Below are positions 1 through 64,000 of a DNA stretch of 64,000 bases, piece by piece. Source of the stretch: Streptomyces diastaticus subsp. diastaticus (lineage in GTDB: Bacteria > Actinomycetota > Actinomycetes > Streptomycetales > Streptomycetaceae). Each line of letters opens with the position of its first letter. Position 1 is the first letter of the stretch. Position numbers and translations under genes: made by a program. The notes under the pieces were generated by a model that was not told the DNA's origin, did no database searches, and saw only the letters and a list, made by a program, of their open reading frames with translations. The DNA lies in the NCBI RefSeq assembly GCF_011170125.1, contig NZ_BLLN01000005.1, forward strand, positions 2,586,501 through 2,650,500, read 5' to 3'.

Positions 1-73
1 CGACGAGCCGACCGTCTCCCTGGCCGAACTGGTCGCCGACCTCTTCTCCGGCCGCACGGACGGTCCCGCGTGA
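1..73 (+). CDS. C-terminal end of a probable type II antitoxin (partial)
   Basis: Only the last 23 codons are in the window, reading DEPTVSLAELVADLFSG and ending in GPA before TGA. The TGA overlaps the GTG start of the next gene (GTGA), as expected for a translationally coupled antitoxin-toxin pair. The family (Phd or RelB-like) cannot be decided from this fragment; the assignment rests on the RelE-like protein that follows. Confidence 0.5.
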   Translation, partial: DEPTVSLAELVADLFSGRTDGPA

Positions 74-321
74 CCTCCGCCCCGCGCTTCACCCCGGCCG
101 CCCACCACCACCTCCGCTCCCTCCCCCGCCCGACCGCCATGCGCGTTCTGGCCGCCCTGACCGCCCTGGCCGAGAACCCGGCCGCTCCCGGTCAGGACAC
201 CGCCCCGCTCGGCACCGCCCCCGGCCTCGTCCGCCTCCGCTCGGAGGGCCAGCGTCTCGCCTGCCTGGTGCGCGAAGGTGATCTGCTGGTGCTGACGGCA
301 CGGGCGGCGGACCGGCGCTGA
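70..321 (+). CDS. RelE/ParE-family toxin-like protein
   Basis: An 83-residue basic protein starting at GTG inside the stop codon of the preceding gene. The N-terminus (RFTPAAHHHLRSLPRPTAMR) and the C-terminal strand pattern (LVRLRSEGQRLACLVREGDLLVLTARA) follow the usual RelE layout: two helices, then a three- to four-stranded sheet. RelE/ParE toxins cleave mRNA at the ribosome or poison gyrase and are held inactive by their antitoxin. The usual C-terminal VGHR-type ending is replaced by AADRR, so catalytic competence is uncertain. It stands alone downstream, with no further operon gene. Confidence 0.65.
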   Translation: MTSAPRFTPAAHHHLRSLPRPTAMRVLAALTALAENPAAPGQDTAPLGTAPGLVRLRSEGQRLACLVREGDLLVLTARAADRR

Positions 322-691
322 GGTACGCCGGGGCGCCCGGTCCGCGCCGCCGGGCCCTGCGCGCCCCGCGCGCACGTTCCACCGTCTCCGCCCGGAGCGC
401 CGCAGCGGCCGTCTCCTCGGCGACCGCCCCGGCTGCCCCGCCGGGGCGGAGGACTCGGCCGCACACCGTCAGGTCCCCCGGGGCGCCGTCCCGGCGGAGC
501 GGTGGCGGGCGACCCGGTCGAGAACGTCTGACCCGGACGACCGGCCAGCAGCCCCGCCGCCGAACTCGCGGCGCACCGAGCGCCGTTCACCTCTCGCGGG
601 GTACGCCGCGCTCGCCGGTGGTCACCCTTCGCGGAGCGAGGCGTGTCCGGGGCCGTCCCCGGCCGAGGCCGGCCACCCGGTGCACGCGAAA
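322..691. other. Intergenic region without a recognisable gene
   Basis: About 370 bases of very GC-rich sequence between the convergent RelE-like gene and ppx. The open frames here are shadows without family resemblance or ribosome binding sites. Only the hairpin that follows looks functional. Confidence 0.5.
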
Positions 692-734
692 GGGGCGGTC
701 CGGCCCAGGCACCCGCCTGTCACCGGACCGCCCC
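692..734 (-). terminator. Hairpin downstream of the ppx stop codon
   Basis: A perfect 12-bp inverted repeat (GGGGCGGTCCGG with its complement at 723-734) lies 12 bases past the ppx stop codon. It has no U-tract, which is normal for Streptomyces terminators. It probably ends the leftward transcript and may also stop the rightward toxin transcript. Confidence 0.7.
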
Positions 735-745
735 GTCCCGACCGC

Positions 746-1702
746 CTAGGCCCCCGCCGCCTTCCAGGCGATCCCGTCCAGGATGTCGTGTTCGCTGACG
801 ATCACCTCGTGGGCGCCGGTGCGCTCCATGAGGGTGCGAAGGATCAGGGCGCCGGCCGCGATGACGTCGACGCGTCCCGGGTGGATGACCGGGTTGGCGG
901 CGCGTTCGGCGTGGGTGGAGGCCAGGAGGGCGTCGGTGACCTCCGTGACCTTGGCGTACGGGATGCGGGCGTGGTGGATGGCGGCCGAGTCGTACGCGGT
1001 GAGGCCGAGGGCCAGCCCGGCGACGGTGGTGACGGAGCCGGCGAGGCCGACCAGGGTCCGGGCCTCCTCCAGCGGGACGGTGCCGGCGGCCTCGTCGAGG
1101 GCGGCGCCGATGTCCCGGCGGATCGCGGCGACCTGCTCGGCGGTGGGCGGGTCGGTCACCGTGCCGTCGGGGCGCGCGAGGTGGCGCTCGGTCAGGCGGA
1201 CACAGCCGATGTCGACGGAGCGTGCGGCGCGGACGCTGTCCGTGCCGACGACGCACTCGGTGGAGCCACCGCCGATGTCCACGACCAGGAAGGGCGTGTC
1301 CAGGTCGGCGCGGCCGGTGAGTTCCTTGGTGGCACCGGTGAAGGAGAGCGCCGCCTCCTCGTCGCCGGTGACGACCTCGGGGGTGACGCCGAGGATGTCG
1401 CGGACGCCCTCGGTGAACTCGGCGCGGTTCTCCGCGTCACGGGTGGCCGAGGTGGCGGTGAAGCGGACCTCGGTGGCGCCGAGTTCGCGGACGGCGGCGG
1501 CGTACTCGCGGCACGCCTCGAAGGTCCGCTCCAGCGACTCCGGGGCGAGACGGCCGGTACGGTCGACGCCCTGGCCCAGGCGGACGATCCTCATCCGGCG
1601 GTCGAGGTCGGTCAGTTCGCCCGTGGCCGGATCGGCGTCGGCGACCAGCAGGCGGATGGAGTTGGTGCCGCAGTCGACGGCGGCTACCCGACGGGCGGTC
1701 AC
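746..1702 (-). CDS. Ppx/GppA family phosphatase
   Basis: A 318-residue exopolyphosphatase/guanosine pentaphosphatase-type protein of the ASKHA fold. The N-terminal phosphate-1 loop VAAVDCGTNSIRLLV, the ADPATGEL segment and the phosphate-2 glycine motif VDIGGGSTE are all present. Such enzymes hydrolyse polyphosphate or pppGpp in the cytoplasm. The GTG start overlaps the stop of the DUF501 gene (GTGA), which argues against the longer upstream reading. It is the last gene of a DivIC-like/DUF501/ppx operon conserved in actinobacteria next to eno. Length fits the short single-domain-pair class. Confidence 0.9.
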   Translation of the reverse strand: MTARRVAAVDCGTNSIRLLVADADPATGELTDLDRRMRIVRLGQGVDRTGRLAPESLERTFEACREYAAAVRELGATEVRFTATSATRDAENRAEFTEGVRDILGVTPEVVTGDEEAALSFTGATKELTGRADLDTPFLVVDIGGGSTECVVGTDSVRAARSVDIGCVRLTERHLARPDGTVTDPPTAEQVAAIRRDIGAALDEAAGTVPLEEARTLVGLAGSVTTVAGLALGLTAYDSAAIHHARIPYAKVTEVTDALLASTHAERAANPVIHPGRVDVIAAGALILRTLMERTGAHEVIVSEHDILDGIAWKAAGA

Positions 1703-2256
1703 CGGCCCTCCTCCTCGGCCTGTCCGGCGGAGCCGGCGGCGGCCGGCGGTGTCACGCACGAGCCCTTGCGCCACCACTCGGGGAGCATCGCCAGCGCCTC
1801 GTCACCGAGCGGGTTGACGCCCGGTCCGGCGGCCAGCGAGTGGGCGACCAGGACGTGCAGGCACTTCACGCGGTCCGGCATACCGCCGGCCGAGGGGAAG
1901 TTCTTCAGCTCCTCGATCTCGTCGCGGCGCTTGACGTAGTCCTCGTGGGCGGCCCGGTAAGCGAGGGCCAGCTCCGGGTCGCCGGCCAGCCGCTCGGTCA
2001 TCTCCTTCATCACGCCGTTGGCCTCCAGCGTGCCGATGGCCGAGGCGGCGCGCGGGCACGTCAGGTAGTAGAGCGTGGGGAAGGGCGTGCCGTCCTCCAG
2101 GCGGGGCGCCGTCTCGACGACATCGGGCTGGCCGCAGGGGCAGCGGTGCGCGATGGCGCGCAGACCGCGCGGGGGGCGGCCCAGCTGCTGCTGGAAGGCG
2201 TCGACGTCGGCGGGGGTCGGCTCGGTGCGCGGGGTGGGCGGCGGGGGCGTGTCCAT
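1699..2256 (-). CDS. DUF501 domain-containing protein
   Basis: A 185-residue protein with the DUF501 core HRCPCGQPDVVETAPRLEDG followed by PFPTLYYLTCPRA, which holds the conserved Cys residues. The C-terminal half carries RVKCLHVLVAHSLAAGPG. The molecular function of the family is not established to my knowledge. It lies between the DivIC-like gene and ppx, overlapping ppx by four bases, so translational coupling is likely. The N-terminus is a Pro/Thr-rich tail and the C-terminus is low-complexity acidic. Confidence 0.88.
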   Translation of the reverse strand: MDTPPPPTPRTEPTPADVDAFQQQLGRPPRGLRAIAHRCPCGQPDVVETAPRLEDGTPFPTLYYLTCPRAASAIGTLEANGVMKEMTERLAGDPELALAYRAAHEDYVKRRDEIEELKNFPSAGGMPDRVKCLHVLVAHSLAAGPGVNPLGDEALAMLPEWWRKGSCVTPPAAAGSAGQAEEEGR

Positions 2257-2280
2257 GGCGGGGTCAGGTCTCTCGGTCGT

Positions 2281-2790
2281 TCACTCGGTGGCGGGGCGGA
2301 TGCCGCCCGGCCCGGCGGCCTGGTCGGCGCGGTCGACGCCTTCCAGGAGGTTGGTGTACCAGGGCCGGGTGGCGGCCGTGCGGTCGGTGCGGCTCGGTTC
2401 GGCCGCGCCCGGGTCGATCATGGTGTAGCCGGTCTCGCCGGGGCGTACGTAGTGCAGGCGTTCGCGGATGCGCTGCTCGGCGTAGGCGTCGTCCTCCCAG
2501 CGGGCCTTCTCGTCGCGCAGTCGCTCCACCTTGGCGCGGTGGGCCTCCCGTTCGCGCTGGAGGTCGGCGATCTCGGCGCGCTGGGAGACGTACTGCCGCA
2601 TCGGGTAGGCGAGGGCGACGATCAGGGAGCAGAGGACGAGGGCGAGGAGCGCGGCGCGTCCGGTGAGGCGGGAGCGGCGGGCCTGGCGGCGGTTCTGGGA
2701 GCGGTAGACCCGGGCGGCGGTCTGCTCGCCGAGCACCCTGAGCCGGGTCGCGGTGGAGAAGCGGTCCGCACCGCTCTTCTTCCCGGCCAT
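2281..2790 (-). CDS. Septum formation initiator, FtsB/DivIC family
   Basis: A 169-residue bitopic membrane protein. A basic N-terminal cytoplasmic tail precedes one transmembrane segment (AALLALVLCSLIVALAY, about residues 46-62), a coiled coil (QRAEIADLQREREAHRAKVE) and the DivIC signature ERLHYVRPGETGY. FtsB/DivIC bridges FtsL and FtsQ at the division site. The ATG at 2790 is chosen because the basic MAGKKSG start fits the family; further upstream is non-coding in character. It is the first gene of the short operon downstream of eno. Confidence 0.88.
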   Translation of the reverse strand: MAGKKSGADRFSTATRLRVLGEQTAARVYRSQNRRQARRSRLTGRAALLALVLCSLIVALAYPMRQYVSQRAEIADLQREREAHRAKVERLRDEKARWEDDAYAEQRIRERLHYVRPGETGYTMIDPGAAEPSRTDRTAATRPWYTNLLEGVDRADQAAGPGGIRPATE

Positions 2791-2954
2791 GCCCGCCTCC
2801 CCTGCGCCGCGCGCCGCGCGGCCGTCTCGCTCGCCCGCGGCCGCGTGGCCGCCGTGCCCGTCAGGTGTCCGCCACTCGCACGCCCTGCTGATTCTCGCGT
2901 ACACGTGCCCGCGTCCCCGCCCACGGTACGGGACCGGGGGCGGGGACGCGGGGA

Positions 2955-2980
2955 GGCCGGGGGCCGTCGGCGGCCCGGCC
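2955..2980 (-). terminator. Possible hairpin after eno
   Basis: GGCCGGG at 2955-2961 pairs with CCCGGCC at 2974-2980, four bases beyond the eno stop. The stem is short and the region is GC-rich enough for chance pairing. Confidence 0.4.
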
Positions 2981-2983
2981 GGG

Positions 2984-4324
<1,341 letters not shown>

Positions 4325-4486
4325 CTAACCGGCGGCCGGCCCCATCCCGGCGTCGCGCCCGGACGCTGGGACGAAAAGAGGCCCGTACGGGGCGAAACCG
4401 TACGCGAACGCCGATATCTACTCACCGGTAGCCCCGACGGCTCCGACCGCTGAGACGCGAGGAGGAGCGGAAGGGAAAGGGGGAAG

Positions 4487-4530
4487 CCCCGACCCGGTGC
4501 ACTGGGGGGGAGTCGCGCACCGGGACGGGG
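4487..4530 (-). terminator. Hairpin between rpfA and eno
   Basis: The arms CCCCGACCCGGTGC (4487-4500) and GCACCGGGACGGGG (4517-4530) pair with one internal mismatch around a 16-base loop. It lies about 360 bases past the rpfA stop and 215 bases ahead of eno, well placed to separate the two transcripts. The remaining 4271-4886 interval shows no gene; the eno promoter must lie in 4271-4480 but no clear -10/-35 pair stands out. Confidence 0.6.
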
Positions 4531-4887
4531 CTGTCTGTGGGAGGGAGGGGCGCCGGCCCCCGCTCCCCGGAACTCCGCTGGACGCGGGAGCACCCGGGGA
4601 AGCCGGGAGGGAGCGGGAGCAGGCGGCCGGCGCCGGAGCCCGGCGGCCGGAGGGCCCGCAGCGACGCGAGGACCGTGGGGAGCCCTCAGCCACCACGCAC
4701 CCGCACGCCCCCACACCCAGCTTCCCCACGCACCGGCGAAGGCCCCGCGCCGACCGGCCTCGGCCGGGCGCCCCGGAGGGGCGCGCCGGTGCCGAGTCGC
4801 TCGTCGCACGCGGGCCGCGCGGCGGTTGGGCACGTCGAGCGCCTCGACACCCCCGGGCGGTGCCCCGCGGGTGAGCGGAGCCCGCCG

Positions 4888-5780
<893 letters not shown>

Positions 5781-5947
5781 GACGACTGTCCCGGACGGTC
5801 GTCGACAGGATTCGGCGTAACGACCGCTGGGGCCCGCCAATGGCGAGCGGCCTAGACCGTAAGCACGGCCGACGGCAGATTCCAAAGACGATCAGGGCCT
5901 CTGAGACGCATGTCTCACTTCCCCCGAACCGGACATCACCGCCCGAA

Positions 5948-6982
5948 CTAGCGCCCGATTCGGTCCTTTTCGGCGTCCTGCCCCGTTCCGAGATCAAGGG
6001 CCTGACCGGGCAGGATGTGGTCCGGGTCGGCACCGACGGCGTCCTTGTTCGCCTCGTACAGCGCGGGCCATCCGCCGTCCACCTCGTTGAGCCAGGCGAT
6101 GACCGAGAGGCTGTCGCCCTCCTTGACGGTGTACGAGCCGGAGGTGTCGGGCGCGTCGCCGCGATCGCCGCGCGAGGCGTGCCGTCCGGAGCCGTCACGG
6201 CCCTCGCCGGAGCCCGACTCGACCGCGCCGCCGCCGCGGTGGCGCCCGCCGCCGGAGCCCTCCCGCTCGCCGCCCGGGGCGGCGGACGGAGTCCCCGAGG
6301 GCGTCCCGGGCAGGCCGCCCCGGCCCTCGGAGGCGTCCTCGCCGGGGGTCGCGCCCCCGGAACCGTCCGGGATGGAGGTCGGTTCGGCGGAGGGGCTGGG
6401 CGACACCTCGTCACCCTCATCCCCTTCGCCCCCCTTGTCACCCTTGCCCTTCTTGTCCGCGTCGGGCCCCTTGTCGCCCTTGTCGCCCTTCTCGCCGTCG
6501 CCCCCCTTGCCCTTGCCCTCACCCTGGCCCTCGCCGGTCGGGGACGGGGACGCGGAGGGGGTGCCGCTGTCACTGGGGACGCCCGGGTTGACGTCGGCGG
6601 ACTCGCCGCCCTGCTGGAGCCCTATGGCGGGGGCGCAGGTGGCCCAGGCGGCGGTGCCCTCGGCGTCGAGGACGCGCTCGGCCACCACGATCTGCTGGGA
6701 GCGGCTGGCGAGGTCCGCGGAGGGCGCGTAGCTGAGACCGCCGTGGCGCTCCCAGAGATCCTGGGTGATCTGGAGGCCGCCGTAGTAGCCGTTGCCGGCG
6801 TTGGTGCTCCAGGCACCGCCGCTCTCGCATTCGGCCAGCCGGTCCCAGGTGGCGGTGTCGGCCGCGCTGGCCGTACCGGCGCCGAGCAGGGGGATGGCGA
6901 TGGCCGAACCGGTCACCCCGGCCGCGACGACGAAGGCCGGAGCCTGTCGGGGGCGTCGGTGACGTCCGTTCCCGGAGAGCAT
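5948..6982 (-). CDS. rpfC: Resuscitation-promoting factor with collagen-like linker (RpfC-type)
   Basis: A 344-residue secreted protein: signal peptide, Rpf domain ([32 protein letters not shown], catalytic Glu in ECESGG), a linker of about 150 residues, then LysM (YTVKEGDSLSVIAWLNEV ... ILPGQALDLG). The linker holds Gly-X-Y runs such as GDGEKGDKGDKGPD, rich in Lys, Asp and Glu, then Ser/Pro- and Gly/Arg-rich blocks. The gene sits directly behind rpfA as SCO3098 does in S. coelicolor (recalled). Unlike rpfA, its leader shows no ydaO motif, so control probably differs. ATG 6982 follows GAAAGG. Confidence 0.88.
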   Translation of the reverse strand: MLSGNGRHRRPRQAPAFVVAAGVTGSAIAIPLLGAGTASAADTATWDRLAECESGGAWSTNAGNGYYGGLQITQDLWERHGGLSYAPSADLASRSQQIVVAERVLDAEGTAAWATCAPAIGLQQGGESADVNPGVPSDSGTPSASPSPTGEGQGEGKGKGGDGEKGDKGDKGPDADKKGKGDKGGEGDEGDEVSPSPSAEPTSIPDGSGGATPGEDASEGRGGLPGTPSGTPSAAPGGEREGSGGGRHRGGGAVESGSGEGRDGSGRHASRGDRGDAPDTSGSYTVKEGDSLSVIAWLNEVDGGWPALYEANKDAVGADPDHILPGQALDLGTGQDAEKDRIGR

Positions 6983-7055
6983 GCGGTTGCCTTTCGCGTG
7001 ACGACTGGTGGCCGGCGCGTCCGCTCAGTGGTGGCGGGGCTTCCGGTTGGCGCTG

Positions 7056-7085
7056 AAGGTAGCGGCTGTCGAACGTTCGTCACAA
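7056..7085 (-). promoter_or_regulatory. Candidate promoter of the second rpf gene
   Basis: On the minus strand TTGTGA (7080-7085) and TACCTT (7056-7061) are separated by 18 bases, about 75 bases upstream of the rpfC-type start. This resembles a sigma-70 (HrdB-type) promoter. No experimental support is visible. Confidence 0.45.
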
Positions 7086-7112
7086 GTCGATGCAGCGGAG
7101 ATCACGTCGACA

Positions 7113-8429
7113 TCACATTGTTGACGCCTCGTCAGTGCCGGTGTCCGGAAAGGGTGGCCCTGACACCTTCTCGTCACGTCCCGTCCGCTCGGGCGTGAAC
7201 TCCACGGGCAGCGTGCGCAGTCCCCGCATGATGAGCCCGCCGCGCCAGCGCAGGTCCCGCGGCCCGGTGCCGAGCCGCAGGTCCGGAAGGCGTGTCAGCA
7301 GCGTGGCGAGGGCCGCCTTCCCCTCCAGCCGGGCCAGGGGGGCACCGATGCAGTAGTGGATGCCGTGGCCGTAGCCGAGGTGCTGGTTGTCGCCACGGGC
7401 GAGGTCGAGCCGGTCGGGGTCGCGGAAGCGCTCGGGGTCGCGGTCGGCGGCGGCCAGCACGACCAGGACGGGGTCCCCCGCGGCGATGTCGGCCCCGCCG
7501 ATCCGCAGCGGCTCGGTGGCGTACCGCCAGGTGGCCATCTCCACCGGGCCGTCGTACCTCAGGAGTTCCTCGATCCCGGTGTCGAGCAGGGCTTCGTCGC
7601 CGTCGGCGAGGGCCTGCTGGAGGCGGGCGCGCTCGGCGGGGTTGCGGAGCAGGGCGAGGGTGCCGTTGCCGATCAGGTTCACGGTCGTCTCGAAGCCGGC
7701 GAAGAGGAGGACGAAGCACATGGCGGCGGCCTCGTCCTCGGTCAGGTGCTCGCCGTGGTCGCTCGCGCGGATCAGGCCGGAAATGAGGTCGTCGCCGAGG
7801 TCGGCGCGTTTGCGGTGGATCAGCTCGGCGAGGTAGTTGCGCATCCTCTTCACCGCCCGGGCGACCCCGCCGCGCGGCCCCCCGCCGTGCCGGATCATCA
7901 TTCCGGCCCAGTCGCGGAAGTCGTCCTGGTCCTCGCGCGGGACGCCGAGCAGGTCGCAGATGGCGTAGATGGGCAGCGGGAAGGCGAACTCGTGGATGAG
8001 GTCGGCCTCGCCGCGCCCGGCGAAGCCGTCGATGAGCCCGTCCGTCAGCTCCTGCACGCGGGGCGCGAACTGGGCGACGCGGCGCGGGGTGAACGCCTTC
8101 GAGACCAGGCGGCGCAGCCGGGTGTGGTCCGGCGGGTCGATGTTCAGCAGGTGCGTCATCAGCCCGGCGCTGCGCTCGCCGGGGATGCCGGTACGGCTGC
8201 GCCCGGCCTCGTCGGCGGCGTGGTGCACCGGGTTCTTGCTCAGCCGGGGGTCGGCGAGGGTCTGCCGGGCGTCCGCGTACCGCGTGACCAGCCACGCCTC
8301 GACGCCACTGGGCAGCCGGGTCCAACGGACCGGCTCGTGGGCGCGCAGCCAGGCGTAGGCGGGGTACGGGTCGGCGGCGAACTCCCAGCCGAAGAGTTCG
8401 GGACGCCCGGATGCCTGGGTTTCGCTCAT
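7113..8429 (-). CDS. Cytochrome P450, CYP107-like
   Basis: A 438-residue soluble bacterial P450. The I-helix oxygen motif (LLFAGFETTVNLIGNG), the K-helix ExxR (EELLRYDGPVE) and the haem-ligand loop GYGHGIHYCIGAPLARLEG with the axial Cys are all intact. Such enzymes hydroxylate small hydrophobic substrates with electrons from ferredoxin; the substrate cannot be predicted. It is not next to the RiPP genes, and its place between rpfC and mazG recalls CYP107P1 (SCO3099) of S. coelicolor, so I treat it as conserved core. It ends with a low-complexity tail after the last strand. Confidence 0.93.
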   Translation of the reverse strand: MSETQASGRPELFGWEFAADPYPAYAWLRAHEPVRWTRLPSGVEAWLVTRYADARQTLADPRLSKNPVHHAADEAGRSRTGIPGERSAGLMTHLLNIDPPDHTRLRRLVSKAFTPRRVAQFAPRVQELTDGLIDGFAGRGEADLIHEFAFPLPIYAICDLLGVPREDQDDFRDWAGMMIRHGGGPRGGVARAVKRMRNYLAELIHRKRADLGDDLISGLIRASDHGEHLTEDEAAAMCFVLLFAGFETTVNLIGNGTLALLRNPAERARLQQALADGDEALLDTGIEELLRYDGPVEMATWRYATEPLRIGGADIAAGDPVLVVLAAADRDPERFRDPDRLDLARGDNQHLGYGHGIHYCIGAPLARLEGKAALATLLTRLPDLRLGTGPRDLRWRGGLIMRGLRTLPVEFTPERTGRDEKVSGPPFPDTGTDEASTM

Positions 8430-8462
8430 GGTCCGACCGTATCCGGGGCCCGGTGGCGCGGC

Positions 8463-9449
8463 TCAGTGGCCCTCGGCCGCCCGGATGGCCTCGCGGTAGC
8501 GGCGGGCGCTCTCCCGCAGGGCGGACTCGGGGTCGCTGCCCTGCCGCTCGGCCTCGACGGCGAGGGCGAGCAGGGCGGGGCCGGGCCCGGGGCCCTCGGG
8601 GAGCGGGACACGCAGACCGGCGGCGCGGGCACGGGAGGCGAGCTTGGCGGCGAGGGCCAGGGCGGGCTGGGCGACGGGGACGCCGTCGGTGACCGAGGTG
8701 CGCTCCTTCTCCTCCCCCTTCACCCGCAGCCACTGGGCGCGCACCTCCTCGGGCGTCTCGGCGACGGCGTCCCCGAAGACGTGCGGGTGGCGGCGGACCA
8801 GCTTGTCGATGAGGGTGGCGGCCACGTCGTCGATGGAGAACGGGCCCCCGTCCCCCTCGTCTCCGGCGGCCGGTGCGCCGTCCTCGGCGATGCGGGCGTG
8901 GAAGACCACCTGGAGCAGGACGTCGCCCAGCTCCTCGCGGAGCGCGTCCCGGTCGCCGTCCTCGATCGCCTCGATGAGTTCGAACGCCTCCTCCATGGCG
9001 TACTTGGCGAGCCCCTGGTGGGTCTGCCGGGCCGACCAGGGGCACTCCTCGCGGATGCGGTCCATGACCTGGACGAGGTCGACGAGGCGGGCGCCTGGCA
9101 GGTCGTAGGCGCCGGGGAGGAGTTCCAGGTCGGGCATGGCGACGCGGCCGGACCCGGCGAGGCGGGAGAGGGCGTCGGTCAGGCGGCGGTCGCCCTCGCC
9201 GGACTGCACCAGGACGGCGGTACGGCCGCCCGCGAGGAAGTCGACCAGGCCGGCCGCGTCCGGGGTGGCCGCGATCTCGACCTCGACGCCCGCCTCCCGC
9301 AGGTAGGGAAGCTGCGGATGCGCCGGGTCGGCACAGAGCACCCGGTCGGCCCCGTGCAGGGCCTGCCAGGCGGGCCAGGAGAGCTGGCCGGGGGCGACCC
9401 GGTGGCTGGTGGTGAGCAGGACGAGGCGGCCGGGGCTGGGAGCGTTCAC
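8463..9449 (-). CDS. mazG: MazG family nucleotide pyrophosphohydrolase
   Basis: A 328-residue protein with an N-terminal SAM-methyltransferase-like/regulatory half, as in mycobacterial MazG, and a C-terminal MazG domain. The metal-binding EExxE...ExxD pattern is visible in YAMEEAFELIEAIEDGD and LREELGDVLLQVVFHA, preceded by the CPWSARQTHQGLAKY segment (family CPWDxxQTHxSL; here Ser replaces Asp). MazG hydrolyses NTPs and dNTPs to monophosphates. The GTG at 9449 precedes NAPSPGRLVLLTTSHRV, the typical start in Streptomyces. Confidence 0.9.
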   Translation of the reverse strand: MNAPSPGRLVLLTTSHRVAPGQLSWPAWQALHGADRVLCADPAHPQLPYLREAGVEVEIAATPDAAGLVDFLAGGRTAVLVQSGEGDRRLTDALSRLAGSGRVAMPDLELLPGAYDLPGARLVDLVQVMDRIREECPWSARQTHQGLAKYAMEEAFELIEAIEDGDRDALREELGDVLLQVVFHARIAEDGAPAAGDEGDGGPFSIDDVAATLIDKLVRRHPHVFGDAVAETPEEVRAQWLRVKGEEKERTSVTDGVPVAQPALALAAKLASRARAAGLRVPLPEGPGPGPALLALAVEAERQGSDPESALRESARRYREAIRAAEGH

Positions 9450-9510
9450 GCTGCGAACGTAACGCACCCGGCGTCCCGGCCGCCGGGGCGGCTCGGGTGG
9501 CCGGCGCCGG

Positions 9511-10296
9511 TCAGAGGGCGGGGAGACCGCCGGCCTGGCTCTGGGAGCGGGCCTCGGCCTTCTCCTCACCGAGGCGGCGCGGGTCGGAGCTGAGCCACGG
9601 GTCGGAGCCCGCCACCATGAGGAGCTGTTCGCCGTCCCAGGAGCCGTAGCGGGGGCTGATGTCGACGCCGAGCCGCTCGGCGGTCCTGACCAACTCCTGC
9701 CGCACGCGCTGGTCGGCCTGCTCGGGCGAGCTGCCGGGCGCGTACTTCTGGCGGAGCCCGTCGAGGCGGTACTGGTACCCGAGGTGGTCGTCGATGCGCG
9801 AGGCGGGGATGCCGTACGTCCGCAGGTACGCCTCCTCCAGCTGCTCCGCGGTGCCGCCGGTCTGCTCCTGGAGCTGGACGCGGCGCTCGCGGAGGTCCTT
9901 GCGGGTGGGACGGACGCCCGCCTCGTCGGCGGCGGCCTTCACGACCCGCTCGCTGATCATCCCGGCGAGGGTGGCGCGGTCGGGGGCGCAGGTCTCGCGG
10001 CCCGCGACGACCTTCTCGCCCTGGGCGGCGGCCTCGTCGCGCTGGTGCAGCTCGGCCTGGCGGGCGGCGGAGCACTGCTGGTCGAGGACGTCCGCGTAGC
10101 CCTGCTCGCCGAAGACGGCGACCTGGGCGTCGCGGGTCTGGCCGACCTGGGCCTCCAACTGGGCGACGGTGATGCGCTCGCCGCCGACGACCGCGGCGGC
10201 GCCGGGGCGGGCGTCGTCGCCGCAGGCGGTCAGCAGCGGGGCCGCGAGCAGCGTGGCGGCCATGAGGGCGAGCGAGGTGCGACGGCGGCGGTGCAA
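9511..10296 (-). CDS. SurA N-terminal-domain lipoprotein
   Basis: A 261-residue predicted lipoprotein. The signal sequence RTSLALMAATLLAAPLLTACG ends in the lipobox LTAC. The mature part starts with VVGGERITVAQLEAQV, the usual start of SurA/PrsA-like chaperone domains, and is helical and Gln/Glu-rich; no PPIase domain is visible. It is probably a cell-surface folding factor. A TTG start at 10296 is preferred because GGGAGG (10303-10308) sits six bases upstream; an ATG at 10323 in the same frame lacks such a site. Confidence 0.8.
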   Translation of the reverse strand: MHRRRRTSLALMAATLLAAPLLTACGDDARPGAAAVVGGERITVAQLEAQVGQTRDAQVAVFGEQGYADVLDQQCSAARQAELHQRDEAAAQGEKVVAGRETCAPDRATLAGMISERVVKAAADEAGVRPTRKDLRERRVQLQEQTGGTAEQLEEAYLRTYGIPASRIDDHLGYQYRLDGLRQKYAPGSSPEQADQRVRQELVRTAERLGVDISPRYGSWDGEQLLMVAGSDPWLSSDPRRLGEEKAEARSQSQAGGLPAL

Positions 10297-10502
10297 AGGG
10301 AGCCTCCCGGCGGGATCGTTCATCGGTGCGGGGACGTTCAACGACCTGACGACCTGACGACGTGTACGACCTTGCGGTCCGGACGTCCTTGCGAAGATCG
10401 ATCGTAGGCAGTCGGCGTGATCTGGGCCACTGTCGGGAGCAACGATTCCCCGCGTGTCCGGTTCCTGCCTGTCGTGTGCCGCTTCCCCGCCGCCGGGAGG
10501 GC

Positions 10503-12023
10503 TCAGACCAGGCCGAGCCAGTGCAGGGTCCGGCGCACCTCGGCGGGGAGCGGATGGGCGGGCCCGTACCGCTGTTCGGCGTCGTGGAGCAGGCGTAGCA
10601 GGGTGTCCTGGGCGGCCGGGCGGTCGCCGAGGGCGAGCAGCAGGTGGCCGATGCGGCGGCGGACCTCCAGCGGCAGGTCCCGGTCGGTGCTGACGTACTG
10701 GTTCTCGAAGTACGGGAGCAGGGCGCGGTATTCGGCCAGGGCGGCGCCGGGTTCGCCGAGCTGCTCCAGACACTGGGCGGCCTCGTACCGGAACTGGAGG
10801 GAGCGCGGGTCGGCGGTACCGGCCTCGGCGGCGTACTCGTCGGCGAGGCGGCGCAGTTCGGGCAGCGCGCGGCGGTACTGCCCGTCGTCGAGCAGGGTGG
10901 CCGCGTACTGCTTGCGCAGGGTGCGGACGACGGCGGAGTGCTCGCCGTGCTGCCGGGCGGCGGTGGGCAGGATCGCGCCGAGGATGTCGACGGCCTGGGT
11001 GATGCGGCCCTCGCCGAGCAGCCGCTTGACGTCGTCCACGGCGGTGGCGACGTCGGCGCCCTCCCCTCCGCCGGGCGCGGCCGGGGGCCGGCCGGGCCGG
11101 GGCGCGGGCGCGAGCGGGTGGTCGGGCCAGGGAGCGTGCGGGCGCAGGAAGGGCCGGGCCGGGTCGAGCGGGGTGCCGCGCGGGACACCGCGGGCGGGGA
11201 GCAGCGGGGTGAGCGCCTGGTAGACCTCCTGGGCGGAGCCGGGCCGGTCCTGGGGCTCCTTGGCGAGCAGCCGCATGACGAGCGGTTCGAGCCCGTCGGG
11301 CAGCCCGGTGCGCAGCCGGCCGAGCGGCAGCGGCGCCTCGTAGAGGTGGCGGTGGAGGACGCCGAGGACGGTGGCCCCGTCGAACGGCACCGTCCCGCTG
11401 AGCAGTTCGTAGAGGACGATGCCGAGCGCGTACAGGTCGGTGTACGGGCCGACGGCGCCGCCCATGGCCTGTTCGGGGGCCATGTAGGCGGGGCTGCCGA
11501 TGGGCGAGCCGGTGTGGGTGAGGCGGGTGGTGTCGCTGTCCATGACGGAGGCGACGCCGAGGTCGAGGACGGAGATGGTGCCGTCCTGCCGGACCATGAT
11601 GTTCCGCGGCTTGAGGTCGCGGTGGACGATCGGCACGGCGTGCACGGCGGAGAGCACGGCGCACAGCTGGGCGGCGACCGAGACGGCCCACTCCCAGGGG
11701 TACGGCGTGTGCTCGGCGAGGTGGTCGCCGAGGTCGGCTCCGTCCACGAACTGCATGACGAGGTACAACTCGTCGCCCTCGGTCCCCGCGTCGTGCACGG
11801 TCACCAGACCGGGGTGGTCGACCTGGGCGGTGACCCGGCACTCCCGCACGAAGCGGCGGCGCAGCTCCTCGGCCTCGGCTCCGGCCACCCGGTCGGGCCG
11901 CAGCAGCTTGACGGCGACGCGCCGGTCGAGCCGCTGGTCGTAGCCGGTCCACACCTGGCCCATGCCGCCCTGGCCGATGAGGGTGGAGAGTTCGTACCGG
12001 TCGGCGATGATCCGCCCGCTCAA
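10503..12023 (-). CDS. Serine/threonine protein kinase with TPR-like C-terminus
   Basis: A 506-residue soluble kinase. The Gly loop IGQGGMGQVW, VAVKLL lysine, HRDLKPRNIMV catalytic loop, DLG in place of DFG (ISVLDLGVAS) and GSPAYMAPEQ are present in residues 10-270. Residues after 330 form helical repeats (REALPELRRLADEY-like pairs) resembling TPR/anticodon-bundle scaffolds. No transmembrane segment is seen. The TTG start overlaps the stop of the upstream membrane-protein gene and follows GGGAGGG. The DLG variant occurs in active Streptomyces kinases, so activity is plausible. Confidence 0.9.
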   Translation of the reverse strand: MSGRIIADRYELSTLIGQGGMGQVWTGYDQRLDRRVAVKLLRPDRVAGAEAEELRRRFVRECRVTAQVDHPGLVTVHDAGTEGDELYLVMQFVDGADLGDHLAEHTPYPWEWAVSVAAQLCAVLSAVHAVPIVHRDLKPRNIMVRQDGTISVLDLGVASVMDSDTTRLTHTGSPIGSPAYMAPEQAMGGAVGPYTDLYALGIVLYELLSGTVPFDGATVLGVLHRHLYEAPLPLGRLRTGLPDGLEPLVMRLLAKEPQDRPGSAQEVYQALTPLLPARGVPRGTPLDPARPFLRPHAPWPDHPLAPAPRPGRPPAAPGGGEGADVATAVDDVKRLLGEGRITQAVDILGAILPTAARQHGEHSAVVRTLRKQYAATLLDDGQYRRALPELRRLADEYAAEAGTADPRSLQFRYEAAQCLEQLGEPGAALAEYRALLPYFENQYVSTDRDLPLEVRRRIGHLLLALGDRPAAQDTLLRLLHDAEQRYGPAHPLPAEVRRTLHWLGLV

Positions 12024-12763
12024 CGGGAGCCCTCCCGCGGTCCTTCGCCGTGGTCGTCACTGCGGCCGCCGGAGTCGCGCAGGTAGGCGCTGAGTTCGTC
12101 CAGCTCGGCCCGGACCTGGTCGATGCGCGCGGGCCCGCCGGGCGGCGGGGTGCCGGGCGCGGGTCGCGGTCCGGCCGGGCCGGGCGCCGGGGCGGACTGC
12201 GGGCGGGCCCAGGCGTCGCCCGCAGCGGTGGGCGCCGTCGGCGGGGCGTAGTGCTGGGGCTGGGGCTGGGGCTGCTGTGGCCGAGTCTGCTGCGGGTACG
12301 GGCCGGGGCGCTGCGGCATGGGGGCCGTGACGGGTCGGGTGACCGCGGCGTGCGGCGGGTACGGGGCGGCGTACGGCATACCGGGGTGTGCGCCCGGGGC
12401 GCCGGGGCGGCCGGTGCCGTAGAGCTTGCGGTCGTGGCGGATGTCGGCCCAGAGGAAGTACCAGACCACGGCGACCATGTTGAGCAGGGCGAGCATCACC
12501 GACACGTCGTCCAGGACGGTGGCGCTGTCGTCCACGTCGTCACCGGGCATGGCCCCGATCGCGAAGATCCCGACGGCCAGCGAGATGCCCGCCAGCGTCC
12601 AGTCCCGCTTCCTGCGGGTCACCGCGGCCAGCCGTACCAGGGCACCGAAGGCCAGGAAGCCGCAGGTCATCACGGCCAGAGCGGTGAACAGCACCCGCAG
12701 CCAGAGGCGTGCCTCCCTGGACGGACCCTGGGGCCCCGGGGCCACCGGGTAGGTGCTGTGCAT
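12020..12763 (-). CDS. Four-TM protein with Pro/Gln-rich cytoplasmic tail
   Basis: A 247-residue protein. Residues 20-110 contain about three or four hydrophobic segments (LFTALAVMTCGFLAFGALV, TLAGISLAVGIFAIGA, MLALLNMVAVVWYFLW). A 90-residue Pro/Gln/Ala-rich stretch and a short helix (RIDQVRAELDELSAYLRD) follow. No family recognised. It overlaps the kinase gene by four bases, so a partnership with, or phosphorylation by, the kinase is likely. ATG 12763 follows CAGGGAG. Confidence 0.75.
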   Translation of the reverse strand: MHSTYPVAPGPQGPSREARLWLRVLFTALAVMTCGFLAFGALVRLAAVTRRKRDWTLAGISLAVGIFAIGAMPGDDVDDSATVLDDVSVMLALLNMVAVVWYFLWADIRHDRKLYGTGRPGAPGAHPGMPYAAPYPPHAAVTRPVTAPMPQRPGPYPQQTRPQQPQPQPQHYAPPTAPTAAGDAWARPQSAPAPGPAGPRPAPGTPPPGGPARIDQVRAELDELSAYLRDSGGRSDDHGEGPREGSR

Positions 12764-13135
12764 GGGCCTGCTCCCTGAAGGTCGTGGGGGGTCCGCCGGT
12801 ACGGCGTGCGGGTCCGAGCGTATACACCCGTCCGGATGGTCCGGACCCCGTCGTACGGAACCGTTCTTCTCCTGGTGACGCCCTGTGACACGTTCTGGTT
12901 CAGGAGGGCTCCGGTGCGGGCCCGTTCGCCGACGGTGGTCGCGGCCTGGGACGGCCGCCGGGGACGGCACGGCGGAGGCGAAGCCGGCGTCGGCGGAGGG
13001 GCCGAGGATCTCGCAGGCGGAGTGCCTCAAGGTGTTCGTGGAGAGGGGCGCCGCGCCGAAGGAGGAGGCGGTCGCCCACTCCCCCACGCGTGACAGCGGC
13101 GACGCACGGCGACGGCGACGCACGACGACGGCACC
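12764..13135. other. Intergenic region without a recognisable gene
   Basis: About 370 bases between two leftward genes. Open frames exist on both strands but none has a convincing family resemblance or ribosome binding site. The part near 12800-12890 should contain the promoter of the membrane-protein/kinase pair. Confidence 0.4.
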
Positions 13136-13176
13136 GGGCCGGAGTGGGCACCACACGGGGGTGCCCACTCCGGCCC
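13136..13176 (-). terminator. Strong hairpin after the HNH lipoprotein gene
   Basis: Perfect 17-bp arms (13136-13152 and 13160-13176) enclose a 7-base loop, 43 bases beyond the stop codon at 13219. This is a typical actinobacterial terminator without a U-tract. Confidence 0.85.
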
Positions 13177-13218
13177 GGCGCCTCACTGCCCGAAGGGCGT
13201 TCCTCGCCCGGCCCGCGT

Positions 13219-13959
13219 CTACTTCGCGCTGAAACGGTCCGGCGCCTCGGTGGGCGCGTCCCCCTCCGGCAGCTTCTCCTGCGGGCAGCCGTCGAGAATC
13301 GTCCGCATGGCGTCGCGCTCCTCGGCGGTCACCCACACCTCGTACTTCGTCTTCACCGCCACCTGCCCGGCGACATACGCGCACCGGTACGTCCTGTTCG
13401 GCGGCAGCCACTTCGCGGCGTCGCCGTCACCCTTGGCACGGTTGGGGCTCGCGTTCACCGCGAGGAGGTTGAGCGGATCGTTGGCGAAGGCTATGCGCTT
13501 GGCCGGCTCCCACTCCGAAGCCCCCTTCTTCCAGGCGTCGGAGAGGGCGACCAGGTGGTCGATGTCCACCTTGCTGGCGCCGCGCTTGAACTGCACGTCC
13601 TCGCCCGAGTACGGGTCGTCCTTCAGCGTGCCGGAGACCACCACGCAGTCGTCGCCGTCCTTGTACTCCACCTCGGCGAGGTCGCGCTTCAGGATGTCGT
13701 CCCGCGTACCGCAGGAGTTGCCGTCCACGTCGGCCCAGGCCGACCCGAACCGCTCCCGCCCGTACCCGTCCTTGCTCCCCTCGTCCTTCACCGTCAGCGC
13801 CTCCAGCGCCGCCAGCGCCGTCCCGGTGGCGGCTCCGCCCTTGGCGCCCTCCCCGCCGGCCCCGTCACTCCCGGTCGACGGCTCCCCGAGCCCACACCCC
13901 GCGCTCCACAGCAGCGCCCCGACCGCGAGCCCCACCATCCCGTACCGCCGCACCGTCAC
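13219..13959 (-). CDS. Secreted HNH-type nuclease lipoprotein (DUF1524/GmrSD-like)
   Basis: A 246-residue predicted lipoprotein: signal MVGLAVGALLWSAGCG with lipobox SAGC, a Gly/Ala-rich spacer, then a nuclease-like domain. The motif SKVDIDHLVALSDAWKKGA matches the DH of the DUF1524 HNH family, followed by FANDPLNLLAVNASPNRAKGD (the N...N element) and RTYRCAYVAGQVAVKTKYE. Streptomyces carry many such extracellular nucleases, thought to scavenge nucleic acids. Three adjacent in-frame GTG codons (13962, 13959, 13953) make the exact start uncertain. Confidence 0.85.
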   Translation of the reverse strand: MTVRRYGMVGLAVGALLWSAGCGLGEPSTGSDGAGGEGAKGGAATGTALAALEALTVKDEGSKDGYGRERFGSAWADVDGNSCGTRDDILKRDLAEVEYKDGDDCVVVSGTLKDDPYSGEDVQFKRGASKVDIDHLVALSDAWKKGASEWEPAKRIAFANDPLNLLAVNASPNRAKGDGDAAKWLPPNRTYRCAYVAGQVAVKTKYEVWVTAEERDAMRTILDGCPQEKLPEGDAPTEAPDRFSAK

Positions 13960-14145
13960 CACGCACACCCTTCTCTCGCCCTGCCCTGCTTCCGTCCCCG
14001 ATCCCAGAGGCATCCTCCCCTGCGGGGTGACGGGCAGTCGGGCGGGGTGGGGCGTGACGGGGGCGGGGCGGGGGCGCATGGGGATCGGGAGGTGCGTCGG
14101 TATGATCCGACCGCCACGCGGTGCCGAGCGGGTCGGAGGGCCAGG

Positions 14146-14427
14146 GTGACCATCCGCCACACGATCGAACAGGTCGCGGAGCTGCCGCCCGCGCTCGCGG
14201 CCGCCCTCGGGATCTTCGTGCTCGCGCTGATCGTCCTGGTGGCCCGGGGGCTGCTCCGCCTGCCGGACCACACCAGGCTCAGCAGCCCGGAAGCGCGCGA
14301 GCGCGCCCGGCGCCGCACGGAGAGCCGCCGACGGCAGCAGAAGCTGCGCGCACGCCGGGAGTCCCTGCAACGCTGGCCACGCCGACGCTGGATCCGGCTC
14401 CCCCCTGCCGCGCCACCGACACCATGA
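14146..14427 (+). CDS. Small single-pass membrane protein
   Basis: A 93-residue protein starting at GTG after GGAGGG. One hydrophobic segment (ALAAALGIFVLALIVLVARGLL, about residues 18-39) is followed by a strongly basic tail (ERARRRTESRRRQQKLRARR). No family recognised. Its stop overlaps the ATG of the frameshifted ORF at 14424. Confidence 0.55.
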   Translation: MTIRHTIEQVAELPPALAAALGIFVLALIVLVARGLLRLPDHTRLSSPEARERARRRTESRRRQQKLRARRESLQRWPRRRWIRLPPAAPPTP

Positions 14428-14626
14428 CGACCGCCGGCGAGGAACGCGCCGGCGCCGCCCTCGACGCCGGCGAACACCCCGGCGACCACGTCCTCGGGGG
14501 GGCGCGACGCTGGAGCTGGACCTGGCCGCGCCGAGCACGATCCTGGGGGACTGGCGGCGGGCGGTGGAGGACGGTCGCGGGGTCTTGAGGGCCGCGAGTA
14601 GCCCATGGCAGGCTCCCACCGCATGA
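14424..14626 (+). pseudogene. Frameshifted small ORF upstream of the DinB-like gene
   Basis: The ATG at 14424 opens MTTAGEERAGAALDAGEH and reads to a run of seven G at 14496-14502, where the frame is lost. Shifting by one base (one more G, or two fewer) restores a coding-looking continuation ATLELDLAAPSTILGDW, RRAVEDGRGVL, that ends in a TGA overlapping the DinB ATG (ATGA). The double overlap with both neighbours suggests an intact operon gene once existed. The G-run indel could be a real mutation, a phase-variable tract or a sequencing error. No family recognised. Confidence 0.5.
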
Positions 14627-15312
14627 TCGATGAATTCGCGAAGGACAACCTGCACGGGAGACTGCGGCGGGACCGCGAGGCACTGGTCTGGAAGCTGGAC
14701 GGCTTGTCCGAGTACGACACCCGCCGACCGCTGACAGTGACCGGGAGCAACCTCCTCGGCCTGGTCAAACACGTGGCAAACGTCGAGGCCAGGTACTTCG
14801 GCGAGGTGTTCGGCTGCGCTTTTCCGGAACCGCTGCCCCGGTGGCAGGACCACGACGGCAGCGATCTGTGGGCGACTGAGGACGAGAGCCGCGATCAGAT
14901 CATCGATTTCTACCGGCGCACGTGGGAGCACGCGGACGCGAGGATCGAGGAGCTTCCCCTCGATGCGCCCGGCCATGTGCCGTGGTGGCCGGAGCCTCAT
15001 TCCCACACGAACCTGTTCGCCGTCATGGTCCACGTCCTCGGCGAGACCAACCGGCATGCCGGGCACGCCGACATCCTGCGTGAAGGCGTCGACGGCCGAA
15101 CCGGGATGCGCCCCGAACACGAGGTGCAGACCGATGAGGAAGCCCGCGACGCCTACTGCGCGAAGATCGAGCGAGCCGCCAGATCGGCCGCGTCGGCCAA
15201 GCACAGAGGGCCTGTGCCACGTGACCTGATGTTCGATCGGCACGATGGCGGCCGTGAGAGCCGGAGAGGGCGAGGGTGGCCGCCTCGTCCGGGGTGGGGA
15301 GGCGGGCAGTGA
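14623..15312 (+). CDS. DinB-like/DUF664 protein with a non-native C-terminal tail
   Basis: Residues 1-185 match the mycothiol-dependent DinB/DUF664 family: MIDEFAKDNLHGRLRRDREAL, GLVKHVANVEARYFGEVFG (metal His) and VMVHVLGETNRHAGHADILRE (two further His ligands). Proteins of this fold bind a divalent metal and often use mycothiol. The ATG at 14623 is preferred over 14605 because it fits the family start and the ATGA overlap. After CAKIERAARSAASA the frame runs about 40 residues into sequence that on the other strand is a GntR fragment, so the native stop has probably been lost by recombination. Confidence 0.8.
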   Translation: MIDEFAKDNLHGRLRRDREALVWKLDGLSEYDTRRPLTVTGSNLLGLVKHVANVEARYFGEVFGCAFPEPLPRWQDHDGSDLWATEDESRDQIIDFYRRTWEHADARIEELPLDAPGHVPWWPEPHSHTNLFAVMVHVLGETNRHAGHADILREGVDGRTGMRPEHEVQTDEEARDAYCAKIERAARSAASAKHRGPVPRDLMFDRHDGGRESRRGRGWPPRPGWGGGQ

Positions 15313-15721
15313 CGTCCTCCTCGACCCAGGCGCCGACGTGGCCCAGTTCTGCGAGCAGGCGTACCGCTCCCCCGCGGATCTTGGCCGTTCCGGCGAGGGC
15401 GGTCCCCCGGGCGATCGACGCGGGGTAGTAGGTGTCCGTCAGCTCGCAGGGCTCGTCGTCGGCGTACATGATGCGGCGGCGGGCGATCACCGGCTGGCCG
15501 GGCTCCAGTCCCAGCCGCCCGGCGACGAGTTCGGGCGCGGGAACTTCGCCCGCCTGGACGATGCGCTGCGTCCCGCGCCGTCCCTCGGCCCGCGCCTCGG
15601 CCGCCCACGCGTCACCCCCGGCACCGCCTGCCGCGAGATACCTGGCGGACGTACTGGCCCTCTCGGCGTCGCCCACGACCCACCGTCCTCTCGGCTCTTC
15701 CCGCGCGATCCACGGGACCAC
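15247..15721 (-). pseudogene. GntR-family regulator fragment (UTRA domain only)
   Basis: The minus frame contains REEPRGRWVVGDAERASTSA and a UTRA ligand-binding core (GEVPAPELVAGRLGLEPGQ, PVIARRRIMYADDEPCELTD, TYYPASIARGTALAG, EDVTARLPTPDEAATLAL). No winged-helix DNA-binding domain precedes it, and the UTRA domain stops before its last strand at the junction with the DinB tail. Both ends are missing, so this is a remnant that cannot act as a repressor. Confidence 0.75.
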
Positions 15722-15801
15722 ACACCCGGCGACCGTTCCAGACAGCCGAACTCACCCTGGCTGGGATTCGCGCATGTCGGTGGGGAGAGGCGGATGCTCC
15801 C

Positions 15802-15870
15802 GTGTTGATCCTCTCGCAGCCGGTCACCAACGCCGTGGTGCACGGTTCTCCCCCGGAGGACACCCACCGA
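15802..15870 (+). pseudogene. Short HATPase (anti-sigma/regulatory ATPase) remnant
   Basis: The plus frame at 15802 reads VLILSQPVTNAVVHGSPPED, which resembles the N-box of the small Streptomyces ATP-binding regulatory proteins (consensus ELVTNAVVHG). Nothing before or after continues the domain. The assignment rests on about 15 residues and is tentative. Confidence 0.4.
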
Positions 15871-15994
15871 CGTGACCGCCCCTCCGCCTTGGCCACCCCT
15901 GCCCGCGGGCTCCTGGACCTGACATGCCGGCCATGCGCCGAGGGGCGGCCCGTACACCCCGGCCCGCGACCGGGGTGAGAGCCGCCCCGGGCCG

Positions 15995-18900
15995 CTACGA
16001 CCCCAGGATCGACGTCAGGAACTCCCCCACCCAGGACAGCAGCTCCCGCCCCACCACGGGCTTTCCCCCGATCTTCCCGGTCGTGGGTCGCGGGACGAGG
16101 ATCTGGTGGGTGTTGGCCTTGACGACCGTGCGGGGGTAGAGGCGGTTGAGGCGGAGTTGCTGGGATTCCCGGAGTTCCACGGGACCGAAGCGGACGTTGT
16201 TGCCCTGGAGGACGATCTCCGCGACGCCGCACGAGCGGGCGAGCATACGGAGGCCGGCGACGAGGAGGAGGTTCTCGACGGGCTCGGGGAGCTTGCCGTA
16301 GCGGTCGGTGAGTTCCTCGCGGACGGCGCGGATGTCGTCCTCGGTGGTGGCGGAGGCGATGGCGCGGTACGCCTGGAGACGCAGGCGCTCGCCGGGGGCG
16401 TAGTCGTGCGGGACGTGGGCGTCGACGGGGAGTTCGATCTTGACCTCGGGGGCCGGTTCCTCCTCGACCCCGCCGTCGAGGGCCGCACGGTAGTCGGCGA
16501 CGGCCTCGCCGACCATGCGGACGTACAGGTCGAAGCCGACGCCGGCGATGTGGCCGGACTGCTCGCCGCCGAGGAGATTGCCGGCGCCGCGGATCTCCAG
16601 GTCCTTCATGGCGACGTACATGCCGGCGCCCATCTCGGTGTGCTGGGCGATGGTGGCGAGGCGCTCGTGGGCGGTCTCGGTCAGGGGCTTCTCGGGCGGG
16701 TAGAGGAAGTAGGCGTAGCCGCGTTCGCGGCCCCGGCCGACGCGGCCGCGGAGCTGGTGGAGCTGGGAGAGGCCGAAGTTGTCGCCGCGCTCGACGATGA
16801 GGGTGTTGGCGTTGGAGATGTCGATGCCGGACTCCACGATGGTGGTGGAGACCAGGACGTCGAACTTCTTCTCCCAGAAGTCCACGACGACCTGTTCCAG
16901 GGCCTGTTCGGACATCTTCCCGTGGGCGGTGGCGATCCTGGCCTCGGGGACGATCTCGCGGAGCCGGGCGGCGGCCTTGTCGATGGACTCGACCCGGTTG
17001 TGGATGTAGAAGACCTGCCCCTCGCGGAGGAGTTCGCGGCGGATGGCGGCGCCGATCTGCTTCGGGTCGTAGGGGCCGACGAAGGTGAGGACCGGGTGGC
17101 GCTCCTCGGGCGGGGTGGTGATCGTCGACATCTCGCGGATGCCGGTGACCGCCATCTCCAGGGTGCGCGGGATGGGCGTGGCGGACATGGTGAGGACGTC
17201 GACGTTGGCGCGGAGCTTCTTCAGCTGCTCCTTGTGCTCGACGCCGAACCGCTGCTCCTCGTCGACGATGACCAGGCCGAGGTCCTTGAACCTGGTCTCG
17301 GAGGAGAAGAGGCGGTGGGTGCCGATGACGATGTCGACGGAGCCGTCCCGCAGCCCCTCCAGGGTGGCCTTGGCCTCGGCGTCGGACTGGAAGCGGGAGA
17401 GGGCTCGGACGTTCACCGGGAACTGCGCGTACCGCTCGGAGAAGGTGCCGAAGTGCTGCTGCACCAGGAGGGTGGTGGGGACGAGGACGGCGACCTGCTT
17501 GCCGTCCTGGACGGCCTTGAAGGCGGCGCGGACCGCGATCTCGGTCTTGCCGTACCCGACGTCGCCGCAGATCAGACGGTCCATCGGGACCGTCTTCTCC
17601 ATGTCGTCCTTGACCTCGGCGATGGTGGAGAGCTGGTCGGGCGTCTCCATGTACGGGAAGGCGTCCTCCAGTTCGCGCTGCCAGGGGGTGTCCTGGCCGA
17701 AGGCGTGGCCGGGGGCGGCCATCCGGGCCGAGTAGAGCTTGATGAGGTCGGCCGCGATCTCCTTGACGGCCTTCTTCGCGCGCGCCTTGGTCCTGGTCCA
17801 GTCGGCGCCGCCGAGCCGGTGCAGGGTGGGTGCCTCGCCGCCGACGTATTTGGTGACCTGTTCGAGCTGGTCGGTGGGGATGTAGAGGCGGTCGCCGGGC
17901 TGGCCGCGCTTGGCGGGGGCGTACTCGACGAGGAGGTACTCGCGGGTGGCGCCCTGGACGGTGCGCTGGACCATCTCGATGTAGCGGCCCACGCCGTGCT
18001 GCTCGTGGACGATGTAGTCGCCGGGCTCCAGGGTGAGCGGGTCGATGGTCTTGCGGCGCCGGGTGGGCATCCGCTGGCCGTCCTTGCCCGCCGCCTTCTG
18101 GCCGGAGAGGTCGGTCTCGGTGAGCACGGCGAGCTTGAGGCGCTCGTCGGTGAAGCCGTGGTCGATGGCGCCGCAGGCGACGTGGACCACGGACGGGCCG
18201 ATCTCGGCGAGGTCCCCGTCGAGCCGGGCCGGGACGCCCTCGGAGCCCAGCACCTCGACGGTACGGGCGGCGGGGCCGTGCGCCTCGGTGACGAAGACGG
18301 TCCGCCAGCCCTCGCCGAGCCACCGCTTGGTGTCGGCCAGGGCACGGGCGGTGTCACCCCGGTACGTCTCGGGGGCGCGCATCCCCAGTTGCCAGGTGTC
18401 GCCGTCGTACGTCTCCTCGTCGGCGGCGAACGGCGAGACGGACCACCACATCATGCCCAGTTCGCGGGCGCGTTCGCGGACGTCGGCGATCCCCCGCAGG
18501 GAGGCCGCGCCGACGTCGATGGGGGCCTGCCCTCCCTCGGCGGAGGCCGCCCAGGACGCCTGGAGGAATTCGAGGCTGGTGGCGACCAGGTCGGCGGCGC
18601 GGGTACGGACCCGCTCGGGGTCGCAGACCAGGGCCATGGCGCCCTCCGGCAGCACGTCGAGGAGGAGTTCCATCTCGTCGACGAGGACGGGGGCGAGGGA
18701 CTCCATGCCCTCGACGGCGACGCCCTCGGCGATCTTGCCGAGGAGTTCGCCGAGTTCGGGGTGGTCCTCGGCGAGGGCGGCGGCGCGCTCGCGGACCTGG
18801 TCGGTGAGGAGCAGTTCGCGGCAGGGCGGGGCCCACAGGCCGTGCTCGGCGATCTCCAGGGAGCGCTGGTCGGCCACCTTGAAGTAGCGGATCTCCTCGA

Positions 18901-19528
18901 CCTCGTCGCCCCAGAACTCGACGCGGACCGGGTAGTCCTCGGTCGGCGGGAAGACGTCGAGGATGCCGCCGCGCACGGCGAACTCGCCGCGCTTCTCGAC
19001 CAGCTCCACGCGGGAGTACGCGGCGGCGGCCAGGGCGCGGACGACTTCCTCCAGGTCGGTGGTCCGCCCGGCCCTCAGCGCCACCGGCTCCAGGTCGCCG
19101 AGCCCTTTGACCTGCGGCTGGAGCACGGAGCGTACGGAGGCGACGACGACGGAGACCGGGCCGGTCCCGGGGTCGTCGGCGTCCGGGTGGGCGAGGCGGC
19201 GCAGCACGGCGAGGCGGCGGCCGACGGTGTCGGAGCGCGGGGAGAGCCGCTCGTGCGGCAGCGTCTCCCAGGACGGGTACTCCACGATTCCGTCCGGCGG
19301 GAGCAGGGTGCGCAGGGCGGCCGCCAGGTCCTCGGCCTCGCGGCCGGTGGCGGTGACGGCGAGCACGGTGCGGCCGGTCTCGCGGGCGAGGGCGGCGACG
19401 GTGAAGGGCCGCGCGGCGGGCGGGCCGACCAGGTCGGCGGCGAGGAGGTGCCCGTCCCCGGCCGCTTTCAGCGCTTGTGACAGCGCGGGGTCCTCGATCA
19501 CCGCGTCGAGCAGTCCGTGCAGGCTCAT
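15995..19528 (-). CDS. mfd: Transcription-repair coupling factor
   Basis: A full-length 1177-residue Mfd that removes stalled RNA polymerase and recruits UvrA. In order: UvrB-homology N-terminal region (VEYPSWETLPHERLSPRSDT), the RNAP-interacting domain around VHEQHGVGRYIEM, helicase motor with Walker A GDVGYGKTEIAVRA and DEEQRFG, TATPIPRTL, FLYPPEKPLTETAHERL, and the C-terminal TRCF domain. ATG 19528 gives the usual MSLHGLLDAV start. It is a single gene; the region behind it has decayed. Confidence 0.97.
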   Translation of the reverse strand: MSLHGLLDAVIEDPALSQALKAAGDGHLLAADLVGPPAARPFTVAALARETGRTVLAVTATGREAEDLAAALRTLLPPDGIVEYPSWETLPHERLSPRSDTVGRRLAVLRRLAHPDADDPGTGPVSVVVASVRSVLQPQVKGLGDLEPVALRAGRTTDLEEVVRALAAAAYSRVELVEKRGEFAVRGGILDVFPPTEDYPVRVEFWGDEVEEIRYFKVADQRSLEIAEHGLWAPPCRELLLTDQVRERAAALAEDHPELGELLGKIAEGVAVEGMESLAPVLVDEMELLLDVLPEGAMALVCDPERVRTRAADLVATSLEFLQASWAASAEGGQAPIDVGAASLRGIADVRERARELGMMWWSVSPFAADEETYDGDTWQLGMRAPETYRGDTARALADTKRWLGEGWRTVFVTEAHGPAARTVEVLGSEGVPARLDGDLAEIGPSVVHVACGAIDHGFTDERLKLAVLTETDLSGQKAAGKDGQRMPTRRRKTIDPLTLEPGDYIVHEQHGVGRYIEMVQRTVQGATREYLLVEYAPAKRGQPGDRLYIPTDQLEQVTKYVGGEAPTLHRLGGADWTRTKARAKKAVKEIAADLIKLYSARMAAPGHAFGQDTPWQRELEDAFPYMETPDQLSTIAEVKDDMEKTVPMDRLICGDVGYGKTEIAVRAAFKAVQDGKQVAVLVPTTLLVQQHFGTFSERYAQFPVNVRALSRFQSDAEAKATLEGLRDGSVDIVIGTHRLFSSETRFKDLGLVIVDEEQRFGVEHKEQLKKLRANVDVLTMSATPIPRTLEMAVTGIREMSTITTPPEERHPVLTFVGPYDPKQIGAAIRRELLREGQVFYIHNRVESIDKAAARLREIVPEARIATAHGKMSEQALEQVVVDFWEKKFDVLVSTTIVESGIDISNANTLIVERGDNFGLSQLHQLRGRVGRGRERGYAYFLYPPEKPLTETAHERLATIAQHTEMGAGMYVAMKDLEIRGAGNLLGGEQSGHIAGVGFDLYVRMVGEAVADYRAALDGGVEEEPAPEVKIELPVDAHVPHDYAPGERLRLQAYRAIASATTEDDIRAVREELTDRYGKLPEPVENLLLVAGLRMLARSCGVAEIVLQGNNVRFGPVELRESQQLRLNRLYPRTVVKANTHQILVPRPTTGKIGGKPVVGRELLSWVGEFLTSILGS

Positions 19529-19950
19529 GAAGGGATTCCGTCCTCGTCGTCCTCGTCGTCCACCGCGTGCCCGGCGCTCCCTGTACGCGGGGGGCGTCGC
19601 CGCCGGGACGGAGTCGTCACGCCACCGGGGAACACGCGAATGCCCGACACGTCCGACGGGCCGGGGGTCTCCAGCGTACGACGTGCGGCCGCCCGGTGCG
19701 TCCGGCACGGTCCGTCGCGTCCCGCTCGCCCTGGGTGGCCGCCGCCGGGGACGCACGGACGGCGGGCGTCCGGGGTTCACGGGGAACCGGGCACGGTTGG
19801 CTCACTCTTCGCACACAATTCGCACCGCGACCGTCCCCGGTCCCGCCGACAGCGCTTACGCTGGGCCGAAAAAAGCTCGACCGTCCGCGGCACACGACCG
19901 GAGAATCTCCGGAAGGTGCCGCAGGCCCATGACGCAGCCGGGGGCAGAGC
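19529..19950. other. Intergenic region between mfd and the RiPP island regulator
   Basis: About 420 bases between divergent genes. No gene is visible. The stretch 19796-19880 is less GC-rich than its surroundings and holds an AGCG..CGCT palindrome around 19850, so the promoters of mfd and of the LuxR-type gene probably lie here, but I cannot assign -10/-35 boxes. Confidence 0.4.
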
Positions 19951-20946
19951 GTGGGTGACAACGAGATGGCCGTCTTCGGGCTCTCCGCGACCGAGGAGGA
20001 GCTCTACCGGCATTTCCTGCGCAATCCGGGGACCTCCGTCGACGATGTGCACCTCCTGCTGCACACCGCCGGCACGGACGCGGCCCGGGCGCTGGAGCGC
20101 CTGCGCGAGCTGGGGCTGCTGCTGCCGGCCGGGCCGGAGGGGCGGGTGGTGCCGGCCGACCCCGAACAGGCCGTCTCCCACCTCGCCGACCGGCGGCTGC
20201 ACGAGCTCCACCAGGACCTGCGGCGGGTCACCCGGGCCCGGCACGTGGTGGACGGGCTGCGGGCCGAGCAGGGGGCGCGGACGGCCGCGCCGCAGGGCAT
20301 CGAGCAGATCGAGGGGCTGGCGGCGATCCGCGGCCGCATCGAGGACCTGGCCTTCTTCGCCCGCGAGGAGATCCTCTCCGTGGAGCCCTACACGCGGCTC
20401 TCCCCGGAGAACATCGCCCGCTCCCGCCCGCTGGACCTGCGCTGCCTGGCCCGCGGCGTCGTCATCCGCAACGTGGTGCGCCGCTGCGCCCTCTCCGACC
20501 CGCCGACCGCCGCCTACCTGCGGGAGCTGACGGCCTCCGGCGCGCACATCCGGGTCGCCGACGAGGGGGAGGCGGGCGAGCGGCTCCTCGTCTACGACCG
20601 CCGGACCGTGCTGGTCCCCCTCGACCCGCGCGACACCGCCCGCGGCGCGCTGCTGGCCCACAAGAGCGGCCTGGTCGCCAACATCATCGCCCTCTTCGAG
20701 AAGATCTGGGCCCAGGCGGCCCCGCTGGACGCCGAGCCGGAGCAGGGCGGTCTGAGCCCGTTGAGCGAGATGGAGCGCCAGGTCCTGCTGGCGATGTGCA
20801 CGGTCGGCAAGGACGAGGCGGGCGCCCGCGAACTGGGGGTCTCGGTCCGCACGTACCGGCGGCACGTCGCCGACCTCCTCCAACTGCTGGGAGCGGCCAG
20901 CCGCGCCCAGGCGGCCCTGCTGGCCCGGGAGCGCGGCTGGGTCTGA
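19951..20946 (+). CDS. LuxR/TrmB-type transcriptional regulator of the RiPP island
   Basis: A 331-residue regulator. An N-terminal winged-helix of TrmB type (GLSATEEELYRHFLRNPGT through ARALERLRELGLLLPAG), a central effector region (IEQIEGLAAIRGRIEDLAFFA) and a C-terminal LuxR HTH (LSEMERQVLLAMCTVGKDEA, LGVSVRTYRRHVADLLQLLG) are visible. This architecture is frequent next to Streptomyces thiopeptide and other RiPP clusters. Start GTG 19951; an in-frame ATG at 19966 is possible. It is oriented toward the precursor but separated by decayed genes, so it likely acts in trans on the cluster promoters. Confidence 0.85.
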   Translation: MGDNEMAVFGLSATEEELYRHFLRNPGTSVDDVHLLLHTAGTDAARALERLRELGLLLPAGPEGRVVPADPEQAVSHLADRRLHELHQDLRRVTRARHVVDGLRAEQGARTAAPQGIEQIEGLAAIRGRIEDLAFFAREEILSVEPYTRLSPENIARSRPLDLRCLARGVVIRNVVRRCALSDPPTAAYLRELTASGAHIRVADEGEAGERLLVYDRRTVLVPLDPRDTARGALLAHKSGLVANIIALFEKIWAQAAPLDAEPEQGGLSPLSEMERQVLLAMCTVGKDEAGARELGVSVRTYRRHVADLLQLLGAASRAQAALLARERGWV

Positions 20947-21055
20947 GCGGGCCTGGCCTCCCCGGCCGCCGGCGAGGCTCTCCCGCCGGCCGCAGGCGCC
21001 ACGCCCCGGCGGCACGGGGCGGACCCGCCCGGCCGCTCGCCGGGAGGACCGCGCC

Positions 21056-21412
21056 TCACCGACTCGCGGACTGCCGGCCTGCCCGCGGGTCGACGGGGGT
21101 GAGGACGCCGAGCCGGTCCTCGATCGCCTGGGCCGCGTCCAGGCACAGGTCCTCCCGGAAGGCGCGCCCGACGAGCCGCACCCCGCGGGGCAGGCCGTCG
21201 GCCGTCCCGGCCGGCACGGCCACGGCGGGCACCCCGACGAAGCTGGTCACGGTGCACAGGCGCATCGCCGACCCGACCCGCTCCCGCCCGGCCCGGTCCC
21301 GGGACTCCAGCCCCGGCTCGACGGCGGGCTCGGTGAAGACCGGGCCGAGCAGCAGCGGGTACGCGTCGAGGAACTCCGCCCAGGCCGCCGTGAGCCCGGC
21401 GCCGGCGCGGGG
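21056..21412 (-). pseudogene. Amidase C-terminal fragment
   Basis: The minus frame AWAEFLDAYPLLLGPVFTEP, RLCTVTSFVGVPAVAVPAGT, LPRGVRLVGRAFREDLCLDA is the C-terminal quarter of an amidase-signature enzyme (indoleacetamide hydrolase type). The Ser-Ser-Lys catalytic part is absent, and similarity stops near 21412, exactly where a TetR tail begins on the other strand. Confidence 0.8.
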
Positions 21413-21413
21413 C

Positions 21414-21653
21414 CTGCGGGCCGACCACGCCAAGCTCCAGGAGGCGTTCACCGGCCTCGTCCGGGATGCCCTGGCGGGCGCCGGTCACGCCGCGGCCGAT
21501 CCACGCCGCGCGGCCCGCACCCTGCTGGCCCTGGCGGACGGCCTCACCACGCACGTCCTCGTCGGCCACCTCTCCCCGCGGGAGGCGTACGAGGTGCTCC
21601 ACGGGCACCTGGCCGGCCTGTGGGGGCTGCCGGAGCCGTCGGCCGGGGCCTGA
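21414..21653 (+). pseudogene. TetR-family regulator C-terminal fragment
   Basis: The plus frame LRADHAKLQEAFTGLVRDAL, RRAARTLLALADGLTTHVLV and SPREAYEVLHGHLAGLWGLP match the end of a BetI/TetR_C_6-type ligand-binding domain. No HTH precedes it. Together with the abutting amidase tail it looks like the scar of a deletion that removed the 5' halves of two divergent genes. Confidence 0.75.
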
Positions 21654-21681
21654 GCCCGCCGCCCCGGACCTCACGGACGGC

Positions 21682-21939
21682 TCAGCGCGCCGACGCCCCC
21701 TGTCCGACCCTGCCCCACCCGCACAGCGCCGGGTCGGCCAGCGCCCGGGTGAGGAACGGCTCGGGGTCCGTGGGTACCGGGGCGAGCCGCAGGCGGAGCA
21801 GGTCGGTCCCGGCGTCGGGGTGGCAGCACCAGTCGGCGGGGAGCAGGGCCAGCAGCCGGATGACGGTGATCTGGCCGGGTGGGGCGGCGGGGTCGGCGCG
21901 GTGCAGGGTGACGTCGAGGTGGGCGGGGGACCAGGTCAC
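21682..21939 (-). CDS. Small unknown protein coupled to the M20 hydrolase
   Basis: An 85-residue protein whose GTG start overlaps the M20 stop codon (GTGA). It starts VTWSPAHLDVTLHRADP and continues GQITVIRLLALLPADWCCHP and DLLRLRLAPVPTDPEPFLTRA. The alternating strand/helix pattern could be an ACT- or ferredoxin-like fold, but I do not recognise a family. Tight coupling makes it a likely partner of the M20 enzyme. Confidence 0.6.
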   Translation of the reverse strand: MTWSPAHLDVTLHRADPAAPPGQITVIRLLALLPADWCCHPDAGTDLLRLRLAPVPTDPEPFLTRALADPALCGWGRVGQGASAR

Positions 21940-23222
21940 GGGGCGGCCTCCGGGGAGGGCGGGAACGCTCCCACGGCGTGGGGGCCGTCCGCGAACAGGT
22001 GGCGGGCGGCCGCGGTGAGAGCGGTGATGCCGGCGGGCAGGGCCTGGCGCAGGTCGGGGGCGAAGTCGGAGGCGTGGTTGGCCGGGACCGGGCGGCCCTC
22101 GGCCGTGGCGGCCCGCCAGGTGGCGGCCGGGGTCGTGCCGAGCATCCAGTAGGCGAGCGGGATCCGGGTGCCGTCGGCGAGGCGGGTGAGGTGGGTGAGG
22201 TCCTCGGTGGCCGGGGACGGTACGGCGGCCAGGACGCGCCCGGCGCCGAGGTGCTCGGCGTGGACGGCGCGCAGGGCGGCGGTGAGGTCCGGGTCGGGGG
22301 TGAGGACGGGCGAGCGGGCGGTGACGGTCAGTTCGGGTGGCCCGGGCGCGGCGGCGGCCTCGCTCTCGGCGGCCAGGACGCGCCGTACGGCCTCCTGGAG
22401 CCGGTCCAGGGCGGCCTCGGTGAAGGCGCGCAGGCCCAGCGAGAGGGTGGCCCGGTCGGGGATGACGTTGGCGCGGGTCCCGGCGTGCAGGGTGCCGACC
22501 GTCAGCACGGCCCCTTCGGCGGGCGCGGTCTCGCGGGCGGTGAGGGTGTGCAGCCGCACCACGGCGGAGGCGGCCATCAGCAGCGGGTCGGCGGCGAGGT
22601 GCGGGGTGGCGGCGTGACCGCCTCGGCCGTGCAGGACGGCCTCCAGGGTGCGGCTGCCGGCCATCAGCGGGCCGCCGGTGGCGTGGGCGAGGGTCCCGGC
22701 GGGCAGCGGGGCGGCGTGCTGGGCGAGGACGGCGTCGGGGCGGCCGAACCGCTCGTACAGCCCGTCGTCGGCGAGGGCGCGGGCGCCGGTGAGGGTCTCC
22801 TCGGCCGACTGGCCGAGGAGCAGCAGGCGGCCCTGCCAGTCGGCGCGGGTGGCGGCGAGGCGGGCGGCGGCGCCGGTGGCCGCGGCGGCGTGCAGGTCGT
22901 GGCCGCAGGCGTGCATGACGCCGGGGACGGCGGAGGCGTAGGGCAGGCCGGTGGCCTCGGTGACGGGGAGCGCGTCGAGTTCGGTACGGAGCAGGACGGT
23001 GGGCCCGGGGCCGTTGCGGAGTTCGGCGAGGAAGGAGGGGGTGCCGGCGAGCCCGGGGTGGACGGTGAGGCCGAGGGCGGTGAGTCGGTCGGTGAGCAGG
23101 GCGGCGGTGGAGTGTTCGGCGCCGGAGAGTTCCGGGGCCCGGTGCAGTGCGAGGTACAGCTCTACGGCGGCCTTCAACTCGGCGCGGGGCGGCTGGGTTT
23201 CGGGGGCGGCCACGGGCCTCAC
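21936..23222 (-). CDS. M20-family amidohydrolase
   Basis: About 428 residues of the M20D (IAA-amino-acid hydrolase/hippuricase) type, dinuclear-metal cytosolic hydrolases that cleave N-acyl amino acids or peptides. Visible ligands: MHACGHDLHAAAATGAAARL (Asp/His), LLLGQSAEETLTGAR (Glu-Glu) and the C-terminal LRQALPAG region with NHASDFAPD (His). GTG 23222 follows GAGGACGAAGAG; in-frame GTGs at 23246 and 23213 are alternatives. It is divergent from the precursor gene and shares its regulatory region, so a role in trimming the peptide or its leader is likely but unproven. Confidence 0.85.
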   Translation of the reverse strand: MRPVAAPETQPPRAELKAAVELYLALHRAPELSGAEHSTAALLTDRLTALGLTVHPGLAGTPSFLAELRNGPGPTVLLRTELDALPVTEATGLPYASAVPGVMHACGHDLHAAAATGAAARLAATRADWQGRLLLLGQSAEETLTGARALADDGLYERFGRPDAVLAQHAAPLPAGTLAHATGGPLMAGSRTLEAVLHGRGGHAATPHLAADPLLMAASAVVRLHTLTARETAPAEGAVLTVGTLHAGTRANVIPDRATLSLGLRAFTEAALDRLQEAVRRVLAAESEAAAAPGPPELTVTARSPVLTPDPDLTAALRAVHAEHLGAGRVLAAVPSPATEDLTHLTRLADGTRIPLAYWMLGTTPAATWRAATAEGRPVPANHASDFAPDLRQALPAGITALTAAARHLFADGPHAVGAFPPSPEAAP

Positions 23223-23307
23223 CTCTTCGTCCTCGGGGGTGTCCACCTGGATCCACGGGCCGTCCGGGCAGCGTGCGGCGCGGGCGCGTCAGGGGCGTCT
23301 CGTTCCG

Positions 23308-23360
23308 CTGTCAGTGCACTGTCAACGGGTGACAGCGTCCTGGCGGCGGATCTGACAGCG
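23308..23360. promoter_or_regulatory. Array of 11-bp-spaced CTGTCA/TGACAG boxes
   Basis: CTGTCA at 23308-23313 and 23319-23324 and its complement TGACAG at 23330-23335 are spaced 11 bp start to start, with a further TGACAGCG at 23353. SARP regulators bind heptamer repeats on one helix face at 11- or 22-bp intervals. The array lies 78-130 bases before the precursor ATG and about 90 bases before the divergent M20 gene. A related TGACAGC occurs upstream of the SARP locus at 42115. Confidence 0.55.
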
Positions 23361-23437
23361 GGTGGGGCTGGGATGGCGTCAGCAAGGGAGTTCCGCCGGA
23401 TCGGCCGGCGGGCCCCTGGGACCGCAGGGAGTACGCG

Positions 23438-23614
23438 ATGACCCCCAAGACCGAGCTGGCCACCCTCGCCGACGAGATCCTGGAGCTGGAGTCGGAGACC
23501 TTCGAGATCTCGGACTACTCGGACGCCGCCGAGGTCGTGCTCGCCGGTTCGACGTCCTGCTCCTCGACGTCGACCTGCTCCAGCACCACCAGCACCACCT
23601 CCTGCTCGGCCTGA
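23438..23614 (+). CDS. RiPP precursor peptide (thiopeptide/LAP-like)
   Basis: A 58-residue peptide too short for routine ORF lists. ATG 23438 follows CAGGGAG by six bases. The leader MTPKTELATLADEILELESE is acidic and helical, then TFEISDYSDAAEVVLAG matches the FEISDYxD leader element of thiopeptide precursors such as those for thiostrepton and nosiheptide. The tail (residues 38-58) has 10 Ser, 7 Thr, 3 Cys (41, 47, 56) and a terminal Ala58. Cys41 and Cys47 each precede Ser-Ser, and Cys56 precedes Ser57. Leader cleavage is probably after Gly37. A strong hairpin follows. Confidence 0.92.
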   Translation: MTPKTELATLADEILELESETFEISDYSDAAEVVLAGSTSCSSTSTCSSTTSTTSCSA

Positions 23615-23633
23615 TCCGGCCGATCGCGCGTAC

Positions 23634-23673
23634 GGCCCCTGTCCCGGCGGCGTCCACCGCCGGGACAGGGGCC
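23634..23673. terminator. Bidirectional terminator between precursor and YcaO gene
   Basis: Perfect 17-bp arms (23634-23650, 23657-23673) with a 6-base loop lie 20 bases after the precursor stop and 25 bases after the convergent YcaO stop. It likely terminates both transcripts. Confidence 0.9.
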
Positions 23674-23697
23674 TTCGTGCATCGTGGGCCGGGGTGC

Positions 23698-25707
23698 TCA
23701 CGGGAAGGGATGCGGGGCCAGGTGGACGGCGTCGGCGGGCAGGTCGTCCGGGCGGCGTCCGGCGGTGCGCAGCCCGGTGCGCAGGCGCTCCATGGTCAGG
23801 GCGCGCTGCCGGGTCCAGCCGAAGTCGATGGGGAGCAGCCCGGGGACGGCGGTGGCCACGGTGCTGAGGCCGGCGCGGGCCTGCTCCGGGGTGGTCTGGT
23901 CGACGGCGATCACGTCGTGGCCGCCGTCGGCGAGGACGCCGGTGAGCAGCGCCAGGTCGTCGCGGAGGTCACCGGTGCGGGGGCGGACGGCGGTCCAGTC
24001 CGCGAAGGCGTCGGCGAGCGGGAGGCGCTCCAGAGGGTCGAGGAAGGGCGCGGCGTGGTGCGCCATCTCGGGCAGTCCGTAGAGCTGGGCATGGTCCTTG
24101 AGGTCCCGTACGAGGGTGTAGTCGGCCGCCATGGCGGTGAGTTCGGCACGGCGTTCGGTCACCTGGTAGGGCAGGTGCGGGATGTAGGTGAGGACTTCGG
24201 AGAGGGCGGAGGAGACGGTCTCGGCCGGGTCGAACCCGGCGGCGGCGGCGAAGGCGAGGGTGCCGGGGCCGCCGTCGCGGCGGACGGCGAGGGCGGTGAC
24301 GACGGGGACGGGCGGGCCCATCCGGGTGTCGTAGGCGTGGATGTCGTAGCCGTGCAGGGCGGCCCGGTCGGTCATGGCGCGGACCTCGGGGTCGGCGACG
24401 GTGGCCAGGTCGATCTCGGTGAGCCGGGCGCGGCCGTACCAGGCGAGCAGGAAGGCGTCCCGCTCGACGCGTTCGAGAAGGCCGAAAAGGATCGCCTCGG
24501 CGAGGCCGGAGCCGGTGGCGCAGCCGTTGGAGCACTCGAAGACGAAGTTGTCGGCCTCGACCCCCGCGCTGTAGTGCGCGAGCCGCGCCGGGACGAGGAC
24601 GGGCCTCTCGTCGCGCAGTGAGTGCCCCCAGACCCAGGGGATCTCGCGGTCCGGGTCGAAGGGGCTGACCAGCGGATCGTTCGCGTACGTCTCGGGGGCG
24701 TACAGCCCGCAGGTGCGCGGGTCGAGGGCGTCGGCGGCCAGCTCGTGGTAGCTGCCGAGGACGGGGGTGGTGCCGCGTCGGCGGTGGGTGCCCGCGTACC
24801 GCTCCAGCCCTTCCAGGAAGGCGAGGCGGCGGCTGGTGGCGGTGCGGTTGGCCTGGCCGGACCAGGTGACGTCGGTGAGCCCGGCGTAGCCGCGCACGAA
24901 GTGGGTGCCGGCCACGGGGGCGGTGGTGGTGGAGGCGGGGTTGATCCAGGTGTCGGAACCGAGGGCGCCGCAGACCGGGTTGGCGAGGGCGGCGACGGGC
25001 AGGGCGTACGCGCCGAGGGGACGTACGCGGTAGGTGCCCGGGTCGGGCTTGGGCGCCGGTTCGAGGGCGAGGCGGGCGGCCGGGGCGGTGTCGGGGCGCG
25101 GGGTGACGCAGGCCGGGCAGAGCGGGTCGGGCAGCAGCGGGAAGGTGGCGGTGGCGAGGGTGACGAGGTCGGTGCGGGTCACCCGGGGCAGGGCCCTGTC
25201 GGCGGGCTCCTCGGCGGCGGGGGCGGCGCGTCCCGGCCGGTGCACGGCCCGGTAGGCGGCCCAGACGGCGTCGGTGGCCCAGTCGGTGACGACCGGCCAG
25301 CCGGTGGCGCCGTGCGGCACGTGGCGGCGCTCCAGCGCCTCCCGCTCGGTGCGGCCCCGCAGCCGCTGCCACCGCATCCCCAGGCACTGCCCGCAGGCCC
25401 CGGCGGACTCGGGGCGGGCCCCGTCCGGCAGCCACGGACCGGTGAGGACGGCGCGCGAGGTGAGGTGGACGGTGGCAGCCGGGCGCTCGGCGGCGTACGG
25501 GTCGGGGGCGCCGGTGCCGAGGGTGTCGGCGGCGCCGAGCGGGACGACCGACGGGGCCGGGAGCAGGGCGCGTTCGGCCGCGGGCAGGGCGGCGTGGCGG
25601 GCGGTCAGCGCCGCCTGGAGCCGGTCGCGGGCGGCGTCCAGCGGGCGGGGGGCGGCGGGCGGTGCGGGGGCGGACGCGGTGGCGGTGGGCACGGGGGTGG
25701 CGGGCAT
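23698..25707 (-). CDS. YcaO-domain azoline cyclodehydratase 1
   Basis: A 669-residue TOMM cyclodehydratase. Residues 70-210 resemble the C-terminal, zinc-binding part of an E1-like protein with CGQC (105-108) and CPAC (197-200). Residues 250-669 are a full YcaO domain with the ATP-binding elements FLEGLERYAG (297-306), ECSNGCATG and LLERVERDAFLLAWYGR. It ends in APHPFP, the proline-rich C-terminus needed by azoline-forming YcaOs. It would phosphorylate backbone amides to form thiazolines or (methyl)oxazolines. It is the last gene of the minus operon, and clearly homologous to the protein at 34230-36182. Confidence 0.93.
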   Translation of the reverse strand: MPATPVPTATASAPAPPAAPRPLDAARDRLQAALTARHAALPAAERALLPAPSVVPLGAADTLGTGAPDPYAAERPAATVHLTSRAVLTGPWLPDGARPESAGACGQCLGMRWQRLRGRTEREALERRHVPHGATGWPVVTDWATDAVWAAYRAVHRPGRAAPAAEEPADRALPRVTRTDLVTLATATFPLLPDPLCPACVTPRPDTAPAARLALEPAPKPDPGTYRVRPLGAYALPVAALANPVCGALGSDTWINPASTTTAPVAGTHFVRGYAGLTDVTWSGQANRTATSRRLAFLEGLERYAGTHRRRGTTPVLGSYHELAADALDPRTCGLYAPETYANDPLVSPFDPDREIPWVWGHSLRDERPVLVPARLAHYSAGVEADNFVFECSNGCATGSGLAEAILFGLLERVERDAFLLAWYGRARLTEIDLATVADPEVRAMTDRAALHGYDIHAYDTRMGPPVPVVTALAVRRDGGPGTLAFAAAAGFDPAETVSSALSEVLTYIPHLPYQVTERRAELTAMAADYTLVRDLKDHAQLYGLPEMAHHAAPFLDPLERLPLADAFADWTAVRPRTGDLRDDLALLTGVLADGGHDVIAVDQTTPEQARAGLSTVATAVPGLLPIDFGWTRQRALTMERLRTGLRTAGRRPDDLPADAVHLAPHPFP

Positions 25708-25808
25708 GACGGGCTCCTGACGGGCCGGGGCGGGGAGGAACACGGGGCCGGGGCGGGGCGCGTGCGCTCCCCGCCCGGACCGGGAGGGCCGGTGCCTACT
25801 TCCGCTGG

Positions 25809-26564
25809 TCAGGTGCGGTCGGACCAGCGGAAGGTCTTGAGGGCGACGGCGGTGAAGACGACGGCGAACCCGGCGAGGACGCCGCAGGAGACCAGGATGT
25901 CGCCGGTGCTGCCGGAGCCGGTGAGGGCGGCGGACACCCCGTCGTTGAGGTAGCGCAGCGGCAGCACACGGGAGATGGCCTGCATCCAGTCGGGCATCGC
26001 GTCGAGCGGGAAGAAGGAGCCGGAGAGGAAGGCCATCGGCAGCATCACGCAGTTGGCGACGGCGGCGACCGCCTCCGGGGTGCGGGTGAAGGAGCCGACG
26101 ATGACGCCGAGGGCGAGGAAGGCGGTGACGCCGACGACCAGCATCAGGAAGGCCCACGGCCACCCTGCGGAGAGTTCCAGGCCGAACGGCGGCAGCATGG
26201 CCACGGCGACGAAGAGGACGGCCTGCACGGCGCCGATGCCGAGCGCCAGCACGTACCGGGAGGCCATGACGGCGGAGACGGGCGTGGGGGTCATCCGGAT
26301 GAGGCGCAGGATGTCGTCACGCCGCCACTGCATGAGGACGAAGCCGACGCCGAAGACGGCGGCGTTGCCCAGGCCCCAGGAGAGGACACCGGGGGCGATG
26401 TAGCTGATGTAGGGGCGGCCGGACTGCTCGACCTCCTGGCCGCTGAAGATGAGGCCGAAGACGACGAGGAAGATCAGCGGGAAGGCGAAGGTGAAGAAGA
26501 GGGTGGTCTTGTCGCGGGTGTAGGCCCGGTATCCGGCCTGGCTGAGGGCGGCGTAGGCGCTCAT
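25809..26564 (-). CDS. ABC-2 type transporter permease
   Basis: A 251-residue membrane protein with six hydrophobic segments (for example TTLFFTFAFPLIFLVVFGLIF, VLALGIGAVQAVLFVAVAML, AFLMLVVGVTAFLALGVIVG). It carries the ABC-2 signature FLSGSFFPLDAMPDWMQ and ends shortly after the last segment. It follows its ATPase gene by 54 bases, with GGAGA before the ATG. It probably exports the mature peptide or provides self-protection. Confidence 0.92.
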   Translation of the reverse strand: MSAYAALSQAGYRAYTRDKTTLFFTFAFPLIFLVVFGLIFSGQEVEQSGRPYISYIAPGVLSWGLGNAAVFGVGFVLMQWRRDDILRLIRMTPTPVSAVMASRYVLALGIGAVQAVLFVAVAMLPPFGLELSAGWPWAFLMLVVGVTAFLALGVIVGSFTRTPEAVAAVANCVMLPMAFLSGSFFPLDAMPDWMQAISRVLPLRYLNDGVSAALTGSGSTGDILVSCGVLAGFAVVFTAVALKTFRWSDRT

Positions 26565-26618
26565 GGGGTCTCCGTGGGTGGTGGTGCGGGGTGCGTGTGC
26601 GGTGCGCGCGGCGCCTGG

Positions 26619-27584
26619 TCAGCTCTCGGCGGGGGCCGGGGCGGGGGACGACTCGCCGGTGAGGGTGAGGTAGACGTCCTCCAGGCTGGGGGTGCGGGTC
26701 TGCACGCCGTGCAGGCCGCCGCGGGCGTCGACGGCGGCGAGGACCGGGCCGGAGTCCTCCGTCTCCAGGACCGTCATGTCGCCGTCCGCCGTGGCGCGCA
26801 GGACGCCGGGCAGGGCGGCGCCCTCCTCCGGGGTCAGCCGGTCGGCGGGAACCAGCAGGCGGGTGGTGGCGCTGCTGGCGGCGATCAGCCGGCCGGGGCT
26901 GTCGAGGGCGCGGACGGCGCCGCCGACCAGGATGGCGACCCGGTCGCAGAGGGCTTCGGCCTCGTCCAGGTGGTGCGTGGTGTAGACGATGGTGCGGCCG
27001 GCGCCCTTGAGGTCGCGCAGCACCTTCCACAGGTCGCGACGGGCCTGCGGGTCGAGGGCGGCGGTCGGCTCGTCCAGGAAGATCAGCTCGGGGTCGTGGA
27101 CGAGGGCGGAGGCGATGGCCAGGCGCTGGCGCTGGCCGCCGGAGAGGTCGTCCACCCGGACGTCGCCGTGGTCGGTGAGGCCGACCAGGGCGAGCGCCTG
27201 CTCGGCGGCGTCCCGGCCGGCCCGGTAGAGGGCGGCGACGGTGGTGAGGTGTTCGCGGGCGGTGAGGCGGACGAAGAAGGCGCTGGACTGGGTCTGCACG
27301 CCGATCCGCGGGAGCAGCGCGGTGTCCCGGGGCCAGGGGTGGCGGCCGAGCACGGTGACGGTCCCGGCGTCGGCCTTGCGCTGGCCCTCCATGATCTCCA
27401 CGAGGGTGGTCTTGCCCGCGCCGTTGGGCCCGAGCAGCCCGAAGAACTCGCCGCGGCCGACGGTGAGGGTCACCCCGGCGACGGCCTCGGTCGGCCCGTA
27501 CGTCTTGCGGACACCGTCGAGGACGACGGCGCCGTCGGTGGCCTCGCCCGGGGCTCCGGCGGGGTCGTGGGGCTGGGGGGTCAT
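26619..27584 (-). CDS. ABC transporter ATP-binding protein
   Basis: A 321-residue DrrA-type ATPase. Walker A GLLGPNGAGKTTLVEIM, Q-loop QTQSSAFF, signature LSGGQRQRLAIASAL, Walker B ELIFLDEPTAALD and the H-loop TTHHLDEAEAL are intact. The C-terminal extension with RLLVPADRL and VYLTLTGES is typical of antibiotic and peptide exporters. GAGGAG precedes ATG 27584. It pairs with the permease at 25809-26564. Confidence 0.94.
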   Translation of the reverse strand: MTPQPHDPAGAPGEATDGAVVLDGVRKTYGPTEAVAGVTLTVGRGEFFGLLGPNGAGKTTLVEIMEGQRKADAGTVTVLGRHPWPRDTALLPRIGVQTQSSAFFVRLTAREHLTTVAALYRAGRDAAEQALALVGLTDHGDVRVDDLSGGQRQRLAIASALVHDPELIFLDEPTAALDPQARRDLWKVLRDLKGAGRTIVYTTHHLDEAEALCDRVAILVGGAVRALDSPGRLIAASSATTRLLVPADRLTPEEGAALPGVLRATADGDMTVLETEDSGPVLAAVDARGGLHGVQTRTPSLEDVYLTLTGESSPAPAPAES

Positions 27585-27632
27585 GTGGTGCTCCTCGATC
27601 GGGGTGTGCGGGGTACGTCCGGGGCGCTGAGG

Positions 27633-28748
27633 TCAGGTCCCGGTCAGCAGGTGGCGGGCGGCGGCCCACAGGGCCAGGCCGGTGCCCGCGAGGACCAGCA
27701 GCACGGCCGCCGGGTACGCCAGGTAGGCGCGGCGGGCCGGGGCCGGGTAGGCCCGGGCGGCCGGGTCGCGGCGCAGGGCGAGGCGGAGATAGGTGCGGCT
27801 GGCGGTGAACAGGCCGATGGTCCGGGTGAGTTGCCCGGCGATCTGGTACCCGTCGAGCGGCGGCAGCGGGACCAGCATGGCGAGGGCCTGCACGGTGCCG
27901 AGGAGGACGAGGGCGGCGCAGGCGTCGCGGGTGGCCTCGTCGGGCGGGGCGAGGAGCCAGAGCGCGCCGAACGGCAGCAGGAAAAGGAGGTTCATGACGG
28001 CTCCGGCGACGGCCGTCGCGATTCTCGCCCAACGGGTCGGCAGGTACGGGTAGTTGTCGACTGTGCAGTACATGATGACCATGGGCAGCCGCCACCGCAG
28101 GCCGATCTCGGCCACTGTGCCGCCGTAGTGACGGGCCACCACGCCGTGCGCCAGTTCGTGCAGGGCGGTGGAGAGCCAGAGCAGGGTGGCGGCGGCGACC
28201 AGGAGCACCGGATTGCCCAGCAGCGCCCGGGTGGCGTCGAGCGCCTCCCCGGCGCGCGCCACGAGCGCGGCCTCCAGGGCGAGGACGAGGAGCAGCAGCG
28301 GGACGAGCGCGGCCGGGTGGAGCAGGGGGCGCAGCACCCGGTGGAGCCGGGTGGTGGTGGTGTCCGCGTCGGCGACCAGGCGCAGGGTGCCGCGCCACAG
28401 GGTGCGCGGTTCGGCGGACTTCGCCGGGGCGGCGGCCGGGCGGGGAGCGCCGTCGAGGAGGCCGCGGGTGCCGAGCAGGGCGAGGAGCTGGCGCCACTGG
28501 GCCTCGCCGAGCCGCTTGCCGTGGGCGGAGGCGTAGGCGGCGCCGAGGTCGTCCAGGGCGCGGGTGCCGTCCATGCGGGCGAGCAGGAACGCCTCCCGCG
28601 GGCCGACCTTGAAGGAGTGGCCGGTGCCGGTGTCCTTGACGAGGTGGACGGTGGCCGGGCCGTCGAGGAGGGGCCCGCCGACGAGCACGCCCGCGCGCAG
28701 GGCGGGCCGGTAGGAGCCCGGGACGGCCCGTTCGGCGGGCGCGCTCAC
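27633..28748 (-). CDS. M50-like membrane metalloprotease with PqqD-like N-terminus
   Basis: A 371-residue protein. Residues 20-100 (VHLVKDTGTGHSFKVGPREA, AQWRQLLALLGTRGLLDG) resemble a PqqD/RRE-type winged helix that could hold a leader peptide. Residues 140-371 contain about six membrane segments, the zinc motif HELAHGVVARHYGG (from His197) and the second M50 motif PLPPLDGYQIAGQ. Such site-2-protease-like proteins occur in peptide clusters as candidate leader proteases or immunity factors. The GTG start overlaps the SpaB_C stop. Confidence 0.82.
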   Translation of the reverse strand: MSAPAERAVPGSYRPALRAGVLVGGPLLDGPATVHLVKDTGTGHSFKVGPREAFLLARMDGTRALDDLGAAYASAHGKRLGEAQWRQLLALLGTRGLLDGAPRPAAAPAKSAEPRTLWRGTLRLVADADTTTTRLHRVLRPLLHPAALVPLLLLVLALEAALVARAGEALDATRALLGNPVLLVAAATLLWLSTALHELAHGVVARHYGGTVAEIGLRWRLPMVIMYCTVDNYPYLPTRWARIATAVAGAVMNLLFLLPFGALWLLAPPDEATRDACAALVLLGTVQALAMLVPLPPLDGYQIAGQLTRTIGLFTASRTYLRLALRRDPAARAYPAPARRAYLAYPAAVLLVLAGTGLALWAAARHLLTGT

Positions 28749-29812
28749 GCGGCGTCCTCGCGCAGCACCCGGCCGAGGACGTGCGAGAGGTACGCCTCGT
28801 CGCGGATGGTGACGTGCAGCCGGTTGTTGGTCATGTGCATGTACGGCGAGAGGAGCAGTGGCAGCGCCACGGCCGGGTCGGTGACCCGCTCGTCGCGGGT
28901 GCCGTCCCAGGAGCGGAAGACGAGGTCGCCGTCGGTGGCCAGCTTCTCGGCTCGGGTGCGGAGTTCCGCGCAGTGGTCGGCCCAGCCGGCGAGGAAGCCG
29001 GGCAGCCGGGGCCGCTCGCCCTCCGGGGTGGCGGGACGGGTGGCGGCGCGGACGCGGGCGAAGCGCTCACCGAGGCCGGGGGCGAGGGCCGCGTAGTTGC
29101 GGTCGTACTCGTCGGTGCCGATGAAGTTGGTGCCGGGGAAGGCCCGGTGCCAGAACTCGTAGTAGCTGTCGAGGTAGCCGGTGAGTTCGGCCCGGTCGGG
29201 CAGGAAGGTCGCGGCCATCACCATCATGAGCTGGGCGGAGGTGCCGAGCAGCACGGTGCGCAGGTGGAGGTTGATGGTGGCGAAGGCGTCGATGACCAGG
29301 TCGCTGGAGTGCCGGAAGTGCCACTCGGCCAGCTCGATCCCGGCCGTCCCGCCGTACTTGCCGTACTCGGGTTCGTACGGTTCGGCGCTGCGGCTGTTGT
29401 TGGGACGGATGTTCATGCGCCCGTCGTCGCCGGTGTAGTGGCCGCGTTCGGCGCCGGGGAACTCGATGTCGAAGAGGGTGTTGTAGAAGTCGTTGAGGAA
29501 GCCGGCGTCGACCTCGTAGAGCGCGGGGCGTTCGCGCAGGAAGGTGTCGACGGCCTCCTCGGTGCGGCGGCGGACCTCCGCCTCGGCCTCGGGGGTGGCG
29601 GGCTTGAGGCGCAGCCGCACGTGCGGGCCCTCCAGCCAGTAGTTGATGAAGAAGTAGCCGCTGATCAGCCCTTCCTCCTCCAGCTCGGTGACGAGCGGGC
29701 GGACGCAGGTCAGCAGGAAGGGCCGGGGGTTGGCGGCGTAGAAGACGTGGGTGGCCTGCCAGGCGCCGGTCTTCGCGGCGGTCCCGGTGGCGGACAGGGT
29801 CAGGTCGGTCAT
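28745..29812 (-). CDS. Stand-alone SpaB_C / thiopeptide-type biosynthesis protein
   Basis: A 355-residue protein of the lantibiotic-dehydratase C-terminal class. Its N-terminus WQATHVFYAANPRPFLLTCV, GYFFINYWLEGPHVRLRLKP is diagnostic, and the body includes NDFYNTLFDIEFPGAERGHY and EPEYGKYGGTAGIELAEWHF. Family members either eliminate glutamate from glutamylated Ser/Thr (GodG, TbtC) or form the thiopeptide pyridine by [4+2] cycloaddition (TbtD). Only one copy is present. With a separate LanB glutamyl transferase, elimination is the more economical role. It overlaps both neighbours by four bases. Confidence 0.9.
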   Translation of the reverse strand: MTDLTLSATGTAAKTGAWQATHVFYAANPRPFLLTCVRPLVTELEEEGLISGYFFINYWLEGPHVRLRLKPATPEAEAEVRRRTEEAVDTFLRERPALYEVDAGFLNDFYNTLFDIEFPGAERGHYTGDDGRMNIRPNNSRSAEPYEPEYGKYGGTAGIELAEWHFRHSSDLVIDAFATINLHLRTVLLGTSAQLMMVMAATFLPDRAELTGYLDSYYEFWHRAFPGTNFIGTDEYDRNYAALAPGLGERFARVRAATRPATPEGERPRLPGFLAGWADHCAELRTRAEKLATDGDLVFRSWDGTRDERVTDPAVALPLLLSPYMHMTNNRLHVTIRDEAYLSHVLGRVLREDAA

Positions 29813-32574
29813 GGCGCGGTCCTCGCGGGGGTGGGGGCGGGCAGGGTCTCCACGGCCAGTTCGGTGACGTGCCGGCCGCGCGACGAGGCGGCGTGCAGCC
29901 CGTCCTCGTCGGGCAGCGCCTCGCGGAGGACGGCGCGGGCCTTGTCGGTACGGAGCAGCGCCTCGAAGGCGGCGAGCGAGAGCGGGCTGTCGAAGTCGAC
30001 GTAGCTCGGCTTGGCGCCGGTCGCGCCGCGTGCCCCGCTGTCGGAGACGGTGGCGTAGACCCGGGCGGGCAGGCCGTGGGCGCGGCGGAAGCGGTGCCAG
30101 CCGAGGAACCAGGTGGCGTCGTCGGTGCCGGGGGCGCGCAACGGCAGGTTCCGCGCGTCCACGCCCCAGCTGCGGCGCGCGAGGACCAGGCTGCCGTGGC
30201 GGACCCGGGGGCGGTGGGTGACGCCGTCCACGGGCGGACGGTCGGGGACGCCGCCCCAGACGTTGAGCGGGGACATGGAGGTCGGGGAGAGCAGCAGCAG
30301 GGTGCGCGGCAGTTCGGGCAGGGCGAGCGGAACGAGGTAGCCGAGGTAGACGGGGATCACCTCGCGCTCCAGCCGGACCGAACGCAGGACGAGGCGGTCC
30401 TGCTCCTCGTCGTGGACGAGGAAGAGGTCGTCCAGGCCGAGCTGGAACCTCGGCTCCAGGGTGCCGCTCTCGCCGGGCCCGACGATCTCGTACTCGGTGA
30501 GGCGGGCGTGCAGGTTGAGGTTGGAGGTGACGGGGCCGCCGGTGACCTCGGCGAGGACGGCGCCGGGCGGGGCGGCCTCGGCACCGGCGGCGAGCAGCCG
30601 TTCGCCGAGGCCGTCGAAGAGGTGGGTGAAGCGGCTGAAGGGGAAGGAGAGCCCGCCGTAGGAGCGGTTGAGGACGGCGAGCGGGCCGTCCGGCCGGTCG
30701 GCGAGCTGGACGTGATGGCTCATCGGCGCGAAGGCGGGTGCGAGCGGGGCGAGCGGCGCCGCCGCGGCGTCCAGCAGGTCCTCGTCGAGGACGAGGTCGC
30801 CGTCGCCCTCGTGCGCGGCCCAGCGTTCCCGCATCCCGGTGAGGAAGGCGGCCCGGGCGGCGTCCAGCGCCTTCAGCTCGGGCAGGCCGAGCCAGTTCTC
30901 CTCCGGGTTGTGGTCGCCGTCGGGGCCGAAGGCGGGGCGCTGGGAGGTGAAGGAGAGGTACTGGTCGAAGAAGTCCTCGTGGAAGTCGTGGACCAGCTTG
31001 ACCAGGTCGTCGCAGCGCCCGCCGCGCCCGAAGCGGGCGGTGAAGAAGCCCTTGAGGGTGAGCCGGTGCGGCAGGGTCAGGTCGAAGGCGGGCAGCACGC
31101 GCTCCAGCCGGGCCAGCGGCTCCCCGGCGGCCTCGGCCCAGCGGTCGGCGGAGAGGGTGAGGCCGGTCGGCCCGTCGGCGGGGACGGCGCAGTCCTCGTA
31201 GAGCACGGTCTGCGGGACGCGGCTCTGCTCGGCTCCCAGCGACCGCTGCACGGTGGCGAGTTCGGCGCGCAGGTTCTCCAGCAGCAGCCGTCTGCGGTCC
31301 GGTTCGGCGGCGGCGAACTTGTCGACGCAGGCCGCGGCGGGCTCCAGCCTGTCGGCGAGGCGGTCGGCCCAGGGGCGGCCCACCTCGCGCAGGGCCGACT
31401 GGAAGGCGCGCAGCGGATCGGTGTCGTGGACGGTGACGTCGAGACAGGGCACCCGGACCAGGCCGAGGGCGAGCAGCGCGTCGAGGTACTGCGCGACGTC
31501 GGCCTCGGTGGCGCCCCGGTCGGCGGCGAGCCAGGCGGAGAGGGCGCCGTACCGGAGGGTGCCGTGCTCCTCGAAGTGGCCGAGGAGCCGGTCGAGGGTG
31601 CCGCTGCGGCGGAGGTAGAAGAGGCGGTCCTTGACGGAGTCGAAGGTGACGGCGGTGGCCTCGTCGCCCTCGGTGACCCAGCGGCGTACGTACCGCACCC
31701 GGTCCGCCTCTCGCCCCCAGCCGGAGGCGACGGTGACGGGCAGGTCGGCGCGGCGGGCCGGGTCGGCGAGGACGGTGGCGGCGAGCCGGCCGACGGCGGC
31801 GGTGTTGAGCCGGGCGGCGGTGGGCCAGGCGTCGGCGACGGCCAGCGGGAAGGCGCCGGGCCCCTCGTGGGCCTCGCCGTCGCTGAAGGTGCCGAGGCCC
31901 ACGCCGGTGAAGGTGGAGAAGGGACTGGTCTTGCAGGCGGTGCGGTACAGGTAGGACAGGAGCGAGCGCTCGATCTTGCGGTGCTTCTTGTCCGGGGTGG
32001 CGGCCGGGTCGGCGGCGGTGCGCCGCACGTACGCGTCGAGCCCCGCGTCGAGGGTGGGTGAGGCGAGCAGCAGGCCCTTGCGGAGCCGGTCCTCGCCCGC
32101 CGCCGCGCAGAGGGCGGCGCGGGCGCGGGCCGTCTCGGAGGCGAGCAGCCCGGTGCCCTCGGCCTCGCGGGCGGCGAGCGCGGCGCGGCGCGTGAGCCAG
32201 TCGCCCAGGGCGCCGGCGGTCCGCGGGTCGCGGGCGGCGACCAGGGCGCGGGCCGCGCCGGGGTCCTTGGGCAGCCGGTTGTTGAAGACCTCGCGGCGCA
32301 GCTTCAGCAGGGCGCGGCGTTCGGCCTCGTCCTCGGTCCCGCCGATCAGCGGGTGGAGGAGGTCGCCGAGGGCCTCGCCGTCGGCGGTGAGGCGGGCGGC
32401 GGCGTCGAGCACGTCGTCGGCCCAGCGGCGGGCGCCGGGGGCGCGCAGCGGGCGGACGGTCTCGACGGGGAGCCCGGCGGTGCGCAGGACGAAGGCTTCG
32501 CGGGGGCGGCCGGGGCGCGGGCCGGGGGCGTCGGGTGCGGGCATGGCGGCGGGGGTGCCCCTTCCGGAGGTCAC
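29809..32574 (-). CDS. LanB-type lantibiotic dehydratase (glutamylation)
   Basis: About 921 residues (GTG 32574) or 911 (ATG 32544). The Lant_dehydr_N start is EAFVLRTAGLPVETVRPLRA. Other visible family blocks are KTSPFSTFTGVGLGTFSD, DKKHRKIERSLLSYLYR, PVTSNLNLHARLTEYEIVGP and LPARVYATVSDS. These enzymes transfer Glu from glutamyl-tRNA to Ser/Thr hydroxyls in the RiPP core as the first half of dehydration. No SpaB_C elimination domain follows in the same chain; that is the next gene. The GTG start is favoured by its overlap with the SagB stop. Confidence 0.92.
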   Translation of the reverse strand: MTSGRGTPAAMPAPDAPGPRPGRPREAFVLRTAGLPVETVRPLRAPGARRWADDVLDAAARLTADGEALGDLLHPLIGGTEDEAERRALLKLRREVFNNRLPKDPGAARALVAARDPRTAGALGDWLTRRAALAAREAEGTGLLASETARARAALCAAAGEDRLRKGLLLASPTLDAGLDAYVRRTAADPAATPDKKHRKIERSLLSYLYRTACKTSPFSTFTGVGLGTFSDGEAHEGPGAFPLAVADAWPTAARLNTAAVGRLAATVLADPARRADLPVTVASGWGREADRVRYVRRWVTEGDEATAVTFDSVKDRLFYLRRSGTLDRLLGHFEEHGTLRYGALSAWLAADRGATEADVAQYLDALLALGLVRVPCLDVTVHDTDPLRAFQSALREVGRPWADRLADRLEPAAACVDKFAAAEPDRRRLLLENLRAELATVQRSLGAEQSRVPQTVLYEDCAVPADGPTGLTLSADRWAEAAGEPLARLERVLPAFDLTLPHRLTLKGFFTARFGRGGRCDDLVKLVHDFHEDFFDQYLSFTSQRPAFGPDGDHNPEENWLGLPELKALDAARAAFLTGMRERWAAHEGDGDLVLDEDLLDAAAAPLAPLAPAFAPMSHHVQLADRPDGPLAVLNRSYGGLSFPFSRFTHLFDGLGERLLAAGAEAAPPGAVLAEVTGGPVTSNLNLHARLTEYEIVGPGESGTLEPRFQLGLDDLFLVHDEEQDRLVLRSVRLEREVIPVYLGYLVPLALPELPRTLLLLSPTSMSPLNVWGGVPDRPPVDGVTHRPRVRHGSLVLARRSWGVDARNLPLRAPGTDDATWFLGWHRFRRAHGLPARVYATVSDSGARGATGAKPSYVDFDSPLSLAAFEALLRTDKARAVLREALPDEDGLHAASSRGRHVTELAVETLPAPTPARTAP

Positions 32575-34178
32575 GTGAGCTCGTGGCGGTAGTCGGCGGG
32601 GGCGGGCCGCTCGTGGCCGACCATCATGATCAGCAGCGGGGCCTCGCCGGTGGCCTCCAGGCCCAGTTCCTCGACGTAGGAGATGTTGTCGAAGCCGAGG
32701 GCCACGCCGCAGCCGACGTCGAGTGCGGCGGCGGCGGTGTAGACGGACTGGGCGACGGCGCCGATGGTGGCGTTGACCAGGCGGTAGCCCCGGTCGCCGA
32801 CGGCGTCCAGCACGGCGGTGGTGCGCACGGTGGGCACCAGCACGGCGCCGGCCTGTTCCAGGTTGTAGTTGGAGAGGAAGTAGTTCTTCTGCAGGAAGGG
32901 TCCGGGGGCGCCCGCCTTGACCAGGCGCAGGGTGTGCGCCTCGGGGTCGTAGGCGTAGGCGCCGGGGGCGAGGTCCTCGGCGTGGTTGACGAAGACGTAC
33001 AGCCCCGCCAGTCGCTCGCCGCCGGGCCCGGTGCCGGTGTCGCCGCCGAGGTACGAGCCGTCGGTGGCGGCCCGGCAGCAGGCGGCGAGGTCGGCGGCGG
33101 CCAGCGGCCGGGAGGCGTCGAACCGGCCGAAGCTGCTGCGGCGGCGGCGCAGCGCGGTGCGCACGTCGGCGGTGAGGGGGGCCGCCGGGGGCAGCGCTGC
33201 CTCGGGCAGGGCGGGATCGGCCGGGCGGGCGGCGGCCGGGGCGAGGGCGCCGGGGGCCGGCCGGTCGAGGGCGCCCTCGGCGGTGGCGGCCTGCATGGCG
33301 GTGACGGCCTCGAAGGTGAGGACGGTGCGGGACCGTTCGACGTCCCGGTGGCGCACGGAGAACGGGGTGGCCGGTGCGGCGGCGGTGCCGGTGGCGCCGC
33401 GCCACCTCAGCGGTACGACGGCGAAGATCCCCTCCTCCTCGGTGCGCACCCCGAGCAGCCGCGCGAGCCGCTCCTCGTCGAACCAGAGGGCGGGCGCCAC
33501 CTCCAGGCCCCGGGCGCGGGCCCACATGCGCCAGGTCTGCACGCAGGCGCCGAGGTCCATGGAGACGGCGTGGAAGGAGAAGCTGTTGTACTTGAAGGAG
33601 TTCTGCCAGTACTTGATCGACAGGACGAGGTACTGGTCGGTGGCGTCGGCCCCGTCCGGCGCGCCCGGCCCGGCCGCCTCCAGGGCGGCGCGTACCTCGC
33701 CGGTGGCGTCGCCGGTGAGCAGGCGGCGCATGGCGTGGTGGCGGGTGGCGTAGTGGTGGACGCCCGGCGGCACGGGCGCCGTGGGCCCGGAGACCCAGTA
33801 GACGCTGACCGGGTAGAGCCCGCCGCCGGAGGCCGAGCCGCGCGAGAAGTTGGCGAGCGGGTAGTGCGGCAGGGCGTCCAGGTCGGTGTTGGCCTGGACG
33901 CCGAGGCGGCGCCCGGTCAGGCCGTAGGAGTCGCGGAGCATCCCGGAGAGCGCGGCGAGGTCGAAGCCGCCGGGTTCGGCGAGGGGCGCGGGGTCCAGGC
34001 CCCGGTCGAGGGCGGCGTCGGCGGGGTAGCCGGAGTCGGGCAGCGGCAGCAGGTCGGTGTCCGGGTAGTGCTTGGTCTTGCGCGGGCCGTCGGCCCAGTT
34101 CGGCACGTGGTCGACCGGCTCCATGTGGACCCGGCCGCGCCGCATGATGGCGGCGGCGTAGTCGTAGGCGTACCCCAC
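32571..34178 (-). CDS. SagB-type azoline dehydrogenase
   Basis: A 535-residue FMN-dependent nitroreductase-fold enzyme that oxidises azolines to azoles. It starts AYDYAAAIMRRGRVHMEPVD and has two nitroreductase-like halves: residues 90-240 (NFSRGSASGGGLYPVSVYWV, QNSFKYNSFSFHAVSMDLGA) and 340-535 (RRRRSSFGRFDASRPLAAAD, YRLVNATIGAVAQSVYTAAA, DVGCGVALGFDN). The length fits full-length SagB/TbtE-like proteins. GTG 34178 follows GGGAG. It presumably docks with the YcaO/E1 complex. Confidence 0.92.
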   Translation of the reverse strand: MGYAYDYAAAIMRRGRVHMEPVDHVPNWADGPRKTKHYPDTDLLPLPDSGYPADAALDRGLDPAPLAEPGGFDLAALSGMLRDSYGLTGRRLGVQANTDLDALPHYPLANFSRGSASGGGLYPVSVYWVSGPTAPVPPGVHHYATRHHAMRRLLTGDATGEVRAALEAAGPGAPDGADATDQYLVLSIKYWQNSFKYNSFSFHAVSMDLGACVQTWRMWARARGLEVAPALWFDEERLARLLGVRTEEEGIFAVVPLRWRGATGTAAAPATPFSVRHRDVERSRTVLTFEAVTAMQAATAEGALDRPAPGALAPAAARPADPALPEAALPPAAPLTADVRTALRRRRSSFGRFDASRPLAAADLAACCRAATDGSYLGGDTGTGPGGERLAGLYVFVNHAEDLAPGAYAYDPEAHTLRLVKAGAPGPFLQKNYFLSNYNLEQAGAVLVPTVRTTAVLDAVGDRGYRLVNATIGAVAQSVYTAAAALDVGCGVALGFDNISYVEELGLEATGEAPLLIMMVGHERPAPADYRHELT

Positions 34179-34229
34179 GGGAGACTCCCTGGCTTGTCGG
34201 GGCGGCTGGCTGGTGTCGTCGGTCCCCGG

Positions 34230-36182
34230 TCAGGGGAAGGGGTGGGGGGCCGGGTTGAGGTCGGCGTCGGTGAGGTCGCGGTCGGCCAGGCCCGCCTCGC
34301 GCAGGGCGGTGCGCAGGCGGGGCATGCCCAGGGCGCGCTGGCGGGTCCAGCCGAAGTCGATGGGGAGCAGGCCGGGGACGAGGACGCTGACGGTCCGCAG
34401 GCCCAGCGCCCGCTGCTCGGGCATGGTCTGGTCGACGACGACCACGTCGAAGCCGGCGCCGGTGACGGCTTCCACGCACCGCGCGAGGTCGTCCCGCAGG
34501 TCCTTTGAGACGGGTGGTGGCGAGCCGCCTCCGTACAGCTCGCTGAAGGACCGCTTCGGCGGGCGCGGGGCGCCGGGCGCGCCGATGAGGAAGTGGGCGT
34601 GGTCGCCCATCTCGGGGATGCCGTAGGCGAGCGGGTGGTCGTGGAGTGCCTCGACGCGGTGGAAGTCGGTGGCCATGGCGCGCAGCCGGGCCTCGTCGCG
34701 CCGGGTGCGGCCCGGCAGGTTGACGGCGTCGGTGGCGATCTCGCAGAGGGCGCCCGCGACGGCCGCCTCGGGGTCGAGGCCGGCCCCGGCGCCGAAGCAC
34801 ATCCGGCCGAGCCCGCCGTCGGGGCGGACGGCGACGCCGGTGACGACGGGGATGGGGAAGGTGACGCGGGTGTCGAAGAAGCGGGCCTCGTAACCGTAGA
34901 GGGCGAGCCGGTCGACCATGTGGCGGGTGGCGGCGCTGGTGCTGGTCGCCGGGTCGATCTCGGGCAGGGCGGCCCGCCCGTACCAGGCGAGCAGGAAGGC
35001 GTCCCGCTCGACGACCTCCATGAGTCCGCAGTAGACGGCCTCCTCCAGACAGCCGCCGGTGGCGCAGCCGTTGGAGGACTCCTGCACGAACCGGTTCTCC
35101 AGCCCGGGCGCGTGGTAGTACGTCAGCACCTCGGGGACGAGGACGGGCCGCTCGTCGCGGAGCGAGTAGCCCCAGACCCAGGGGATCTCGCGGTCGGTGG
35201 TGAAGGGCGGCACGTGGGGGTTGGCGGCGTGGAAGGCCGCGTCGTAGAGCCCCACCACGCGCGGGTCCACCACCTGCTCGCCGCGCGCCACCAGGCTGTC
35301 GAGCGAGGCCCTGACCTCGGCCTTCTTCGCCCGCGACCGCATCCCGGCGTACCGCTCCAGCCCTTCCAGCACGCCGATGCGCAGGCTCTGGCCGAAGGTG
35401 TCGGCGTGGCCGCCCCAGAAGGTCTCGCGCAGGTAGTCGCCGGAGCGCATCGAGAAGCAGCCGACGGTCGCGGAGGTCGACCCCGAGGAGACGTCCTGGA
35501 CGACGGAGGGCCCGAGGGAGCCGCAGAGCGGGTTGGCGTACGGCTGGAGAGGCAGGTCGTAGGTGGCGAGGTCCCGGACGCGGAAGCTGCCGGGCCGGTG
35601 CTTGGGCGCGGGCCCGAGCGTGAGGGTGGCGGCCTCGGCGGTGTCCTCCTCGGCCACCGAGCAGCGTGGGCACTCCGGGTCGGGGACGAGCGGGTAGTGG
35701 CGGGTCCGCAGCGTCTGGAGGTCGACCAGGTGCACGGCGGCGAACGCCCCCGTGTCCGGGCCGCGCCCGCCGGTCCGCGCCGCGATCAGCGCGGCCACCG
35801 CGTCGGCCCCGAACGGCGTCAGGTACGGGTTGTGACCCGCCGTCCGCGTCCCGGCCCCCAGCTCCAGCGCCTCCCGCAGCGTCACACTGCGCACCGCCTG
35901 CCAGCGCCGCTCCAGGCAGCGCGGGCAGGGCTGCTCGCGCTCTCCGGGGAACGGGCCGACCACGGCCTGCCGCCCGTAGATCCGCACGGGCACGGCATCG
36001 GCGTCGTACACCGGGACGGGCGCCCGGAAGGCGTCGTGCACGCCGAGCGGGGCCAGGTCCAGGGCGACGGGCGTGCCGTGGGCGGCCAGCGCCCGGCGCA
36101 GTCCGGCGCCGAAGGCGGCCACCGGGTCACCGGTGGTGCGGCCCGGTGCTCCGGCCGCCTGGTCGAGGGTGTCAGCGGGCAT
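34230..36182 (-). CDS. YcaO-domain azoline cyclodehydratase 2
   Basis: A 650-residue paralogue of the YcaO at 23698-25707. A truncated E1-like zinc part with CPRC at 86-89 and 171-174 precedes an intact YcaO domain: VLEGLERYAGMRSR, ESSNGCATG, CGLMEVVERDAFLLAWYGR, the block IPWVWGYSLRDERPVLVPE shared with YcaO 1, and a C-terminal APHPFP. The ATG overlaps the end of the E1-like gene by 11 bases, so the pair is translationally coupled. Two intact YcaOs for one precursor suggests division of labour between Cys and Ser/Thr sites (inference). Confidence 0.93.
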   Translation of the reverse strand: MPADTLDQAAGAPGRTTGDPVAAFGAGLRRALAAHGTPVALDLAPLGVHDAFRAPVPVYDADAVPVRIYGRQAVVGPFPGEREQPCPRCLERRWQAVRSVTLREALELGAGTRTAGHNPYLTPFGADAVAALIAARTGGRGPDTGAFAAVHLVDLQTLRTRHYPLVPDPECPRCSVAEEDTAEAATLTLGPAPKHRPGSFRVRDLATYDLPLQPYANPLCGSLGPSVVQDVSSGSTSATVGCFSMRSGDYLRETFWGGHADTFGQSLRIGVLEGLERYAGMRSRAKKAEVRASLDSLVARGEQVVDPRVVGLYDAAFHAANPHVPPFTTDREIPWVWGYSLRDERPVLVPEVLTYYHAPGLENRFVQESSNGCATGGCLEEAVYCGLMEVVERDAFLLAWYGRAALPEIDPATSTSAATRHMVDRLALYGYEARFFDTRVTFPIPVVTGVAVRPDGGLGRMCFGAGAGLDPEAAVAGALCEIATDAVNLPGRTRRDEARLRAMATDFHRVEALHDHPLAYGIPEMGDHAHFLIGAPGAPRPPKRSFSELYGGGSPPPVSKDLRDDLARCVEAVTGAGFDVVVVDQTMPEQRALGLRTVSVLVPGLLPIDFGWTRQRALGMPRLRTALREAGLADRDLTDADLNPAPHPFP

Positions 36183-38403
36183 CGGGGCCGTCCTCGGAGG
36201 CGGGCACGGTCAGCAGGACGCGCGCGGTGGCGAGCCGGCCGGTGGCGAGGTCGGCCGAGGTGGTGTCCAGGTACAGGGCGTCGCGGCCGCTCTCTCCGAG
36301 GCGGGCCAGGATCTCGGCGAAGGTGGTGGCGGCGTCGAGCGGGCCGCCCGGCTCCGCGGCGACGGTGAGCGCGGCGGGCGCCAGGTCGGTGACGAAGGGG
36401 TCGCCCGCATCGGGTTCCCGGCCGGTCCCGTCGGCGAGCTGGGCGTCTCCGAGCAGGTCGCGCAGGGCGGCGCGGGCGGCCTCACGCCGGGTCAGGTCGG
36501 CGGCCACCGCCCAGCGGCCGCCGGGTTCGCGGGCGAGGACGACGGGGGCGGGCCCGTCGCCGGTGAGGTCGAGGAGTTCCACGCCGAGGTCGAGGGCGGC
36601 GGCCGTCTTGTGCAGGAACTCCAGCTCCGGATCGGCCGCCGTGTCCTCGGCGAGCGGCGCGGCCCGGCTGCCCCGGACGGCATCCAGTACGGCGGTGTGG
36701 GCGAGGGCGGCGAGCAGCGCGGCCCCGGCGGCCTCGGCGGCGGAGCCCCCGGCGCCCGCTCCGGCGGCGTGGGCGAGGTGGGTGCGGAGCTGGTTGTGCG
36801 GGCCGAACGGCCGGGCGGCGGCGACGGGCACGCGGTGCGGCGCCCCGGTGCGCAGCGACAGGGCGGGGGTCCAGGCGGCGGCCGGGGTGTCGTCGGTGCC
36901 GCCGAAGGTCGCGAACGCGGCCGGGGCGAGCGGCGTGCCGTGCTCCTCCCCCGCGGCGGGGGCGGGCACGGTGTGGTCGGCGTGGAGGACGGCGGCCCGG
37001 TGCAGGGCACGGGTGCGCGCCCCGGCCAGGTGGTGGATGTCGGCGGCGGTCACCGCGCGCACCGTGCCGTCGGGCAGGGCGAGTTCGACGCGGCTGACCT
37101 TGAGCGGGGTCTGGGTGAGGTCGTCGTCGTCGAAGCGGGTGAAGACGCCGGTGTGCGGGCGGACCAGCGCGCTCGCGGTGGCGTTGAGGGCGTCCACCAC
37201 CTCCTGCGCCTCCTCGGCCCCGGCCACGCTCGGCGTGCGGGGGACCTCCGGGGTCCCGGGAGAGGCCGGCACCGGGGCCCCGGAGGGAGCGCAGTGGCGG
37301 CAGCGCGGGTGCGGCGGCACGGGTTCGGCGAGGACGTCGAGCGACTGGAGGTCCTGGATCAGCACCTGCCCGCGCGTCTCGGCCGGCTGCACGCCGCTGG
37401 TCACCCGGAACACCTCGTACGCGAGGAGGTTCCCGCACATCGCGGCGAGCGGCCCGGTCAGCGGCCCCGGCGCCCCCGGCTCGGTGCCCCGGGCGCCGCC
37501 CGCGACCTCGCTCCACAGGGCGGCGGCGGTGCCGCCGTCGACGTTGGCGCCGAGGCGGAGCAGGGCGCAGGACCAGCAGCCGCCGGTGGCGGTGGCGTCG
37601 GTGGTGGCGGTGGTGTCGGTCAGCGGCCCCATCACGAGCCGTTCCCCGAAGGTCCAGGCGGGCAGCAGGGTGCGGCCCTCGGGGACGCCCTCGGTCAGCA
37701 GGCGGTGGGTGAGCCCGGCGGCGCCGTGCCCGGAGACCACCACGACGTCGTACCCCTCCAGCGCCGCCCAGCCCGGGCCCTCGGCGGGGTCGGGCAGCCG
37801 GTCGAGGCTCACCGGGCAGCCCTCGTCGGCGAGCCGGGCCGCCTCCTGGGCCACGTCGGGGAAGTCGGCGGCCAGGCCCAGGGCGCCGCAGCCGTTGCGG
37901 ACCAGGCCGAGGGCGGCCCAGCGGGCGGTCTCGTCGGTGCCGAGGACCGCGATCCGGGCGGCCCGGTAGCGGGCGAACCGGTCGGGGGCCGCGTCGGTGT
38001 AGTGGTCGATGTAGGCGATCTGTGCGGCGAACCGCTGCCCGGCGGCGTCCTCGGGTGCCGGACGCAGGGCGTCCGTCTCGGGGATGTCGCGGGCGAAGTC
38101 GCGGGCGTAGAGGGTGCGGACCAGTTCGGCGGCCATCGCACGCTGGGCCGGGCCGAAGCCGGCGCAGACCTCGTCGAGGCGGTGGCGCCCGGTGAGGTGC
38201 GGCAGGACGAGGGAGGCGAACCGGTAGGCGGTGCGGCCGGTGAGGTGGAAGCCGCCGTCGGCGTTGTGGAAGAGGACCCCGCCGGGTGTCTGGGTGAAGA
38301 GCACGTCGCGGCGGACCCGGGGCCGGGTGGCGGCGAGCGCGTCGAAGGCGTCGGCGGGGTCGGCGCCGGTCGCCGGGGCGGGGTCGGTCGTGGGTTCGGC
38401 CAT
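36172..38403 (-). CDS. Ocin-ThiF-like leader-binding protein with a degenerate YcaO domain
   Basis: 743 residues. Residues 28-105 form a PqqD-like RRE (VRRDVLFTQTPGGVLFHNA); residues 140-375 an E1-like Rossmann domain (RIAVLGTDETARWAALGLVR) with zinc pairs CWSC (276-279) and CRHC (368-371). Residues 400-743 align by eye with the YcaO domains of this cluster: ADIHHLAGARTR for EGLERYAGMRSR, WTPALSLRTGAPHRVPVA for WVWGYSLRDERPVLVPEV, ALLAALAHTAVLDAV for CGLMEVVERDAFLLA. The glutamates of the ATP site are lost, and there is no PxPxP end. It likely recruits the leader and activates the YcaO partners. Confidence 0.9.
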   Translation of the reverse strand: MAEPTTDPAPATGADPADAFDALAATRPRVRRDVLFTQTPGGVLFHNADGGFHLTGRTAYRFASLVLPHLTGRHRLDEVCAGFGPAQRAMAAELVRTLYARDFARDIPETDALRPAPEDAAGQRFAAQIAYIDHYTDAAPDRFARYRAARIAVLGTDETARWAALGLVRNGCGALGLAADFPDVAQEAARLADEGCPVSLDRLPDPAEGPGWAALEGYDVVVVSGHGAAGLTHRLLTEGVPEGRTLLPAWTFGERLVMGPLTDTTATTDATATGGCWSCALLRLGANVDGGTAAALWSEVAGGARGTEPGAPGPLTGPLAAMCGNLLAYEVFRVTSGVQPAETRGQVLIQDLQSLDVLAEPVPPHPRCRHCAPSGAPVPASPGTPEVPRTPSVAGAEEAQEVVDALNATASALVRPHTGVFTRFDDDDLTQTPLKVSRVELALPDGTVRAVTAADIHHLAGARTRALHRAAVLHADHTVPAPAAGEEHGTPLAPAAFATFGGTDDTPAAAWTPALSLRTGAPHRVPVAAARPFGPHNQLRTHLAHAAGAGAGGSAAEAAGAALLAALAHTAVLDAVRGSRAAPLAEDTAADPELEFLHKTAAALDLGVELLDLTGDGPAPVVLAREPGGRWAVAADLTRREAARAALRDLLGDAQLADGTGREPDAGDPFVTDLAPAALTVAAEPGGPLDAATTFAEILARLGESGRDALYLDTTSADLATGRLATARVLLTVPASEDGPDAR

Positions 38404-38496
38404 CAGGAGTCACACCTTCTCTGCGGGGCGCGCCAGTCCGGGGCGGAGCGCGCGAGCGGTTCGGCGGGGGCGGGGTGCGGGATCGGTCGGACACGT

Positions 38497-38502
38497 CCTA
38501 GG
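38497..38502. repeat. Target-site duplication of the IS481-type element (left copy)
   Basis: CCTAGG directly precedes the IS. It is the NCTAGN type of target that IS481 duplicates, and it is repeated at 39584-39589. It also supplies the TAG stop codon of the transposase gene (complement of 38498-38500). Confidence 0.9.
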
Positions 38503-39481
38503 TGTATTGACCCGCAGCGTTGTTAACGCGGCTGATCGGAGGTTGGCCTCCGAGTGCGGTGTGGCAGCGATGGTGGTTGTAGGTGTGGAGGAAGTCTGCC
38601 AGGGCCGTTGTCCGCTCGTGGTTCGAGGTGTAGGGCCGCACGTAGGCCCACTCGTCCAGGAGCGTCCGGTTGAAGCGTTCGACCTTGCCGTTGGTCTGCG
38701 GCCGGTAGGGGCGGATCTTCTTGTGGGCGATACCGGCTGCGGTGAGGCTCTGGGTGAACAGCTTCGACTTGTAGCAGGCGCCGTTGTCGGTCAGGACGCG
38801 CTCGACCGTCACGCCATGAGCGGCGAAGAAGGCGTTCGCCCGCTGCCAGAAGGCGATCGCCGTGTCCTTGCGCTCGTCGGGCAGGACCTCGCTGTAGGCC
38901 AGACGGGAGTGGTCGTCGACGGCGGAGTGGATGTAGCTGTAGCCGATCACCGGCTTGCAGCTCCTGCGCTCGCTGGTGGTGGCCTGGCGGTTGAGGTCGC
39001 CGGCTGTTCTGCCGACGGTGCGCCAGCCGCCGCCGTCGGGGATGTTGCCGAGCTTCTTGATGTCGACGTGGACCAGTTCGCCGGGCCGGTCGCGTTCGTA
39101 GCGGCGGATCACCCGTCCGGTGGGGCGGTCGAGCCAGGCCAGCCGGTTGATGCCGTGACGCGTCAGGATCCGGTGGACCGTCGAGGCCGGCAGGCCCAGG
39201 ATGGGTGCGATGCGGGCGGGCCCGAGTTTGCGGTCGGTCCGCAGGCGGCAGGCCCGGGCCTCGATCATGGCGGGCGTGCGGTGCGGGGTTGTGTGCGGCC
39301 TGCTCGGACGGTCGTGGAGACCGGCTTCGCCTTCGGCCCGCCAGCGGCGAACCCACTTGTGGGCGGTGGGGCGGGATATACCCATCTCAGCAGCGACGTG
39401 CGCGACAGGCCGACCGGACTGGACGCGTTCGACCAGGATCCGCCTGCCATGAACCGTCAGCCGGGCGTTACGGTGAGACAC
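38498..39481 (-). CDS. IS481-family transposase
   Basis: A 327-residue DDE transposase. N-terminal HTH (GRPVAHVAAEMGISRPTAHK, WVRRWRAEGEAGLHDR) and a second HTH (GPARIAPILGLPASTVHRIL) precede the rve catalytic core with Asp in VHVDIKKLG, Asp in VLTDNGACYKSK and Glu in KVERFNRTLLDEW. It appears intact. The coding sequence runs off the IS end: the stop TAG comes from the CTAG of the target duplication, so the element has no stop of its own in this frame. Confidence 0.95.
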   Translation of the reverse strand: MSHRNARLTVHGRRILVERVQSGRPVAHVAAEMGISRPTAHKWVRRWRAEGEAGLHDRPSRPHTTPHRTPAMIEARACRLRTDRKLGPARIAPILGLPASTVHRILTRHGINRLAWLDRPTGRVIRRYERDRPGELVHVDIKKLGNIPDGGGWRTVGRTAGDLNRQATTSERRSCKPVIGYSYIHSAVDDHSRLAYSEVLPDERKDTAIAFWQRANAFFAAHGVTVERVLTDNGACYKSKLFTQSLTAAGIAHKKIRPYRPQTNGKVERFNRTLLDEWAYVRPYTSNHERTTALADFLHTYNHHRCHTALGGQPPISRVNNAAGQYT

Positions 39482-39583
39482 GAAGACCTCCGTGTGCGGT
39501 GCAGCTTAGACACCTCCACCACACCGGAGGTCTTCGTCATGATCAAGACCTGACCCGCGTTAACAACGCTCGTGATCAATACA
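38503..39583 (-). mobile_element. Complete IS481-family insertion sequence
   Basis: A 1081-bp element bounded by imperfect inverted repeats of 29 bp (38503-38531 and 39555-39583). Each starts TGTATTGA and, after five mostly different bases, shares AGCGTTGTTAACGCGG. A 6-bp CCTAGG direct repeat flanks it. Intact ends, target duplication and transposase indicate a recent insertion. It landed in the stop codon of the SARP gene, 93 bases upstream of the E1-like gene of the RiPP operon. Confidence 0.95.
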
Positions 39584-39589
39584 CCTAGG
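39584..39589. repeat. Target-site duplication of the IS481-type element (right copy)
   Basis: CCTAGG directly after the IS. The complement of 39585-39587 is the TAG stop codon of the SARP gene, so the insertion preserved that reading frame's end. Confidence 0.9.
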
Positions 39590-41570
39590 CGGTGTCCTCA
39601 CACTCCCGGCGGCGCGCGGAGGGCGGTCCCGCGGCGTCCGGTGGGTGCTCCCGGGGGGCTCCCCCGGTCCGGTGGGCCGGGGGGAGCGCCGGGCGCGGTC
39701 CCTCGTGCGGGGCGGGCGTGGGCTTGCGCCCGGTGCGGCAGTGCGGGCATCGCCCGGCGCGGGCGGTGTCGGCGGCCTGGGGGTGGGCGGCGGGTCCGCC
39801 GGGCGGGCGGCGGGCTCCCCCGGCCCAGGCCCGTAGCAGCGGCAGCGTGCGGTACGGACCGGGCGGACCCTCCTCCAGGAAGCCGGCGTCGGCGAGCCGG
39901 TCGAGGAGCTGCTCGGTGTCGGCCTCGCACAGCCCGAGGGCGGTCGCGGCCTCGTCGGTGGCGCAGGCGGGGCCGAGCGCGGCGACCTCCAGGAAGGCGT
40001 CGGCGAGGGGCGGCTCCAGCCGTCCCAGCGCCTCCCCCAGCACCTCGGGCACGGAGAGCCCGGGAGCGTCGGTGAGGGCGAGCCGGCCGGCCTGGCCGGC
40101 GGCGAGCCAGCCTGCCGAGTCGGCCAGGCGCAGGCCGGGGCGCGTCTGGAGCCGGGCCGTCATGATGCGCAGCGCCAGCGGGTGGTGGCCGCAGCTCTCG
40201 GCGATGCGGCGGGCCTCGTCCGGTTCGGCGTCGACGCGTTCGGCGCCGAGCACGGCTCTCAGCAGGGCGTGCGACTCGGCCGGGCGGAACGGCCCGAGCC
40301 GCACCACCCGTCCGCCGTGGGTGGCGACCAGGCCGGCGAGGCCGCGCCGGCTGGTGACCACGACGGCCCCGCCGGAGCAGGCGGCGAGCAGCGGCCGTAC
40401 CTGGTCGGCGTCGACGGCGTCGTCCAGCACCAGCAGGGTGCCACTGCCCGGCGGGCGGGCCTCCAGGGCCCGGGTGAGCTGCCCGGCGACGGTGCCCGGG
40501 TCGTACGGCAGCCCGTCCGGTCCGGTCATCCGCACCAGCAGGCGGCCGCCGGGGAAGCGGTCGGCGAGCCGGGTGGCGACGTGCCGGGCCAGGGCCGACT
40601 TGCCGATGCCGGGCGCACCGGAGAGGACGACGGTGAGCGGGCCGCCGGGCCGGTGGGCGGTGTCGGCGGTGAGGTGGGCGGTGAGCGCGGCCACCTCGTC
40701 GGCGCGTCCGGCGAAGTCGGGGACGGCGGTGAGCGCGGTGACCAGCTCGGGCGTCTTCGGTGCGGCCACGGGGGCGGCGGGGACGGGGACCTGTCCCCCG
40801 CCCGGGCGCGCGGCCGGTTCCGCGGCGCCGAGGTCGTCGCCGCGCAGAATGGCCAGTTCCAGCCGCTGGAGGGCGCTGCCCGGGTCGACTCCCAGCTCCT
40901 GGAGCAGGTACTCCTTGACGCGCCGGTACTCGGCGAGCGCCTCGGCCTGACGGCCGGACCGGTACAGCGCCTCGACGAGCTGCTCGTGGAACCGCTCGTG
41001 TCCCGGGTGGGCGCGGGTCACCTCCCAGAGGTCGCCCAGCGCCTCCCCGCACCGGCCCAGCCGCAGATGCAGGTCGCCGAGGCGTTCCACGGCACGCAGT
41101 CGCTCCTCGGCGAGGCGCGGCACCTCGTCGCGGTGGAGCAGGTCGGAGCGGACGTTGGCGAGCAGCGGCCCCTGCCACAGCGCCAGCGCGTCGCGCAGCG
41201 CGGCCAGTTCGGCGTGGGGGTCGTGGCTGAGGGCGGCGGCCCGCCGGACCCGCTCCCGGAACCCGATGAGATCCAGGGTGTGCGGGCCGGCGGTGATGCG
41301 GTAGCCGCCGGGGACGGCCTCGATCGGTGTCTCGGTGACTCCGTGCTTGGTGAACAGCCGCCGGAGCCTGAGCACACAGGTCTGGAGGGCGGCCTTGGCG
41401 GTGGCCGGCTGCTCCTCCCCCCAGATCGCGCGCTGGAGGTAGTCGGCGGAGACCACCGAGTTGGCGTGCAGGAGCAGCGCGGTCAGCAGGACGGTGGGCT
41501 TGGCGGGCTGGAGGACGACCGATTCGGGGCCGTCGTGCAGCGACAGCGGGCCGAGCAGCTGGAACCGCAT
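39585..41570 (-). CDS. AfsR/SARP-family transcriptional activator
   Basis: 661 residues. The N-terminal OmpR-like winged helix (MRFQLLGPLSLHDGPESVVL, LLHANSVVSADYLQRAIWG) and the BTAD domain (FRERVRRAAALSHDPHAEL, ELGVDPGSALQRLELAILRG) occupy residues 1-260. An NB-ARC ATPase (FAGRADEVAALTAHL, Walker A LSGAPGIGKSALARHV, Walker B TLLVLDDA) follows to about residue 600. The C-terminus is short, Pro/Arg-rich with CPHC, and no TPR domain follows. SARPs activate cluster promoters. Its start lies 8 bases after a small secreted-peptide gene. Its stop lies within the IS target duplication. Confidence 0.93.
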   Translation of the reverse strand: MRFQLLGPLSLHDGPESVVLQPAKPTVLLTALLLHANSVVSADYLQRAIWGEEQPATAKAALQTCVLRLRRLFTKHGVTETPIEAVPGGYRITAGPHTLDLIGFRERVRRAAALSHDPHAELAALRDALALWQGPLLANVRSDLLHRDEVPRLAEERLRAVERLGDLHLRLGRCGEALGDLWEVTRAHPGHERFHEQLVEALYRSGRQAEALAEYRRVKEYLLQELGVDPGSALQRLELAILRGDDLGAAEPAARPGGGQVPVPAAPVAAPKTPELVTALTAVPDFAGRADEVAALTAHLTADTAHRPGGPLTVVLSGAPGIGKSALARHVATRLADRFPGGRLLVRMTGPDGLPYDPGTVAGQLTRALEARPPGSGTLLVLDDAVDADQVRPLLAACSGGAVVVTSRRGLAGLVATHGGRVVRLGPFRPAESHALLRAVLGAERVDAEPDEARRIAESCGHHPLALRIMTARLQTRPGLRLADSAGWLAAGQAGRLALTDAPGLSVPEVLGEALGRLEPPLADAFLEVAALGPACATDEAATALGLCEADTEQLLDRLADAGFLEEGPPGPYRTLPLLRAWAGGARRPPGGPAAHPQAADTARAGRCPHCRTGRKPTPAPHEGPRPALPPAHRTGGAPREHPPDAAGPPSARRRECEDTA

Positions 41571-41578
41571 GGCGGCGC

Positions 41579-41812
41579 CTAGTCCCAGCCGTTGACCAGC
41601 TTGCCGTGCCCCGGCCCGTCGGGGACCCCGTCCCAGCCGTTGACCAGGGGGCTCACGGGCCCGGGCGCGGGGGACGGCGCCTGCGCGGCGGCCTGCCCGG
41701 CGCCGAGGGCGAGGACGGCGGCGGCCCCGGCGAGGGCGGCGGCGGCCCTGGCCCGGCGGGCGCGGACGGAGGCGGCGGACGGCGGACGGTGGGCGTTTCG
41801 GTTCCCGGACAC
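41579..41812 (-). CDS. Small secreted peptide with duplicated LVNGWD motif
   Basis: 77 residues: a basic N-region, hydrophobic core AAAALAGAAAVLALGAG and a likely signal-peptidase site near AQA45, leaving about 32 mature residues. The mature part contains LVNGWD at 56-61 and again at the very C-terminus (72-77), separated by a Gly/Pro/Asp spacer. The gene is 8 bases upstream of the SARP gene and must share its mRNA. I recognise no family; a secreted signal or a translationally coupled leader peptide for the SARP is possible. Confidence 0.6.
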   Translation of the reverse strand: MSGNRNAHRPPSAASVRARRARAAAALAGAAAVLALGAGQAAAQAPSPAPGPVSPLVNGWDGVPDGPGHGKLVNGWD

Positions 41813-42114
41813 GGTTCTCCCTGGAGAGTCTGGTCATGGCTCATGGGCGACTGCGCGAACAGGGCTCGCCGGTGTGCGGCGCGGCCGCCCCGGGTGAGGC
41901 CGGAGTGATGGTGGGGGGTGGCGCTGTGCGAAGGGTGGGGGGCTGGGGGCTTGCGTGACGGGCCGCCCGGAAGGTGGGGGTGCTCGGTACGGGCGGTGGG
42001 GGTGGCGCGGTACGAAGCGGAGGGGCGTCGTGGGTTCGGACGCTCCCCTGACGGGCCGTCGGGCTGGTTGGCACGACCATGCCAGTGCGACCCTCTCCCG
42101 TGGTGGACGCGCGT

Positions 42115-42152
42115 TGACAGCTTGTTGCAGGGCCGTCGGCAGCTTCGTGCAA
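42115..42152. promoter_or_regulatory. 22-bp-spaced direct repeat upstream of the SARP locus and MFS gene
   Basis: CAGCTTGTTGCAG (42118-42130) and CAGCTTCGTGCAA (42140-42152) repeat with a 22-bp period. The first is preceded by TTGACA, making TGACAGC, the same heptamer as in the array before the RiPP precursor. It lies about 190 bases before the MFS start and 300 bases before the small-peptide/SARP start, in a 525-base intergenic region (41813-42337) otherwise without visible genes. Confidence 0.45.
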
Positions 42153-42337
42153 CGGGGGGCGGCATTCGGCGCGTTCCGCCCGAACCGGGTACGCACCGCC
42201 TCCGCCCGGTGCCCGTACGGGCACGCCGCCCGCCTGCCGGACGCCCTCCCCGCGCCGGTTCCACCGGTGAGAAGGTGTCCGGAATCGATGGAGGGGGAAC
42301 GGAGCCACCCGCTCCCCGGCACGAGGAGAGGACGACC

Positions 42338-44008
42338 GTGAACCAGGGCCCCGTGTCCGGCACGCCCGACCCGCCCCGCCCGCGTGACCCGCGCACCGCG
42401 ACTCCCGCACCGGACGCGAACGGCCCGGACGGCGACCCGGCGGGACCGGAGGCGACCTCGGTTCCGCCCCTGCCCCCGGACCCGGGCCCGGCCCCCGGCT
42501 CCCCGGCCCCGGCGAGGGACGGCAGGCGGGGCGCGGTCGTCGCCGCCCTCATGCTCTGCATGGCGCTGGCGGCGCTCGACGGCACGATCGTCTCCACGGC
42601 CGTCCCGCAGATCGTCGGCGACCTCGGCGGCTTCTCGTACTTCTCCTGGCTCTTCGCCGGCTACCTGCTCGCCGTCACCGTGACCCTCCCCGTCTACGGC
42701 AAGCTCTCCGACACGCTGGGCCGCAAGCCGGTCCTCGTCATCGGCGCCGCCCTCTTCCTGGCCGGTTCCCTGCTCTGCGCCCTCGCCTGGGACATGACCT
42801 CGCTGATCGCCTTCCGCGTCGTGCAGGGGCTGGGCGGCGGCGCCCTCCAGGGCACGGTGCAGACGCTGGCAGCCGACCTCTACCCGTTGAAGGAGCGCCC
42901 GAGGATCCAGGCCCGGCTCTCCACCGTCTGGGCGCTCTCCGCCGTCGCGGGCCCGGGCCTCGGCGGGGTCATCGCCACCTACGCGGACTGGCGGTGGATC
43001 TTCCTCGTCAACCTGCCCGTCGGTGCCGTCGCCCTCTGGCTCATCGTCCGCCACCTGCACGAACCGGCCCGCGAGCGGACCGGGCCGCGGCCGCCCGTCG
43101 ACTGGGCGGGGGCGCTCGGCGTCTTCTGCTGCGGCGCCGTCCTGCTGACGGCGCTGGTCCAGGGCGGCGTCGCCTGGGAGTGGCTCTCCACCCCCTCGCT
43201 CGCCCTGCTCGCCACCGGCGTCGTGCTGGCCGGGGCCACGGTCCTCGTCGAGCGCCGGGCCGCCGATCCGGTCATCCCGGGCTGGGTGTGGCGCCGCCGC
43301 ACCATCGCCGCCGTCAACCTCGCCCTGGGCTGCCTCGGCCTGCTGATGGTCGCCCCGACGGTCTTCCTCCCGACGTACGCGCAGTCCGTCCTCGGCCTCG
43401 CCCCGGTCGCCGCCGGATTCGTCCTCTCCGTGATGACGCTCTCCTGGCCGGTGGCCGCCGCCCTGAGCCAGCACGTCTACCGGCGCATCGGCTTCCGCGA
43501 CACCGCCCTGGTCGGCAGCGGCGCCGCCACCCTGGTGCTGCTGGCCTTCCCGCTGCTGCCCTACCCTGGCAGCGGCTGGCAGCCCGCCCTGCTGATGCTG
43601 GCGCTCGGCGCCGCCCTCGGCCTCTTCCAGCTCCCGCTGATCGTCGGCGTGCAGTCCACCGTCGGCTGGGCCGAGCGGGGCACCACCACCGCCTCGGTCC
43701 TCTTCTGCCGCCAGATCGGCCAGACCCTGGGCGCCGCTCTCCTCGGCGCCGTCGCCAACGCCGTCCTCACCGCCCGCCTCGGTACCAGCGGCGACCTGGA
43801 CGCGGTGGCCCGCGCCCTGGACGAGCCCTCGGCGATGGCCCCGGCCACCGCCGACGCCCTGCGCCGCGCCGTCGACGCGGCCGTGGAGACCGTCCACCTC
43901 GGCGCGGCCTGCGCGGGCGCCGCCGCCTTCGTCCTGCTGCTCGCCCTGGCCCCGCGCCGCTTCCCGGTACGCGAGGAGCACACCGGCCCGGCCGCCGAGC
44001 GCGGCTGA
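42338..44008 (+). CDS. DHA2-family MFS drug efflux transporter
   Basis: A 556-residue, 14-segment EmrB/QacA-type exporter. After a 65-residue Pro/Asp-rich N-terminal tail come motif D1/segment 1 (ALDGTIVSTAVPQIVGDLGG), motif A (GKLSDTLGRKPVLVIGA), motif B-like RVVQGLGGGALQG and motif C (ALSAVAGPGLGGVIATY). It uses proton antiport to expel drugs. GTG 42338 follows GAGGAGAG. The adjacent, convergent TetR gene may regulate it. It could contribute to resistance for the neighbouring RiPP but is equally plausible as an independent pump. Confidence 0.93.
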   Translation: MNQGPVSGTPDPPRPRDPRTATPAPDANGPDGDPAGPEATSVPPLPPDPGPAPGSPAPARDGRRGAVVAALMLCMALAALDGTIVSTAVPQIVGDLGGFSYFSWLFAGYLLAVTVTLPVYGKLSDTLGRKPVLVIGAALFLAGSLLCALAWDMTSLIAFRVVQGLGGGALQGTVQTLAADLYPLKERPRIQARLSTVWALSAVAGPGLGGVIATYADWRWIFLVNLPVGAVALWLIVRHLHEPARERTGPRPPVDWAGALGVFCCGAVLLTALVQGGVAWEWLSTPSLALLATGVVLAGATVLVERRAADPVIPGWVWRRRTIAAVNLALGCLGLLMVAPTVFLPTYAQSVLGLAPVAAGFVLSVMTLSWPVAAALSQHVYRRIGFRDTALVGSGAATLVLLAFPLLPYPGSGWQPALLMLALGAALGLFQLPLIVGVQSTVGWAERGTTTASVLFCRQIGQTLGAALLGAVANAVLTARLGTSGDLDAVARALDEPSAMAPATADALRRAVDAAVETVHLGAACAGAAAFVLLLALAPRRFPVREEHTGPAAERG

Positions 44009-44027
44009 GCCCGGGCGGCCGGGCCGG

Positions 44028-44633
44028 TCAGCCGGCGGCCAGCCGCGCCAGGCAGGCGTCGACCAGGGCGATCTGCCGCTCCGCCGGGAACTCCTCCGGC
44101 GCGAGGAGGGCCTGTACGACCAGCCCCAGCGCGAAGCTCTGGGCGGCCGCCGCCACCTCCCCGGCGTCCGGCCCGGCGGGCAGCTCCCCGCGCCGCTGGG
44201 CCTCGGCCGCGTACCCGGCCAGCCGCTCCCGGGTGCGCCGGTACCGCGCGGCGTGCTCCGCCGCCAGCTCCGGGTCGGCCAGCGCGACGTCCCAGGAACC
44301 CACCCAGATCCGGTTGCCCGCCCTGGCCGGCCCGTCCAGGGGCAGCAGGTCGAGCAGGACCGCCCGCAGCCGCACCAGCCCCGACACCGTCCCCGCCTGC
44401 TCCTCCGCCGGGCGCGGCCGTCCGGCCGACCGCCGGTCGAGCACCTCCAGCGCGTGCCGCACCAGGGCGCGTTTGCTCGGGAAGTAGTGCGTCACCAGCC
44501 CCGTGGTGGCCCCCAGCTCCGCCGCCACGGCGCGCAACGTGAGCCCGCCGAACCCGCGCGCGGCCAGCACCCGCCACACCGCCTCGGAGACATCCTCCCG
44601 GCGTGCGTCATGGTCCCCGCGAGCTGGCGTCAC
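44028..44633 (-). CDS. TetR/AcrR-family regulator
   Basis: 201 residues: HTH (VSEAVWRVLAARGFGGLTLR, AVAAELGATTGLVTHYFPSK) followed by a BetI/TetR_C_6-like ligand domain (RIWVGSWDVALADPELAAEH, AAAAQSFALGLVVQALLAPE). GTG 44633 gives VTPARGDHDARREDVS, the natural start; upstream codons lack family similarity. It is tail-to-tail with the MFS gene and divergent from the GNAT gene, so it may control either. Confidence 0.9.
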   Translation of the reverse strand: MTPARGDHDARREDVSEAVWRVLAARGFGGLTLRAVAAELGATTGLVTHYFPSKRALVRHALEVLDRRSAGRPRPAEEQAGTVSGLVRLRAVLLDLLPLDGPARAGNRIWVGSWDVALADPELAAEHAARYRRTRERLAGYAAEAQRRGELPAGPDAGEVAAAAQSFALGLVVQALLAPEEFPAERQIALVDACLARLAAG

Positions 44634-44712
44634 AGCCGGTACGGTACCTACCCAACGCTTGTCATGTACCTCCCGGGGGCCCCACCCGGGCCCCACCCAC
44701 CGGACGGGACTC

Positions 44713-45300
44713 ATGTACGCCATACCGCTCACCCCCACCGCCGAACTCCGCCCGCTGGAGCCCTGGCAGGCACCCGAGTTCCTGGCCCACATCGACCGCG
44801 CCCGCGCCCACACCGACCGCTGGATCCCCTGGGCCACCTACTCCACCGACCTCGACTCGGCCCGCGCCACCCTCCAGTCGTACGCCGACAAGCAGGCGGC
44901 GGACCGCGGCCGCGTCCACGGGATCTGGCAGGAGGGCACCCTGGTCGGCGGTGTCATGTTCGTCCACTTCGACGCCGCGTCGGGCACCTGCGAGATCGGC
45001 GTCTGGTCCGAACCGGCGGGCGAGGGCCACGGCCTGGTCACCGCCGCCGTCCGCCATCTCCTCGACCACGCCTTCGTCACCCGCGGCCTGCACCGGGCGG
45101 AGTGGCGGACCAACCCCCTCAACACCCGCAGCCGGTCCGTCGCCCGACGCCTCGGCATGACCCTCGACGGCACCCTCCGCCGGTCCGCGACGCACCACGG
45201 CACGCGCATCGACATCGAGGTGTGGTCCCTGCTGTCCCACGAATGGGAGGGCACCGCGAGCGGGACGGACCCGGCCCGGGCCGACGGACTCCCCGGGTGA
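44713..45300 (+). CDS. GNAT-family N-acetyltransferase (RimJ/RimL type)
   Basis: 195 residues. TAELRPLEPWQAPEFLAHID at the start, WQEGTLVGGVMFVHFDAASG, the acetyl-CoA loop EPAGEGHGLVTAAVRHLLDH, and HRAEWRTNPLNTRSRSVARR with LGMTLDGTLR are the RimL-type landmarks. Such enzymes acetylate protein N-termini or small amines. The substrate is unknown. Goadsporin clusters contain an N-acetyltransferase (GodH), but this gene lies beyond the MFS/TetR pair and a link to the RiPP is only speculative. Confidence 0.88.
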   Translation: MYAIPLTPTAELRPLEPWQAPEFLAHIDRARAHTDRWIPWATYSTDLDSARATLQSYADKQAADRGRVHGIWQEGTLVGGVMFVHFDAASGTCEIGVWSEPAGEGHGLVTAAVRHLLDHAFVTRGLHRAEWRTNPLNTRSRSVARRLGMTLDGTLRRSATHHGTRIDIEVWSLLSHEWEGTASGTDPARADGLPG

Positions 45301-45331
45301 CCGGCCGGAGCGGCCACCCGGGGCGCACCCG

Positions 45332-46099
45332 TCAGGCGTACGGGTCGAAGTCGACACCCGACGGCTTCGCCTTCTCCAGGTGCGAGCCGAAACCCGCGTC
45401 CTTGAGCCCGAAGCCGGCGCTCCCCCAGTCGGCCTGGCTCAGCGTGTCCCGCAGGCCCGCCGGATAGCCCTCCCAGCCGACGAGGGCCGGGTACTGCCAG
45501 GTGCCCTGGTGGTTCTCCGGCGGCTCGTCGTTGCCGTTGGCGGCGCGGAAGCAGTGCGTGCCGGCACCGTCCTTGTGATAGACGATCTTCGGGTGGCTGC
45601 CGTCCCAGCGGACGGTGTCGCGATCGTGCACCGAGAAGCCGCCGTGCGCCGAGGTGGCCACGTACCGCGCCTCACCGCCCCGCACCCAGACCACCACGTG
45701 CTCCCAGTCGTGCCGGTGGCCGCCGAGCCCGCTCCCGGCGACGGCCTGGTCCTTCTCGAAGTACGAGCCGTAGAGGATCGCGCACCACTCGCCGTCGCAC
45801 TTGGCGCGGGAGTAGGTGTTGGTGTTGTCGAGGTCCCAGGCGTCGCGGCACTGGCCGTTGAGGGCGCCGGAGGGGTTGAGCCCGCCGTTGAGGGTGCCGT
45901 CGGGGCCGATGGCGGGGGTGGCGTAGCAGCCGTCGGTGTCGTAGTCGTAGGCGGGCTGATAGGTCCGCTCCAGCTCGTCGGCGGCGGCCGGGAGCGCGGC
46001 GGGCGGGTCGGCGTGGGCGCTGCCGGCGAAGGCGACGACGAGGCCGGTGGCGGCGGCGAGGGTGAGCGCGGCTCTGCGGATGCGGGAACCCGGTTTCAA
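45332..46099 (-). CDS. NPP1-family (NLP-like) secreted protein
   Basis: A 255-residue secreted protein: signal peptide RAALTLAAATGLVVAFAGSAHA, then an NPP1 domain with the signature GGHRHDWEHVVVWV (family GHRHDWE), preceded by CYATPAIGPDGTLNGGLNPS and WCAILYGSYFEKDQAV. NLPs of plant-associated microbes can bind sphingolipids and lyse plant cells; actinomycete members are mostly uncharacterised. The TTG at 46099 is chosen because AGGAGG lies five bases upstream; an upstream in-frame start at 46132 lacks one. Confidence 0.87.
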   Translation of the reverse strand: MKPGSRIRRAALTLAAATGLVVAFAGSAHADPPAALPAAADELERTYQPAYDYDTDGCYATPAIGPDGTLNGGLNPSGALNGQCRDAWDLDNTNTYSRAKCDGEWCAILYGSYFEKDQAVAGSGLGGHRHDWEHVVVWVRGGEARYVATSAHGGFSVHDRDTVRWDGSHPKIVYHKDGAGTHCFRAANGNDEPPENHQGTWQYPALVGWEGYPAGLRDTLSQADWGSAGFGLKDAGFGSHLEKAKPSGVDFDPYA

Positions 46100-46257
46100 G
46101 GCGTCCTCCTGCGGACGGTGGGGGGATGACACACAGGCAGGTTTGACATGCCCAACTCACCATCCCCGAACCGCCGGAGCACCGGGTGGCCATGAGGCCA
46201 CAACTCGGCGTGGGCAGAGGGAAGACCGGGAGATCCCACGCGCGGGGCAGGCCGGTC

Positions 46258-46400
46258 ATGCGCACGCTGTCCGTCGTCGCCCATCCGGAAGCGACCCACC
46301 ACGTCGACCGGAAGCGACCCACCACGTCGAGAGGGGCGTCGGCGGCCGGGACGACTCGGAGCTGACCGAGGCGGGGGTCCGCGCGGCCACCCGCGCCGCC
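46258..46400 (+). pseudogene. Histidine-phosphatase N-terminal fragment broken by a 23-bp duplication
   Basis: ATG 46258 reads MRTLSVVAHPEATHHVD and then loses frame. If one copy of the 23-bp tandem repeat at 46285-46330 is removed the frame continues ERGVGGRDDSELTEAGVRAA, the usual start of phosphoglycerate-mutase-type phosphatases. The domain ends after about 40 residues, where an unrelated hydrolase tail begins. The usual catalytic RHG is already VAHPE here. Confidence 0.65.
46285..46330 (+). repeat. 23-bp perfect tandem duplication
   Basis: Two adjacent identical copies (46285-46307 and 46308-46330) beginning CCGGAAGCGACCCACC and ending ACGTCGA. A length not divisible by three breaks the histidine-phosphatase frame. 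Confidence 0.9.
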
Positions 46401-46414
46401 CCGGCCGTCCGGTC

Positions 46415-46580
46415 CTGCGGGTCGCGGGCGAACTCGACCTCAGCTCACCGCCCGGGACCGTCCCCGCGCACCCCGAGCTGTACCCGGACGCCCGCCTCGC
46501 CGTCCTCCCGGGCGTCAGCCACTTCCCGTGGGTGGACGACCCGCGGGCTTCGCCTCGGCCGTGACGGGGTTCCTCGGCCG
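46415..46580 (+). pseudogene. Alpha/beta-hydrolase C-terminal fragment with a frameshift
   Basis: The frame from 46415 reads LRVAGELDLSSPPGTVPA then HPELYPDARLAVLPGVSHFP WVDDP, the end of an alpha/beta hydrolase with its catalytic-His block GVSHFPW. One base is missing near 46548, and restoring it gives FASAVTGFLG, the usual final helix. The N-terminal hydrolase domain with the nucleophile is absent. Confidence 0.65.
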
Positions 46581-46611
46581 GGGCCGAGGGCTGCCCGGCG
46601 CGGGCCGCGGC

Positions 46612-47622
46612 TCACGCCACGTCCGACTCCGTCCCGCCGCCGGCGCTCCCGACGCGCCGGGGGCCGGGCAGCTCCGCCGGCCGGCCGGCGGCCCCCTCGG
46701 GTCCGGCCTCGCCGACGCCCTCCCCCACCACCGGGACCTCCACCACGGCCCGCCCGGTGAGCGCGGCCAGGGCTGTCCGGATGTGTTCCATCCGGGCGCG
46801 CAGGGCCTCCCGCTGCTCCTCGTGGTCGCGGACGAGGCGGTCGGCGTCGGCCGCGACCCGGTCGGCGGTGGCCTGGGCCCGCTGGAGGATCTCGGCGGCC
46901 TGGGTCTGGGCCTCCTCGTCGGTGCGGCGCGCGGCCTCCTCGGCCTCGGCGTGGTGGCGGCGGGCCTCGGCGAGGACGGCGTCACCGTGGTCGTCGAGGG
47001 CGCCCTCGTGGCCTCGCGCGACGGTGTCCCGCTCGGCCAGCTCGCGCTCGGCCCCGGCGTCCCGGGCGGCCAGCTCGCGCTCCTGGTCGTCGAGGGTGCG
47101 TACGGAGAGCTGCCGGGCCTCGTCGAGCGCGGCCTCGCCCGCCGCCCGCTCGGCCTGGGCCTCGGCGCGGGCGTCCGCGAGGAGCTGGTGCGCCTCGGCG
47201 CGGGCGGCGGCGAGGCGGTCGTCGGCCTGGCGCTCGGCGTCGGCGCGCACCTCCGCGGCGTACCGGCGGGCGGCTTCGCGCAGGTCGTCGGCGGCCTGCT
47301 CGGCGGCGGCGGTGAGGGCGGCGGCCTCGGCCCGCCCGGCGGCGTCGAGGGCCTCGGACTGCTCCTGGACGAGGGCGTAGAGGCGCTGGGCGCGCTCGCC
47401 GAGGTTGTCGTAGGCGGGCTCGGGGAGGGTGGCGACGGTCTCGGCGAGGGCGGCGGCCTCGGCACCGAGGCGTTCGGCGAGGGCGGTGAGCCGCTCGGCC
47501 TCCGCGTGCGCCTCGTCGCGCTCCCGTTCCAGGGCGGTGACGTGCTGGTCGGCCTGGGCCGGGCGGTAGCCGCGTCCCCATACCGTCGTGAAGCCGTGCG
47601 GCGACGCCGGTGTGCTGCTCAT
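46612..47622 (-). CDS. Coiled-coil protein (annotated 'cellulose-binding' in Streptomyces; DivIVA/FilP-like)
   Basis: 336 residues, almost entirely Ala/Glu/Arg-rich coiled coil between residues 25 and 280 (ADQHVTALERERDEAHAEAE, AEEAARRTDEEAQTQAAEIL). A short N-terminal segment FTTVWGRGYRPAQADQHV resembles the DivIVA-type start of this group, and a Gly/Pro-rich tail follows. Related Streptomyces proteins such as FilP and Scy form cytoskeletal assemblies near the hyphal tip; no carbohydrate-binding domain is visible. ATG 47622 gives MSSTPASPHG. Confidence 0.75.
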   Translation of the reverse strand: MSSTPASPHGFTTVWGRGYRPAQADQHVTALERERDEAHAEAERLTALAERLGAEAAALAETVATLPEPAYDNLGERAQRLYALVQEQSEALDAAGRAEAAALTAAAEQAADDLREAARRYAAEVRADAERQADDRLAAARAEAHQLLADARAEAQAERAAGEAALDEARQLSVRTLDDQERELAARDAGAERELAERDTVARGHEGALDDHGDAVLAEARRHHAEAEEAARRTDEEAQTQAAEILQRAQATADRVAADADRLVRDHEEQREALRARMEHIRTALAALTGRAVVEVPVVGEGVGEAGPEGAAGRPAELPGPRRVGSAGGGTESDVA

Positions 47623-47764
47623 CGTCTCCGATTCCTCCCGGTCCACTCGGAACCGCTCGTGCCTCGCCGCGACGCCCGGCCGGCTGTCTTTCCGCCGGCC
47701 CTCGCGCCACCGCCACGGCGCCTCCCCCGGGCACCGTATCCACATCCTTTCGCTCAAGGATGCG

Positions 47765-48823
47765 TCATTTCAGGTCAGAAGTCGGAATCGGGCGATCTTC
47801 GCGTAGGGCGGCGAACAGCTCTCCGGCCCGCCGCCGGTCCCAGACGACCACGTCGCCGGCGCCCGGGACCCGCGGTTCCGAACCCACCGGAACCGTCACC
47901 GCCCGCCGCTCGTCCCCGGCCGCGTCCCGCAGGCCGCGGGCGAGCCGCGCCAGGTCGCGTACGCCGGCCCGCCGGTCGACGGTGACCGCGTCGAGGGAGG
48001 CGGAGAGGAAGGGCAGGGCCCGCCACGGGTCGAGCGCCACCGACGGGCTCGCCGCCTTCTCCGCGACGGCCGAGACGAGCTGCCGCTGCCGCCGCACCCG
48101 GCCGAGGTCGCCTTCCGGATCGCTGTACCGGGCCCGCACGTAGGCGAGCGCCTGTACGCCGTCCATCTCCTGGCACCCGGCGGCGAAGCCGGCCCCCGAC
48201 CTCTCGTCCCGCAGACCGCCCGCCGGGACGCGGACGCGCACCCCGCCGAGGGCGTCCACCACGTCGACGAAGCCGAGGAAGTCGACCTCGGCGAAGTGGT
48301 CCAGCCTGAGCCCCGTCGCCTGCTCGACGGTCCGCGTCAGCAGCTTCGGGCCGCCCAGCGCGAACGCCGAGTTGATCTTTCCCCGCCCGTGCCCGGGGAT
48401 CGCCACGTACGAGTCGCGCGGCAGCGAGACCGTCGTCGTCCCGTGGTCCCCCTCGTGGACGATCATCAGGGTGTCGGTGCTGCGCACCTCGTTCGAGCCG
48501 ACGTGCAGTTCACGGCGCTGCTCGGGGGTGAGGGTGGCGCGGCTGTCCGAGCCGATCAGCAGCCAGTCGGTGCCGCGCCCGGCCTTCGGCCGCCCCGGGT
48601 ACTCGCCGAAGGCCTCCGTGGACCGCAGCCGCCCGTCGGCCCAGAGGTACAGGGCGGTCCCCGCCCCGGCCACCACCACGGCCAGCGCCACCACCGTCCA
48701 CAGCACCACCCACGGCCACCGCCTCCGGCGCCGGGGCCCCTCTCCCGGCCCCGGCCGGTGCGTGGTGGGCGGGGACCAGCCGCCCGCCGCTCCCGCCTCG
48801 CCCGCCTCACCCGCGCCCGTCAT
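47765..48823 (-). CDS. LytR-CpsA-Psr (LCP) family cell-wall ligase
   Basis: 352 residues. A Pro/Arg-rich cytoplasmic tail, one transmembrane segment (WVVLWTVVALAVVVAGAGTA), then the extracellular LCP domain: DWLLIGSDSR, RSTDTLMIVHEGDHGTTTVS, LPRDSYVAIPGHGRGKINSA and ALAYVRARYSDPEGDLGRVR with the phosphate-binding arginines. LCP enzymes attach teichoic-acid-like polymers or capsule to peptidoglycan. Downstream of the coiled-coil gene in orientation terms but separated from it by about 140 bases. Confidence 0.93.
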   Translation of the reverse strand: MTGAGEAGEAGAAGGWSPPTTHRPGPGEGPRRRRRWPWVVLWTVVALAVVVAGAGTALYLWADGRLRSTEAFGEYPGRPKAGRGTDWLLIGSDSRATLTPEQRRELHVGSNEVRSTDTLMIVHEGDHGTTTVSLPRDSYVAIPGHGRGKINSAFALGGPKLLTRTVEQATGLRLDHFAEVDFLGFVDVVDALGGVRVRVPAGGLRDERSGAGFAAGCQEMDGVQALAYVRARYSDPEGDLGRVRRQRQLVSAVAEKAASPSVALDPWRALPFLSASLDAVTVDRRAGVRDLARLARGLRDAAGDERRAVTVPVGSEPRVPGAGDVVVWDRRRAGELFAALREDRPIPTSDLK

Positions 48824-48905
48824 GTCGGCATGATCCGGCGGGCGGGGCGGCGGCGCAGGGCGGACAGGGCGGATGGCGTACGCCCGGCCGGGGCCCTGCG
48901 CGGCG

Positions 48906-49691
48906 TCACGCTCCGCGCAGCGCCTGGAGCAGTGGCTGGTTGCTGTTGAGGACGCCGCCGTCCACGGGCAGCGTGACGCCGGTGATCCAGGCGGCGTCCC
49001 GGGAGGCCAGGAACGCCACGGCCGCCGCGACGTCCTCGGGCCGGCCGACCCGCCCGAGCGGGTAGTGCGCGGCGGCCGCCGCCAGTCCCGCCTCGCGCCC
49101 GGCCCAGGCCGGGGTGGCGACGGTGCCGGGCGCGACCAGGTTCACCCGCACCCCGCGCGGCGCCGCGTGCCCCGCGAGGGTCCGCGTCAGTCCGGCGAGC
49201 CCCGCCTTGGCGGCGCTGTACGCGTGGCCGCCGAAGTCCTGTTCCCCGTTGACCGAGCCGACGCTGACCACGGCGCCGCGTCCGCCGGGGGCGGCCGCGA
49301 GGTGGGGCAGGGCGGCGCGGGCGCAGCGGTAGGCGCCGGTGAGGGTGATGTCGAGGTCCCGCTCCCACACCTCGTCGGTGCCGTCCTCGAAGAGCGGCGG
49401 GTCCTGACCGGCCGAGCAGGCGTTGTTCACCAGCACGTCGAGCCCGCCGAACCGCTCGACCGCGTACGCCACGGCCGCCTCGACCGCCGCCCGGTCCGCC
49501 ACGTCGCAGGCGAGCGCCGCCGCCTCGCCGCCCGCCGCCCGCACCCCGGCCGCCGCCTTCTCCGCCCGCTCCGCGTCCAGGTCGGTGACCAGCACCCGCG
49601 CGCCCTCGGCGGCGAACCGCCGGGCGACGGCCTCGCCTATCCCCTGTCCGGCGCCGGTGACCAGGACGCCGTATCCGTCGAATCGCTCCAT
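48906..49691 (-). CDS. SDR-family oxidoreductase
   Basis: 261 residues with the NAD(P)-binding TGAGQGIGEAV motif, the NNA motif (DVLVNNACSAGQD), catalytic Ser in VSVGSVNGEQDF, YSAAK catalytic Tyr/Lys, and the C-terminal VTLPVDGGVLNSN. Asp in VLVTDLDAERA after strand 2 suggests NAD preference. The substrate is unknown. It appears complete and monocistronic. Confidence 0.92.
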   Translation of the reverse strand: MERFDGYGVLVTGAGQGIGEAVARRFAAEGARVLVTDLDAERAEKAAAGVRAAGGEAAALACDVADRAAVEAAVAYAVERFGGLDVLVNNACSAGQDPPLFEDGTDEVWERDLDITLTGAYRCARAALPHLAAAPGGRGAVVSVGSVNGEQDFGGHAYSAAKAGLAGLTRTLAGHAAPRGVRVNLVAPGTVATPAWAGREAGLAAAAAHYPLGRVGRPEDVAAAVAFLASRDAAWITGVTLPVDGGVLNSNQPLLQALRGA

Positions 49692-50216
49692 GCGCTCGTG
49701 GCTACCCGTCACCGCCGCCCGCGAACCAGCGGCTGCCGCGCCGCGGCCAGGCAGCCGTTCCGCCGTCCCGCCCCTGACGCGGGGTGTCCCCGTGACGGCT
49801 CCGCCACCCCCTCGAAGCGCTCGCCCGCCCCACCGGGGCCGCGGTGGACGCCGCCGTCGCGGAGACGGGGCCGCGACCTCGGCCCGACGGTGGCCGGCTC
49901 CCGGGCCCGCTCCTCCTCTTCCCGGTCGGCGTCCACCTCGCCCCCGGTCGAGACAGGCGCCCCCGTCGTCCCGCCGCCCGTCGAGGTCCCCGAGACCTGA
50001 CCCGCCGCCGGGAGACCTGACCCGGTAGCCGGCCCGATGGTGGAGGGCGTGGCGGGAGCCGCCGTTCGCCGGCGGGGGCGAGGGCCGGTGGCGGCCGGCC
50101 GCTCCACGGGCCCCGCACCTCGGCCCCGCGCCTCGGGCGGCGACATTTCCCTTGCCGCCGCGCTCCTCCCGTGCTCGACTGGCCACCCCGTGACCCGAGC
50201 CAGGAGGACGAGCCAC
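49692..50216. other. Intergenic region without a recognisable gene
   Basis: About 525 bases between divergent SDR and SnoaL-like genes. The frames here are long but Arg/Pro-rich shadows. A short imperfect repeat (GAGACCTGACCC at about 49990 and 50010) is present. CAGGAGG at 50201-50207 serves the next gene. Nothing else is identifiable. Confidence 0.4.
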
Positions 50217-50618
50217 GTGGCCACCGCCGACTCCGCCCACACCCCTGACCGGTCCGTCTCCGCCGCGATCCGGGGCGAACTGGCGCTCCTCGGACGGGAG
50301 GTCCGCTCGGCCCCCGACCGGGCGGCCCGGCTCCTCGACCCGGAGTTCTCCGAGACCGGCGCGTCAGGCAGGCGCTGGACCCGCGAGGCCCTCCTCGCCG
50401 CGCTGCCCACGTTCGAGGCCGACGACGAACCGGCCGCCGAGGTGGGGGAGATGAGCGGCAGGCTGCTCGCCCCCGGGTGGGTGCAGCTCCGCTTCACGAC
50501 GGTGCGCGGGGAGCGGCGGGTGCACCGGACCTCGCTGTGGCGGCTGGGCGAGGACACCGAGGGCGGGGAGCGCTGGCGGTTGTACCACCACCAGGGAACG
50601 CCGGCCGCGACCGGGTGA
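50217..50618 (+). CDS. DUF4440/SnoaL-like (NTF2-fold) protein
   Basis: 133 residues: ELALLGREVRSAPDRAARLL, DPEFSETGASGRRWTREALL, LAPGWVQLRFTTVRGERRVH and RTSLWRLGEDTEGGERWRLY with the terminal HHQGTP, typical of the DUF4440 cone fold. These are often small enzymes or ligand-binding proteins; no specific role is evident. GTG 50217 follows CAGGAGG. Confidence 0.85.
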   Translation: MATADSAHTPDRSVSAAIRGELALLGREVRSAPDRAARLLDPEFSETGASGRRWTREALLAALPTFEADDEPAAEVGEMSGRLLAPGWVQLRFTTVRGERRVHRTSLWRLGEDTEGGERWRLYHHQGTPAATG

Positions 50619-50621
50619 CGC

Positions 50622-50662
50622 CCGAGGCCCCCGTGCGCGACGGACGCGTACGGGGGCCTCGG
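50622..50662. terminator. Bidirectional terminator
   Basis: Perfect 13-bp arms (50622-50634, 50650-50662) lie between convergent genes ending at 50618 and 50687. Confidence 0.85.
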
Positions 50663-50686
50663 CGACGGGTCCGGCGGGGGCCCGGG

Positions 50687-53194
50687 TCAGAACAGCCCGT
50701 CCCACATCTGCTCCAGGACCACCGACCACCAGTTCTCCGGCGAGCCGAGGGCCGCCGGGTCGAGGGCGGCGAGCTGGGCCTGGAAGTCGACCGTCCAGCG
50801 GCCCGCCTGCTCCTGGTTGAGCCCGAAGCGCAGGTGCCACATACGGGCCAGCAGGGCCAGGCAGCGGACGAACTCGGGCAGCCCGCTGTTGACGAACTGC
50901 GGCGGTACGGGCGCACCGCCCGGCCCCGCCTCCACCGGCACCGCCACGATGTGCGCGGTGCCGTACTGGACGCAGAGCGCCTTGCCGAAGTCACTGCCCA
51001 TCACCAGGTACGACCCGGCGTCGGAGGCGGGCTGCACGCCGCGCTCCTGGGCCAGTTCGGCGAGGGTCGGGACGGGCCGGCCGGGCTGGGCCTGGGCCCA
51101 GAAGAACGGGCCGAGGTCCAGCGGCAGCCCGGCCCAGACCAGGGTGTGCGCCACGATGTCGGGGACGCCCTGCCGGGAGACGGCGTGCTGGTCGAAGCGG
51201 AAGACGCCCTGCGGCCCGACGGCACCGGCCAGTTCCTGGGCGATGACGTCCGGCCCGACCTGCGGCGCCGGGGGCACCGGCGGCAGCGGCGCGCGGACCG
51301 GCGCCGGACGGGCCGGCCCGTCCGCCACCTGGTGCAGCTCGCCCTGGTGTTCCAGGAGTTGGCGCATGCCTTCCTGACGGGAGGCGTGGTCGCGACCGTA
51401 CGGGGCGATGGAGGTGATGCGGGCCTGCGGGAAGGTCTCGCGGATCATCCGGGCGCAGTAGGCGCCGGGCAGTTCGCAGGATTCCAGCTCGGTGTGGAGT
51501 TCCAGCACCTGCTGCGGCGGTACGCCCATCGCCCGCAGCTCGTGCAGCATCTGCCACTCGGGGTGCGGGGTGCCGGGCGCGGAGCGGCGGATGAGCTGCT
51601 GCTCGGAGCCGTCCTGGGCGCGGTAGCGCAGCACCGCCTGGTAGCCGGGGCCCACGGTGGGCAGCCCGCCGGGCTGCTGGGGGTAGCCGTAACCGGCGCC
51701 GGGCGCGGGGCCCTGCGGCGGGGGGGCGGGCGGGCCGGGAGGGCGCGGCACGTCGGGGCCCTGGCCGGGGCCGGGCCCGGCCAGCATGGTCGGGGCGTGG
51801 TGGACGCCGCCGGGCGGGGTGCCAGGTGCGGCCGGGGGCGGTGTACCGGGGGCGCCGGGCGTACCGGGCGGACCGGGAGGGTGCGGCACGTTCCCGCCCT
51901 GACTCGGACCGGCCAGCATCGTCGCGGCATGGTGGACGCCGCCCGCGGGCGTACCCGGGGCACCGGGCGGAGGCGGCGGCGTACCCGGGGCACCGGGCGT
52001 ACCGGGCGGACCGGGAGGGTGCGGCACGTTCCCGCCCTGACTCGGACCGGCCAGCATCGTCGCGGCATGGTGGACGCCGCCCGCGGGCGTACCCGGGGCA
52101 CCGGGCGGAGGCGGGGGCGTACCGGGGGCACCGGGCGTACCGGAGGTGCCGGGGGCCGGCGAGTCCGGAAGCGGGGAGGCGAGTTGCGTCGGCAGGTGGG
52201 CCGCGCCGCCGCCCTGCGAGCCCGTTCCGGCCGGGGCGCCGGGGGCACCCGGCGGCGGAGGCGGCGGCGGGGTCGCACCAGGGGCGCGGGGGCCGCGCGG
52301 GGCGGCCTCGGCCTTGCTGGTGGCGGCGTCCGCGATGTCCTCGGCACCGGGCGGGACCGGGCGGCCCGGCTCGGGGGCGGGCGGCGCGGCGGGCGCCGAG
52401 GGAGCGGCGGCCGGCGGGCCGGCCGGGATGTCGTGGGCGGGGACGACCGCGGTGGCCGGCAGGGCGCTGCCGCCGGAGATCAGCGCGGTCTTGGCGTCCG
52501 GGGAGACCCCGGGCGGCGGCGTCCGCCCGTCGTCGTCCGCACCGCTGAGCGGCGGGGCGAAGACCGTGGCGGGCGCGGGCACGGCCCGGTCCTCGTCGGT
52601 GTCGCTGGTGTCCGTGCCCGCCCACGGCGTCGCCTCCGCGGCCGCGCCGTCGGCCGACGCCGCGGCGGGCCAGGGTGTACCGCCGCCTGGCGTCCCCCCG
52701 GGCGGCGCCGGGTCGGCGGACGGCTCGGGGGCGGGCGGGGCCTGGGTGTCCGTACCGGTGCCCGGGTCCCGCCCCGGGTCCGTGCCGCCGCTCGTGCCCG
52801 CCGCCTCGCCGCGCCGGTCCGGGATGCCGAGCTTGTCGGCGGCCTCCTGGAGCCACTCGGGCGGGCTCAGCAGGAAGGAGGTCTGTTCGAGGTCGCCGCT
52901 GCGGGGCGGTGCGGGCGGCTCGGCGGCCTGTCCGGCACGGCCGTACTCCTCCTCGTACCGGCGGACCACCTCGCCGACCGGCAGGCCCGGCCACAGGGTG
53001 GTGTCGCCGCTGTCCCGGGCGATGACCAGGCGCTGGCGACCGCCGTCGGAGACGGGCCCGCCCTCACGGTCCTCGGCCCAGACCACGAACCCCAGGTCGA
53101 ACTCGCGGACCTTCACCTCGCGGTGCTGGTACGCGGGCAGATCGGCGTTGATCCACTCCTCGGCGCGCTCCTGCGCCTGTGCGAAGGTCACCAT
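50687..53194 (-). CDS. Fusion: Imm35/YrhB-like + Pro-rich repeats + deaminase-like + SUKH-4
   Basis: 835 residues (ATG 53194, ten bases after GGAGG; GTG 53203 possible). Residues 1-75 (FAQAQERAEEWINADLPAYQ) resemble the YrhB/Imm35 immunity fold. Residues 100-500 are Pro/Gly/Ala-rich linker with a 46-residue repeat. A segment near 540-620 (LELHTELESCELPGAYCARM, IRETFPQARITSIAPYGRDH) has an HxE plus two-Cys pattern like nucleic-acid deaminase toxins. The last 180 residues (VFRFDQHAVSRQGVPDIVAH through WWSVVLEQMWDGLF) match SUKH-4 immunity proteins. Deaminase assignment is moderate. It is encoded with the nuclease-SUKH gene just upstream. Confidence 0.78.
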   Translation of the reverse strand: MVTFAQAQERAEEWINADLPAYQHREVKVREFDLGFVVWAEDREGGPVSDGGRQRLVIARDSGDTTLWPGLPVGEVVRRYEEEYGRAGQAAEPPAPPRSGDLEQTSFLLSPPEWLQEAADKLGIPDRRGEAAGTSGGTDPGRDPGTGTDTQAPPAPEPSADPAPPGGTPGGGTPWPAAASADGAAAEATPWAGTDTSDTDEDRAVPAPATVFAPPLSGADDDGRTPPPGVSPDAKTALISGGSALPATAVVPAHDIPAGPPAAAPSAPAAPPAPEPGRPVPPGAEDIADAATSKAEAAPRGPRAPGATPPPPPPPGAPGAPAGTGSQGGGAAHLPTQLASPLPDSPAPGTSGTPGAPGTPPPPPGAPGTPAGGVHHAATMLAGPSQGGNVPHPPGPPGTPGAPGTPPPPPGAPGTPAGGVHHAATMLAGPSQGGNVPHPPGPPGTPGAPGTPPPAAPGTPPGGVHHAPTMLAGPGPGQGPDVPRPPGPPAPPPQGPAPGAGYGYPQQPGGLPTVGPGYQAVLRYRAQDGSEQQLIRRSAPGTPHPEWQMLHELRAMGVPPQQVLELHTELESCELPGAYCARMIRETFPQARITSIAPYGRDHASRQEGMRQLLEHQGELHQVADGPARPAPVRAPLPPVPPAPQVGPDVIAQELAGAVGPQGVFRFDQHAVSRQGVPDIVAHTLVWAGLPLDLGPFFWAQAQPGRPVPTLAELAQERGVQPASDAGSYLVMGSDFGKALCVQYGTAHIVAVPVEAGPGGAPVPPQFVNSGLPEFVRCLALLARMWHLRFGLNQEQAGRWTVDFQAQLAALDPAALGSPENWWSVVLEQMWDGLF
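51871..52146 (-). repeat. Two tandem 138-bp near-identical repeats inside the SUKH-4 gene
   Basis: Copies at 51871-52008 and 52009-52146 encode the 46-residue linker unit containing GGVHHAATMLAGPSQGGNV and a following Pro/Gly run. A more diverged third copy lies downstream in the same frame (around 51740-51870). A length divisible by three keeps the frame, so copy number can vary without loss of function. Confidence 0.88.
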
Positions 53195-53199
53195 CGGGC

Positions 53200-54177
53200 T
53201 CACCCCTCCACCGGGACGGCCTCGGCGAAGCCGCCGTCCACCATCAGGTCGGCCACGGTCTCCAGCTCCGGCGGGCTGCCCGCCAGCCGGTCCAGGAACG
53301 CGTCGAAGTCGTCACCGCAGGGCAGCAGCAGCCGCTCCACACGGTCCTGCACCGACCAGCCGTCCTGGTCGCGCGCGTCGTCGTAGGCGCAGAACCACAC
53401 CGAGCCGGTGCGCTCACCGCGCACCTTGACCGCGAGCAGGCCGCCCTGGACGAAGGCGACGCCCAGGTAGTCCTTGGTGAGGTGGTCGCGCAGGCACTTG
53501 TTGGCGTACACCAGGTCGTTGACGGCGGCCTGGTCGCGCAGGGTCAGGAAGGGCTGGTCGACGAGGAGGCCCAGCTGCGGGTCGAGCGCCACCCCGGCGG
53601 GAGCGCAGCCGCCGGCCGCCTTGAGGAAGTCACGGAAGGCGCCCGGCAGGCGGTAGCCCAGGTCCTCCTCGGCGGCCAGCACCTGCTGCTCGCTGACGGC
53701 CGTACCGCCCTTGGGCAGGGCGAAGTGGGCCGGCCGGGTCTCCTGGAGCGGGCGGGTGCCGCGCTTGCCGTGGTCGACGGCGGTGGTGGCGAGCCCGGCG
53801 TGGTGCCGCAGCAGCGCCTTGACCTCGACGGGGACCAGTTCGAGCCGGCGGGTGCGCGCGACGTGGTGCCAGGTCCAGCCGTGCGGGGTGGCGACGGCGG
53901 GAAGCGTCTCCCACAGTTCGTGGCCGGCGGCGGCGAGCGCCGCGTTGGCCGACACGTAGTCCGTCAGGCGCAGTTCGTCCACCCCGAAGCCCTCGGGCGG
54001 TTCGGCGATCTCGACGGCCGCGCGCGCGTACGGCGAGAAGTCCGGGTAGCCGTCGCCGTCGACGCGCACCCCGGCGGGGTGGCGCTTCGCGCGGACCGGG
54101 TCCGGGAAGTGCACGACCTGCCCGGCATAGGCCGCGTTCGGCGGCGCGGCCTGCTGCCCGAGCCGACCTGTCGTCAT
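53200..54177 (-). CDS. HNH/LHH-type nuclease domain fused to a SUKH domain
   Basis: 325 residues (ATG 54177, AGGGGG 8 bases upstream). Residues 15-150 resemble the toxin nuclease of the HNH/ENDO VII LHH group: GYPDFSPYARAAVEIAEP and TPHGWTWHHVARTRRLELVP with the WHH and the downstream His of KALLRHHAG. Residues 160-325 form a SUKH-1 (SMI1/KNR4) fold: VSEQQVLAAEEDLGYRLPGA, FRDFLKAAGGC. No secretion or delivery domain is seen. Toxin and immunity folds in one chain suggest a self-neutralised or donor-type protein. It is five bases from the SUKH-4 gene. Confidence 0.8.
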   Translation of the reverse strand: MTTGRLGQQAAPPNAAYAGQVVHFPDPVRAKRHPAGVRVDGDGYPDFSPYARAAVEIAEPPEGFGVDELRLTDYVSANAALAAAGHELWETLPAVATPHGWTWHHVARTRRLELVPVEVKALLRHHAGLATTAVDHGKRGTRPLQETRPAHFALPKGGTAVSEQQVLAAEEDLGYRLPGAFRDFLKAAGGCAPAGVALDPQLGLLVDQPFLTLRDQAAVNDLVYANKCLRDHLTKDYLGVAFVQGGLLAVKVRGERTGSVWFCAYDDARDQDGWSVQDRVERLLLPCGDDFDAFLDRLAGSPPELETVADLMVDGGFAEAVPVEG

Positions 54178-54674
54178 GGCGGTTGCCCCCTGCGGCACTG
54201 TGTTTGGTTCGCGGACAGCGACAGCCTATGCGGTGGTACCGGGCGAGGTCACCGGCCGCCCGCCCCCGAAGCGGGCGGTGACAGGGCCGTCACGAGACCT
54301 CCCGTCCGCCCGCCCGAACCCTCCCCGGGGGACCGGCCCCCGCGCCGCCCGCCGGTCGCCCGCCCCTTCGTACGCGCTTGCGCCCCCGCCCCCCTCCGTG
54401 GGACCCGCCCGGCCCGCGCCCCGGCCACCCACCCACCTCCCCACGAAAGCCGCATCACGCCCCAACCAGCACCAACACCCGATCCCGGGCCGCCTCTTGA
54501 CCCCGTGCCGGTCGCGCACCCCGTGTCCCGGCACCGCCACAACCTCGCGACACGTACGCCGCAACCCGGCCCCCGCTTCGCCCCGGGCCCCCCGATTTGG
54601 CAGGGTGGACCCGCAAACCGGGGGGCGTGGCACCCGTGGCGGCGACCACGGGCACGGGAGGGACGAGCACCACG
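54178..54674. other. Intergenic region between divergent toxin-like genes
   Basis: About 500 bases between the leftward nuclease-SUKH gene and the rightward YwqJ-like gene. Both promoters must lie here. I see no gene and no confident -10/-35 pair. The part 54470-54620 is somewhat less GC-rich. Confidence 0.4.
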
Positions 54675-55508
54675 ATGCGTACCGTTTGGCGCAGTACCGA
54701 CGACGAGACACCGGCAGGCCGGACCGGCGACTCCGGCCCGGCCCCCGGCCGCACCCCGGGCCCGGAACGCCTCGGCGTACGCCCCGGGCACACCGGGCAC
54801 CTCGGCGCGCCCGCGGCGTCCGGACCGGCCACCCGGCCCCGGGGAGCCGACCGCTCCTTCGGCTTCACCGCCCCGGCGAACGTCCGGCCCGCCGCCCGCT
54901 TCGGCTCCGCCGCCGGGGACCCGGGCCGGGCAGCGCGGACCGGCGGCCCCACCCTCACCCTCGCCACCGGCACGGCCGCCGAGCCGGCCGCCGGTGCCCC
55001 CGGCGTCCCCGCCCCGTCGCCCTCGCCGGAGGCGGCGGGGGACCCGCGGGTCGGCTGGAGCAGCACCGCGCCGGTGCCGTTCCTGCGCCACCGGCGGGAC
55101 GGCATCCTGCCCGCGGTCGCCGCCGCGCTCTCCTGCCGCGGGATCACCCTGACCGCGACGGCGAGCCGCACCGACCGGACGCCCGGCCTGCACCCCCTCG
55201 TCCAGGACTTCCTGGACACCCTCACCAGCGACCGGCGGGAACGGTTCACCGGGCGGTGTGCGGAAACGATCCTGATCTCGCGCCGCATCACCGGGGCGGA
55301 CGAGACGCGCTCCAAACGCGCCGCCCGCAAACCGATGACGGTGGGCGAGGCCCGCAAAGCGCTCAAGCACGCCAAGCTCACCACCCGCCGCATCCGCGAG
55401 GACGGCGACCCGCTGCACGGCGCCTTCGCCCCGCCCTGCCGCAGTTGCGCCGCGCTCGCCGCGCACTTCGGCGTCCATGTCGTCGACCCCGCCCCGGACG
55501 AGAGCTGA
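54675..55508 (+). CDS. YwqJ-like deaminase domain protein
   Basis: 277 residues. Residues 1-130 are disordered, Pro/Gly/Ala-rich. Residues 135-275 match the YwqJ-related deaminases of polymorphic toxin systems: HRRDGILPAVAAALSCRGIT, HPLVQDFLDTLTSDRRERFT, GRCAETILISRRITG (zinc Cys and catalytic Glu in CAE) and FAPPCRSCAALAAHFGV (the paired zinc Cys). It has no signal peptide or delivery domain. The TGA overlaps the ATG of a SUKH-3 gene, a textbook toxin-immunity arrangement. Confidence 0.85.
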   Translation: MRTVWRSTDDETPAGRTGDSGPAPGRTPGPERLGVRPGHTGHLGAPAASGPATRPRGADRSFGFTAPANVRPAARFGSAAGDPGRAARTGGPTLTLATGTAAEPAAGAPGVPAPSPSPEAAGDPRVGWSSTAPVPFLRHRRDGILPAVAAALSCRGITLTATASRTDRTPGLHPLVQDFLDTLTSDRRERFTGRCAETILISRRITGADETRSKRAARKPMTVGEARKALKHAKLTTRRIREDGDPLHGAFAPPCRSCAALAAHFGVHVVDPAPDES

Positions 55509-56023
55509 TGCCGAACCGCACCTCCACGACCCGCTTCCCCATCACCGTGGACGCCGCACTGCGCGCCGCCGGGTGGCAGCCGGGCCGCTGGGACATCGAG
55601 CAGGCGGAGATCTGGGCCGACGCCCTGCGCGCCCACACCACCCCCGGTGGCCACCAGCACTCCGTCACCCCGGCCGCCGTGGAGTCCTGGGCGGAATTCG
55701 GCGGCCTGCGCATCGCCCCCAAGGGACCGGGCCGCCAGCTGACCCCGAGCACCTTCCGCATCGACCCCTTGGCCGGCCTGCACATGGCCCGCACCCTCGG
55801 CGACCTCGGCCGCGCCCTGGAGAGCGAGCTGTGCCCCCTCGGCGAGGAGAGCACGGGCGACGACACGGCCCCCCAGGCCCTCCTCGCCATCGACACCGAG
55901 GGCCGCGTCTACGCCATCGACCACACCGGCGACTGGTACCTCGGCGCCGACATCGACGCCGCCCTCACGACCCTCCTCTCGGGCACTCCGCCGATAAGGC
56001 TCACGGTGACGTCGGCCGAGTAG
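55508..56023 (+). CDS. SUKH-3 family immunity-like protein
   Basis: 171 residues: TRFPITVDAALRAAGWQPGR WDIEQAEIWADAL, AVESWAEFGGLRIAPKGPGR and YAIDHTGDWYLGADIDAALT are the SUKH-3 landmarks (GW.PGR near the N-terminus, EFGGL in the middle). SUKH-3 proteins are expected to neutralise deaminase or nuclease toxins encoded next to them. Its ATG overlaps the deaminase stop by one base, so coupled expression is likely. Confidence 0.88.
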   Translation: MPNRTSTTRFPITVDAALRAAGWQPGRWDIEQAEIWADALRAHTTPGGHQHSVTPAAVESWAEFGGLRIAPKGPGRQLTPSTFRIDPLAGLHMARTLGDLGRALESELCPLGEESTGDDTAPQALLAIDTEGRVYAIDHTGDWYLGADIDAALTTLLSGTPPIRLTVTSAE

Positions 56024-56101
56024 GACTCGCGGCAAAGGAACCGGGCAGGGCTCATGGCGGGGTGACCGAGCAGGCCCACGGCGGAGACGGACCGAGCCGG
56101 T

Positions 56102-56250
56102 CCGGCACCGGGTCGAACCCAGCCGTCCGGCGCCTGAGGACACCGCCCGCCCGGCACGGGGACGGACCGGCCCGGCCGGCGCAGGAGCAGACCACCCGTC
56201 CGGCACGAGGACAGAACCGGTCCCGCCGGCGCATGAGCACACCGTCGGCG
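56102..56250. repeat. Degenerate 24-26-bp tandem repeat, six copies
   Basis: CCGGCRC-type cores start at 56102, 56127, 56151, 56176, 56200 and 56226. Copies alternate between CCGGCAC and CCGGCGC, giving a higher-order unit of about 49 bp repeated three times, each with a GAG(G/C)ACA-like middle. It lies in the 446-base gap (56024-56469) between the SUKH-3 gene and the kinase; no gene is visible in that gap. Confidence 0.7.
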
Positions 56251-56469
56251 CGGGCCTGGCGCGCCCGGGCCCGAGGGAGCGGCCCAGTCGGCGCCGCCCG
56301 GCCCCGACGGCCTGTCCGGCGGATCCTCGGGGCACGGCCCGCGGCGTCCGGTGCGTGCTCCCGGCGTGCGCCCGGCTCTCCCTCGTACCGCACGTACTCG
56401 GGGCATTCGGGCGTGCGGCGAGAGTGGGTGCCAGGCGTCGCGGGCCCGCGAGGATCCGCCGGACAGGCC

Positions 56470-57804
56470 CTAGCCCTCGCGCGCGGCCGGCACCGCGGGG
56501 CGGGCGGGCAGCACGGCCGACACCCGGAACCCCCCGGCCTCGGTCTCGCCGGAGACGAACACCCCGCCCAGTGCGAGCACCCGCTCGCGCATACCGACCA
56601 GCCCGTTGCCCCCGCTGGGCAACAAGGCCGGGGCCTCGTCCCGGGCGGGCGGCGGCCCGTTCTCGACCTGCATGGCGACCTCGTCCCCCCGGTGCGCGAG
56701 CCGCACGACCGCCCCGGCCCCCGCGGCGTGCTTGTGGACGTTGGTCAGCGCCTCCTGCACCACCCGGTACGCGGTCTGCTCGACCTCCGGCGCGTACGCC
56801 CGCTCCTCACCCTGCACCGACAGCTCGACGCTCATCCCGGCGGCCCGGGAGTGGCCGAGCAGTTCCTCCAGCTCGGCCAGCGAGGGGCCGTCCTCGGCGG
56901 CGCCCGCCCGGGTCGCGGCCGCGGCCGCGGCCACACCGACGGCCGCGAGCGGCACGACCGCGCGCACCGAGCCGCCGAGCGCCTCCCCGGCGCGCAGCAC
57001 GCCGAGCATCTCCCGCAGCTCGGTGAGGGCCTGGCGGCCCATGTCGCCGACGAGTGCCGCGTTCTTCACCGCCTTCTGCGGGTCCTTGAGCGCGACCGCC
57101 TGCACGGCCGCGGCGTGCACCACCATGAGGCTGACCCGGTGGGCCACCACGTCGTGCATCTCGCGGGCGATCCGGGTCCGCTCCTCGCCGCGCGCCCAGT
57201 CGGCGCGTTCCTCGGCCCGTTCGGCCAGGAGCTGCAACTCGGTCTCCAGGCTGTCCGCCCTGTCCCTGAGGCTCTCCATCAGCCGGCGCCGCGCTCCCAC
57301 GTACAGCCCGAGCAGCACGGGGGGCGCGGTCATCGCCACCGAGGCCAGGACGGACATCAGCGGGACGAACCAGGTGTCGATACGGGTGCCGGACATGCCC
57401 CCGCCGACGCCCTGGTGGGTCCGCATCAGCGTGACGATCAGGGTGGCGGCCAGGGACATCCCCGTGGTCACCCCGATGATGCGGCGCGGCACCTGCGAGG
57501 CGGCCAGGGTGTAGAGGCCGACCGTCGCCAGCAGGAACCCCATCTCGGCCGGCGTGACCGCGATGGCGACCAGCACCACCGCCACCGGCCACCGCCGCCG
57601 CACCACCAGCACGGCTCCGGCGACGACGCCGAGCAACACCCCGATCCCCGCCGGGAGCCCGGCGCCCTCGGCGAACGGCACGCCCTCCACAGCGCATTCC
57701 AGGGCCGACCCCAGGGCCAGCCCCACGTCCAGGACGGCGCTTCGCCGCCGCTCCCACCACCACGGCCCCCCGGCCGCGCGGTGCTCTTCCCCCGTCGTGG
57801 TCAT
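56470..57804 (-). CDS. NarL/DesK-type sensor histidine kinase (orphan)
   Basis: 444 residues with about five or six N-terminal membrane segments (GIGVLLGVVAGAVLVV, LMSVLASVAMTAPPVLLGLYV), a coiled linker, the HisKA_3 phosphoacceptor REMHDVVAHRVSLMVVHA, and the ATP domain with N-box NVHKHAAGAGAVVRLAHRGD and G-box GGNGLVGMRERVLALGG. Kinases of this class normally lie beside a LuxR-type response regulator; none is in the flanking sequence, so the partner is elsewhere. The stimulus is unknown. Confidence 0.92.
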   Translation of the reverse strand: MTTTGEEHRAAGGPWWWERRRSAVLDVGLALGSALECAVEGVPFAEGAGLPAGIGVLLGVVAGAVLVVRRRWPVAVVLVAIAVTPAEMGFLLATVGLYTLAASQVPRRIIGVTTGMSLAATLIVTLMRTHQGVGGGMSGTRIDTWFVPLMSVLASVAMTAPPVLLGLYVGARRRLMESLRDRADSLETELQLLAERAEERADWARGEERTRIAREMHDVVAHRVSLMVVHAAAVQAVALKDPQKAVKNAALVGDMGRQALTELREMLGVLRAGEALGGSVRAVVPLAAVGVAAAAAATRAGAAEDGPSLAELEELLGHSRAAGMSVELSVQGEERAYAPEVEQTAYRVVQEALTNVHKHAAGAGAVVRLAHRGDEVAMQVENGPPPARDEAPALLPSGGNGLVGMRERVLALGGVFVSGETEAGGFRVSAVLPARPAVPAAREG

Positions 57805-58042
57805 ACGCCCCAGCGTACGGGTGCGGCCTGCGACAATTCCGGCGAGTACGGCGTCCCGCGCCGGACTCCCGCCGTCCCGGCCCCGGCGGCGGCCCGGCCG
57901 CCGGACCGGCCGGAGGGGCCCGTGCGTACCGGCGGGGGCGCCTGGCCGGGGTGGATCGTCGCGCCGAGGCGCGAGGTTGGGGCATAGTGGTGTCGCGCGG
58001 ACAGGGGCCGATCATGGATGGGCCCCTCGCGCGGGCGTACCG

Positions 58043-58113
58043 TCCCGGGTCGTCTAATGGCAGGACAAATGGTTTTGGTCCATTGAATGAGGGTTCGATT
58101 CCTTCCCCGGGAG
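58043..58113 (+). tRNA. tRNA-Gln (TTG anticodon)
   Basis: Cloverleaf by eye: acceptor TCCCGGG pairs with CCCGGGA (58106-58112). The anticodon stem AATGG/CCATT encloses the loop TTTTGGT, giving anticodon TTG (reads CAA). The T-arm contains GGTTCGATTCC. The CCA end is not fully encoded. It lies between the divergent kinase gene and glmU. Confidence 0.95.
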
Positions 58114-58140
58114 CACGTCGGCTCCTTCTCGGGAGCACCC

Positions 58141-58173
58141 AGCGGGTCCCGGCCGTGTCGGCCGGGACCCGCT
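58141..58173 (+). terminator. Hairpin after tRNA-Gln
   Basis: Perfect 14-bp arms (58141-58154, 58160-58173) around a 5-base loop, 28 bases after the tRNA and 80 bases before glmU. Confidence 0.88.
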
Positions 58174-58255
58174 GCGCGTTCCGGGGCGCCCGGGCTCCGC
58201 GGAGGCTCCCCGGTATCCTGCGGGTGACCATCACCCGAAGCCGAAGGGCACATCC

Positions 58256-59701
58256 GTGAGCGCCATCCGCCCGGCAGCCGTCATCGTCCTCGCAGCGGGT
58301 GAGGGCACCCGTATGAAGTCGGCCACTCCCAAGGTCCTGCACGAGATCTCCGGCCGTTCGCTGGTGGGCCACGTGCTCACCGCCGCCCATGAGCTGGACC
58401 CGGCCGAGCTGGTCGTCGTCGTCGGCCACGCCCGCGAGCGGGTCACCGCCCATCTCGCCGAGGCGCACCCCGGCGTCCGCACCGCCCACCAGCAGGAGCA
58501 GAACGGCACCGGCCACGCCGTCCGTACCGCCCTCGCCGAGCTGGGCGGCTCCGTCGACGGCACCGTGGTCGTCGTCTGCGGCGACACCCCGCTGCTGACC
58601 GGCGCCACGCTGGCCGCGCTGGCCGAGGGCCACGCCAAGGACGGCAACGCCGTCACCGTGCTGACCGCCGAGGTCCCCGACGCCACCGGGTACGGCCGGA
58701 TCATCCGGGACACGCAGGGCGCGGTCACCGCGATCGTCGAGCACAAGGACGCCACCGCCGAGCAGCGCTCCGTACGCGAGATCAACTCCGGCGTCTTCGC
58801 CTTCGACGGCCGCCTGCTCGCCGAGGCGCTGGCCGCCGTGCGCACCGACAACAGCCAGGGCGAGGAGTACCTCACCGACGTCCTCGGCATCCTGCGCGGC
58901 GCGGGCCACCGGGTGGGCGCCTCGCTCGCCGCCGACCACCGCGAGATCGCCGGCATCAACAACCGCGTCCAGCTCGCCGCCGCCCGCCGCGTCCTCAACG
59001 ACCGCCTGCTGGAGCGCGCCATGCTGGCCGGCGTCACGGTGGTCGACCCGGCCTCCACCTGGATCGACGCGACGGTCACTTTCGGCCAGGACGCCCTGGT
59101 CCACCCCGGCACCCAGTTGCTGGGCACCACGCACGTCGCCGAGGGCGCGGAGGTCGGCCCGAACACCCGGCTGACCGACACCGCGGTCGGCGAGGGCGCC
59201 CGGGTCGACAACACGGTCGCCCTCGGAGCGGAGATCGGACCGGAGGCCAGTGTCGGCCCGTTCGCCTACCTGCGCCCCGGCACCCGCCTGGCCCGGTCCG
59301 CGAAGGCGGGCACGTACGTCGAGATGAAGAACGCCACGATCGGCGAGGGCACCAAGGTCCCGCACCTGAGCTACGTGGGCGACGCCACCATCGGCGACCA
59401 CAGCAACATCGGCGCCGCCAGCGTCTTCGTCAACTACGACGGCGTGAACAAGCACCACACCACGATCGGCAGCCACTGCCGCACCGGATCGGACAACATG
59501 TTTGTGGCACCGGTCACGCTCGGGGACGGCGTCTACACCGCCGCCGGGTCCGTGATCACGAAGGACGTGCCGTCCGGCGCTCTGGCCGTGGCCCGGGGCC
59601 AGCAAAGGAATATCGACGGCTGGGTGGCCCGCAAGCGGCCCGGCAGCGCCGCCGCGAAGGCCGCGGAGAGCGGCGCCGAGGAGACTCCGGCCGAAAGCTG
59701 A
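58256..59701 (+). CDS. glmU: Bifunctional UDP-GlcNAc pyrophosphorylase/GlcN-1-P acetyltransferase
   Basis: A 481-residue GlmU for the last two steps to UDP-GlcNAc, precursor of peptidoglycan. The N-terminal uridylyltransferase domain has [20 protein letters not shown] and VCGDTPLL; the C-terminal left-handed beta-helix has hexapeptide repeats, with [12 protein letters not shown] and the catalytic His region [15 protein letters not shown] short Ala/Glu-rich tail ends the protein. GTG 58256 is followed by [11 protein letters not shown]; the upstream GAAGGGC serves as a weak ribosome binding site. Confidence 0.97.
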
Positions 59702-59844
59702 CCGGAAACGGCCGCGCCTGACACGGCGTACCGTGATAGATGCACGCGATTTGGCTGGCTCGCAGTTCCGAGGTCTGGCACGTCAGGGGTGTCCGGACCG
59801 GGGCGGGTGCAGCGGCGGAAGATTCGTCTGAGGAGACAAGTGCT

Positions 59845-60819
59845 GTGACCGGGATCAAGACGACCGGCGAGAAGAAGCTGATGCTCTTCTCCGGCCGCGC
59901 CCACCCCGAGCTTGCCGAGGAGGTCGCCCACCAGCTGGGGGTCGGTCTCGTACCGACCAAGGCATTCGATTTCGCCAACGGCGAGATCTACGTGCGGTTC
60001 CAGGAGTCCGCGCGCGGCGCGGACTGCTTCCTGATGCAGAGCCACACCGCCCCGATCAACAAGTGGATCATGGAACAGCTGATCATGATCGACGCTCTGA
60101 AGCGGGCCTCCGCGCGGAGCATCACCGTGATCGTCCCGTTCTACGGCTATGCCCGCCAGGACAAGAAGCACCGCGGCCGCGAGCCCATCTCGGCCCGCCT
60201 CATCGCGGACCTGCTGAAGACGGCGGGTGCCGACCGCATCCTCACCGTCGACCTGCACACCGACCAGATCCAGGGCTTCTTCAACGGCCCCGTCGACCAC
60301 CTCTTCGCCCTCCCGATCCTGGCGGACTACGTGGGCACCAAGGTCGACCGCTCCAAGCTCACCATCGTCTCCCCCGACGCCGGCCGTGTCCGCGTGGCCG
60401 ACCGCTGGTGCGACCGCCTCGGCGCCCCGCTGGCCATCGTCCACAAGCGGCGCGACAAGGACGTGGCCAACCAGGTCACCGTCCACGAGGTCGTCGGTGA
60501 CGTCGAGGGCCGCGTCTGCGTCCTGGTCGACGACATGATCGACACCGGCGGCACCATCTGCGCCGCCGCCGACGCCCTCTACGCCCACGGCGCCGAGGAA
60601 GTCATCGTCACCGCCACCCACGGCGTCCTCTCCGGCCCCGCCGCCGACCGCCTGAAGAACTCCAAGGTCAGCGAGTTCGTCCTCACCAACACCCTCCCCA
60701 CCCCCAACGAACTGGAGCTGGACAAGGTCACCGTCCTCTCCATCGCCCCCCTGATCGCCCGCGCGGTCCGCGAGGTCTTCGAGGACGGCTCGGTCACCAG
60801 CCTGTTCGAGGAGGAGTAA
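59845..60819 (+). CDS. prs: Ribose-phosphate pyrophosphokinase
   Basis: A 324-residue PRPP synthetase, making PRPP for nucleotide, His and Trp synthesis. Landmarks: LFSGRAHPELAEEVAHQLGV, FANGEIYVRFQESARG, the ATP-site loop YGYARQDKKHRGREPISAR and the PRPP-binding signature VLVDDMIDTGGTICAAADAL. GTG 59845 follows AGGAGA and gives the standard TGIKTTGEKKLML start; the upstream frame is not conserved in character. It follows glmU as in other Streptomyces. Confidence 0.97.
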   Translation: MTGIKTTGEKKLMLFSGRAHPELAEEVAHQLGVGLVPTKAFDFANGEIYVRFQESARGADCFLMQSHTAPINKWIMEQLIMIDALKRASARSITVIVPFYGYARQDKKHRGREPISARLIADLLKTAGADRILTVDLHTDQIQGFFNGPVDHLFALPILADYVGTKVDRSKLTIVSPDAGRVRVADRWCDRLGAPLAIVHKRRDKDVANQVTVHEVVGDVEGRVCVLVDDMIDTGGTICAAADALYAHGAEEVIVTATHGVLSGPAADRLKNSKVSEFVLTNTLPTPNELELDKVTVLSIAPLIARAVREVFEDGSVTSLFEEE

Positions 60820-60884
60820 CCACTCCCCGTACGGAGCCACCCGCCCGGCAGACCGGGGGAGACTCCGCAGGAACGCTTTTGCGA

Positions 60885-60921
60885 CGCAAGGCCCGGCACC
60901 CTTCCAGGTCCGGGCCTTGCG
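60885..60921 (+). terminator. Hairpin after prs
   Basis: Perfect 12-bp arms CGCAAGGCCCGG (60885-60896) and complement (60910-60921) around 13 bases, 65 bases past the prs stop. It is preceded by a short T-run (CTTTT). Confidence 0.82.
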
Positions 60922-60955
60922 CCTACCCGGCCGGCCCCGCTGCCAGGACGGCCCC

Positions 60956-61270
60956 GTGGACCACGTGGAACGCGCCAGGACCGAGACCGTCGCCCACTAC
61001 CGGGCCCTCGACGAACACGCCGCCTTCCGGCAGCACTTCCGCCACGCCGACGAGGACGGCAACCTCTGGTACTTCGAGGCCGTCCCCGACCGCGGCGAAC
61101 TGGTCGTCGTCAGGCAAGCCGAACTGACCCCGTCCGGCCGACTCCTCCGCTACGACTGGCGACACCTGGAGGACGAACACGGCTTCCTGACGGACCAGCC
61201 GATCGACCTCGCCGAGGACCCGGTCGAGGTCATCGCGGCGGAGGAGTTCCGGCGGGTGTGGGCGGGGTGA
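60956..61270 (+). CDS. Small hypothetical protein
   Basis: 104 acidic residues: GTG 60956 then DHVERARTETVAHYRALDEH, FRHADEDGNLWYFEAVPDRG, ELVVVRQAELTPSGRLLRYD, WRHLEDEHGFLTDQP. The alternation of strands suggests a small beta-rich fold. No family recognised. It starts 34 bases after the prs terminator hairpin. Confidence 0.65.
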   Translation: MDHVERARTETVAHYRALDEHAAFRQHFRHADEDGNLWYFEAVPDRGELVVVRQAELTPSGRLLRYDWRHLEDEHGFLTDQPIDLAEDPVEVIAAEEFRRVWAG

Positions 61271-61412
61271 GCGTGCCGCGCTCCGGGCACCGGTCCGCCA
61301 CCCCGCTGAAGGGGCCGCCGGAGACGGCCACCGCCTGGCAGGCACCCCGGAGCGGGGCACGGGCCCCTGATCCGTGCGGCCACCGCCCCGCGCCCCGGGC
61401 TCGCCGACAGCC

Positions 61413-61841
61413 TCAGAGCTGCCGCTTGGCCTCCCTCACCGGCCCGGCTGTCCCGTCCCTGGTGCGCTCCCGCCGCCCGTCCAGATCCTCCCGGTCCCGC
61501 GCCCTGTGCACCTCGGAGACCTCGTCCGGCAGGCGGGAGCCCGTGCGCCCCAGTCCCTCGTCCGCGGTCAGCGTCTGGACGCGGAAAGGAGCCTCCTGGG
61601 CGCGGGTGCGGAGGTCGTAGCCGCGGATGCGGACCGCGTCGGGGTCTTCCGGGGCGGGACTCGTGACGGCGGAACCAGAGGTGGATGAGGCAGCGGCGGT
61701 GGTCGACGAGGCGCCGGCGTAGGTGACGTAGGCGTCGAGGCGTTCCTGGCGGAGTTTTTCGTCGCGGGTGAAGCGGTGGCCGCGTTCGGCGGTGCCGCGC
61801 TGGGTGGCGGCGGAGCCGAGGAGCGTTCCCAGGACGGCTGT
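61413..61841 (-). pseudogene. Remnant of an actinomycete coiled/helical membrane-anchored protein
   Basis: On the minus strand TAVLGTLLGSAATQRGTAER starts abruptly at 61841 without ATG, GTG or TTG in frame back to a stop. It continues RGHRFTRDEKLRQERLDAYV and ends REAKRQL at a TGA (61413-61415). The middle 17 codons read low-complexity Ser/Thr/Ala; one base shifted they read LVDHRRCLIHLWFRRHES, matching the family pattern as I recall it. So a deletion followed by a compensating insertion has scrambled the centre, and the start is lost. Confidence 0.55.
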
Positions 61842-62111
61842 CGCGCCGGCGCGACGGATTCCACCCGGTACGGGATCACAGGCGCGGCCGCTTGTCTCCG
61901 GTGCGGGCGCGGTCCGCCGTCATCACGGCGCCGGGTGATCGATTTCCGCCGGTTCCCCGCCCCCGGGTACACTCCCCCTGTTGCTCGGCGAGGGACGCCA
62001 GCCCGGTTCTCCGGCTCGTGGTCCGTTATCGACGCGCTCTTCGTAGCAGGCCGGTCGTGTCAGTCGTGGCCGAGTGACCACCACCGTCGTACCGCTACAC
62101 GAGGAGTGCAC

Positions 62112-62693
62112 ATGGCTGACGTCAACATCACCGCCGAGACCCGCACCGAGTTCGGCAAGGGTGCGGCCCGCCGCATCCGTCGCGATGCCAAGGTTCCCGG
62201 CGTGGTCTACGGCCACGGCGCCGAGCCCGCGCACGTGGTCCTGCCCGGTCACCAGCTGATGATGGCCCTGAAGACCTCCAACGTCCTGATCGCCCTCGAG
62301 GTCGACGGCGAGACCGAGCTGGTCATCCCGAAGGCCGTGCAGCGTGACCCGCTGAAGGGCTTCCTGGTCCACATCGACCTGCTCACCGTCAAGCGCGGCG
62401 AGAAGGTCCAGGTCGAGATCCCGATCCAGGCCGAGGGCGACCTGGCCCCCGGTGCCAACCTGCTGGAGTACGTCCTCTCCGCTCTGCCGGTCACCGCCGA
62501 GGCCACCAGCATCCCCGACTTCCTGACCGTCTCCATCGCCGGTCTGGACGCGGGCGACGCCATCCTGGCCAAGGACATCACGCTGGCCGAGGGTGTCGCC
62601 CTGGACGTCGAGGACGACACCGTCGTCCTCCAGGTCCTGGCCGCGCAGGCCGAGGAGGCCCCGGCCGAGGGCGAGGAGGGCGCCGAGGCCTGA
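62112..62693 (+). CDS. rplY: 50S ribosomal protein L25/general stress protein Ctc
   Basis: A 193-residue long-form L25 (Ctc) binding 5S rRNA. N-terminal L25 domain: [30 protein letters not shown]-terminal TL5-type beta domain: [37 protein letters not shown]. An acidic tail rich in Ala/Glu follows. GAGGAG lies before ATG 62112. The order prs, rplY, pth is standard in actinobacteria. Confidence 0.96.
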
Positions 62694-62725
62694 CCGGTCC
62701 CGGCCCCGCAGTAGCTCCGCAGTAC

Positions 62726-62770
62726 CGAACCGCCGTCCCGCGCGACGCCTCGCGCCGGGACGGCGGTTCG
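62726..62770 (+). terminator. Hairpin between rplY and pth
   Basis: Perfect 15-bp arms (62726-62740, 62756-62770) with a 15-base loop that can extend the stem, 33 bases past the rplY stop. The pth gene therefore probably has its own promoter within 62771-62840. Confidence 0.88.
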
Positions 62771-62853
62771 CTGTCGGGCACCGCGCACCGGTGCCCGTAC
62801 GTGCACACGTACCTACGCTTCCCGCTCCCTCCCCCGCTCCGAGGAGAACGTCA

Positions 62854-63441
62854 GTGACGGACGACAGCCCCTGGCTCGTGGTGGGCCTCGGCAACCCGGG
62901 CCCCGAGTACACGGCCAACCGCCACAACGTCGGCTTCATGGTCGCCGACCTGCTCGCCGCCCGGGCGGGCGGCAAGTTCAAGGCGCACAAGGCGCGCGCC
63001 CAGGTGCTGGAGGCACGGATCGGCGCCCCCGGGCCGGGCGGCAGGCGGATCGTGCTCGCCAAGCCGCAGTCGTACATGAACCTCTCCGGCGGGCCGGTGA
63101 CCGCGCTGCGGGACTTCTACAAGGTGCCCACCGAGCGGATCGTCGCCGTCCACGACGAGCTGGACATCGACTACGGGGCGCTGCGCCTGAAGCTCGGCGG
63201 CGGCGACAACGGGCACAACGGCCTCAAGTCCATGACCAAGTCGCTCGGCCCCGACTACCACCGGGTGCGGTTCGGCATCGGCCGGCCACCCGGCCGCATG
63301 CAGGTCGCCGACTTCGTGCTGAAGGACTTCTCGTCCACGGAGCGCAAGGAACTGGACTACTTCGTGGACCGCGCCGCCGACGCCGTCGAGGCGCTGGTGG
63401 TGGCGGGCCTGGAGCGGGCGCAGAGCTCGTACAACACGTAG
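62854..63441 (+). CDS. pth: Peptidyl-tRNA hydrolase
   Basis: A 195-residue Pth that recycles tRNA from peptidyl-tRNA. Conserved blocks: [20 protein letters not shown] with catalytic His, [23 protein letters not shown] and [16 protein letters not shown] 62854 follows GAGGAGA by seven bases. Complete. Confidence 0.97.
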
Positions 63442-63577
63442 CCGTCCCCGCGCGGCCGTCCCCGCGCGGCCGCGCGGACGCCTGTCCCGTACCTCCCCGG
63501 TCGTCACCGAACGTCCACAGGGACGAAGGTTGGCCGGAAGATTGACCGGCCCCGGGGCTACGGCCCAGTATCCCGCC

Positions 63578-64000
63578 ATGCCCTCGTCAGCCAAGGCCGC
63601 GTCCTCGAAGAACCCCCGGCGCAGCCGCACGCGCCGCGCCGGGGAGAGCGCCTACGGGCTGCTGCTGCTCGGCGGGCGGGCCCTGATGGGGCTCCTCGCC
63701 GTGCTGCTGCTGGTCGCGGGAGCCTGGGCCTCGTGGCCCGCAGCCCAGCACGTGATGTTCCCGCAGAGCCGCGAGCACGGCACGATGACCGTCGTGCGGT
63801 GCGGGGAGGAGCACTGCACCGGCCCGTTCGCCCCGGCCTCCGACAACGCCACGCGGCGCGGCAAGGTCAGCATCGAGCGCTCGGTCGCCGCCGACGAGGG
63901 CGCCGAACTCCCCGTCGTCGTCAAGCCCGGCACCACCGCCGTGGTCCGCTCCGGCTTCCCCGGCCTGCTGCACGCCTGGGTCCCCCTGGGCGGCGCCCTG
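63578..64000 (+). CDS. Membrane-anchored hypothetical protein (3' end outside window)
   Basis: The first 141 codons are present. A basic, Ser/Arg-rich cytoplasmic start (MPSSAKAASSKNPRRSRTRR) precedes one transmembrane helix (LLGGRALMGLLAVLLLVAGA), then an extracytoplasmic part with two Cys (VVRCGEEHCTGPF). The frame is open to the window edge. No family recognised. Confidence 0.7.
   Translation, partial: MPSSAKAASSKNPRRSRTRRAGESAYGLLLLGGRALMGLLAVLLLVAGAWASWPAAQHVMFPQSREHGTMTVVRCGEEHCTGPFAPASDNATRRGKVSIERSVAADEGAELPVVVKPGTTAVVRSGFPGLLHAWVPLGGAL

What the first reader, a model, noticed from the sequence alone, without database searches (positions are those of the whole stretch)
23438..23614. 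Unannotated RiPP precursor with a tail that is 20/21 Ser, Thr or Cys
The 58-residue peptide has a thiopeptide-like leader (FEISDYSD) but an exceptional core: 10 Ser, 7 Thr, 3 Cys, one terminal Ala, no other residue. Nearly every position can become an azole or dehydroamino acid. I know no characterised peptide with this core pattern.
Basis: partly seen in the sequence, partly recalled or inferred. Interest (0 to 1): 0.85.

Follow-up and report, generated by a model that had tools for sequence, protein, structure and literature searches.

The report
Conserved serine/threonine/cysteine-rich peptide precursor
A short Streptomyces gene encodes a peptide whose tail is almost only serine, threonine and cysteine; databases label its family as thiopeptides, but its gene cluster shows no sign of the ring-forming enzyme that defines thiopeptides, so it probably makes a linear chain of azole rings and dehydrated residues, for which no description was found.

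Summary
The ORF at 23438-23614 (+) is real: 58 codons, third-position GC 0.98; residues 38-58 are 10 Ser, 7 Thr, 3 Cys, 1 Ala. As a family it is not unannotated: it passes TIGR03892 and NF033400 ("thiazolylpeptide-type bacteriocin"), and 99 proteins match it. Relatives occur in 41 of 246 genomes sampled in its genus (own included) and in 13 named actinobacterial genera. The tail is more constant than the leader: 29 precursors share the same 21 residues with 29 different DNA sequences.

It belongs to a 12-gene cluster, found with all twelve genes in 10 of 10 relatives fetched: two YcaO cyclodehydratases, F protein, SagB dehydrogenase, split LanB, ABC transporter pair, M50 protease, M20 hydrolase, SARP regulator. 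No thiopeptide-defining pyridine synthase was found: the genome's only PF14028 protein keeps the elimination-type His, as do 11 of 11 family members, while 7 of 7 true pyridine synthases have Tyr. Fold comparison alone does not decide this.

Most likely product: a linear, goadsporin-like peptide in which Ser/Thr before an azole is dehydrated, arranged as about six triplets. Rings, triplet register, leader cut and bioactivity are inferred. No paper describing this core was found in the library searched.

The parts
23438..23614 (+). Precursor peptide gene, 58 aa; leader residues 1-37 (23438-23548), presumed core residues 38-58 (23549-23611), stop 23612-23614; exact cleavage site not known
23426..23431 (+). 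AGGGAG, ribosome-binding-like sequence 6 bases before the ATG
   Evidence: sequence itself, printed
23634..23673 (.). 17-bp GC-rich hairpin with 6-base loop between the convergent precursor and YcaO1 genes; probable two-way terminator (inferred; no T run)
   Evidence: the consensus scan, which asks for a T run, found no terminator
21936..23246 (-). M20-family amidohydrolase/peptidase, divergent from the precursor; neighbour in 67 of 80 named loci, present in 10 of 10 full clusters
23698..25707 (-). YcaO1, fused cyclodehydratase (ORF open to 26163; likely start Met at 25707, 669 aa); ends PHPFP
25809..26564 (-). ABC-2 type permease
   Evidence: (PF01061)
26619..27584 (-). ABC transporter ATPase
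27633..28748 (-). M50-type membrane metalloprotease, HELAH at 197 and LDG at 298; probable leader peptidase (inferred)
28745..29812 (-). Stand-alone LanB C-domain (PF14028), read here as elimination (glutamate lyase) type: R66, R68, E149, K152, H326
29809..32574 (-). LanB N-domain (PF04738), tRNA-dependent glutamylation type, best solved relative 6ec7 (lantibiotic dehydratase domain protein); start uncertain
32571..34178 (-). SagB-type dehydrogenase (azoline to azole, by family)
34230..36182 (-). YcaO2, second fused cyclodehydratase, 650 aa; ends PHPFP
36172..38403 (-). F protein, ocin-ThiF-like (62.6 bits, under its cut-off of 561.9) with leader-binding domain TIGR03882 (42.7 bits, cut-off 36.9)
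39585..41837 (-). SARP/AfsR-like regulator; a SARP match lies beside the cluster in 10 of 10 relatives (only partial matches in G034, G056, G062)

Best explanation
The gene encodes the precursor of a linear (non-pyridine) peptide rich in azoles and dehydroamino acids, close in biosynthetic logic to goadsporin. Proposed course: the F protein and the leader-binding domains of the two YcaO proteins hold the ETFEISDYSD leader; the YcaO proteins cyclise Cys and Thr (perhaps some Ser) of the tail to azolines and SagB oxidises them to thiazoles and methyloxazoles; the LanB N-domain protein glutamylates the Ser/Thr that precedes each azole and the stand-alone C-domain protein eliminates glutamate to give Dha/Dhb; the M50 protease cuts the leader near LAG/S, perhaps with trimming by the M20 enzyme, and the ABC-2 transporter exports the product. 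The expected tail is Ser40-Cys41-Ser42 / Ser43-Thr44-Ser45 / Thr46-Cys47-Ser48 / Ser49-Thr50-Thr51 / Ser52-Thr53-Thr54 / Ser55-Cys56-Ser57-Ala58, with a dehydroamino acid at the first place and an azole at the second place of each triplet. Shown by the tools: the gene, its conservation, the cluster, and that the only PF14028 protein of the genome carries elimination-type residues. Inferred: every chemical step, the number and places of modifications, the cleavage site, export and function.
For: Precursor models and relatives. All twelve genes in 10 of 10 clusters fetched, nine in the same order; YcaO1-type gene near the precursor in 70 of 80 named loci. One PF14028 protein in the whole genome. 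A profile of the window's family scores the second protein above the pyridine synthase in 7 of 7 thiopeptide loci. His at the NisB H961 place in 11 of 11 family members, 7 of 7 elimination partners and 12 of 12 LanB C-domains, Tyr in 7 of 7 pyridine synthases; H961A abolishes dehydration in NisB (passage). None of the 41 genomes with the precursor is among the 7 of 246 with a protein over the TbtD cut-off. A separate protease fits a linear product, because thiopeptide heterocyclisation itself removes the leader (passage). Goadsporin forms Dha only before an azole (passage), carnazolamide likewise; nostatin A is built of triplets of Dha/Dhb, azole and unmodified residue, and that paper calls the pattern of spongiicolazolicins, phazolicin and goadsporin very similar, though with fewer dehydrated residues (passage). 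In the window the second place of all six triplets is Cys or Thr and never Ser (permutation fraction 0.0033 for period 3).
Confidence: 0.76

Rival explanations
1. It is a true thiopeptide: the PF14028 protein (or an unrecognised protein) makes a pyridine from two Dha residues and closes a macrocycle.
For: The precursor matches thiopeptide models; the PF14028 protein scores best against the TbtD model and TbtD structures; the rest of the machinery is thiopeptide-like.
Against: TbtD-model score 91.7 against a cut-off of 325, the level of the four elimination partners scanned (70.0-112.9); the elimination His is kept; only one PF14028 protein in the genome, so elimination and cyclisation would need one enzyme; all 12 conserved genes have another family assignment; none of the 41 genomes is among those with a TbtD over cut-off.
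Confidence: 0.12
2. A class I lanthipeptide-like product: some Cys stay free and add to Dha/Dhb to give thioether rings.
For: Split LanB is present and Cys lie among Ser/Thr.
Against: No LanC hit among the 12 conserved cluster proteins (the rest of the genome was not searched for LanC); two YcaO proteins and a SagB argue that Cys become thiazoles; Cys, Thr and Ser replace each other at 41 and 47, Cys and Thr at 51, in relatives.
Confidence: 0.05
3. The cluster is disturbed or silent in this strain, so no product is made here, although relatives make one.
For: An IS481 element (38503-39583) lies between the SARP and F genes here; no IS481 match was seen in the stretches of the 10 relatives compared.
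Against: The twelve cluster genes are open reading frames matched over most of their length in relatives, and the IS copy lies between genes.
Confidence: 0.06

Closest known systems
Goadsporin (god cluster, Streptomyces sp. TP-A0584)
   Same: YcaO/dehydrogenase azoles plus split LanB dehydration, linear product; Dha formed only where an azole follows (passages of PMC5303826; section of PMC4603692)
   Different: Goadsporin has one fused cyclodehydratase, a putative peptidase-ABC fusion GodB and an acetyltransferase GodH; here two YcaO proteins, an F protein, M50 and M20 hydrolases, and a tail with almost no residue but Ser/Thr/Cys
Thiopeptides (thiomuracin, GE2270, berninamycin type)
   Same: Precursor family model, F protein, YcaO, SagB, split LanB (section of PMC4603692)
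   Different: No pyridine synthase found; separate conserved protease
Spongiicolazolicins A/B (Streptomyces sp. CWH03)
   Same: Linear azole peptides, called related to goadsporin (PMC10676384), with a pattern called very similar to the dehydro-azole-residue triplets of nostatin A (passage of PMC11583998)
   Different: 29 and 28 residues (passage of PMC8838263) against about 21 here; the original paper is not held, so the precursors could not be compared
Dehydrazoles (carnazolamide, Chryseobacterium)
   Same: Many azoles with Dha just before them (PMC10676384, parts 1-3 of 7 and passages)
   Different: Dehydration there by a DUF4135 LanM-type enzyme on a nitrile-hydratase-type leader; here split LanB and a short leader

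Membership tests
Thiazolylpeptide-type precursor family (TIGR03892 / NF033400) | Score over the curated cut-off | tested here: met
   50.6 (cut-off 25) and 41 (cut-off 30) bits
Thiopeptide (pyritide) | [4+2] pyridine synthase (TbtD/PbtD type) | tested here: not met
   Only PF14028 protein in the genome scores 91.7 against cut-off 325 and carries the elimination His; none of the 41 genomes with the precursor is among the 7 of 246 with a TbtD over cut-off. Fold comparison did not discriminate
Thiopeptide (pyritide) | YcaO, F protein, dehydrogenase, split LanB | tested here: met
Thiopeptide (pyritide) | Six-membered nitrogen ring in the product | not testable with these tools
   No product data
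Linear azole-containing peptide with dehydroamino acids (goadsporin type) | YcaO + SagB + LanB glutamylation + LanB elimination, no cycloaddition enzyme | tested here: met
Linear azole-containing peptide with dehydroamino acids (goadsporin type) | Linear product with azoles and Dha | not testable with these tools
   No product data
Goadsporin itself | GodH-type N-acetyltransferase and GodB-type peptidase-ABC fusion | tested here: not met
   None among the family matches of the 12 conserved cluster proteins
Dehydrazole | DUF4135 LanM-type dehydratase with a YcaO | tested here: not met
   No DUF4135 match in the 12 cluster proteins (Pfam)
Class I lanthipeptide | LanC cyclase in the cluster | tested here: not met
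   No LanC match in the 12 cluster proteins (Pfam)

The most novel reading that the evidence does not exclude
A whole, widely conserved RiPP subclass has been filed under thiopeptides by its leader alone: a linear chain of about six dehydro-azole-hydroxyl triplets made by two YcaO proteins and a split LanB. The tail end SSTTSTTSC[STC]A is kept in members from 12 of the 13 named genera seen, which suggests one conserved target or a signalling role rather than an arms-race antibiotic.
Probability: 0.5. Interest if true: 0.7.

Novelty: new variant of a known kind. Interest (0 to 1): 0.52.

Why it matters
About one in six genomes sampled in the genus (41 of 246) carries this precursor, yet no description of its product turned up in the searches made. 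If the cluster makes a linear polyazole, many database entries called thiazolylpeptide-type bacteriocin promise the wrong chemistry. The unusually constant tail makes a shared target or a signal testable, and a tail where almost every residue could be modified is a good test of how YcaO and LanB enzymes divide Ser/Thr between them.

Tried and rejected
Considered and rejected: true thiopeptide (no pyridine synthase found), lanthipeptide (no LanC in the cluster), dehydrazole (no DUF4135 in the cluster), chance ORF (conserved family).

Led nowhere or inconclusive: full-text searches for pieces of the core and leader gave 0 papers. Consensus promoter and terminator scan found nothing. Nei-Gojobori dN/dS gave 0.79 for the tail and 0.90 for its last 18 residues, which is inflated because Ser AGY/TCN switches are counted as changes, so codon and residue differences were compared instead. 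Fold comparison does not separate elimination from cycloaddition enzymes, as the control showed; that control's alignment (A4) also held 6 rows of the window's family. The tree keeps the four groups apart (TbtC with support 65/97 only) but does not say whether TbtC or TbtD is nearer to the window family. The profile search ranked LanB structures and TsrE above TbtD, but its alignment held elimination-type rows, so it is no independent test.

The tail counts used a pattern anchored on the last residues; it found 85 precursors in 78 of 81 sequences (80 loci and the window) and missed L075, L090 and L092, whose tails differ. Four of the 85 (from L072, L073, L074, L091; listed) were dropped before the counts because the leader motif did not stand at the expected distance from the end or differed. 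The family profile was built from untrimmed frames. In one search three reference rows (TbtD_L151, LanBC_L099, LanBC_L100) were read on the wrong strand; corrected. Even then TbtD_L151 shows Arg and Glu at two of the places, so only the His/Tyr place separates all 7. Three of the 12 LanB rows (L106-L108) were added with a filter that asked for 'NR' near the end, and L104 was left out. In three of the seven loci (L147, L149, L151) the second protein was named elimination partner from the family profile and by exclusion only.

Full report
What is there. The + strand ORF 23438-23614 encodes MTPKTELATLADEILELESETFEISDYSDAAEVVLAGSTSCSSTSTCSSTTSTTSCSA. Third-position GC is 0.98. A GC-rich hairpin of 17 pairs follows the stop (23634-23673; z = -6.7, 0 of 200 shuffles as stable) and lies between this gene and the convergent YcaO1 gene.

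It is a known precursor family. TIGR03892 and NF033400 score 50.6 and 41 bits, over their cut-offs of 25 and 30. Of 115 candidates in the protein search 99 match at E <= 0.01, many named 'thiazolylpeptide-type bacteriocin'; one (P0002) is identical to the window's peptide with a longer start. In the genus sample 41 of 246 genomes carry it, the own genome included. The genus is Streptomyces by inference: same-genus genome G042 has a contig of the same length (421,862) as a Streptomyces virginiae contig with a precursor at the same place. Named sources cover Streptomyces, Kitasatospora, Streptacidiphilus, Actinacidiphila, Streptantibioticus, Micromonospora, Catellatospora and Dactylosporangium and, by names, Actinocrinis, Actinokineospora, Catenulispora, Nonomuraea and Solwaraspora: 13 genera. 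In the one Streptacidiphilus locus (L075) the tail is clearly different; each of the other twelve has at least one member ending in SSTTSTTSC[STC]A.

The tail is under strong constraint. Among 85 precursors read from the named loci and the window, 29, the window's included, have the same 21-residue tail, with 29 different DNA sequences. In 81 aligned precursors, of codon pairs that differ, the residue differs in 24.7% in the tail (38-58) and 15.2% in residues 44-56, against 74.1% in residues 1-17 and 50.5% in residues 18-37. Invariant Ser positions use both TCN and AGY codons, which takes more than one base change. Those 81 reduce to 13 distinct tails; the 100 proteins have 38 distinct last-21 strings. 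Selection bias of the loci is told under Tried and rejected.

The cluster. Profile scans give, on the minus strand from 23698 to 41837: YcaO1, ABC-2 permease, ABC ATPase, M50 metalloprotease, PF14028 protein, LanB N-domain protein, SagB dehydrogenase, YcaO2, F protein, then an IS481 element, then a SARP regulator; an M20 hydrolase lies on the other side of the precursor. In 10 of 10 clusters fetched from other genomes all twelve genes have a match (the SARP match is partial in G034, G056 and G062); nine have the same order, one (G025) has the precursor moved beside the SARP gene. In the 80 named loci, limited to at most 10 kb on each side and often cut by contig ends, 70 have the YcaO1-type gene at 49% identity or more, and 67 the M20 gene. 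The other 10 loci (L043, L046, L054, L055, L059, L061, L062, L065, L067, L077) have the precursor beside a SARP-type gene, and exactly these ten carry the tail type CTSTSSTSTSSSTCSTTSCSA. In the genus sample, 36 of 41 genomes with the precursor have a PF14028 gene on the same contig within 13 kb; in three (G152, G159, G224) it is on another contig, in G210 only fragments are seen nearby, and G235 has none listed (counted by eye from those tables).

How it probably works. Goadsporin uses the same set of activities without cycloaddition; there Dha at S4 and S14 needs the azoles at T5 and S15 (passage), and GodF gave no glutamylated product from unmodified peptide (passage). Carnazolamide, dehydrated by a different enzyme type, has Dha only before azoles. 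Nostatin A is built from triplets with a dehydro residue, an azole and an unmodified residue; the paper calls the pattern of spongiicolazolicins, phazolicin and goadsporin very similar, with fewer dehydrated residues (passage). Read from Ser40, the window's tail falls into six triplets with Ser/Thr first, Cys/Thr second, Ser/Thr third. The second place has all three Cys and no Ser; shuffling residues 40-57 gives this for period 3 in 0.33% and for any period of 2-6 in 2.6%. It does not hold if residues 38-39 are included. Over 13 distinct tails, second places are 44 Thr, 27 Cys, 7 Ser; first places 59 Ser, 15 Thr, 3 Ala, 1 Cys; third places 48 Ser, 25 Thr, 4 Cys, 1 Ala. In these 13, Ala stands only at 42 and 49 (besides the last residue), never at a second place; in the wider set one Ala and one Gly do fall on a second place. 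A diverged tail from Streptomyces eurocidicus (L091) reads TTS-TTS-STT-STT-SCC-A in the same register, whereas L075, L090 and L092 fit it only in part (read by eye). The register is therefore a working model, not a result.

Leader removal is assigned to the M50 protease because it is conserved in the cluster and keeps HELAH and LDG; M50 enzymes are known in epipeptide and pearlin pathways (passage). Thiopeptide heterocyclisation itself removes the leader (same paper), so a separate protease fits a linear product. The role of the M20 enzyme is open. Function of the product is unknown; spongiicolazolicins had no antibacterial activity in the tests reported (passage), goadsporin acts on actinomycete growth and development (passage).

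Known or new. The family is named; the product seems not described: no paper held the tail or leader pieces, and searches on thiopeptide mining, thiazolylpeptide-type bacteriocins, goadsporin and dehydrazole terms showed no description of it in the titles and abstract starts listed, nor in the sections and passages that I opened. The spongiicolazolicin paper and a 2018 thiopeptide survey recalled from memory are not held. I therefore file it as a new variant of a known kind, the goadsporin-type linear azole peptides, with the caution that spongiicolazolicins may prove to be relatives.

Noticed in passing
window 38497-39589: IS481-family element (transposase frame 38498-39481; ends TGTATTGA at 38503 and TCAATACA at 39576, flanked on both sides by CCTAGG) between the SARP and F genes; no IS481 match in the stretches of the 10 relatives compared. 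Its right flank overlaps the SARP stop codon.
   Followed up: partly
window 21056-21451 (-): Piece matching only the C-terminal part of amidases (profile 360-465 of 468); looks like a gene remnant between the luxR-type gene and the M20 gene.
   Followed up: no
window 15995-20946: mfd and a luxR-type gene flank the cluster; several relatives (e.g. L013, L015, L019, L022, L025) have the same neighbours, so the cluster seems to sit at a fixed chromosomal place there.
   Followed up: partly
L015, L024, L042, L063, L079: Two or three precursor copies on the same strand within 0.3-2.5 kb; the tails differ between copies, except for two of the three in L079.
   Followed up: partly
L043, L046, L054, L055, L059, L061, L062, L065, L067, L077: Rearranged type with the precursor beside a SARP gene; exactly these ten share one tail type in which Cys places have shifted.
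   Followed up: partly
P0086, P0088, P0092, P0095, P0097, P0099: Diverged precursors, mostly from metagenome sources, with changed leaders (FEIQDYT or FEIVDYS) but the tail end SSTTSTTSCCA kept.
   Followed up: no
G210:C1:4451873-4452738: In this genome the PF14028 gene near the precursor is seen only as fragments.
   Followed up: no
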